Assembly: GCA_023473795.1 (NCBI GenBank)
Contig: JAMCYS010000138.1
Coordinates: 27,725-60,920 of the forward strand
From: Chloroflexota bacterium
GTDB taxonomy: Bacteria > Chloroflexota > UBA6077 > FW602-bin22 > JAMCYS01
Direction: 5' to 3'
Length of the DNA stretch: 33,196 bases
Under the pieces are notes generated by a model. The model did not search any database and was not told the origin of the DNA. It worked only from the letters and a program-made list of their open reading frames with translations. Below, one piece after another: positions 1 through 33,196 of the stretch; position 1 is the first letter of the stretch, and each line of letters starts with the position of its first letter. The position numbers and the translations under genes are program-made.

Positions 1-103
1 ATGGCTCCGCTTCACTCCAGAAGTGTACACCCGCTTGGCCTGGCTACCCAAAGCTTGAGAGTTCAGTTGTTAACGTGCTGCAAAAGTCGAGTAATGAGTC
101 AGG

Positions 104-166
104 AGTGATGAGTGATGAGTAACCAGAGAAGACGAGACCGCCCGTCCCTACCCATCACTCATCACT
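104..166. repeat. inverted repeat (hairpin) just before the amidase gene
   Basis: The left arm (104-120) is agtgatgagtgatgagt and the right arm (150-166) is acccatcactcatcact. They pair at 16 of 17 positions around a 29-base loop. The right arm ends directly before the Shine-Dalgarno GGAG (167-170) of the amidase gene. Tandem GTGATGA units of this kind recur as small interspersed repeats in many genomes. It may be a mobile repeat copy, or a leader hairpin that influences translation. Bases 1-103 hold nothing I recognise. Confidence 0.6.
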
Positions 167-175
167 GGAGCAACT

Positions 176-904
176 ATGGAGGCCCAAATCTTCGTCCACG
201 GCCACCGCGTCGACGATCGACGCGGCCAACTGCCCGTCCGCGCGGGCGCCGAGCCCTACGGAACCCGGCCCCTAACCGCCATCACCCAGGTCGTGATCCA
301 CTACTCCGGCGTTGACCGGGACGACTCGGCCCAGGCCATGGCGCTCTACCAGACCACGAAGCAAGGCGGAGACCTGTTCCCCGCCCTCGCCTACCACTTC
401 GTCGTTCACCAGAACGGCGAGATCGAACAGTGCCACCACCTGGCGACCCACACCTGGCACGCCGGCGAACCCGCCAACACCACCGGCATCGCCGTCTGCC
501 TGCCCATGCTCAACGGCCCCAGCGAGGCGCAACTGGCGGCGGCGACGACGCTGCGCGGGGCCCTGGAGGTGCGGCTGGGCCGGCAATTGGCGGTGAAGGG
601 TCACAGCGACTTCATGGCCACGGCCTGTCCCGGGCCCGGCTGGCGGCAGTGGCGAGAGCGCCTGCTGGGCCCGCCGGCCCCCGGGGGCGCGCGCGAGGGC
701 CTGGTGGGCGGCGTGCCCGTGCGCTGGGCCTTCTGGGACTGGTACCGGCGGTTGGAGGGGTTGCGGCCGGGCCTCTGCGGTTCGCCCGACGGCCCGCATC
801 GCTTGCTGGGCGGCGGCGATGCCGCCCAGGAGTTCGCGAGCTGCACGCTCTTGTGGAGCGAGCAGAGGATGTGGGTCGGCTGGAAGCAGTTCCCAGGGGC
901 CTGA
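176..904 (+). CDS. N-acetylmuramoyl-L-alanine amidase (Amidase_2/PGRP type)
   Basis: This 242-residue protein probably cleaves the amide bond between N-acetylmuramic acid and L-alanine in peptidoglycan. The visible zinc-site pattern of the Amidase_2/T7-lysozyme family is a His in VVIHYSG near residue 42, a His in KGHSDF near 143 and a Cys in TACPGPG near 151. The segment YHFVVHQNGEIEQ is also typical. Residues 165-242 form a Trp-rich tail (RWAFWDWYRR, LLWSEQRMW) that may bind the wall and loosely resembles LGFP-type repeats. No signal peptide is visible, as expected for an endolysin that relies on a holin. The ATG is chosen because GGAG lies five bases upstream. A holin-like gene follows after 12 bases. 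No other phage gene is nearby, so it may be a prophage remnant or a domesticated lysis cassette. Confidence 0.85.
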   Translation: MEAQIFVHGHRVDDRRGQLPVRAGAEPYGTRPLTAITQVVIHYSGVDRDDSAQAMALYQTTKQGGDLFPALAYHFVVHQNGEIEQCHHLATHTWHAGEPANTTGIAVCLPMLNGPSEAQLAAATTLRGALEVRLGRQLAVKGHSDFMATACPGPGWRQWRERLLGPPAPGGAREGLVGGVPVRWAFWDWYRRLEGLRPGLCGSPDGPHRLLGGGDAAQEFASCTLLWSEQRMWVGWKQFPGA

Positions 905-916
905 AGGAGATTGACC

Positions 917-1186
917 ATGTTGAAGGACCTGATTGGTTTAGCGGGGGTGCCGTTCGTCGTGGCCCTGGTGGAGGCGACGAAGGTCACCTTCCCCGAACTG
1001 GACAAGCGTTTCTACGCCCCAGTGGCCGTCGCCTGGGGCCTGGCGCTCAACCTGCTGGCGGCGGCCGTGCTCGGCCTGCCCTACGTGGAGGGGGCGGTGG
1101 AGGGTGTCGCCGCCGGCCTGGCGGCCGCGGGGCTCTATTCCGCCGCCAAGGCGGCCTGGCCGGCAAACCGCGCCGCCGGGGGCTAA
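917..1186 (+). CDS. small holin-like membrane protein
   Basis: This 89-residue protein is rich in Ala, Leu and Val, with about two membrane-spanning stretches (residues 5-20 and roughly 35-80) and a short basic C-terminus. It resembles phage holins only in size, layout and position behind an endolysin-type amidase; I do not recognise a specific holin family. The ATG at 917 is preferred because AAGGAGA ends six bases before it, whereas a TTG at 911 would sit directly on the Shine-Dalgarno site. It probably forms a unit with the upstream amidase. It converges with the restriction-modification gene, and the 46 bases between them hold no clear terminator. Confidence 0.6.
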   Translation: MLKDLIGLAGVPFVVALVEATKVTFPELDKRFYAPVAVAWGLALNLLAAAVLGLPYVEGAVEGVAAGLAAAGLYSAAKAAWPANRAAGG

Positions 1187-1232
1187 GGGAAACGGGATCG
1201 CCTGAGCGTGACCCGCCGGTCGCCCCTCTCTT

Positions 1233-4053
1233 TCAGACCGCGGCGTGGGCCAGGTTGAGCGCCAGCAGGCGGGCCAGGATCTCGTCGTCGTTCAGTTCGG
1301 CCGGCCAGCCGTAGGCGGCGAACACTGCCTGGTCGAGTCGCCGGTGGGCCAGGTCGAGCCAGGCGGGACGCTGGTTGTAAAGGTTGGTGAGCGTGCGCCG
1401 GGCCAGCTCGACCCCGCCCAGCCCGGGCGGGTTCAGCCAGGCCTCGCGCAACTGCACCAGCTCCCGAGCCGCGGCGGCGATGGCCGCCACCCCGGCGTCG
1501 CCGGCCGGCTCCCGCCCCGGCGGCCAGGGGAAGGGGAAGGTCTCGAAGGTGGTGGTGGGCGTGTAGCGGGGCCTGTCTTCGAGGGCCGTGCCCAGACGCA
1601 GCGCCCACAGTTCGTGCGGCCGGGAGTGGAGGACGCCAAGCAGGTAGGAGGAGTCACTGGCAATCGTGATGGTTGCACTGTCAGCTAGAGTCCGCCCGTC
1701 TATGCGGACAAAGAGTCGGTGCTTGGAGACTCTCGCCGTGGCGATGTACCCCGACAGTCCCGCCAGGGCGGCACGCATCCCGGACCTTGGTTCCACGTGC
1801 AGCCACCACCTTTGCCGGTAGGATGCCCTGTTGTTCTTCTGCCGCTCGGGCTTCACGTGCTTGTGCACGTACTCGAAAGGCTCCTCGTAGAGCGCCGCCT
1901 CGGCCTCGGGCATGTCGATGCCGAAGTCGACGATGTACATGCCGCGCGGGCGCCGAGTGAGGTCCAGGCCGTTCACCCAGGGGCGCACGACGTCGCCGTT
2001 CGCCCGCCCGTTGGGATTGAGCGGCGCCGCCAGCATCTTGGCGGCCACGTCCCCTGGAATGTCGAAAGCCCCGCCCTTGGTGTCGCCCATGAAGGCCAGG
2101 CCCAGCTACAACTTTTTGAGTGAGATAGTTCTCGCCCAGCCGCCAGGCCTGGGTGAGGTCCAGACTGCCGCTCAGGTCGGCGAAGACGGCCGGCCGGTGC
2201 CGGCGGTCGAGCGTGTGCTGCCGCTGGCTGCCGCCGTCGAAGGCGACGATGGAGATGCGCACGTTGGCGCCGTCCAGCACCCATTGCTTGTCCGACCAGG
2301 CGAGGAAGATGTCGCCGCTGGCCTTGATCCGCTCCAGGACCCGGCGGTTGGCGCCGCCGCGGATGCCCTGCGTCGCCAACAAGCCGGCCCGCCGCACCTG
2401 CCCGGCCGCGATCAGCGCCCGCGCCTTCTCGAACCAGTAGCAGACCAGGTCGGCCTCGCGGGGCACCCGCCCCTCGTAGACGGCAAAGAGGTCGTCCACG
2501 TAGTCGTCGCCCAGGTTGTGGCGCAGCAGCTTGCCGCCGAGGAAGGGCGGATTGCCGACGATCACGTCAGCCGCCGGCCAGTCGGACTCCCGGGGCCGGC
2601 CCGCCTCGTCGCGGCCCAGGACGGCGTCCATTTCCAGAATGCTGTCCAGGGGGCGCAGGATGGGGGGCGACGGCCAACCGAAGCCGTTGTCGTGCAGCCA
2701 CTGGATGTAGCCGATCCAGACGACGATGGAGGCCAGCTGGTGGGCGTAGGGGTTGATCTCCAGACCGTGCAACTGGGCCGGCCCCACCTTGGGGAAGAAC
2801 CTGGTCAGTTTGTGGTTGGCGGCGAAGGTGATGACCTCCTTTTCCAGGTCCAGCAGCTGCTTGAGGGCCACGAAGAGGAAGTTGCCGCTGCCGCAGGCCG
2901 GGTCGAGTACGCGCACCGCCGCCAGGCGGTCCGTGAAGCCCTGCAGCAGGTTGGCCAGCTCCCGCTCCCGGTTGGCGCGGGCGCGCCCGCCGGCGGCGTC
3001 CCGCTTGGCGGCCAGGGCCTCGGCCTGGGGGCGCAGCGCCGCCCACTCTTGGCGCAGGGGCGCCATAAGCACCGGCTCCACCACCAGCATGATGTCCGCC
3101 AGGCCGGTGTAGTGGGCGCCGGTCTGCGCGCGCTTGCTCGGGTCGAGGCTGCGCTCGAAGAGGGTGCCGAAGATGGCCGGCTCCACGCTGGCCCAGTCGA
3201 CCTGGCAGGCACGGGCGAGCACGCCCAGGTCGGCCGAGGAAAGGGGCAGAATCCGGCTATCCTGAAAGAGCCCGCCGTCGAAGTGGGAAATCTCGTCGTT
3301 GCCGAAGAAGCCGCCGCTCGCCATCTGGGCAAAGAGCTCGGCCAGCAACTTATCGAAGACCGGCGGGCGAGTGCGGTGCCTCTGCACCAGGTCGGTGAAG
3401 AGGTTGGTCGGCAAGAGGCCGATGTCCTCGGCAAAGAGGCAGAAGAGCAGGCGCATCAGGAAGTGCGCCGCCTCTTCGGGGTCGGCGCCCGACCGGCGCA
3501 GGCTCTCGGCGAGGGTGGCGAACTCCCTGGCGGCGGTTTCCGTGACCTGCGCCGTGCTCTGCTGGGGCCGCAGCCGGTCCGGATCGACGAAGAGGTCTCG
3601 CAACACCTCCAACGCAGGCAGCCCGTGGGTGGTGGCGAGGGGCGCCGGGTGCAGCAGGTCGGCGAGGGCAAAGGCGTAGACGCGCTTGGCCGTGCCGGTG
3701 AAGTTGGTGTGCACCTCGAAGCGGTCGAGGTCGCAGACCACGAGCAGGGGCGGGTTCTCCAGGTCCTCGCGGTACTGCAGCAGCTGCTGATAGGCCGCGT
3801 GCAGGTCCTTGTGCTTGCCCTTGTACTCCCAGGCGAAGTGGCCGCGGTACCAGATGTCGGCGAAGCCCTCGCCGCCGGTGGTCTTGCTGACGCCCTTCTC
3901 GAAGGTGTAGAAGACGCCGCTGGGGTCGGCGTCCGCGGGCTTGGGCTGGCCCAGCAGCTCGCAGAGGTCGAGGAAGTGCGACTGGGCGGCACTGCGCTCG
4001 GAAAGGTCGACGGCCCGCCAGTGGGCGACGAACTCGGGCAGGGTAAAGGGCAC
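1233..4053 (-). pseudogene. MmeI-like single-chain restriction-modification enzyme, frameshifted
   Basis: Enzymes of this type IIL/IIG class combine DNA cleavage, adenine methylation and target recognition in one chain. From a GTG at 4053 (Shine-Dalgarno GGAG, spacing 8), the N-terminus shows the nuclease motif D-x9-E-x-K (D66, E76, K78; IWYRGHFAWEYK), the same spacing as in MmeI. Next come the methyltransferase motifs: X-like GAHYTG, SAM motif I DPACGSGNF and motif IV NPPF of an N6-adenine methylase. The reading frame changes near 2100-2108. Upstream codons run into unrelated sequence, while the other frame resumes with LGLAFMGDTKGGAFD and continues through a target-recognition-like region to the stop at 1233. 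An in-frame TAG at 2106-2108 places the shift there; an inserted base or two missing bases would explain it. It is a true break or an assembly error; no slippery tract is obvious. A TTG start at 4083 is the alternative. Confidence 0.82.
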
Positions 4054-4358
4054 TGCCAAGTCTCCGCCTCCGTGGCCGATCAACTTGCGACCGAGCGGTC
4101 GAGGGTCCGGCTGCGTAAAGATTACAGCCCCACTGTCTATCAGTCAACTACCGAGGGAGTGTACCAGTACATAAGGGTGTACGTCTCCGAGATCGAGTAC
4201 AATGTCCCCACGCTCTACTGACCCAGGCTCCATCGGCAGATGCGGCTTCCCAGGGCCTTGCCGCTGCGCCAGAGGACCGGCCCCGGGGACGCTGGTACGG
4301 GTCGTGCTGTCGGTGATGGTGGCAGGGGCGGCCCGTGGCAATAGGAGAGGAATCGCCG
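4054..4358. other. intergenic region between divergent restriction and stress genes
   Basis: These 305 bases separate the minus-strand restriction gene from the plus-strand usp gene and must hold both start regions. GTAC occurs repeatedly (4161-4200), and TACAAT at 4198-4203 could be a plus-strand -10 box, but no matching -35 box is visible. I see no convincing promoter or gene. Confidence 0.4.
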
Positions 4359-4844
4359 ATGTACGAAAGCATACTGGTGGCGCTGGACGGCTCGACGCTG
4401 GCGGAGCGAGTGCTGCCGGCGGTGGAGCCGCTGGCGGATAAGTTCAGTTCCACGCTGACGTTGCTGCGGGCGGTCGACTCGCCGCTGGAGATCGCCGCCC
4501 TCACCACCATCAACGCCCCGGTCGGCGTGCCCGCGCCCGTTGCGGCGATCGACCCAGAGCAGTTGATCGAGGCCGAGCTGGAGACCGCCGACGAGTACCT
4601 CGAGCGCATCGCGGCGCCGCTGCGCGCCCGCGGCCTGACCGTCCGCCTGGAGACCCCGCAGGAGCACGCGGCGGCGGCGATCCTGGAGGCGGCAAACCGT
4701 CTGGGCGTTGGGCTGATCGCCATGACCACCCACGGGCGCGGCGGCCTGACCCGGATGGTCTTCGGCAGCACCGCCGACTCAGTGCTGCGCCATGCCCCCT
4801 GCCCCGTGCTCATGGTGCTCGTGCACGACCGTCAGCGACGCTGA
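4359..4844 (+). CDS. UspA-family universal stress protein
   Basis: This is a 161-residue cytoplasmic protein with a single Usp domain, the normal length for the family. It begins MYESILVALDGSTLAERVL, the standard first strand and Asp-containing loop. The ATP-binding signature G-x2-G-x9-G-(S/T) is present near residues 127-142 as HGRGGLTRMVFGSTADS, followed by the usual CPVLMV last strand, so it belongs to the nucleotide-binding subgroup. A GTG at 4335 would extend it by eight residues, but ATG 4359 has AGGAGAGG eight bases upstream. It looks like a single-gene unit. Its partners are unknown; family members generally help cells survive starvation or redox stress. Confidence 0.93.
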   Translation: MYESILVALDGSTLAERVLPAVEPLADKFSSTLTLLRAVDSPLEIAALTTINAPVGVPAPVAAIDPEQLIEAELETADEYLERIAAPLRARGLTVRLETPQEHAAAAILEAANRLGVGLIAMTTHGRGGLTRMVFGSTADSVLRHAPCPVLMVLVHDRQRR

Positions 4845-4892
4845 CGACGCCGACAAACCGAACCATTTCACTAATCTTCGCCCTTCTCCCCC

Positions 4893-4923
4893 TTGACCCT
4901 CACGCTACGTTAGGCTCTTTACC
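4893..4923 (+). promoter_or_regulatory. MerR-type operator-promoter
   Basis: A -35-like TTGACC (4893-4898) is followed by an interrupted palindrome, CCTCACG-CTA-CGTTAGG (4898-4914), and a weak -10 region near 4916-4923. An operator dyad inside an over-long spacer is the hallmark of promoters controlled by MerR-family activators. It lies about 40 bases upstream of the merR-like gene, which suggests autoregulation. Confidence 0.6.
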
Positions 4924-4964
4924 CCCTGGCGTGATCACAATCAGAAGACCCGGGGGATGCGGAG

Positions 4965-5210
4965 GTGGCGGCACTGAAGATGAACGGCGCCGTGGCGCTG
5001 ACCGTGGGGGAGCTGGCGCGGCGGGCGGGCCTCACCGTGCGGGCCCTGCGCCACTACGACGAGATCGGCCTGCTCTCGTTCCAACGGCGCACGTGGGCGG
5101 GCTACAGACTGTACGGGGAGGCGGAGATTCAGCGGCTGCAGCAGATCGCCTCCCCGCGGCGGCTGATGGAGTACGTCGGCAAGGCCTGGGCGGTGGGCAA
5201 GAAGGAGTAG
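4965..5210 (+). CDS. truncated MerR-family transcriptional regulator
   Basis: This is an 81-residue protein. Residues 11-45 (LTVGELARRAGLTVRALRHYDEIGLL) are a classic MerR helix-turn-helix, and the wing follows with R-x-x-AGYRLYGEAEIQRLQQI. Full-length MerR proteins then have a recognition wing helix and a long dimerisation helix of 40 or more residues. Here the family pattern stops after LQQI and ends in an unrelated short tail (ASPRRLMEYVGKAWAVGKKE). The tail may come from a deletion that fused the DNA-binding half to foreign sequence. With no dimerisation or effector domain it may be non-functional or act as a small repressor. The start is uncertain: GTG 4965 has GGGGG eight bases upstream; ATG 4980 is possible. 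Confidence 0.7.
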   Translation: MAALKMNGAVALTVGELARRAGLTVRALRHYDEIGLLSFQRRTWAGYRLYGEAEIQRLQQIASPRRLMEYVGKAWAVGKKE

Positions 5211-5219
5211 CCCGGCACC

Positions 5220-5398
5220 TGGCGCCAACCGCGCGGTTGCGCCAACATTCGCGGGGCTCACCTGCTGGACAGGTGAGCCCTGGAAAACTGGCACTTGCTG
5301 GGCGACGATGAGAGCCACCGGCTTTGTGGAGTGCGGCGGCAAGCCGCCGCCGGCGAAAGCGCAGGCAAGCCCCCCTGTCGGGGGACAATTGCCTGCGC
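5220..5398. repeat. cluster of four strong hairpins
   Basis: Four palindromes sit in the convergent gap between the merR-like gene and dnaE. (1) 5220-5244 has TGGCGC/GCGCCA arms around the self-complementary AACCGCGCGGTT. (2) 5254-5280 is a perfect 11-bp stem GGGCTCACCTG with loop CTGGA. (3) 5333-5350 is GCGGCGGC-AA-GCCGCCGC. (4) 5359-5398 has a 10-bp outer stem GCGCAGGCAA and an inner CCCCC/GGGGG stem. No long U-run follows any of them, so they look like interspersed palindromic repeats, although they may also end transcription from both sides. Bases 5399-5483 hold nothing recognisable. Confidence 0.7.
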
Positions 5399-5483
5399 AG
5401 TCCAAGGTGCTGCGCCGCCGGTCGCCCCTACCAGGTTTGCCGTCTTCGTTCCCCTCGGCAGCCGGCAGGGCTAGAAGTGATCC

Positions 5484-8400
5484 CTAAGTCTCTACCGGCA
5501 CTTTCTGGACGGCGAGGGAGCCGGGGCCGAGGAGGGCTTCGAGCTGCTTGTGCAGCTGCTGGTTGTACTTGAGGTGCAAGTCGGGGAACTCCAGTTCCAC
5601 CGCCTCGTGGCCGTTGGCGGCGATGGTCAGGTCCACTACGTCCTGGCCGCTGTTGTTGGCGTAGAGCAGGGCGCAGACCTGCTTGAAGCGCTCCATGTCG
5701 GCGTCGGGGTCGGAGCCGCGGCCCACCGTGATGTGGAGGTAATAGCGGCAGCGGCCCGCCGGCTGGCGGTGGGCGCCGGCGGGCAGGGAAGGCTCGGCGA
5801 CCGCAGCGGCATTGCCGTTGCGCACCGGCGCGGCGGTCACGGGCTCCGGCGGCACCGCCCCGAGGGGCGGCCGGGGCGCGGCCTCCTCCTCGGGGGAGGC
5901 CGTGTAGGGGGTGACTTCCTCGCAGATCAGCTGGATGCGGTCCTCCCCGCGCGCGTCTACCTTGCCTTTCAGCACCAGCACGGCGTCCGGCTGCCAGTGG
6001 TCGCGGGTCTTCGCGTAAGTGCGGGGAAAGCACACCACCTCGAAGGAGCCGTGCAGGTCCTCCATCTGGGCCACCAGCATGGAGTCCCGCTTCTTGGTGA
6101 AGAGCTGGCGCACGCCCGCCACCAAACCCGCCATCGTCACCTTCTGTCCCGCCATCTCTTCCGTGAGCTGGTCGGAGTAAGCCGTGATGACGTCCTCCAG
6201 TGCCAGGCTGGCCTGCTGCATCGGGTGGGAGGAGACGTAGAGCCCCAGCAGTTCCTTCTCCCAGCCCAGCCGCTCTTTGCCCGGGGCGTCGGGGACGTTG
6301 GGTAGCGAGATGGAGGTCGTTTCCGGCGCGGCGGTGGCAAAGTCGAAGAGGCTGCCCTGGCCGGCGGAGGCCGCCTTCTGGGCCTGCTGGCCGAAGGAGA
6401 TCATCTTGTCGAGAATCGCCAGCAGCTGCCCGCGCTGCCCCAGGCCGTCCAGCGCCCCGGCCTTGACCAGGCTCTCCAGGACGCGCTTGTTGAGCGTTCG
6501 CAGATCGACTCGGTGGCAGAAGTCGTCCACGTTGCGGAAGGGGCCGCCCTCCCGGCGCACGGCGACAATGTTCTCCACCGCCAGTTCGCTCACGTTCTTG
6601 ATGGCCGCTAGGCCGAAGCGAATGGCCTGCCCGGTATGGTCGCTCTCGATGGTGAAGCCGCCCTCGCTCTTGTTGATCTCCGGCGGCAGCACCTCGATGC
6701 CCAGGCGTCGCGCCTCGGCCACGGCCACGGCCACCCGCTCGGTGTCGCCGGAGTAGGCGCTGAGGATGGCCACCATGTACTCGACCGGGTAATTGGCTTT
6801 CAAATATGCCGTCTCGTAGGCCACCCAGGCGTAGCAACTAGCGTGGGCGCGGTTGAACGCGTAGCCGGCGAACGGCTCGATGAGGTCGAAGATCCTGGTC
6901 GCCATCTCCTCGTCGATGCCGTTCTTCAGGGCGCCGTCGAGGAAGTTCTCGCGCTGCTTGGCCATCTCCTCGCGCTTCTTCTTGCTCATCACCTTGCGGA
7001 AGATGTCCGCCTGGCCGAGGCTGAAGCCGGCGACGGCGCGCACGATCTGCAGCACCTGCTCCTGGAAGACGATGATGCCGTAGGTGTCGCGGAGAATCGG
7101 CTCGAGCAGGGGGTGCGGGTACTCCACCGGCTCGCGGCCGTGCTTGCTGGCGATGAACTTGGGGATGTGGGCCATCGGGCCCGGCCGATAGAGCGCTACC
7201 ATTGCCGCCAGGTCGCCGATGCTGGTGGGCTTCAGTTCCTTGACGTAGCGGCGCATCATCGTGCCTTCGAGCTGGAACACGCCCATGGTGTCGCCGCGCC
7301 CCAGGGCCTCGAAGGTGCGGGCATCGTCCCTGGGGATGGCGGCCATGTCGAGGTTGATGCCGCGCATTTGGCGGATGAGGTCGAGGGTGCGGCCGATGAT
7401 CGTCAGGTTGGCCAGGCCCAGAAAGTCCATCTTGAGCAGGCCTATCTTGGCCACGGTGGTCATCGTGTACTGGGTAACCCAGTCGTCGCTCTTAGCGGCG
7501 CGCTGCAGCGGTACGTGCTCGTAGATGGGATCGGGCGAGATGACGACGCCCGCGGCGTGGACGGAGGAGTGGCGGGCCACTCCCTCCAGGCGCTTGGCGG
7601 TGTCCACCAGCCTGCGGACTACCTCATCGCTCTCGTAGACCTTCTTGAACTCCGGGTTTTCCTCCATCGCCTTGTCGATGGTCATGCCGACCGGCAGGGT
7701 CGGGACCATTTTGGCCACGCTGTCCACGACGCTCAGAGGCAGGGCAAGCACCCGGCCGACGTCGCGGATGGCGGCGCGGGCGCCGAGCGTGCCGAAGGTC
7801 ACGATCTGCGCCACGTGCTCCCGGCCGTACTTCTCCGTGACGTACTTGACCATCTCATCCCGACGGTCGTCGGCGAAGTCCACGTCGATGTCCGGCATCT
7901 CCTTGCGCTCGATGTTGAGGAAGCGCTCGAAGACGAGGTTATTGGACAGCGGTTCGACGTCGCTGATGCCGAGGAGGTAGCAGACGAGGCTGCCGGCGGC
8001 TGAGCCGCGCGGTCCGAAGAGGATGCCTGAGCGCCGGGCGAAGTCGATGAAGTCCCAGACGATGAGGATGTACTGGGCGAAGCCCGTCTGCTGGATGACG
8101 TCTAGCTCGTACTGCAGACGCTGGCTGATCTCCGGCGTGACGCGCTCGTAGCGACGCTTCAGGCCCTCGCGACAGAGGTGCTCGAGGTAGGTCTCCGGCG
8201 TGTAACCCTCCGGCACCGGAAACGGCGGCAGCAGATTCCTGCCGCTGGGCAGCACGAGGTCGCAGCGCTCGGCGATGGCCTCGGTTGAGGTCAGCGCCTC
8301 CGGTAGCTCGCCGAAGAGGGCCGCCATCTCGTCGGGGCTGAGCAGGTGGTAACCGTCGCCGCTGACCTTGAGGTGTTTGGGGTCGTCCAGGGTGGTGTTG

Positions 8401-9074
8401 GTCTGGATGCAGAGCAGGATCTCGTGGCTGGAGGCGTCGTCGGCGTTGACGTAGTGGGTATCGCAAGTGGCGACCAGGGGTAGGCTCTCGGCGCGTGCCA
8501 GCGCGACCAGCTTGCGGTTGAGGTCCGCCAGCTCGGGGATGTGGTGTTCCTGCACCTCGACGTAGACGTTGTCGTCGCCAAAGTAGTCGCGCAGGCGTCG
8601 CAGGGCCTGCCTTGCCCCTGCTTCGTCGTTCTGACGCAGCAGCTCGGCCGTCTCGCCGCTGGCGCAGCCGCTGAGGGCCATGATGCCGCCCCCGAACTCG
8701 GCGAGCAGTTCCCGGTCGACCCGGGGCTTGTAGTAGTAGCCCTCCAGGTGCGCCTTGCTGGTGAGCTGGAGCAGGTTCTTGTAGCCGGAGAAGTCCCTGG
8801 CCAGCAAGGTGAGGTGGTAAGGGCTCGTGTCGGCCTTGCCGCGCTTGTCGTGGCGGGAGTTGGGGGCGACGTATACCTCGCAGCCGACGATGGGTTTGAC
8901 TCCGGCGGCCTTGGCGGCCAGGTAGAAGTCGACCGCCCCGTACATTACGCCGTGGTCGGTGAGGGCGAGGGCGCCCATACCGAACTGCTGCGCGCGGGCC
9001 AGCAAAGCGTCGATCTTCGCCATCCCGTCGAGCAGGGAGAACTCACTATGGACGTGTAGGTGGGTAAAGGTCAC
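5484..9074 (-). CDS. dnaE: DNA polymerase III subunit alpha
   Basis: This 1,196-residue protein is the replicative polymerase of the DnaE1 type, extending DNA within the polymerase III holoenzyme. The PHP domain (1-270) keeps likely metal ligands: HLHVHSEFS (H7, H9), TDH (40-41), E66, H87 and CDTHY near 205. The catalytic aspartates are D395 and D397 in PDIDVDF and D550 in LLKMDFLGL. GPRGSAAGSL (354-363) is also typical. An OB-fold follows near 1000-1080, and a C-terminal tail ends in a segment rich in Leu and His. The intact PHP site differs from the degenerate one in E. coli and may provide built-in 3'-5' exonuclease activity. The start is a GTG with only a weak upstream CAGG. It is monocistronic and expressed from an extended -10 promoter at 9134-9142. 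Confidence 0.97.
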   Translation of the reverse strand: MTFTHLHVHSEFSLLDGMAKIDALLARAQQFGMGALALTDHGVMYGAVDFYLAAKAAGVKPIVGCEVYVAPNSRHDKRGKADTSPYHLTLLARDFSGYKNLLQLTSKAHLEGYYYKPRVDRELLAEFGGGIMALSGCASGETAELLRQNDEAGARQALRRLRDYFGDDNVYVEVQEHHIPELADLNRKLVALARAESLPLVATCDTHYVNADDASSHEILLCIQTNTTLDDPKHLKVSGDGYHLLSPDEMAALFGELPEALTSTEAIAERCDLVLPSGRNLLPPFPVPEGYTPETYLEHLCREGLKRRYERVTPEISQRLQYELDVIQQTGFAQYILIVWDFIDFARRSGILFGPRGSAAGSLVCYLLGISDVEPLSNNLVFERFLNIERKEMPDIDVDFADDRRDEMVKYVTEKYGREHVAQIVTFGTLGARAAIRDVGRVLALPLSVVDSVAKMVPTLPVGMTIDKAMEENPEFKKVYESDEVVRRLVDTAKRLEGVARHSSVHAAGVVISPDPIYEHVPLQRAAKSDDWVTQYTMTTVAKIGLLKMDFLGLANLTIIGRTLDLIRQMRGINLDMAAIPRDDARTFEALGRGDTMGVFQLEGTMMRRYVKELKPTSIGDLAAMVALYRPGPMAHIPKFIASKHGREPVEYPHPLLEPILRDTYGIIVFQEQVLQIVRAVAGFSLGQADIFRKVMSKKKREEMAKQRENFLDGALKNGIDEEMATRIFDLIEPFAGYAFNRAHASCYAWVAYETAYLKANYPVEYMVAILSAYSGDTERVAVAVAEARRLGIEVLPPEINKSEGGFTIESDHTGQAIRFGLAAIKNVSELAVENIVAVRREGGPFRNVDDFCHRVDLRTLNKRVLESLVKAGALDGLGQRGQLLAILDKMISFGQQAQKAASAGQGSLFDFATAAPETTSISLPNVPDAPGKERLGWEKELLGLYVSSHPMQQASLALEDVITAYSDQLTEEMAGQKVTMAGLVAGVRQLFTKKRDSMLVAQMEDLHGSFEVVCFPRTYAKTRDHWQPDAVLVLKGKVDARGEDRIQLICEEVTPYTASPEEEAAPRPPLGAVPPEPVTAAPVRNGNAAAVAEPSLPAGAHRQPAGRCRYYLHITVGRGSDPDADMERFKQVCALLYANNSGQDVVDLTIAANGHEAVELEFPDLHLKYNQQLHKQLEALLGPGSLAVQKVPVET

Positions 9075-9133
9075 GGCGAACCTGAGCGTTCGGCTGAGGA
9101 GTGGGCGGACTCGCTTGCCTGCCCCTAGATCGG

Positions 9134-9142
9134 ATTATAGCA
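9134..9142 (-). promoter_or_regulatory. extended -10 promoter of dnaE
   Basis: Read on the minus strand, the sequence is TGCTATAAT, a perfect TATAAT (9139-9134) preceded by the TGn extension. No good -35 hexamer lies 16-18 bases upstream, as is common for extended -10 promoters. It would start transcription about 55 bases before the dnaE GTG. Confidence 0.65.
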
Positions 9143-9666
9143 CGCCGAGGGCACGGCGAACGAGGAAAACAAGGGGTCGACGGCTGATTTCGCCCCCAAC
9201 ATATTCCCTCGGCCCGAAATAGGCCGCTCTACAGTCGCCGGGGCCCCCTGGCCGCCCCCGTTGGAGCCAGTGCGGCCCACAACTTGCGGATTCGGAGAGC
9301 GCCAATTCTGAGGGCGACGGCTAAACTTAGGCAGAGTATCGGACAGCGTTGCCAATCGCGCGGGGACCCGTCTGGCGCTCCCCGCGCGCGGGCTCGGCGA
9401 CTTCGTGTAGAGCGAGGGGCCCGCGGAGTTCAAAGTAGACGGCGGCCGGGGAAACACCGGCGGCCCGCTCCTGACTTTGGGTAACTTAGCTAAATTAACA
9501 CTGAATATCGCTAGATTGCCCCTCAAGTGGCACGCAATCTGCCGAAGGGAGAGAGCGTACAGACCCATACTCGGAATGGGCTAGCCGAGGCGCACCGGCC
9601 GTGAGGCACGGCAGAGAGCCCCTCATCCCACGTGACAGACTCACTCCTGAAAGGAGCCTACGTAAT
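9143..9666 (+). other. long leader region before the polysaccharide locus
   Basis: About 520 bases lack a plausible gene. They hold a GC-rich hairpin (9357-9366 with 9379-9388, 10-bp stem CGCGCGGGGA), a conspicuous AT-rich block (9477-9516) in otherwise GC-rich DNA, and a small hairpin GCCGTG-AGG-CACGGC (9598-9612). The promoter of the downstream operon probably lies in or near the AT-rich block, but no clear -35/-10 pair can be assigned. I do not recognise a riboswitch class. Confidence 0.4.
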
Positions 9667-10671
9667 ATGGCGCGGATTATCTTGGACACGGCCATGGGAA
9701 CGGACCGCAAGCCCGCTAGTTGGCGTGCGATCCGCCAGGAAGCCGCACACAGTGATGACGCAGGTCCCGCGGCGCTGCCAGCGGCCGCCGAAGTCTCGCC
9801 CCTCGCTACCGCGGGGCTAGGCTCACTCAAGCAGTTCCCCGTGGGCACCCGCAACGTGCCGTCGCCGGTCCTGTTTGCCGACCCCTACATGCCCCGGGTA
9901 AGCGTGGTCATACCGGCGCTCAATGAAGAGAAGAACCTGCCGGCCGTGTTGTGGGCCATCCCGTCGTGGGTCCACGAGGTGCTTCTGGTCGACGGCCGCT
10001 CGATCGACAGGACGGTCGAGGTAGCCCGCCGCATGCGGCCCGATATCCGCGTTATTGCCCAACCTGGTAAGGGCAAGGGTGACGCCCTGCGCGCCGGCTT
10101 CGCGGCGGCCAAGGGCGACATTATCGTGATGTTGGACGCCGACGGCTCGACCAGGCCCGAGGAGATGCCGGCCTTCGTGGGCGCGCTGCTGGCCGGCGCC
10201 GATTACGCGAAGGGCTCGCGCTTCATGCAGGGCGGGGGCACGGCCGACATGACCCTCTTTCGCCGGGTCGGCCACGGCATGCTCGTTCGTCTAGTGAAGA
10301 TCGCCTTCGGCGGCAATTTCTCCGACCTATGCTACGGCTACAACGCCTTCTGGGCGCACGTGCTGCCGCGCCTGGGTCTCGACGCCGACGGTTTCGAAAT
10401 CGAGACCATGATGAACGTCCGCGCCCTGCGAGCTCGGCTCAAGGTAGTGGAAGTCCACAGCTACGAGGAGAGAAGGACGTTCGGCGAGGGGCGGCTACGG
10501 GCGATTCCCGACGGGCTGCGGGTGCTGCGAACGATCGTCAAAGAGCGGCTTGGCCTTGGCTCCCCTGTCAGGGTATTGGGGCCGGTCGGGCCCAAGTCGC
10601 CGGGGCGCGCTCGGCCGCGCTGGTTGGACGACGTAGGCAATCTGGCGTCCCGCCAGGCCTCAGGTGAGTGA
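9667..10671 (+). CDS. GT2 glycosyltransferase (dolichol-phosphate-mannose-synthase-like)
   Basis: This 334-residue protein probably transfers a sugar from a nucleotide donor, perhaps to a lipid phosphate, on the inner face of the membrane. The GT-A fold begins at residue 76 with VSVVIPALNEEKNL, continues through LLVDGRSIDRT (106-116) and KGKGDALRAGF, and has the metal-binding DAD at 157-159 (MLDADGSTRPEEMP). This pattern is that of the DPM1/DPG-synthase branch of GT2. Residues 1-74 form an unassigned N-terminal extension. ATG 9667 has AAGGAG ten bases upstream; a GTG at 9601 lies inside a hairpin and is less likely. It is the first gene of the glycan locus; the next begins three bases after its stop. 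Confidence 0.88.
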   Translation: MARIILDTAMGTDRKPASWRAIRQEAAHSDDAGPAALPAAAEVSPLATAGLGSLKQFPVGTRNVPSPVLFADPYMPRVSVVIPALNEEKNLPAVLWAIPSWVHEVLLVDGRSIDRTVEVARRMRPDIRVIAQPGKGKGDALRAGFAAAKGDIIVMLDADGSTRPEEMPAFVGALLAGADYAKGSRFMQGGGTADMTLFRRVGHGMLVRLVKIAFGGNFSDLCYGYNAFWAHVLPRLGLDADGFEIETMMNVRALRARLKVVEVHSYEERRTFGEGRLRAIPDGLRVLRTIVKERLGLGSPVRVLGPVGPKSPGRARPRWLDDVGNLASRQASGE

Positions 10672-10674
10672 GCG

Positions 10675-11703
10675 ATGCCCTACCTATCGGTTGTCATTCG
10701 CACCTATACCGAGGCACGCTGGGACTACCTGGTGGCCGCAGTCCGCTCGGTTGAGCGGCAGACCCGGCCGCCTGACGAGATCGTGATCGTGGCCGACCAC
10801 AACCCGGCCCTCGCCGCGCGGGTTCGTGACGCATTGTCCCCGCGAGCTATAGAGCCGACGGGCGCGGGGACGCGGCCCGAGGTGGTGGCGGTTGAGAACT
10901 TGGAAGCCGTAGGCTTGAGCGGTGCCGGGAACAGCGGCGTGCGGGCGGCGAGAGGCGAGATTCTGGTCTTCATCGACGACGACGCCACGGCGGCGCCCGA
11001 TTGGCTGGAGCAACTGGAACGAGGGTACCGGGACCCCAGGGTAATGGGCGTGGGGGGAGCCATCCTACCGGTCTGGGAATCTGGCCGTCCGGGCTGGTTC
11101 CCCGATGAATTCGCCTGGGTGGTTGGCTGTTCCTACCGGGGGTTGCCGGAGGTGGAGGCCAGCGTGCGCAACCTGATCGGCTGCAACATGTCCTTCCGCC
11201 GAGCGGCCTTTCAGGCGGCGGGGGGGTTCAGGGGCGCGGAGTCGGGCATCGGCCGCGTCGGCGCCTTGCCCATGGGCTGCGAGGAGACCGAGTTCGCCAT
11301 TCGTCTCCGGCAGCAAAGTCCCGACGGCATTCTTCTTCACCGCCCGCGGGCCCAGGTCTTCCACCAGGTTCCCGCCAAACGCACGAGCTGGCGGTACTTC
11401 CTCTCCCGCTGCTACTTCGAGGGACGCTCGAAGGCCCGCGTGGCGCAGCTGGTGGGCAGCCGGGACGGCTTGCAGTCGGAGCGTGCCCACGCGTTGCGCA
11501 CGCTGCCCCGGGGGGTCGCGGCTGGGGTCCGCGACTTTGCTGTGGGGCGTGACGCCGGCGGCCTGGCCAAGGCGGCGGCAATAGTGGTGGGCCTGGCTTG
11601 GACCACCGCGGGCTACCTGGTTGAAACCTTTGCCAACAGGCGGGCCCCGCGGCCGCCGGCCGTGATCAGGCCAAGTCGAGTCACGGGGGACCAACTGCGA
11701 TGA
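10675..11703 (+). CDS. GT2 family glycosyltransferase
   Basis: This 342-residue protein is a nucleotide-sugar-dependent glycosyltransferase with a GT-A fold. Residues 3-12 (YLSVVIRTYT) form the first strand, NSGVRAARGEILVFIDDD carries the metal-binding DDD at 101-103, and a late acidic motif GCEETEFAIRL fits the catalytic-base region. A long C-terminal part with RYFLSRCYFEGRS and a moderately hydrophobic stretch near 298-320 may contact the membrane. It begins three bases after the previous stop, and its own stop overlaps the next start (ATGA), so translation is probably coupled. The sugar and linkage cannot be told from the sequence. Confidence 0.9.
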   Translation: MPYLSVVIRTYTEARWDYLVAAVRSVERQTRPPDEIVIVADHNPALAARVRDALSPRAIEPTGAGTRPEVVAVENLEAVGLSGAGNSGVRAARGEILVFIDDDATAAPDWLEQLERGYRDPRVMGVGGAILPVWESGRPGWFPDEFAWVVGCSYRGLPEVEASVRNLIGCNMSFRRAAFQAAGGFRGAESGIGRVGALPMGCEETEFAIRLRQQSPDGILLHRPRAQVFHQVPAKRTSWRYFLSRCYFEGRSKARVAQLVGSRDGLQSERAHALRTLPRGVAAGVRDFAVGRDAGGLAKAAAIVVGLAWTTAGYLVETFANRRAPRPPAVIRPSRVTGDQLR

Positions 11704-13064
11704 GCGATTTCCTGCCGGTGCTGCAACTGGAGGTGGAGCTGAGCCAGGCCCTGCCCGACCTGCCGGCGGCCCGCGGCGGCAGTGGGGACACTTACCGCCG
11801 GGCGTCGGTGCTGGTGAGGCTGCACGGCCAACCTCTGGGCACGGTCGAGCTAGGGCTGGGCGACAGTGAAGTGACCGCGGCCGAGTACGCGGGGTCAATC
11901 TGGCAAGCGCTCGCAGGGGCGATTAACGATCACCTGCTGGCCGACGGGCTGGAGCCGGCAGCCAGTCTCGGCGCAGCGGGACTGCCGGCGACCGGCCAGC
12001 CCGGGTGCCAGCGCGAGCGGGCGCAGCTGCTGGAGGACGCTCCCTTCCTGAGCATCGTCATCTCCACGCGCGACCGCCAGCAGGTGCTGGGGCGCTGCCT
12101 GCGATCAGTTCTAGCCCTCGATTACCCTCGCTATGAGGTGGTTGTCGTCGACAACGCGCCGCTAAGTGAGGCGACCGCCGAGCTGGTGAAGGGCGACTTC
12201 GGCCACTTCGCCCAAATCCGCTACGTGCGCGAGGAGGCCCCTGGGCTTTCTCGAGCCCGCAATCGGGGGGTGCGCGAGGCCAAAGGTGAGATCGTCGCCT
12301 TTACGGACGACGACGTAGTGGTCGACCGGCACTGGTTGAGCGGCCTGGCTCGCGGCTTCCGCCGGGCCAGCCGAGTCGGCTGCGTGACGGGTCTCGTGCT
12401 GCCGCTTGAGCTGGAAACCCAGGCGCAGGAGTGGTTCGAAGAGTTCGGCGGCTTTGGCAAGGGCTACCAGAGCCGGGTCTACGACTTGGGTGAGAATCGG
12501 CCGGCCAGCCCGCTCTTCCCCTACGCCGCCGGTCAATTCGGGTCCGGCAACAACATGGCCTTCCGGATGGCCGCTTTGCGCGAGATCGGCGATTTCGACG
12601 CCGCCTTGGGGACGGGCAGCCCCACCCGTGGCGGCGAGGATTTGGCGTCCTTTGTCGCGACCATTCGGGCAGGCTATTCGCTGGTCTATGAGTCCTCGGC
12701 GATCGTTCGCCACCATCACAGACGGGACTACGAGGGGTTGCGGAGGCAGATCCGCGACAGTGGCGTGGGGCTGACCGCGTTCCTCACCAAGTGCCTGCTA
12801 GACAGCCCTGGCTCGCTACCGGAGTTCGCTGTGAAGGTGCCATCCGGCCTCCACTATGTCCTGGCGTCGAGTTCCGACAAGAACAGCAAGAAGCACGCGA
12901 GCTACCCCGCGGAGCTGGAAACAATCGAGCGGCTAGGCATGCTGGTCGGTCCGTTGGCCTACTTGCGGGCCCGCTGGCAGGATCGCCGGAGGGGCTGGGC
13001 TGCCCGGTCTCGGCCGGGGCGCCTGGTCACCCGTGAGAGCGGCCGGCAGTCCGGCGTCAGCTGA
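11700..13064 (+). CDS. GT2 glycosyltransferase with novel N-terminal domain (copy 1)
   Basis: This 454-residue protein has two parts. Residues 1-95 form a domain I do not recognise, with the pattern P-V-L-x-LEVELS, a variable loop, then R-x-x-VLVRLHGQPLG. The GT-A catalytic domain starts near residue 116 (FLSIVISTRDR), with VVVDNAP, TDDDV (DDD 203-205) and the late motif GGED (E313, D314). It is a tandem paralogue of the next gene, which has the same architecture. The ATG overlaps the preceding stop as ATGA. It probably adds one sugar of the repeating unit; the N-terminal domain may dock it to the membrane complex, but that is only a guess. Confidence 0.88.
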   Translation: MSDFLPVLQLEVELSQALPDLPAARGGSGDTYRRASVLVRLHGQPLGTVELGLGDSEVTAAEYAGSIWQALAGAINDHLLADGLEPAASLGAAGLPATGQPGCQRERAQLLEDAPFLSIVISTRDRQQVLGRCLRSVLALDYPRYEVVVVDNAPLSEATAELVKGDFGHFAQIRYVREEAPGLSRARNRGVREAKGEIVAFTDDDVVVDRHWLSGLARGFRRASRVGCVTGLVLPLELETQAQEWFEEFGGFGKGYQSRVYDLGENRPASPLFPYAAGQFGSGNNMAFRMAALREIGDFDAALGTGSPTRGGEDLASFVATIRAGYSLVYESSAIVRHHHRRDYEGLRRQIRDSGVGLTAFLTKCLLDSPGSLPEFAVKVPSGLHYVLASSSDKNSKKHASYPAELETIERLGMLVGPLAYLRARWQDRRRGWAARSRPGRLVTRESGRQSGVS

Positions 13065-13129
13065 TGATCGTTGAGGGCGCTGAACTGCGGTCGTTAGGCG
13101 ATCGCCAGCGTCGTGACTGGAGGGTGGAA

Positions 13130-14512
13130 ATGGTGAACGAATTGGTGTCGGTGGTCGCCGCCAACGACGGATTTAGACCGGTCCTGCTGCTAGAGGTCGA
13201 GCTCAGTCGCCCGCTGCCGGCGGTCTCGGCGGTGGATCCCACCACGGGAGAGGCGCATAAGCGGGTGTTCACGCTGGTCCGCCTGCACACCCACCCGCTC
13301 GGCGTGGCCTGGCTGGAAATTGGCGAACATGGCCTGGCGCCCGATGAGTTCGCTAGCCAGGTATGGGCGCATTTCCAGGGTCGGATCACGGAGCACCTGC
13401 GCCAGGACGATCTTCCTGAAGTGGGAGAGCTGGGGCCGGACGGGCTGCCAACGATGGCGGCGCCGCCCTGCACCCGGGATCGGCGACTCGTTCTAGAGGA
13501 CGCGCCTTTCGTCAGCGTCGTCATACCAACGCGGGACCGCCCCGAGCTAATTAGGACTTGTCTAGCCTCCTTGTCTGCCCTTGATTACCCGGACTACGAG
13601 GTGCTGGTCGTCGACAATGCTCCCAGCTCCGACGCAACCAAGGTGGCGGTGACCGAAATGACCACCATCTTCCCACGGGCGCGCTACCTGCGGGAAGACC
13701 GACCGGGAGCGTCCTGGGCCCGCAATCGGGGTCTGCGCGAGGCCAGGGGCGAGATCGTCGCCTTTACGGACGACGACGTCACGGTGGATCGCTACTGGTT
13801 GGCACAACTGGTCAAGGGTTTCGGGATGGCCGACGACGTTGGCTGTGTTACCGGCAACGTGCTACCCCGCGAGCTGGCTACGCCCGCCCAGGTCTGGCTC
13901 GAGGAACGCGGCGGCTTCAGACGGGGCTTCGAGCGGCGCATCTACGACATGGGCGAGAACCGATCCGGTCACCCGTTGTATCCGTTCTCGGCAATGATGT
14001 TTGGCTCCGGCAACAATATGGCCTTCCGCGCCTCGGTGCTGCGGGCGATCGAGGGGTTCGATCCGGCGCTGGACCCGGCAGGGCCCGCGCTAGGTGGCGA
14101 GGACCTGGCCGCGTTTTTCGAGGTGGTCGTGCGGGGCCACAGGCTGGTCTACGAGCCGGCGGCCTTCGTGAACCATCTCCATCGGCGCGACTACGAAGGG
14201 CTGCGCCGTCAGATGTACGGCTGGGGGGTCGGCTTTTCGGCCTTCCTCACCAGGAGCCTAATCAGACACCCCCAACTGATACCGAACTTCACCGTCAAGC
14301 TGCCCTACGGGTTGTTCGTTCTGCTTCGCGGCAGGATGCCATACAGCCAAAGCGTCGTCGACCACCTTGATGGACTGCTGCCCGTGGCCCAAACGCGCGC
14401 TCTGCGCCGAGTGGAGAGCGCGGGCTACTGGCATGGCACGCTGGCCTACATGCGCAGCCGCCAGAGGGTACGACGCCTCATCGGGCGCTATGGGGGTCTC
14501 TCCGTTGCCTAG
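13130..14512 (+). CDS. GT2 glycosyltransferase with novel N-terminal domain (copy 2)
   Basis: This 460-residue protein is the paralogue of the upstream gene. Residues 15-105 repeat the unrecognised domain (PVLLLEVELSRPLP, then FTLVRLHTHPLGVAWLE). The GT-A domain begins near 127 (FVSVVIPTRDRPELI), with TDDDV (DDD 214-216) and GGEDLAAF. Shared blocks such as GSGNNMAFR and RRDYEGLRRQ show that the two genes arose by duplication. ATG 13130 has GGAGG six bases upstream. An alternative ATG at 13064 overlaps the previous stop and would add 22 residues but lacks a Shine-Dalgarno site. The next gene starts inside its 3' end. Confidence 0.88.
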   Translation: MVNELVSVVAANDGFRPVLLLEVELSRPLPAVSAVDPTTGEAHKRVFTLVRLHTHPLGVAWLEIGEHGLAPDEFASQVWAHFQGRITEHLRQDDLPEVGELGPDGLPTMAAPPCTRDRRLVLEDAPFVSVVIPTRDRPELIRTCLASLSALDYPDYEVLVVDNAPSSDATKVAVTEMTTIFPRARYLREDRPGASWARNRGLREARGEIVAFTDDDVTVDRYWLAQLVKGFGMADDVGCVTGNVLPRELATPAQVWLEERGGFRRGFERRIYDMGENRSGHPLYPFSAMMFGSGNNMAFRASVLRAIEGFDPALDPAGPALGGEDLAAFFEVVVRGHRLVYEPAAFVNHLHRRDYEGLRRQMYGWGVGFSAFLTRSLIRHPQLIPNFTVKLPYGLFVLLRGRMPYSQSVVDHLDGLLPVAQTRALRRVESAGYWHGTLAYMRSRQRVRRLIGRYGGLSVA

Positions 14513-15512
14513 ACCCATGGCAGGCCCCGGGCCGAGCGGCAAGACAAGAGACAACAGCTCACCAGGCACGCTCGCGGTCGGCACCTACCAGGAGCGTGGC
14601 GGCAAAGTCAGCTCTGGGGCGCACCATCTCGTGGCGCGCGTCCTTCAAGACCTCGACCGCGCCGGTGTGCGCTGGCGAAGCCTGGGCGATCCGGTCGCGG
14701 AGGAAAGCGTAGAGAGCTGGGCTCTAGGGTTCGAGCGACTTGACGAACGCTTGATCCGACCGGCACTGCTCGCCCACGGCTTTCTGCGGCTACAGTCCGG
14801 GAGAGAAGACGGGGCAGCGGCATACGTCGCCTACCACCTACCCAGCGACCGCTGGCTGCGACTTTTCCTCCACGGTCGAGTGAGCGAAGAGTGGCCCAGC
14901 TGGCCCCCGCAAGGCACGGCCGGCGGCAGGTTTATGGCAGGCGGCAGCCAGCCGGGGCTAACCGTCGCCCTGCTGGGGCCCGACGGCAGCGGCAAGTCGA
15001 CGCTGGCCGCCCGCCTGCGCGAGTCGTACTACTTCCCCACACGCCTGCTCTACCTGGGTCTCTGGCAGCAGGCGGAGGATTTCGAGGTTCGCGATCGGCT
15101 GCCGGGTTGGAACCTAGGTAGTCGCCTGCTGCGTATCTGGCGGCAGTACCTGGTTGGGCAGTACTACCGGCGCCGTGGCTGGTTGGTGGTCTTCGACCGT
15201 TACACCTACGACGCCCTTCTGGCCGGCCAAGCCGCCGGCAACCGGCGCGACCGGCTTTACACCTGGTTGTTGAGCCGGGCCTGCCCTCCGCCGGACCTGA
15301 CGGTGGTGTTGGACGTACCGGGAGAGGTGATGTTCGCCCGCAAGGGCGAGGGCAGCCTGGCGCGACTGGAGGAGGAGCGGCAGCGCTTTCTCTCTCTGCG
15401 GGAGCGCCTGCCGGGACTGCAAATCGTGGACGCCAACCGCCCCCTGGAAACGGTGCGGGCGGATGTCATGGAGATAGTTTGGAGCCACTACCTTGGCCGT
15501 GATCGAGCATAG
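14490..15512 (+). CDS. thymidylate-kinase-like P-loop protein with extra N-terminal domain
   Basis: This 340-residue protein has a nucleotide-kinase fold in its second half. The Walker A motif is GPDGSGKST (163-171), DRYTYDALL (236-244) matches the DR(Y/H) motif of thymidylate kinases, and VVLDVPGEVMFARKGEG resembles the LID region. Residues 45-135 are unlike dTMP kinase; they are reminiscent of degenerate nucleotidyltransferase-like domains found with such kinases in polysaccharide loci, but I cannot confirm this. A housekeeping Tmk role is unlikely given the extra domain and the operon context; it may phosphorylate a sugar, lipid or nucleotide intermediate. ATG 14490 overlaps the previous gene by 23 bases; ATG 14517 is possible. 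Confidence 0.75.
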   Translation: MGVSPLPRPMAGPGPSGKTRDNSSPGTLAVGTYQERGGKVSSGAHHLVARVLQDLDRAGVRWRSLGDPVAEESVESWALGFERLDERLIRPALLAHGFLRLQSGREDGAAAYVAYHLPSDRWLRLFLHGRVSEEWPSWPPQGTAGGRFMAGGSQPGLTVALLGPDGSGKSTLAARLRESYYFPTRLLYLGLWQQAEDFEVRDRLPGWNLGSRLLRIWRQYLVGQYYRRRGWLVVFDRYTYDALLAGQAAGNRRDRLYTWLLSRACPPPDLTVVLDVPGEVMFARKGEGSLARLEEERQRFLSLRERLPGLQIVDANRPLETVRADVMEIVWSHYLGRDRA

Positions 15513-17088
15513 TCCCGGGCTCCCCCCTCAGCGGGGTCTGCCGGTTGCCCAGGAGCAGGATGGGGCGGCGCCGAGCGCCGCCACCGCCGAGCACCTGCGT
15601 GGCTCCAGTCTACTCCTGGCGGGTCGCTTTCTGGCCTACGGCCTGGAGTTCATCGCCCAAGTGCTCTTGGTGCGCTACCTCGCCAAGTCTGATTTCGGCG
15701 CCTTCAGTTACGCCCTCTCGGTGGTGGTCGTACTCAAGAGCATCGCGATTCTCGAGCTGCCCAATACCCTGGCCCGCTTCCTTCCGCTCTATCGCGAGCG
15801 CCGCGACTACGGCTCCCTCATGGGCAGCGTGGCTCTGGCCGTGGGCGCCATCGCGGGCGTGGCAGGGCTGCTGGTGGCGGGCACCTACTTGGCCGTCGGG
15901 CCGCTGGGGTTCAAGCCGACCGACGATCCCCAGGCATTGCTGCTGCTGTTGGCTCTCGGCCTGCTGGTGCCGCTGGAGGGCTTGGATGCCCTGGCGACGG
16001 CTTTGTTAGCCACGCTCGCCGGCGCCGCGCCGATCGCTTTTCGCCAGGTGCTGGCGTCCGCGCTGAAGCTCGGCGTCGTCTTGGCGCTGCTGTTCGCCGG
16101 GGCCGACGTCTACTTCCTGGCCACCGGCTACGTGGCCGTCTCGGCCCTCGGCCTGCTGGTCTATGCCTGGTCGCTGCTGCGGACGTTTCGCCGGCAGGCC
16201 TGGTTGCCGCGGTGGCGGCCCCGGCAGCTGTCGTTTCCCGTGCGCGAGATCTTCGGCTTCGCGCTACCGCTGTTGGCGTCCACGCTGGTCTGGGTGCTGA
16301 TGGAGTCTGCCGACGCCATCTTGCTGGGTTTCTTCCAGAACAGCGAGGCCGTGGCCAACTTCCGAGCCGTGCTCCCCCTGCCGCGCGTCCTGGCGACGCT
16401 CACGCTCACCTTTGGCGTGCTCTACACGCCGCTGGCCGCCCGCCTGTACGCACGGGGCGAGCACGAGGAGTTGGCCGACCTTTACCGCCGGGTGGCGCTG
16501 TGGATGACCGTTCTCTCCTTCCCTATCTTCGCGCTGACCTTTGCTTTCGCCCGGGCGACAACCATCGGGCTCTATGGGGCGCGCTACGCCGATGCGGCGC
16601 CGATCATGGCGCTGCTGGCCCTCGGCTACTACTGTTTCGCGCTCACCGGCTTCAACGGGCTGACGCTAAAGATCTACCGCCAACTGCGCTTCGCGGTCAG
16701 CGTGGACATCGCCGCCGCGGTCATCAACCTGGCCGTGAACCTGGTGCTGATCCCGCGCTGGGGAGCCGTGGGCGCGGCGGTCGGCACAGGTGGCACGATG
16801 GTGGTCCACAATCTCCTCAAGCAGTACGGCCTGTGGCGCTACCTGGGAATCAACCTCTTCCAGAGACGATACATCAGAGCCTATGCGGGGCTGCTGGCGG
16901 TTGCCCTGGCGCTCCTCGGCTTGCAGCTGGCGCTGCCGGCGAGCCTGTGGGTGGCGCTGCCCCTCAGCGCGGTGGCCAGCCTGCTGGTGCTGTGGCTGGC
17001 ACGAGCCTCGCTGGCGCTTGAAGCCGTGTTTCCCGAACTGCAGCGCTGGCCGTGGGCAGCGGCAATAGCCCGGACGTGGTTGAGATGA
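15493..17088 (+). CDS. Wzx/MOP-superfamily polysaccharide flippase (first)
   Basis: This 531-residue membrane protein has about 12-14 hydrophobic segments from residue 35 onward, preceded by a hydrophilic N-terminus. The first helix region HLRGSSLLLAGRFLAYGLEF followed by LVRYLAKSDFGAFSYALS is typical of the polysaccharide-synthesis (RfbX/Wzx) branch of MOP exporters, and AVINLAVNLVLIPRWGAVGAA is the standard second-half signature. It probably flips an undecaprenyl-linked oligosaccharide across the cytoplasmic membrane. The TTG start has GGAG eight bases upstream (15481-15484); GTG 15499 is an alternative. It overlaps both neighbours, so it is firmly part of the operon. Confidence 0.9.
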   Translation: MAVIEHSPGLPPQRGLPVAQEQDGAAPSAATAEHLRGSSLLLAGRFLAYGLEFIAQVLLVRYLAKSDFGAFSYALSVVVVLKSIAILELPNTLARFLPLYRERRDYGSLMGSVALAVGAIAGVAGLLVAGTYLAVGPLGFKPTDDPQALLLLLALGLLVPLEGLDALATALLATLAGAAPIAFRQVLASALKLGVVLALLFAGADVYFLATGYVAVSALGLLVYAWSLLRTFRRQAWLPRWRPRQLSFPVREIFGFALPLLASTLVWVLMESADAILLGFFQNSEAVANFRAVLPLPRVLATLTLTFGVLYTPLAARLYARGEHEELADLYRRVALWMTVLSFPIFALTFAFARATTIGLYGARYADAAPIMALLALGYYCFALTGFNGLTLKIYRQLRFAVSVDIAAAVINLAVNLVLIPRWGAVGAAVGTGGTMVVHNLLKQYGLWRYLGINLFQRRYIRAYAGLLAVALALLGLQLALPASLWVALPLSAVASLLVLWLARASLALEAVFPELQRWPWAAAIARTWLR

Positions 17089-18173
17089 TGGCAGAGAGCA
17101 GCTTGCTCAAGAACATCCGCCCGCCGAGGATACGCCCCTACATAGGGCGCCTGTGGTACGACTGGCTGGACGGGCGCCGCTTGGCGCGGGCCGTCGGCCT
17201 GGCGCCGCTGGTCCTCACCCGCGTCCCGCCGCTCCCCGGGGCGTCGCGCCTCGACGAATGGGTCGTGCAGGACGCGCGCTGGAGCAAGACCGGCGCGGCC
17301 GTGCTGCATCTAGGTCTAGGTCCACCCTCAGGGGAACCGCTGGGCATTCTGAAATTGGCATTCACCGACACGGCCCGCCAGGGGCTCCGTGCCCAGTCCA
17401 GCCTGCTGGCCCAGTTGCGGTCCGACTCGAGGCTGGGCGACTGGCACGCCTTGCTGCCGCGGCCCGTGGCCGAGGGCGAGGTTGCCGGACTGTACTACGT
17501 TCTGCAAGAGGCGTTGCCTGGTTTGCCGGCCGACGCCCGGCCAGGCGGGGCGGACGTCGATTCGTGGCGCCTGCTGGGGCTGGCGATAGAGGCCATTCGT
17601 CCCCTGCACCAGCGCACGGTCGAACGGACGATCCTCGGCGGGTCCTTCGTGGCCGAGGCAGTCGACCGGCCGCTGGCGTTGCTGCGGCTGGCCGCGCGCT
17701 CCAGTCTGCCCATCCGGCGGGAGGACTCCCTGGCTCGCCTGGCAAGAGAATTGCATGGCGTTCTGGCGGGTCGCGAGGGTGTGACAGGTTGGATTCACGG
17801 CGATCTGTGGCTGGGAAACGTACTTGTCGCCCCGGAGGGCTCCCGGGTGACCGGCATCGTGGACTGGAGTGCGGCCTCACCGCGCGAGCTCGCGCTGCAC
17901 GATGTCCTTCATCTCATCCTGCACAGGCGCCAAGTGGAGCAGAAGCGGGAGCTGGGGGCTGTCGTGCGGGCGGTTCTGGAAAGGGCCGAATGGGAACCCG
18001 GCGAGCGTGAGCTGCTGGCGCAGCCACTTCTGGCGGCTGGCATAGGGGAGAGAGCGGCGGTGCTGTTGTACTGGCTGCGCCGGCTCAGGTTCATAATCGA
18101 GCAGGGTACGGGACCGGCGCGGAACCCGCTGTGGGTGGCCTGGAATATCGACGAGGTGCTGCGATGCCTGTGA
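17085..18173 (+). CDS. aminoglycoside-phosphotransferase-fold kinase (APH family)
   Basis: This 362-residue protein is an ATP-dependent small-molecule kinase of the APH/choline-kinase type. A candidate ATP lysine is K90 (GILKLAF). The catalytic loop is WIHGDLWLGNVLV (H238, D240, N245) and the metal-binding aspartate is D260 in GIVDWSAAS. The first 75 residues are unassigned. Resistance is an unlikely role; inside a glycan operon it may phosphorylate a sugar or a polar head group such as choline. ATG 17085 overlaps the preceding stop (ATGA), and its own 3' end overlaps the next gene by ten bases, so the set is translated together. Confidence 0.85.
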   Translation: MMAESSLLKNIRPPRIRPYIGRLWYDWLDGRRLARAVGLAPLVLTRVPPLPGASRLDEWVVQDARWSKTGAAVLHLGLGPPSGEPLGILKLAFTDTARQGLRAQSSLLAQLRSDSRLGDWHALLPRPVAEGEVAGLYYVLQEALPGLPADARPGGADVDSWRLLGLAIEAIRPLHQRTVERTILGGSFVAEAVDRPLALLRLAARSSLPIRREDSLARLARELHGVLAGREGVTGWIHGDLWLGNVLVAPEGSRVTGIVDWSAASPRELALHDVLHLILHRRQVEQKRELGAVVRAVLERAEWEPGERELLAQPLLAAGIGERAAVLLYWLRRLRFIIEQGTGPARNPLWVAWNIDEVLRCL

Positions 18174-19366
18174 ATGAGATAGGACAGTCCAGCGCCGAAA
18201 GGGCGGTTCGGAGGGAAGATTACACGCTACACGGGCTGGTCACCATTCGCCTGGTCGATGCCCCGGCGGAGGCCCGGGCCGAGCTGGCGTGGCTCCTGGG
18301 CCCATCGCAGGGCCAGCCGGCAGCCGAACCGGACGTGACCATCCGCTACGTGCCGCGCCTGCCGCGGCGAGAGGGGTTGCAGTACGTCGGCCTGCACGAA
18401 GCGGCGTTCGACGAGGAAGAGTTTTACCTCGTGGGTCCGCAAGGGCAGCTGGCCACGTTCCCGTTCGCACGTCTGGGTGGGCCTAGCGAATTCCTCTGCG
18501 AGCCGGGCGTCAGTATCCTCTCTTACCTGCTGCCCGTGTTGGGTTTGCGCTTGCTGGCTAAGGGCTACGTGATGCTGCACGCCGCCTCTTTGGTGCACGA
18601 AGGTAAAGGCGTCCTAGTCACGGGCTGGCAGAAGGGCGGCAAGACGGAAACGCTGCTGGCCTTCATGCGTGCCGGGGCCCAATACCTTGGCGACGAGTGG
18701 ACAATTCTCTCCCCGGCCGAGGGGAAGATGTGGGGCATTGCCGGCACGCTGCAGATCTGGGACTGGCATTTGCGCCAGCAGCCGGACCTCTGGCGGCGGC
18801 TGAGGCCGGCGGAGCGCAATCGCTTGCGGCTGCTACGTGCCTACCAACACCTCTACGGACTCCTACCGTCTGCATGGCGGGGACGCGGTGCGGGGGGCGA
18901 GTGGCTGCGCCGCTTGAGCCTGGACGGCGGCAACGCCCTCTGGGGGCAGGCGCGGTCGGCGCCCGCCCGCCTGTTCGGCGAGAATCTCTGGCGCGGTCCG
19001 GCGCCGGTGGACGTGGTCTTCCTGGCCGGGATCGGGCCTAAGGTGCAGGTGGTGCCATTGGAGGCTGTGGAAGTCGCCCGCCGGATGATTGCCTCACTGG
19101 CCTTCGAGCGCAGGTCGCTGACGGCGCTCTATCAAGAATTTCGCTACGCCTTCCCGGAGAGGCACAACGATCTACTGGACACGGCGAGCGACCACGAAGA
19201 ACGGCTACTCCGGCAATCCCTGTGCGGCACGCTGGCCCACCAGGTGCTGCACCCCTATCCCGTATCCCTGTCGTTGCTCTACCAATCCTGCCTGCCGCTC
19301 GTCCGCCAGGTGGAAGCGGAACCTCAGGAACAGCCTATCCTGGAGACAGAGGAGCCCTTGCTATGA
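18164..19366 (+). CDS. HprK-like P-loop kinase
   Basis: This 400-residue protein has a central ATP-binding domain similar to HPr kinase. The segment VMLHAASLVHEGKGVLVTG precedes a Walker A motif WQKGGKTE (G154 to T161), followed by a GDEW motif (176-179) where HprK has its DD pair. The N-terminal 130 residues and the C-terminal 200 are unassigned. True HprK enzymes phosphorylate Ser46 of HPr, but HprK-like proteins in biosynthetic loci act on other substrates, for example peptide hydroxyls in some lasso-peptide clusters. The substrate here is unknown. Between the APH-like kinase and a secreted protein, it may modify a glycan intermediate or regulate the complex. The ATG has GAGG seven bases upstream and overlaps the previous gene. 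Confidence 0.75.
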   Translation: MPVNEIGQSSAERAVRREDYTLHGLVTIRLVDAPAEARAELAWLLGPSQGQPAAEPDVTIRYVPRLPRREGLQYVGLHEAAFDEEEFYLVGPQGQLATFPFARLGGPSEFLCEPGVSILSYLLPVLGLRLLAKGYVMLHAASLVHEGKGVLVTGWQKGGKTETLLAFMRAGAQYLGDEWTILSPAEGKMWGIAGTLQIWDWHLRQQPDLWRRLRPAERNRLRLLRAYQHLYGLLPSAWRGRGAGGEWLRRLSLDGGNALWGQARSAPARLFGENLWRGPAPVDVVFLAGIGPKVQVVPLEAVEVARRMIASLAFERRSLTALYQEFRYAFPERHNDLLDTASDHEERLLRQSLCGTLAHQVLHPYPVSLSLLYQSCLPLVRQVEAEPQEQPILETEEPLL

Positions 19367-21342
19367 GAACACCTCGCTCTTGGGCAATAGCCCTGCGCCG
19401 GCGCTGGACCAGCCTGTGGTTGACCGGTCTGGCCACGCTCCTAATCGTGAGCAGCCTGACCCTGCCCCAGACGCCGCTGGCAGGCGCCGCCGGCGACACC
19501 GGCTACCGCGATTTCTCCTTTGGCTTCACCCAGGCCCCTTTCGGCAATCCCGACAATGGTCCCACGGGAGAGAAGCCCCAGAGTAAGCTGTGGTTCAACG
19601 ATGGCTCCTGGTGGGACGTCTTGTATAACCCAACCGCGGGCGCGGGCGGGGAGTACCACATCTACCAGCTCGACAAAGCCACCCAGACCTGGAGCGACAG
19701 AGGGGTGGTGGTTGATACGCGCCGCTACTCGCACGCCGACGCCCTCTGGGACGGGTCGCACCTCTACATCGCCACGGCCCTGCAACCGGGGATGAGCGAC
19801 GCGGACAAGAGCGCCCGAGTGCTGCGCTTCAGCTACAACGCCAGCACGCAGTCGTATTCGCTCGACGCCGGCTTCCCCGTAGTGGTCGCCTCGGTGCCAA
19901 TGGAGGCGATCGTCATGGACAAGGACACCACCGGCATGCTGTGGGTGACGTACACTTATGGCAACGGCCAGGGCGGGAGGAGCGTCTACGTCTCGCACAC
20001 CGGCGGCAGCGACGCCACCTGGGTCACCCCCTTCGTCCTGCCGGCGACGGGGGCGACGACGCTCACGGCCGACGACCTCTCGGCCGTCGTGGCCTACAAC
20101 GGCAAGATCGGCGTCATGTGGAGCAACCAGACGGCCAGCACCATGTACTTCGCGTCCCACACGGACGGAGCCGCCGACAACGTCTGGCAGCAGAACCCGG
20201 CCCTGCAGGGGCCAAGCTACGCCGACGACCACATCAACTTGAAGTCGCTGCAGGCGGACGCCTCAGGGCAGGTCTTTGCGGCGGTCAAGACCTCCCTACA
20301 GGACGTGCCCAACCAGAACCCCAGCGCGCCGCAGATACTGCTGCTGGTCTTGAATCAGAAGGGCAGCTGGAGTCGCCGCACTTTTGGCACGGTGGGGGAC
20401 GATCACTCCCGCCCAATAGTGGTGATCGACAACTCGGCCCGCGAGCTGTACGTATTCGCCACTACCAACAACGGCAATCCGCCTTCCGGCATCTACTACA
20501 AGAAAACGAGCCTGGACAAGATCAACTTCCCTACCGGGCTGGGCACGCCATTCATGGAGAGCAGCAACGATACCAACATAAACAACGCTACCTCCAAGAA
20601 GGGCAGCGTCGACGGCACGACGGGGCTCGTGGTCCTGGCCTCGGACGTGACGACCGGCAACTACTGGCACAATACCCTGGGCATGCCCGCACCGGTCCCC
20701 ACGGCCACGCCCAGCGGTCCTACGGCCACGCCGACGCCCACGAACACGCCTTTGGCGACGCCCACGGCGACCGCGGTCTCCAGCGCTAACCTGGCTGTGG
20801 GGCGGCCGGCGACGGCATCTTCCCTGGAGTCGGCCAGTTATCCGGCGAGCAACGCGGTGGACGGCAACGGGGGCACGCGCTGGTCGAGCCAGTTCAGCGA
20901 CCCGCAATGGCTGGCGGTGGACCTGGGGCAGAGATATGCCATCGACCGGGTGAGGTTGAGTTGGGAGACGGCCTACGGCAGTGCCTACCAGATCCAGGTA
21001 TCGAGCGATAACGCCACCTGGACGACGATCTACTCCACGACTACCGGCACGGGCGGGGTGAACGACCTGACGGTGAGCGGCACGGGGCGCTACGTGCGGA
21101 TGTACGGCACTCAGCGAGGCACCCCCTGGGGCTACTCGCTCTGGGAGTTCCAGGTCTACGGCAGCGCGGCGACCACCCAAGCCGCCGCCCTCGTCGCCAC
21201 GTCGACGATAGTGCCCACTGCGACCAGCGCTCCTGCTGCCCCGACGGCGACCCCAACGGCGACCAGCGTTCCGGCGACTCCGACAGCGGTGCCCACGTCG
21301 GTGGTCAGTCCGACGCCGACGCCGAAGAAGGGCAAACCCTAG
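19363..21342 (+). CDS. secreted propeller-like protein with CBM32-like domain
   Basis: This 659-residue protein is exported: residues 1-43 are a signal peptide with arginines, a hydrophobic core and a likely AGA cleavage site. Residues 45-440 contain repeated blades (for example SHADALWDGSHLYIAT, VVAYNGKIGVMWSNQ, SRPIVVIDNSARELYVF), consistent with a BNR/sialidase-like beta-propeller, though no catalytic motif can be assigned. A Thr/Pro linker leads to an F5/8C-type carbohydrate-binding domain at about 476-602 (NLAVGRPATASSLESASY, RYVRMYGTQRGTPWGYSLWE). A 55-residue Thr/Pro-rich tail ends TPKKGKP. The CBM is about 70% identical by eye to that of the minus-strand GH16 protein at 26730-28343. 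It starts as ATGA over the previous stop and probably binds or trims the glycan. Confidence 0.82.
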   Translation: MRTPRSWAIALRRRWTSLWLTGLATLLIVSSLTLPQTPLAGAAGDTGYRDFSFGFTQAPFGNPDNGPTGEKPQSKLWFNDGSWWDVLYNPTAGAGGEYHIYQLDKATQTWSDRGVVVDTRRYSHADALWDGSHLYIATALQPGMSDADKSARVLRFSYNASTQSYSLDAGFPVVVASVPMEAIVMDKDTTGMLWVTYTYGNGQGGRSVYVSHTGGSDATWVTPFVLPATGATTLTADDLSAVVAYNGKIGVMWSNQTASTMYFASHTDGAADNVWQQNPALQGPSYADDHINLKSLQADASGQVFAAVKTSLQDVPNQNPSAPQILLLVLNQKGSWSRRTFGTVGDDHSRPIVVIDNSARELYVFATTNNGNPPSGIYYKKTSLDKINFPTGLGTPFMESSNDTNINNATSKKGSVDGTTGLVVLASDVTTGNYWHNTLGMPAPVPTATPSGPTATPTPTNTPLATPTATAVSSANLAVGRPATASSLESASYPASNAVDGNGGTRWSSQFSDPQWLAVDLGQRYAIDRVRLSWETAYGSAYQIQVSSDNATWTTIYSTTTGTGGVNDLTVSGTGRYVRMYGTQRGTPWGYSLWEFQVYGSAATTQAAALVATSTIVPTATSAPAAPTATPTATSVPATPTAVPTSVVSPTPTPKKGKP

Positions 21343-21455
21343 ATGTCCGCGCTGACGAGCGCCCTGAGTACGTTGACTGTGGTGGACCAATGTCCCGCCG
21401 CGGCCAGTCGTGCCGCGCGGAACGTCTTGTCGCATTCGCTGGGGAGTAGAGCGGC

Positions 21456-22832
21456 ATGGTGAGCGCCCCGGCCAGAAGAGCCATTCTTGGAGTCTTGAAG
21501 GTACGCCTGGCCTTGCCGGTGCCCCCGGGCAGGCAGTCGGTAGGCCCGACCGTGGACCGCATCGGGGGTCATCTGCGCACGCCCCTTTACCGCAACGCCT
21601 ACGCCTTGATTCTGAGCACGGGGTTGACGTCCGGCCTTGGCTTCGTCTACTGGCTCGCGGCGGCCAGGCTGTACCCTGCCGAAGTCGTGGGGCTCAATTC
21701 GGCGGCCCTGTCGGCGCTGATGTTTCTGGCGGGTCTGGCGCAGTTCAACCTGGCAAACGTCCTAGTTCGTTTCATTCCCCGGGCCGGCACGGCCGCGCTG
21801 AGCCTGAACAATCGAGCCACGCTTGTCACGGTGGTCGCTGGGTTGTTGGCCGGCCTTGTCTTCGTTCTGGGGATCGACATCTGGACGCCGAGCCTTGCTT
21901 TCCTGCTTGCCAGCCCGCTGCTCGTCGGCGGTTTCGCGATGGCCACGGCAGCCTGGGGCGTCTTCGTGTTGCAGGAGGGGGTTCTCACGGGTCTGCGGCG
22001 GGCCACCTGGGTGCCGGTCCGCAACGCGGTTTTCGCGTTGGGGAAGATAGCCCTGCTCTTCTTGTTCAGCTCCTTGCTCCCAGACTATGGTATGCTCGCC
22101 TCCTGGATCATCGCGGCGGTGCTGCTGCTCGGGCCAACAGGCTGGTTAGTGCGCCGGCAGTTGGCCGCGGGCCTGCCGGCGGCGCCGCGGGCGGACGACC
22201 TCCAGATGAACCAAGCCCAGATCTTGCGCTACGCCGCCGCCGATTACGCCGGTTCCCTGGCCTGGCTGGCGGCGACAATGCTGGTGCCGGTGCTGGTGTC
22301 AGAACTGGAAGGGCCGGCGGCGACGGCCCACTTCTATCTGGCCTGGACGATTGCCTATTCGCTGTATCTGGTGGCCCCGGGCATGGGCTCCTCGCTGATA
22401 GTCGAATCGGCTCTCGATCCCGAGAGTCTAGGTGCCTACAGCAGGAAGGCTCTGCTCCAGACGGCCCGCCTGGTCTTGCCCTTGGTCGTAGTTCTGGTGC
22501 TGGTCGCCCCCTACGTCTTGAGGCTACTGGGCGACAGCTATGCGGTAGAGGGCACTACCCTGGTGCGGCTGCTTGCCCTGTCGGCCATACCCAACGTGGT
22601 CAATGCCCTGGCCATCAGCGTCGCCCGCGCCCAACGCCAGATCGTTGCCATAGTCGGCATTCTTGTGGCCCAGTGCGTCTCGGTGCTCGTGCTTAGTTTC
22701 GTGCTGCTGCAATCGGTCGGCATCGTCGGCGTCGGTCTCGCCTGGCTGGTCAGCCAGAGCGCGGTCGCAGCCGTGCTGCTCGTCCTGCGGGGCCGTCTCC
22801 TGCAGCCGGCGGCCAGGCCAAGCGCACTCTGA
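21456..22832 (+). CDS. Wzx/MOP-superfamily polysaccharide flippase (second)
   Basis: This 458-residue polytopic membrane protein has about 12-14 hydrophobic segments. RNAYALILSTGLTSGLGFVYWLAAARLYPAEVVG is the usual entry motif of MOP flippases, and VGIVGVGLAWLVSQSAVAAVLL the usual last pair of helices. It is clearly different from the upstream flippase, so it is not a recent duplicate. It may handle a second lipid-linked glycan or a modified one. The start ATG has GGGGAG nine bases upstream. A gap of 113 bases separates it from the propeller gene; I see no terminator there, so the operon may continue. Confidence 0.88.
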   Translation: MVSAPARRAILGVLKVRLALPVPPGRQSVGPTVDRIGGHLRTPLYRNAYALILSTGLTSGLGFVYWLAAARLYPAEVVGLNSAALSALMFLAGLAQFNLANVLVRFIPRAGTAALSLNNRATLVTVVAGLLAGLVFVLGIDIWTPSLAFLLASPLLVGGFAMATAAWGVFVLQEGVLTGLRRATWVPVRNAVFALGKIALLFLFSSLLPDYGMLASWIIAAVLLLGPTGWLVRRQLAAGLPAAPRADDLQMNQAQILRYAAADYAGSLAWLAATMLVPVLVSELEGPAATAHFYLAWTIAYSLYLVAPGMGSSLIVESALDPESLGAYSRKALLQTARLVLPLVVVLVLVAPYVLRLLGDSYAVEGTTLVRLLALSAIPNVVNALAISVARAQRQIVAIVGILVAQCVSVLVLSFVLLQSVGIVGVGLAWLVSQSAVAAVLLVLRGRLLQPAARPSAL

Positions 22833-22981
22833 ACAGAGGCCCGGGGGGCCGGCCAATGGTTTGCCGGGCCCAGGAGGCGCAATCATCTACAGTCATTGCG
22901 AGGATCGACGATGAGAACTGCCAGAAAGTGGAGCCGGGCATCCTTGGCAACGCCCGCGGCAGCCGCGAGGAGGACCAACAG

Positions 22982-24862
22982 ATGAACACTCGCGACCTAC
23001 ACGCGGAGCGTACCTGGTGGCCTGCCGCCCGGGTCGCAGCGGTCGGGGCAATACTAGTCCCTGGCCTGGCCCTGACTCTGGCTGGCGCCGCCTGGGCTTC
23101 GGCGCTGCTGGGGCTCGACCTGCGACAGATCAACGACTACGGGCTCGTATCCGTGTTGCCGCCTGCCTACTTCGTGGCTCTGGCTCTAGTCACCCTCAGC
23201 TTCGGCTGGGCCCTGAACAACCGGCTGACGCCGAGCTGGCTTCTCTTGCTACACATCGTGTTTCTGATCCTGTTCGTTTACGGCACCCCTTCCTTGGCCT
23301 ACGACACGCTACGCTACTCCTGGGCCTGGAAGCACGTGGGCATTGTCGACTACATCCAGCGTTGGGGAATGGTCGATCCGAGCATAACCTCCCTGGCCGA
23401 TTTGAGCGCCTACCATAATTGGCCGGGGTTCTTTGCCCTGGGGGCGCTGCTCACGCAGGCGGGCGGCTTCGCCAGCGCCCTGCAGTTCGCCGGACTGGCG
23501 CCCCTGTTCTTCAACATCGTCGACATCGGGCCGCTCTGGTTGATAGCGAGTGCCTTAGTCCGCGACCGGCGCTTGCGCTGGCTCGCGCTGTGGTTCTTCT
23601 TCCTGGCGAACTGGATCGGCCAGGACTACTTCGCCCCCCAGGCCTTGGGTTACTTCTTCTTCCTGGCGGTGATCGGCGTTACCCTCGCCTGGTTCAGCAC
23701 CCGGCCCAGGGCCGCGGTGAAAGTCGGCGGCCGTTGGGATGTTCAGGCCCGGCTGGAAGCCTTCTGGTATCGCCTGCTCGGCCCTGAGCGATCGGATACG
23801 GCGCTGGCTGTCAAGGCTTCGCCCGGGCAGCGGCTGGGGCTCATGGCGCTGATCGTACTTCTGCTAGGGGTCGTCGCCAGCATCCACCAGCTGACGCCGT
23901 TCATGGTCATTCTGGCTCTCGGCGCCCTGGCGGTAGCCTACCGCATTAGCGCGCGCACGCTGCCGGTCTTGATGGCCGTAATCACGGCGACTTGGATGCT
24001 ATACATGGCCTGGGCCTTCGTGGGTGGCAACCTGACCTGGATCATCCACTCCTTCGGCCGCCTGGACCGCAACTCGACGGTGACGGACCTCGCGCACCTC
24101 AGCCAGGGGCAAGTGGTGGTCGCCCTGGCGGCGCGGGGGCTGACCCTGCTCATCGGCGTGCTGGGGATTGCCGGTGCCGTTCGCCGTTGGCGTTGGGGCC
24201 AGCGGGATGTCTCGTTCATGTTTCTGGCGGTAGCGCCCCTCCCCATGGTCTTTGCCAACTCGTACAGCGGTGAGATCACCTTCCGAATCTACTTCTTCGC
24301 CCTGCCCTTCGTGGCTGTCCTGGCCGCCGGCTTGTTGTACCCTTCGCCCGCCGCTAGCGGGTCCCGGCGCGTGACCCTGGCGTTGGTTGGACTGAGCGTT
24401 CTGCTGCTCGCCGGTCTGTTACTTGCCTACTATGGTAGAGAGCGGATGAACTACTTCACGCCGGAAGAGGTGACAGCCGCCCGCTACCTCTACAACACTG
24501 CCCCGCCCAAATCGCTCGTGGTCGGCATTGATTACGACTACCCTTCGGTCTTCACGAACTACGAGCAGTACACACACGTCACCCTGACGGGGCAGAGCAT
24601 AACGAAGAGCCAGCTCGAGCGGCTGCGGGACGATCCCGTGACCGCCGTCACCAGGGTGATGAGTGACCCAACGTACGCGGCCACCTACCTGATTATCACC
24701 CGCAGTCAAAAGGCTCATATAGAGATGGATAGCATACTACCAGCCGGAACCGTCGATCAGATCGAGCAGGCGCTCCTGCAGTCGGACGAGTACAAAGTCA
24801 TCTACCAGAACCAGGACGCCACGATCATGACCCTTGCCAGTCAGCGGGAGGTGGCTAGATGA
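22982..24862 (+). CDS. GT-C-like multi-pass membrane protein, possible polymerase
   Basis: This 626-residue membrane protein has a dozen or so hydrophobic segments, then an extracytoplasmic soluble C-terminus of roughly 130 residues (from YYGRERMNYFTPEEV). The first large loop contains YDTLRYSWAWKHVG and YHNWPGFF, which fits the layout of GT-C glycosyltransferases or Wzy-type polymerases. I see no specific family signature, so either role is possible. As the only such protein in the locus it is the best candidate for polymerase or ligase. ATG 22982 has AGGAGG eight bases upstream; the reading frame extends further upstream without a better start. It overlaps the next gene as ATGA. Confidence 0.65.
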   Translation: MNTRDLHAERTWWPAARVAAVGAILVPGLALTLAGAAWASALLGLDLRQINDYGLVSVLPPAYFVALALVTLSFGWALNNRLTPSWLLLLHIVFLILFVYGTPSLAYDTLRYSWAWKHVGIVDYIQRWGMVDPSITSLADLSAYHNWPGFFALGALLTQAGGFASALQFAGLAPLFFNIVDIGPLWLIASALVRDRRLRWLALWFFFLANWIGQDYFAPQALGYFFFLAVIGVTLAWFSTRPRAAVKVGGRWDVQARLEAFWYRLLGPERSDTALAVKASPGQRLGLMALIVLLLGVVASIHQLTPFMVILALGALAVAYRISARTLPVLMAVITATWMLYMAWAFVGGNLTWIIHSFGRLDRNSTVTDLAHLSQGQVVVALAARGLTLLIGVLGIAGAVRRWRWGQRDVSFMFLAVAPLPMVFANSYSGEITFRIYFFALPFVAVLAAGLLYPSPAASGSRRVTLALVGLSVLLLAGLLLAYYGRERMNYFTPEEVTAARYLYNTAPPKSLVVGIDYDYPSVFTNYEQYTHVTLTGQSITKSQLERLRDDPVTAVTRVMSDPTYAATYLIITRSQKAHIEMDSILPAGTVDQIEQALLQSDEYKVIYQNQDATIMTLASQREVAR

Positions 24863-25215
24863 GGCGCTTGAATTGGCCAGCGGTACTGGTGATCCTGTTA
24901 GCATTGATCGCCGACCTGTCCATCGTGGCCGACTTCGGCCAGCCCTGGAGACCCCTTCTCGTGTTTGCGTTTCTGGTGATCGGCCCCGGGTTGCCGCTGG
25001 TGCGACTGCTGCGCCTCTCCCAGCCCGGCGCGGTGCTCACTTTGGCGGTCGTCCTCAGCCTGGCTCTTGACACGGCTGTCGCCGAGGGTTTGGTTATGAC
25101 ACGTCTGTGGTCTGCCGGCGCCGCCCTGGCAATACTGATCATAGTCGCAGTCGCCGGCGCTGGGGCAGACCTGCTTGCCTCTAGCCGTCGAGAAAGTCGA
25201 GGGCTCCTCCAATGA
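24859..25215 (+). CDS. small membrane protein of unknown function
   Basis: This 118-residue protein has three or four hydrophobic segments (near 5-25, 30-50, 60-78 and 85-105) with few charged residues. The motif FAFLVIGPGLPLVRLL resembles the P-G-x-P-x-x-R turn seen in some DUF1616-type membrane proteins of archaea and Chloroflexota, but the match is weak. Its start overlaps the stop of the GT-C-like gene, and its stop overlaps the next start, so it is translationally coupled to both. It may be an accessory subunit of that membrane protein. Confidence 0.6.
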   Translation: MRRLNWPAVLVILLALIADLSIVADFGQPWRPLLVFAFLVIGPGLPLVRLLRLSQPGAVLTLAVVLSLALDTAVAEGLVMTRLWSAGAALAILIIVAVAGAGADLLASSRRESRGLLQ

Positions 25216-25472
25216 ATGCCCTTGTGGAGCAGCCGGTCACGGTCCTGTTGCGGACCGCCGTCGACGTCGCTCAGTCCTGGGGCAGCTACGGTTGGATACT
25301 GGGCCTGCTGCTCATAGCCGCCCTCACGGCCAAGGAGCTGCTGCGGGCCTACGGTTGGCCGCAGACGGACCGGCGGATGCGCGCCCTCAACATCGCCGTG
25401 CTGCCGCTGCTCTTGTTGTTCTCGGCGGCCGTCGTGGAGCGGCTAGTGTCCGTCCTCTTGGCGTCCGCTTGA
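25212..25472 (+). CDS. small membrane protein of unknown function, last gene of locus
   Basis: This 86-residue protein has two strong hydrophobic segments (WILGLLLIAALTA near 28-40 and IAVLPLLLLFSAAVV near 61-75) separated by a basic loop. I do not recognise the family. The ATG overlaps the previous stop (ATGA). It ends 16 bases before the convergent stop of the GH16 gene, with no terminator hairpin visible between them. Its size and coupling suggest an accessory part of the GT-C-like protein two genes upstream. Confidence 0.55.
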   Translation: MNALVEQPVTVLLRTAVDVAQSWGSYGWILGLLLIAALTAKELLRAYGWPQTDRRMRALNIAVLPLLLLFSAAVVERLVSVLLASA

Positions 25473-25488
25473 CGCGGCTGGTGCCCGA

Positions 25489-26496
25489 TCAGTGCTGCCA
25501 GACCCGTACGTAATCCACGGCCAGCGTGGCTGGGAAAGTCACGGTCTCGTCCGGACCTGGATCGCCGCGGATGGCCAGGGTGAACAAGATAACCATGGGC
25601 GTGTGCGGGATGCGATCGACGGGCGTGAAGCGCTTGCGCTCCACCCCGTCGATGTACCAAACCAGCGAGTTGGGCGTCCACTCGATGCCAAAGACGTGCC
25701 AGTCAGCCGAGAAGTCGGGTCCGGTGAAGTGGGTGCTGTTGAAGTCGTGCCCTCCCTGGGGCAGCAGGTAGTGGACGATCATCTCTATCTTGTTCGAATC
25801 GGGATTGCCGACCCTCTCGGCGATGTCGACCTCTGGCGGCCAGGACCCGTTCGCTGGGTTTAGCCAGAAAGCCGGGCACACGCCACTGCCGGCAGGGATC
25901 TTGAGGCGGGCTTCCGCGTAGCCGTACTGAAAGGCGAACCCTGGACCCGTGGCCGGCCCGGCGCCTGAGGCGACCATGCCCGAGACGTAGTCATAGGTCT
26001 GCCCGTCCGTGCCCTTGTAACGCTGCGGTTGCACGCTCAGGTCCAGTTGGCCGTTGGCTACCTGCACCTGCCGCGGCAAGTACCACTGCAGTTCGTCGTT
26101 GCCCACGCTGGTGCAGCCTTTGGCCGGCTCGAACCAGGGGTAGCAGGTGGTCCACTTGCCGCGGTCCAAGGCAGCGCCGGCGAACTCGTCCTGGAAGACG
26201 AGGTTCCAGCCTGTGGTCCGGCCAACCGGCAGTAGGGCCGCCGGAGGGCGGGCCGTAGCCTCCGCTGGCGCCGCGGCCGCTGGCGCGCCCGAGCCGGGCA
26301 CGAAGGCGGCTATGGTCGGCAATGGCGTCGGCGTGGGCGGGATGGCTGTGGCCGTCGGGGTTGGCACTTTCGCTAGGGGGGGCGGGGGCGCGGTTACGTG
26401 CACCAGGGGTGGCAGGGTAAGGGCCAGCACGGCGATCACCAATATGGTCAAGAGCGCGTAGACGGCCACTGATATCCCGAAGCTGGCCTTCTTCAT
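25489..26496 (-). CDS. secreted GH16 glycoside hydrolase
   Basis: This 335-residue protein belongs to glycoside hydrolase family 16 (beta-glucanases, carrageenases, agarases, transglycosylases). The catalytic signature E-x-D-x-x-E is intact as EVDIAE (E222, D224, E227). Other landmarks are WNLVFQDEF (97-105) and WHVFGIEWTPNSLVWYIDG. An N-terminal membrane segment (residues 10-30) acts as signal or anchor, followed by a Thr/Pro/Ala-rich linker (36-90). The catalytic domain is paralogous to that of the next GH16 protein (shared KWTTCYPWF and ELQWYLP). Convergence with the glycan operon suggests it remodels that polymer, but substrate specificity cannot be read from the motif alone. Confidence 0.92.
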   Translation of the reverse strand: MKKASFGISVAVYALLTILVIAVLALTLPPLVHVTAPPPPLAKVPTPTATAIPPTPTPLPTIAAFVPGSGAPAAAAPAEATARPPAALLPVGRTTGWNLVFQDEFAGAALDRGKWTTCYPWFEPAKGCTSVGNDELQWYLPRQVQVANGQLDLSVQPQRYKGTDGQTYDYVSGMVASGAGPATGPGFAFQYGYAEARLKIPAGSGVCPAFWLNPANGSWPPEVDIAERVGNPDSNKIEMIVHYLLPQGGHDFNSTHFTGPDFSADWHVFGIEWTPNSLVWYIDGVERKRFTPVDRIPHTPMVILFTLAIRGDPGPDETVTFPATLAVDYVRVWQH

Positions 26497-26546
26497 AACG
26501 TTGCCGGACCGCCCGTTTTCCTGCCCGAATGAACGCCTACTAGTCT

Positions 26547-26552
26547 ACTATA
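26547..26552 (-). promoter_or_regulatory. possible -10 box of the first GH16 gene
   Basis: The minus strand reads TATAGT about 50 bases before the GH16 start. No good -35 box matches it, so this is tentative. The remaining bases between the two GH16 genes hold only the terminator described separately. Confidence 0.25.
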
Positions 26553-26662
26553 GCGCGAACCGTGCCATACATCTACCGGTTGGCGGGGCAGGCAGCCTGG
26601 TGGGGAGCCTCTCAGTCAGCTTAGCGACCAGGAAGGTCACGGGGTGCCGACGCGGTGGCAGT

Positions 26663-26697
26663 AAAAGGAGCCTGCCCCGTGGTAAAGGCAGACTCCT
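26663..26697 (-). terminator. intrinsic terminator of the GH16-CBM32 gene
   Basis: On the minus strand an 11-bp stem (AGGAGTCTGCC pairing with GGCAGGCTCCT, one mismatch) with a 10-base loop is followed directly by TTTTA. It begins about 33 bases after the stop codon of the GH16-CBM32 gene, the expected place for a Rho-independent terminator. Confidence 0.75.
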
Positions 26698-26729
26698 CGC
26701 CGTTCAATAGCAGGTGTCGGGTTTAGGCG

Positions 26730-28343
26730 CTACTTGGTCCAGCCCCGCACGTAGTCGATCTCCATCGCGGCCGGGAAGGGCGTGCTGCCATCCGGTGGGT
26801 TGTTGCCGTCGATCGCCAGGTTCAAGAGGATGTACATCGGCTTCGCCGGAATACCCGCGGTATTGGTGAACGTCTTCCTGGCCACGCCGTCGACGTACCA
26901 GACGAGAGAGGTCGGCGACCAGGATAGGCCTATGGTGTGAAAGCCGGCCGTGAAGTCGGGCCCGGTGAAGTTGGTGAGGTCTTGCTGGTGCCCCGAGCCG
27001 CCGTTCCAGTGGACGTTGAAGGTTACTTGGTTGGGGTTGCCCCAGTTCTCCAGGACATCTACCTCGGGCGGCCAGCTCTGATCGGCCGGCAGGGTCCAGA
27101 AGGCGGGCCACATCCCCTTACCGGCCGGCAGCTTCACCCGCGCTTCGATGAACCCGTACTGGTAAGAGAACTTGGACGGCCCGCTTGAAATCATGCCCGA
27201 CGTATAGTTGTAAGTCTTACCGTTCGTGCCGGTGACCGTGCGCTTTTGCGCGGTCAACTTCGCCACGCCGTTGCCAACCGAGACGCCGTCCGGCAAGTAC
27301 CACTGCAGCTCGTTGTTGCCCGCGTTGGTGCAGCCCGTCTGCGCGTTGAACCAAGGATAGCAGGTGGTCCACTTGCTGGTGTTCAGGCCACCGTCGAACT
27401 CGTCGCGGAAGGCCAGATTCCAGGGGGACGAGTCACCCAGAGGACCGGGGTTGCCCGAACTTGTCGGGGTTGCCGTCGGCGCCGGCGGTGGCGTAGCGGT
27501 AGCCGTGGGCGTCGCCGGGACGGAACTGGCCGTCGGCGAGGTCGCGGGCCGCGGCGTGTTGGTCGGCACCACGACCGGTGCCGTGGTGGCCGTGGCGACC
27601 GGCGTATTGGTGGGGGCTACACTTGCCGTGCCATAGGCCTCCATCTCCCAAAGGGAGTAACCCCATTCGGTGCCTCTCTGGGTGCCGTAGACCCGCACGT
27701 AGCGGCCGCTGTTGTTCACCACCAGGTCTTCCACCCCTCCGCCGCCGGTGGCAGTAGAGTAGACCGTCCGCCAATTGATCGCATCGTCGGACAGTTGAAT
27801 CTGGTAGGCCTTGCCGTAGGCTCCTTCCCAGTTTAGCCTGACGCGGTTGACCGCGTAGGTCCGGCCGAGGTCCACGGAGAGCCATTGCGGATCGCTGAAC
27901 TGGCTGGACCAACGGAGGCTGGTATCGCCGTCGACGGCGAAGCCGGCAGTGTAGCTGGCGGACTCGAGCGACGAGGCCGTCGCGGGCCGCTGGAGGGCGA
28001 GGTTGGGACCAGCGCCTGTTACCGTCGCGGTAGGTGGCACCGTAGTGGCCGTCGCCTCGGTAGTGGGCGTCGGCGGCACGCTGGTCGGCGTGGCGTCCTG
28101 CCGCGAGCCGCCGCGATTGGAGTTAGGGGAGCGGTTTGCGTCACCGAGCCCAGTCGCGGTCCCGGTCAGAGCCTTGTCTGGGCTTGCCGCCGACACGCGG
28201 TCAATCGCCCGGGTGCTGCCGGAGAGCGAGAGAAGGACGAAGATCGCCAGCAAGCCATAGACCGCCAGCATTCTTCCCGAGCGCCGGAGCTTGGCGCGCA
28301 ACCATCCCCTGCCCGAGTCCCGGTCTCTACGGTTCCCTACCAT
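26730..28343 (-). CDS. secreted GH16 glycoside hydrolase with CBM32-like domain
   Basis: This 537-residue exported protein has a signal/anchor segment near residues 26-46 (LAVYGLLAIFVLLSLSG), a Thr/Pro linker, a CBM32/F5-8C-like carbohydrate-binding domain at about 114-240, a second Thr/Pro linker and a GH16 domain from about 306 to the end. The catalytic motif EVDVLE is intact (E427, D429, E432). It hydrolyses or transglycosylates a beta-linked polysaccharide outside the cell. The CBM closely matches that of the propeller-like protein at 19363-21342, and the GH16 domain matches its downstream neighbour. ATG 28343 follows GGAGG by 11 bases; GTG 28349 (spacing 5) is equally plausible. A longer reading frame to 28535 has an Arg-rich unlikely N-terminus. 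Confidence 0.92.
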   Translation of the reverse strand: MVGNRRDRDSGRGWLRAKLRRSGRMLAVYGLLAIFVLLSLSGSTRAIDRVSAASPDKALTGTATGLGDANRSPNSNRGGSRQDATPTSVPPTPTTEATATTVPPTATVTGAGPNLALQRPATASSLESASYTAGFAVDGDTSLRWSSQFSDPQWLSVDLGRTYAVNRVRLNWEGAYGKAYQIQLSDDAINWRTVYSTATGGGGVEDLVVNNSGRYVRVYGTQRGTEWGYSLWEMEAYGTASVAPTNTPVATATTAPVVVPTNTPRPATSPTASSVPATPTATATPPPAPTATPTSSGNPGPLGDSSPWNLAFRDEFDGGLNTSKWTTCYPWFNAQTGCTNAGNNELQWYLPDGVSVGNGVAKLTAQKRTVTGTNGKTYNYTSGMISSGPSKFSYQYGFIEARVKLPAGKGMWPAFWTLPADQSWPPEVDVLENWGNPNQVTFNVHWNGGSGHQQDLTNFTGPDFTAGFHTIGLSWSPTSLVWYVDGVARKTFTNTAGIPAKPMYILLNLAIDGNNPPDGSTPFPAAMEIDYVRGWTK

Positions 28344-28700
28344 CCCCACATCCCCCTCCAGTTTGCTGCCACCCCCGATCGAGCCCCCGTCACCGGCAGC
28401 CGGATCGATACGCCAACTTGCTCGCCGTTCGCGTTGGGCGAGTGCCTGGCAGACGACCCGCGCGCCCTCTTGTGCGGGCTTGCGCCTCCTTCGCCGTCGG
28501 GGTTGGCCAGTAATTACAGGCGGCGAAACAGACAAGCGAGATCGGCCTTCGCAGCCTGTCGCGCAACCTGCCGCCAGTATGACGGGTCAGACTACGACCG
28601 TATATAGGCAAATAGTCCTAGGCGTAGAACCCTAGTTACCTATTGCGGAGTTGAAGGGAGCACACGCGCCGCCGCTCGGCAGGGGAGCGGTAGAGGAAAA
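28344..28700. other. intergenic region upstream of GH16-CBM32
   Basis: About 360 bases lack a credible gene. TATATA at 28601-28606 in a short AT-rich patch could be part of a minus-strand promoter, which would leave a leader of about 250 bases. No clear -35 box is visible. Confidence 0.3.
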
Positions 28701-28732
28701 ACGTGGCCGGCAGCCTTGGCTGCCGGCCACGT
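28697..28732 (-). terminator. intrinsic terminator of the lipoprotein/DUF5666-like unit
   Basis: A perfect 15-bp inverted repeat (28701-28715 with 28718-28732, ACGTGGCCGGCAGCC) is followed on the minus strand by TTTT. It lies 66 bases after the stop of the DUF5666-like gene. This is the strongest terminator in the window. Confidence 0.85.
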
Positions 28733-28798
28733 GAAGGCACGGAGAAGGTGCTCGAGGCGGCGGGTCCTGCCCGAGCCTGGGCTTATCGTGGGCCGAAG

Positions 28799-29500
28799 TT
28801 AGTCCTCGGCCTCCTCGCCGTCGCCGTCTGGCTGGCCCGCGTGGTTGCCGTGGAGGACGATAGCGGTGGCCGTCTTATCGGACTCGCGGGCCACGACGGT
28901 GACCATCTTGCCCGTCCACGGACCGAAGTCGAAGTAATTGCCGCCGCTCTTGAACGTCGTCACGGTGGGACCGTTCTTGACGGTGGTGCCGTCGCCGGCA
29001 GTAAACTCGATCGCGTCCCCGCCATTCGCCGGCGTAACCGTCACCGTGTAGGTGTTGGTTACGCCCTCCAGGGTGCCGGTGACGTGGACGAAGGCGCTGC
29101 CCGGGATCAAGTGGACCCGCCGCGCCATCTGGTATCCGTCGCCCGTGGTCTTGTTCAGCAGCTGCACGACGACCACGTCGTCCACGGCAAAAGCGGTGAG
29201 CGTCGCGTTCTTGCGCCCCGGCCATTTGATGTCGGCGTCCGACACGTCGACCAGGACGTCCCCATACTTGGCGCTATTCACGGTCCACTGGTCTTTGTCG
29301 TCACCATTTATCGCCGTGATCTGGCCCTGGAAGGTCTTGCCCTTGAGAGCCGAAGGCGTGCCCGTGGCCTCGGCGGTGGCCTCTACCTTCGGGCCCTTGT
29401 CCGGCTTGTCGTCCTTGGGCTTGGGATCGGCCAACACCGTGCCGACCGAGCTGAGGAGGAGCAGGAGAACGCCGACGAGCAACAACGCCTTGCGCCACAT
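28799..29500 (-). CDS. secreted DUF5666-like protein
   Basis: This 233-residue protein has a clear signal peptide (MWRKALLLVGVLLLLLSSVG, cleavage probably after VLA), an acidic/basic low-complexity stretch (DPKPKDDKPDKGP) and beta-rich repeats such as FQGQITAINGDDKDQWTV and VHVTGTLEGVTNTYTVTV. These resemble the short OB-like units of DUF5666, whose function is unknown. The C-terminus is acidic (DGDGEEAED). The start at 29500 has GAGG eight bases upstream; ATG 29506 and GTG 29509 lie too close to that site. It follows the lipoprotein gene after 19 bases and shares its promoter and terminator, so the two probably act together at the cell surface. Confidence 0.75.
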   Translation of the reverse strand: MWRKALLLVGVLLLLLSSVGTVLADPKPKDDKPDKGPKVEATAEATGTPSALKGKTFQGQITAINGDDKDQWTVNSAKYGDVLVDVSDADIKWPGRKNATLTAFAVDDVVVVQLLNKTTGDGYQMARRVHLIPGSAFVHVTGTLEGVTNTYTVTVTPANGGDAIEFTAGDGTTVKNGPTVTTFKSGGNYFDFGPWTGKMVTVVARESDKTATAIVLHGNHAGQPDGDGEEAED

Positions 29501-29519
29501 AACCATCACCTCGTGCCTC

Positions 29520-30056
29520 TTACTCTCGCACGGCCACGATCTGCTGCCGCAGTTCTTGGCCGGCGGCGTCGCTGGCGATGATCTCCACCAGCGTCATGTC
29601 GTCGTCCAGGGGCACGTCCGCCCGGAAGCCGCCGCTGGCGTCCGGTTGGACCAGCCTGCCGTTGATGCTGAGCACCGCGCCGGGACGGGTCCGCCCCGCC
29701 ACCGTTAGCGTCCGGGCCGCGGCCGGCACCTCCACGGTGTCCTCGGCCGGCTCGTCGACCGCGAGCAACAAAGGCCCGCTGGCGGTCGGCACTCTGGCCG
29801 GGATCGCCGCCCGAGTCGGCGTGGCGCTGGGCACCACGCCGACTCGGGCGGGCGTGGCGACCGGCGCGCTGCCGGTCGGCGTGACTTGGGCAACGGCGCT
29901 GGTGGGCGACGCGGCCACAAGCGTCGGCGTACTGGTCGAGGCACTGAACGGTTGCTGGCTTGGTGCCACGGCGACCGGGGAGGGGGCAGGCGCGCCGGAG
30001 GCGCAGCCAACCACCGCCAAAGCCACCACGAACACCGCGCCCAACAGCCAGCGCAT
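29520..30056 (-). CDS. lipoprotein with Ig-like (glucodextranase-B type) domain
   Basis: This 178-residue protein has a lipoprotein signal peptide: MRWLLGAVFVVALAVVGC, with lipobox VVGC and C18 as the lipidated residue. A Ser/Thr/Pro/Ala-rich spacer of about 85 residues follows. The last 75 residues (VDEPAEDTVEVPAAARTLTV, GAVLSINGRLV, GFRADVPLDDDMTLVEIIA) match the bacterial Ig-like glucodextranase-B pattern, usually a structural or carbohydrate-contacting module. ATG 30056 has GGGG eight bases upstream; a longer frame to 30101 adds an Arg-rich extension that would spoil the signal peptide. It is the first gene of a two-gene unit with the DUF5666-like protein. Confidence 0.8.
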   Translation of the reverse strand: MRWLLGAVFVVALAVVGCASGAPAPSPVAVAPSQQPFSASTSTPTLVAASPTSAVAQVTPTGSAPVATPARVGVVPSATPTRAAIPARVPTASGPLLLAVDEPAEDTVEVPAAARTLTVAGRTRPGAVLSINGRLVQPDASGGFRADVPLDDDMTLVEIIASDAAGQELRQQIVAVRE

Positions 30057-30108
30057 GGACACTTCCCCGCCGCGCGCACGCTTGCCGGTGCGCCTGGTCA
30101 TCGACGCT

Positions 30109-30139
30109 ATTATAACGCGCCTGCCACTGGCTTGTTACA
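30109..30139 (-). promoter_or_regulatory. promoter of the lipoprotein unit
   Basis: The minus strand has a perfect -10 TATAAT (30114-30109), about 50 bases before the start codon. Upstream, TGTAAC (30139-30134) at 19 bases is a poor -35 candidate. The -10 box is convincing, the -35 is not. Confidence 0.55.
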
Positions 30140-30183
30140 GGCGGCGAGGGAATGGAGGCCGTACTTTCTGGCTACCCCAACCT

Positions 30184-30218
30184 GGCCCCTGCCGTGGCGG
30201 GTCCGGCGGGCAGGGGCC
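30184..30218. repeat. inverted repeat behind the kinase fragment
   Basis: GGCCCCTGCC (30184-30193) pairs perfectly with GGCAGGGGCC (30209-30218) around a 15-base loop. No T-run follows on either strand, so a terminator role for the minus-strand cheR unit is uncertain. Confidence 0.4.
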
Positions 30219-30310
30219 GCGGGATGAGCTTCGCCCTGGCGCTGGCCCCAGTTCAGCCAGAGGAGCAACGGGCCGAAGAGCGCCCAGGAGAGTCCCGCCC
30301 ACGGCGCGGC

Positions 30311-30553
30311 CTATCGCTCCGGCACAGGAACCGCGGCGTCGGCCAGCGGCAGGGCCACGTGGAAGACGCTGCGTTGGCCCACCGCGCTGTCGACCCAGAT
30401 GCGTCCACCGTGTGCTTCGACGAACTGCTTGCTGATGTAGAGGCCGATGCCCATGCCCTCGCCCGTCATCCGTTTCGCCTCGTCGTGGCGGAAGTAGGCG
30501 CGGAAGAGCTGTGCCGCGGCGTCAGGCGGGATGCCGATGCCCTGGTCAACCAC
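30311..30553 (-). pseudogene. C-terminal fragment of a sensor histidine kinase
   Basis: The 80 residues match only the last half of a HATPase_c domain: DQGIGIPP (G1 box), LFRAYFRHD (F-box region), GMGIGLYISKQFVEAHGG (G2 box) and SVFHVALPL at the end. The N-box, the phospho-acceptor helix and all sensor parts are missing. The fragment begins seven bases after the cheR-like stop codon, so a deletion probably joined the two. It could be read from GTG 30553 but would lack the ATP-binding asparagine, so kinase activity is not expected. It resembles the CheR-plus-kinase arrangements found in signalling loci, now decayed. Confidence 0.75.
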
Positions 30554-30560
30554 GGCTGGT

Positions 30561-31406
30561 TCAAGACGCCTTGCGAAACAGCCGCGCTTGCCGGTCGGCC
30601 ACGGCGAAGGCGGAGAGAGGCGGCTCGCCCAGCCACTCGGCTTCTCCCAGGCAGAGGAAGCCGCCCGGGGCCAGGCTCGCGGCCAACAAACTCTCCACCC
30701 GCTGCTGGGTCGGCAAGTCGAAGTAGATCAAGACGTTGCGACAGAGGACCAGGTCGAAGTCCCGGCCCGGCGGCCCCGCCGCGGTGAGGTCGTGCGCTTG
30801 GAACCGCACCAGCTCGCGGACGGCTGGTTCCAGCAGGTAACTGGGACCGTGACGTCCCGCCTGCAAGGCGAAATACTCTGCCACCTGCTCGGCGGGCAGT
30901 TCCGCCAGTGCCGCCGGGCGGTAGAGACCCGCGCGAGCCACGGCCAGGGCACCCTCGTGCACGTCGGTGCCCAGAACGCTCCCTGCCAGGCCGGCGCGGC
31001 GCAGCAGCAGTGCCAGGCTGTAGGCCTCCTCGCCCCAGCCACAACCGGCACTCCAGAGGGAGAGAGCCGCTCCCCGCCGGCAGCGAGCCCTTTCCGGCAG
31101 CACCAGCTCGGCGAGCTTGGCAAAGACGTAGGCGTCGCGACAGAAGCGGCTGACCTTGATGGTGAGATGGCCGATCAGTGCCTCTATCTCAGACTCGTCC
31201 CGGCGCAGCCTCGCCAGGTACTGTCCCAGGTCGGACGCGCGGGCCAGCGCCGCCCGGCCAAGCACCCGGCGTTCCACCATACTACGACGGCAGACGCGGA
31301 AGTCCAGGCCTCGCCGCTCCCGTAGGAGGGCCCGAATCGCCTCCAGTTCGGCTGCCTTGTCGGCAGCAAAGCCGGCGACGGCCGGCTTTGTCTCGTTCTC
31401 TCGCAA
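30561..31406 (-). CDS. CheR-type protein-glutamate methyltransferase
   Basis: This 281-residue protein has the two-domain CheR layout. The N-terminal helical domain includes RRSMVERRVLGR. The SAM-binding domain has LSLWSAGCGWGEEAYSLALLL (motif I), VLGTDVHEGALAVARAGLY and FDLVLCRNVLIYFD, all characteristic of CheR. CheR enzymes methylate glutamates of chemoreceptors. No receptors or other che genes are present here, so it probably serves an alternative sensory pathway or is an orphan. The TTG start at 31406 is weakly supported (GGAG only three bases away). The fragment of a histidine kinase directly downstream suggests that it once formed part of a signalling pair. Confidence 0.88.
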   Translation of the reverse strand: MRENETKPAVAGFAADKAAELEAIRALLRERRGLDFRVCRRSMVERRVLGRAALARASDLGQYLARLRRDESEIEALIGHLTIKVSRFCRDAYVFAKLAELVLPERARCRRGAALSLWSAGCGWGEEAYSLALLLRRAGLAGSVLGTDVHEGALAVARAGLYRPAALAELPAEQVAEYFALQAGRHGPSYLLEPAVRELVRFQAHDLTAAGPPGRDFDLVLCRNVLIYFDLPTQQRVESLLAASLAPGGFLCLGEAEWLGEPPLSAFAVADRQARLFRKAS

Positions 31407-31460
31407 GCTCTCCGAGCCTTACTAGCAGTCCTGCCGCCGTGACAATCGAAAACCAGAGCT

Positions 31461-31495
31461 CGGCCATAGGCCGCCTGGGCCATAGGTTATCCTAT
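31461..31495. promoter_or_regulatory. palindromic sites between cheR-like and ferredoxin-like genes
   Basis: Two direct copies of GGCCATAGG (31462-31470, 31478-31486) lie 16 bases apart. The first sits in the dyad CGGCC-ATA-GGCCG (31461-31473), and the second forms ATAGG-TTAT-CCTAT (31482-31495). Their place between divergent genes suggests an operator, although the binding protein is unknown. Confidence 0.4.
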
Positions 31496-31579
31496 CATGT
31501 GGTTTAATAGGTGGATGATCGGCGTGACACGGGCCTGCCCCAGTCATGGGCAAGCCGAAGGCCGTCCGGGGAGGGGGAA

Positions 31580-32809
31580 TTGCAGGCAGCGCTAGGACCA
31601 TTGGAGATCGACCGCTACCGCTGCCTGCGCGTGCGCCACCGCGGCGCCGACTGCCAGGCCTGCCGTGAGGCCTGCCCGCGCGCGGCGGTGGCGCTCGCCC
31701 CGGGCCCTACCGTCGACGCGGGTTTGTGCGCCAGCTGCGGCGCCTGCGCGGCCGTCTGTCCCACGGGCGCGCTGGCTCTGATCAGCCCCAGCCTGGCGGA
31801 GGCCTTTGCCGCCTGCGACGAGGGGGCCCTGTTCTGCCGGCGAGCGGCGGGGGGGCGCGCGCCACTGCCCTGCCTGGCCTATCTGGACGCGGGCGCCCTG
31901 CTGTTGGCGGTGAGCCGAGGCGGGCCAACGGCGCTGGACGCGGGCCCTTGCGCCGCCTGCCCCGACCGGGCGGCCCTGGCGCAGGTGGAGGCAGCCCTGG
32001 CCCAGGCCAACGTCGTTCTGGCGGCGCTGGGGCGGGAGGAGCGGCTGCGGCTGGTGCGGGAGCGGTCCTACGCGGGCGAGCCGGGGGTCTCGCGGCGGCA
32101 GCTGTTGGCCTGGCTGAGGCGTCCGGCGCCCAGGGCGCGCCCGGCCGTGGTGCCGGAGCCCTGGGGCACCCTGGCCCGGGGCCAGGCCAGCCGGGCCTGG
32201 CTGCAGCCGCCGCGACGGCGCCAGCTGCTGGCGGCCCTCGCTGCCCTGGGGGGCGGGGAGAACCAGACCGATTCGCCCTCGTCCCCGCGGAGCGGTCGCC
32301 CGGCCATTGATGGCCGGGCTAAGGAAACGAAGCCGGCTCAAGCCGGCTGGGGTTCGCCCCCAGCCCCCTTCAAGGGGGCTTCGTTGGTTGAGCCCGGTGC
32401 TTCAGCGCCGGGCGGTGGCGCACCTGTCGCCCCTCCCCTGCCCTTCTGGGACCTATCCCTGGGCGAGGCCTGCGACGGCTGCGGCCAGTGCCTCACCTTC
32501 TGCCCCACGGGCGCCCTGCGAGCCGAGCGCCGGGGCCGCGAGGCGGCCATCGTCTTCCTGCCCGAGTGGTGCCTGGGCTGCGGGCTCTGTGTCCAGGTCT
32601 GCCCGCGCGAAGCCGTTACCCTCACCCCGGCGACGAGCCTGCCGGAGCCGGGCGCGAGTTTCGTCCTACGCTCGGCGGCCATCGCCCGCTGCGCCCGCTG
32701 CGGTACCCGGTACCCCGCCTTCGCCGGCGAGACCCTCTGCCCCGACTGCCGCCAGAAGCGGCAGCTGAGCGACGGCATCCGTCGCACCCTCTTCGGGGGG
32801 CGGGAATAA
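31580..32809 (+). CDS. ferredoxin-like protein with four Cys clusters
   Basis: This 409-residue protein has two pairs of iron-sulfur motifs. Near the N-terminus, C15 with C25-x2-C28-x3-C32-P and then C50-x2-C53-x2-C56-x3-C60-P could hold two [4Fe-4S] clusters. Near the C-terminus, CDGCGQCLTFCP (about 298) and CLGCGLCVQVCP (about 333) hold two more. A zinc-ribbon-like CARCGTRY...CPDC follows. The middle contains PCLAYLDAG and CAACP. It probably shuttles electrons in the cytoplasm, but no oxidoreductase partner lies here. The linker at about residues 240-280 is encoded by a palindromic repeat (32299-32413) that keeps the frame open. TTG 31580 has GGAGG five bases upstream; GTG 31511 lacks a Shine-Dalgarno site. 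Confidence 0.82.
   Translation: MQAALGPLEIDRYRCLRVRHRGADCQACREACPRAAVALAPGPTVDAGLCASCGACAAVCPTGALALISPSLAEAFAACDEGALFCRRAAGGRAPLPCLAYLDAGALLLAVSRGGPTALDAGPCAACPDRAALAQVEAALAQANVVLAALGREERLRLVRERSYAGEPGVSRRQLLAWLRRPAPRARPAVVPEPWGTLARGQASRAWLQPPRRRQLLAALAALGGGENQTDSPSSPRSGRPAIDGRAKETKPAQAGWGSPPAPFKGASLVEPGASAPGGGAPVAPPLPFWDLSLGEACDGCGQCLTFCPTGALRAERRGREAAIVFLPEWCLGCGLCVQVCPREAVTLTPATSLPEPGASFVLRSAAIARCARCGTRYPAFAGETLCPDCRQKRQLSDGIRRTLFGGRE
32299..32413. repeat. nested palindromic repeat inside the ferredoxin gene
   Basis: In 115 bases there are four obvious hairpins: CCCGGCCA-TTGA-TGGCCGGG (32299-32318), AGCCGGCT-CA-AGCCGGCT (32331-32348), AGCCCCC-TTCA-AGGGGGCT (around 32362-32380) and CCCGGTGC-TTCA-GCGCCGGG (32394-32413). 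An outer pairing encloses the middle ones: GGGCT...AACGAAGCC (32316-32334) with GGCTTCGTT...AGCCC (32377-32395). It looks like an inserted interspersed repeat that is translated in frame. Confidence 0.75.
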
Positions 32810-32810
32810 C

Positions 32811-32924
32811 GACCACAGATGGACACAGATGGACGCGGATAGGCAAGATAGAGAAGCGATCAAGCTACTGAAGACAAGCCGGTGGGATGGGGGGGTGAGG
32901 CTGGATCTGTGTGCATCTGTGGTC
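32811..32924. repeat. inverted-repeat element (MITE-like)
   Basis: GACCACAGATGGACACAGAT (32811-32830) is repeated in inverted form at 32905-32924 with 19 of 20 matches, enclosing 74 bases without a gene. The CACAGATG-type unit is a repeat seen widely in bacterial genomes. It sits just after the ferredoxin-like stop and before the converging gene's stop. Confidence 0.7.
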
Positions 32925-32932
32925 CGTACTCC

Positions 32933-33196
32933 TCACCCGGTCCTTCCGCGCAGGAGGGCGAGGGTCTGGGATAGCTCCTCCGCTCGCAGGAGGGAGGCGG
33001 CGGCGAGGTAGACGCCTCCTCCCAGGGCGGTGGCGGCCAGCAGGTAGGCCAGCTGGCCCCAGGGGGAGGAGAGGTCGCAGACCGCTGCCAGCGCCGGCCC
33101 GGCGGCCAGCAGGGCCAGTCCCGTGGCTAGGGCGGCGGTCGCCAGTTTGGCCAGGCCGCCCCAGAGGTCGCGTCCCCACAGACCGGGCAGCGCCCG
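32933..33196 (-). CDS. C-terminus of a MurJ-like membrane flippase (cut by window edge)
   Basis: The last 87 residues of a minus-strand gene are visible; its start lies beyond the right edge. They contain two hydrophobic stretches (KLATAALATGLALLAAG and GQLAYLLAATALGGGVYLAAA), then a charged end (LLRAEELSQTLALLRGRTG). This fits the C-terminal helices of MurJ/MviN, the lipid II flippase, whose proteins often end in a similar Glu/Leu/Arg helix. With no upstream part, another MOP-type transporter remains possible. Confidence 0.55.
   Translation of the reverse strand, partial: RALPGLWGRDLWGGLAKLATAALATGLALLAAGPALAAVCDLSSPWGQLAYLLAATALGGGVYLAAASLLRAEELSQTLALLRGRTG

Follow-up and report, generated by a model that had tools for sequence, protein, structure and literature searches.

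The genes for a Tmk-like kinase, a Wzx-type flippase, an APH-fold kinase and a kinase of the PEPCK/HprK superfamily form an arrangement that exceeds chance, because it recurs across bacterial phyla. In the window, that is, the whole stretch of 33,196 nucleotides analysed here from a Chloroflexota bacterium, the four genes lie in this order at 14517–19366, all with open reading frames, within a tightly packed exopolysaccharide operon on the plus strand. The set is read here as a kinase cassette with a tailoring role in a Wzx-dependent exopolysaccharide pathway, which may phosphorylate the lipid-linked repeat unit or a residue about to join it; the probability of this reading is put at roughly 0.45.

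The operon begins with four GT2-type glycosyltransferase genes, joined to one another and to the cassette with junctions of −4 to +4 nt (Table 1). Within the cassette, the ATG of the APH gene overlaps the Wzx stop codon (ATGA, 17085–17088) and that of the HprK-like gene lies 10 nt inside the APH gene, while the gene for an F5/8C-domain protein follows by another ATGA overlap (19363–19366). The overlapping genes described in a previous sequence-only reading are thus present as stated. The three kinases, said there to “flank” the flippase, do lie around it in one operon, but not symmetrically. The first flippase has a relative in the same position in four other loci (L061, L068, L092 and L133), and in L061 a homologue of the F5/8C protein also follows the HprK-like gene.

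Table 1. Genes of the exopolysaccharide operon and its surroundings (positions in the window).
Feature	Position	Strand	Evidence
Four GT2-type glycosyltransferases	9601–10671, 10675–11703, 11700–13064, 13064–14512 (9601–14512)	+	Pfam Glycos_transf_2, E 1e-20 to 1e-25
Tmk-like kinase	14517–15512	+	Thymidylate_kin PF02223, E 9e-9, 35.7 bits (cut-off 27)
Wzx-type flippase	15499–17088 (start GTG 15499 or TTG 15493)	+	Polysacc_synt PF01943, E 5e-20
APH-fold kinase	17085–18173	+	PF01636, E 2e-14, 54.2 bits (cut-off 23.2)
PEPCK/HprK-superfamily kinase, uncurated family	18164–19366	+	No Pfam match; motifs and fold
Predicted secreted protein, C-terminal F5/8C (galactose-binding-like) domain	19363–21342	+	PF00754, E 9.5e-27
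Second Wzx-type flippase	21456–22832	+	PF01943, E 3e-10
Large membrane protein, candidate polymerase/ligase	22856–24862	+	No Pfam family; recurs in related polysaccharide loci

Recurrence was established from a phylum sample and a genome-contig scan, and the HprK-like family has members in 80 loci that were fetched from over 10 phyla. Six-frame profile searches of the neighbourhoods in this fetched-locus sample covered 52 loci of 12 kb or more, one of them the window, and detected Tmk in 45, Wzx in 34, APH in 21 and all three in 17. Co-occurrence beside Wzx, which had been set beforehand as a test, is therefore not confined to this genome, and by a second test set in the same way the catalytic residues of all three kinases are kept in their homologues. 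The order Tmk-Wzx-APH on one strand occurs in nine loci of Chloroflexota, Acidimicrobiia and KSB1/Calditrichota, and the full order ending in HprK in five, being kept in Chloroflexota and Acidimicrobiia. In a class-level search, few close relatives were found in the organism's own class. Neighbours in the recurrent loci are genes for an initiating sugar transferase, Wzc-like proteins, GT4, GT2 and a polysaccharide deacetylase. That promiscuous kinases simply pile up in variable polysaccharide islands as unlinked passengers is barely plausible: cassette content does vary, many loci lacking APH or Wzx within reach, and Tmk-like genes are also present in polysaccharide loci without HprK, but order, strand, coupling and fusions are conserved across phyla. 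The contrast with sister HprK-like subfamilies, none of whose 10 loci has Tmk or APH while 60 of 78 in the HprK family have Tmk (Fisher p 3e-6), had already weakened this explanation. A phage or defence origin was rejected, as no relative was found in viral contigs, PADLOC matched none of the four proteins at E 0.001 and PHROGs offered only generic thymidylate kinase, for the Tmk-like protein; so was a plasmid-borne module, for which plasmids gave a single weak match.

Several relatives are gene fusions. For example, L046 encodes Wzx-NTase-Tmk-APH in a single frame of 1347 codons and L044 Wzx-GT9-NTase-Tmk in one of 1319 codons, and the second flippase of the window is a homologue of the flippases in both. 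APH-Tmk (L121) and GtrA-HprK-like (L057) fusions also occur. These proteins, some of them from draft metagenome assemblies, join kinases to carrier flippases or a glycosyltransferase, and point to a link between the kinases and the flipped glycan. In the pathway proposed, a polyprenyl-phosphate carrier at the inner membrane face would bear the repeat unit while glycosyltransferases assemble it. Before Wzx flips this lipid-linked unit, the APH-, Tmk- and PEPCK/HprK-fold kinases would draw on ATP to add phosphate to it, or to build phosphate up there, or to do so on the next residue; the polymer would then be phosphorylated, being anionic or containing phosphodiesters. This supposes that all three kinases are active with a glycan intermediate as acceptor, the APH protein probably acting on a hydroxyl like WbdD, the HprK-like protein likewise on a hydroxyl like the lasso-peptide kinases, and the Tmk-like protein on a phosphate like nucleotide kinases.

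The Tmk-like protein has the P-loop GPDGSGKST (14976–15002), DRY (15192–15203) and the lid ARKGE (15336–15350), and with its fold and lid arginine it belongs to the thymidylate kinase superfamily. P-loop, DR and lid are conserved among relatives, whose predicted structure resembles dTMP kinases, but at 30.9 bits against 83 the window protein falls below the equivalog TIGR00041 for true dTMP kinases. In relatives, Tmk bears an N-terminal nucleotidyltransferase (NTase)-like domain with [DE]xD plus a third Asp, and a second Tmk is present. The window lacks this second Tmk and most of the NTase domain, which, like the variable make-up of the set, counts against the tailoring cassette. Proximity in polysaccharide loci also fits synthesis of a precursor: together with ATP-grasp/NTase partners in relatives, the kinases might turn free small molecules into an activated unusual building block, such as an alcohol or sugar that is phosphorylated or nucleotide-activated, for a transferase to attach to the glycan. 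This alternative is possible, if doubtful. Most kinases with an APH, Tmk or PEPCK fold act on small molecules, ATP-grasp genes are frequent neighbours in relatives' loci and FomB, a small-molecule kinase model, weakly matches 34 of 73 HprK-like members, all of which agree with it, as does the NTase-like domain. However, that flippases are fused with Tmk and APH points to a membrane-bound intermediate, and the largely deleted NTase domain of the window protein has no counterpart elsewhere in the genome at E 1e-10.

The APH-fold protein carries the Lys in ILKLA (17346–17360), HGDLWLGN (17796–17819) and IVDW (17856–17867); score and the K/HGDxxxxN/D catalytic set, which relatives keep, place it in PF01636. 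An antibiotic-resistance APH/Mph enzyme was rejected, the best NCBIfam score being 24 bits against equivalog/exception cut-offs of 500. LicA-type choline kinases share the APH/choline-kinase fold and feed the phosphodiester decoration of surface glycans; no LicC- or LicD-type partner is known in the window. In many APH relatives the kinase is preceded on its N-terminal side by a methyltransferase-like domain, which resembles methyltransferase structures in profile comparison (1xxl, E 8e-5) and looks degenerate, having no clear GxG SAM motif. This recalls WbdD of E. coli O9a, a methyltransferase with a protein-kinase-like-fold kinase that acts on polyprenol-linked glycan (PMC3482155). Unlike the cassette, WbdD is a chain terminator in an ABC-transporter pathway with no Tmk or HprK partner, and the window APH protein lacks the methyltransferase-like domain and is no WbdD-type methyltransferase-kinase. 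The shared domain order would agree with capping of the glycan end by phosphate or methyl phosphate to control chain length or termination. This is very improbable, since Wzx flips single units, whose polymerisation a non-reducing-end cap is expected to block, and Tmk and HprK would be left unexplained; the lack of a clear SAM motif in relatives and of the whole domain in the window protein argues in the same direction.

The HprK-like protein contains His150 in LHAAS (18575–18589), the Walker A motif GWQKGGKTE (18623–18649) and GDEW (18689–18700). His150 and the P-loop Lys171 are invariant among 73 members and Asp188/Glu189 are kept in at least 90%; the His, Lys and Asp are shared with PEPCK and HPr kinase/phosphorylase. 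P-loop, preceding His, following Asp and fold place it in the PEPCK/HprK superfamily, in a family that has no curated model: the window protein lies outside the curated HprK families (TIGR00679 and PF07475, the latter with weak matches in 24 of 73 relatives, at best with E 9e-6) and scores 23 and 22.4 bits with HprK-related kinase B (TIGR04355) and A (TIGR04352), cut-offs 200. Its AlphaFold model (pLDDT 90) aligns with PEPCK over nearly full length (Foldseek best E 6e-7), though with TM 0.42–0.48 over the query, and with HprK/P more weakly (E about 1e-3); identity to these enzymes is 10–14%. “PEPCK/HprK-superfamily” is thus a better name than the earlier “HprK-like”. Similarly, “unrelated” is true of the three kinases in fold alone: a P-loop is common to the Tmk-like and the HprK/PEPCK-like protein, and the fold of APH is protein-kinase-like.

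A PqqD-like partner is a feature of HprK-related kinase A systems. Neither such a partner nor a ribosomal peptide of the lasso kind was found here, and no small ORF family (30–125 aa) is common to more than three of 81 loci, so a lasso-peptide or HprK-related-A type system was rejected. The lasso-peptide kinases PadeK, ThcoK and PsmK are similar HPr-kinase homologues with a His-Lys-Asp-x set, which modify a secreted product without HPr; some clusters pair the kinase with a nucleotidyltransferase, PsmN, and a phosphoglycosylated lasso peptide results (PMC9266682, PMC8498205). They act on a ribosomal-peptide Ser, have Asp where the window family has Glu as fourth catalytic residue and are not known to have a partner of APH or Tmk type. 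Regulation through HPr in the classical manner is unlikely because the window genome (96% complete) has no HPr (PF00381), and regulation by an HPr kinase was rejected on this ground; HPr is also absent from 9 of 21 other HprK-family genomes searched and present in 7 of 14 controls. Regulation in a wider sense, by phosphorylation of HPr, Wzx, Wzc or another protein that gates synthesis or export, is improbable. It would suit the HprK fold and the Wzc-like proteins near relatives, and kinase-flippase fusions are also compatible with flippase phosphorylation, but protein kinases do not typically have an APH or Tmk fold and the neighbourhoods hold no conserved small partner.

Of the two roles suggested in the sequence-only reading, the transfer of phosphate to a glycan or lipid carrier appears best supported in this analysis, by the fusions and the WbdD-like architecture of relatives; export control gained no specific support. 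A more detailed scheme, which is rather unlikely, has the three kinases acting in sequence on the lipid-linked unit by hydroxyl phosphorylation and phosphate extension, the NTase-like domain of relatives transferring a nucleotidyl or sugar-phosphate group, and Wzx exporting a phosphodiester-modified unit; this would be a new type of surface-polysaccharide pathway in more than 10 phyla. No description of a Tmk/Wzx/APH/HprK module was found in open-licence full text, in line with the earlier suggestion of an undescribed system.

Genes misleadingly named thymidylate kinase, aminoglycoside phosphotransferase and serine kinase thus become one exopolysaccharide module. Carriers include the cultured actinobacteria Geodermatophilus, Blastococcus and Nocardioides, which make the cassette testable. 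If glycan phosphorylation is true, a PEPCK/HprK-fold family would gain a function, and many environmental bacteria would make phosphorylated polymers by a new route.

The Tmk-like (thymidylate-kinase fold), APH-fold and HprK-like (PEPCK/HprK-superfamily) kinases, which the sequence-only reading had proposed as a candidate undescribed system around a Wzx flippase, recur together in other loci. Among 80 loci collected by scanning genome contigs with the HprK-like alignment, plus the window, six-frame profile searches detected Tmk in 60, Wzx in 41, APH in 32 and all three in 19 (45, 34, 21 and 17 of the 52 loci of at least 12 kb, window included); the loci are mostly metagenome-assembled, the counts depend on how far contigs extend, and they relate to a sample sharing the scan pattern, without a random background of Wzx loci. 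As named in the database records, the loci returned by the scan come from Chloroflexota, Actinomycetota, Planctomycetota, Latescibacterota, KSB1, Calditrichota, Acidobacteriota, Bacteroidota, Ignavibacteria, Gemmatimonadota, Trueperaceae and Proteobacteria. The order Tmk>Wzx>APH on one strand is found in nine loci (L-numbers denote fetched loci of other bacteria): the window, L061, L068, L092 and L133, where HprK follows, and L100, L104, L106 and L115. Tmk directly follows HprK in 15 loci, and Tmk-like genes accompany APH and/or Wzx without HprK in L046, L047, L049, L055 and L059. Searched against 22 whole genomes, the Tmk-like profile mostly gives one or two matches per genome; judged by coordinates, the best match lies almost always within the HprK-like locus, although the profile includes some rows from such loci, where matches arise by construction. 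It is very improbable that the kinases are passengers. A second conserved block (APH-b, GT4, short Tmk, ATP-grasp (ATPgrasp_Ter), polysaccharide deacetylase) lies 3′ of HprK in L067, L068, L072, L078, L086, L097 and others, and is absent from the window.

As an internal control, loci of the same kinds that carry sister HprK-like subfamilies were used (L043, L048, L050, L051, L052, L053, L057, L134, L135, L140). With the same profiles, neither Tmk nor APH was found in these ten loci; Tmk is present in 60 of 78 HprK-family loci versus 0 of 10 (Fisher p 3e-6). Three of them carry tandem HprK-like pairs; L043 also has homologues of the window F5/8C protein, membrane protein and second flippase, and L134 and L135 have flippase and membrane-protein homologues.

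In 73 HprK-like sequences, H150 and K171 are invariant and D188, E189 and W190 at least 90% conserved; the Tmk P-loop, DR and lid Arg/Glu are kept in 13 of 13 aligned sequences; and the Lys, HGD, Asn and Asp of APH, which the window protein has too, are conserved in alignment A5 (K294, H432 and G433 invariant). Therefore, loss of catalytic residues in homologues, which had been named as counting against the proposal, is seen in none of the three kinases. Lasso-peptide kinases have a His-Lys-Asp-Asp set (PMC9266682); the HprK-like set shares His-Lys-Asp, but the last Asp is replaced by Glu.

The window Tmk-like protein exceeds the PF02223 cut-off, yet lies far under the dTMP kinase equivalog, and its APH is well over the PF01636 cut-off and far under every resistance model. 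The window HprK-like protein has no Pfam match and weak TIGR04355/TIGR04352 matches, and such proteins are covered by no curated family. Its AlphaFold model, built from an alignment of 73 relatives (mean pLDDT 90.2), falls in the PEPCK/HprK superfamily by Foldseek (PEPCK, E 6e-7, TM 0.44), HprK/P being a poorer match (E 1e-3). Regulation of proteins by the kinases is improbable, since HPr is missing from the window genome and nine others carrying the HprK-like family, and the loci examined show no conserved small partner peptide.

In the window, the gene run encodes four GT2 glycosyltransferases, Tmk-like, Wzx, APH-fold and PEPCK/HprK-fold proteins and a predicted secreted F5/8C protein, followed downstream by another Wzx flippase and then by a large membrane protein. 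Two ATGA stop-start overlaps surround the APH and HprK-like genes. From these junctions and neighbours, the four cassette genes probably sit within a single transcript for exopolysaccharide assembly. Two GH16 glycoside hydrolases facing the operon may cut its own polymer.

Features of the window and of compared loci
Locus	Position	Strand	Feature
Window	9601-21342	+	Tightly packed run; junctions -4 to +4 nt or short overlaps
Window	22856-24862	+	668-aa membrane protein, no Pfam family; kept in L043, L044, L048 polysaccharide loci; candidate polymerase or ligase
Window	25489-26496; 26730-28535	-	GH16 pair; one with F5/8C domain
Window	31511-32809	+	Two [4Fe-4S] ferredoxin-like stretches in one protein; no relation to operon
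L133	5532-6836		NTase-Tmk gene in two frames (apparent frameshift), at conserved place before Wzx
L043	9072-11602		Tandem HprK-like pair (GWSESGKTE...SDKW); polysaccharide locus without Tmk/APH
L134	9665-11500		As L043
L135	9974-11805		As L043
L057	8789-10645	-	GtrA/DPMS transmembrane domain (PF04138, E 2e-16) + HprK-like, one ORF
L046			Flippase + NTase-Tmk + APH, one open frame, 1347 codons
L044			Flippase + GT9 + NTase-Tmk, one open frame, 1319 codons
L121			APH + Tmk, one frame, both over Pfam cut-off

In relatives, the Tmk-like protein adjoining Wzx has an N-terminal nucleotidyltransferase-like (NTase) domain with [DE]xD and a later Asp, weakly matching PF14907 under the cut-off; most of it is gone from the window protein. 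The kinase part of an NTase-Tmk model from a relative (pLDDT 87) matches dTMP kinases. Where relatives have an APH between Wzx and HprK, it often has an N-terminal domain that resembles methyltransferase structures by profile (1xxl, E 8e-5) but shows no clear glycine motif for SAM; the window APH lacks this domain, as do its closest relatives (L061, L046). WbdD combines a methyltransferase with a kinase of protein-kinase-like fold and phosphorylates a glycan carried on polyprenol (PMC3482155); WbdD-like termination is, for the cassette, decidedly improbable. For pseudomycoidin, an HPr-kinase homologue together with a nucleotidyltransferase attaches a sugar through phosphate to a product that is secreted (PMC9266682). 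Both are analogies to the cassette, not membership.

Fusions are mostly from draft assemblies, where a missed stop or frameshift is possible in any single case, and the HprK-like part of the L057 fusion belongs to another subfamily. Kinase-flippase and kinase-glycosyltransferase fusions are the best pointer to the acceptor, hinting at a lipid-linked intermediate. We tentatively favor, at a probability of about 0.45, that the kinases would put phosphate on the lipid-linked repeat unit, or on the residue being added, with flipping to follow. The main rival, precursor synthesis by the kinases, is possible but rather unlikely.

A description joining the cassette elements was not found in open-licence literature, a negative that carries little weight. 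Both the folds of the parts and the type of locus are already known; what appears to be new is how the folds are combined and that this combination is conserved.
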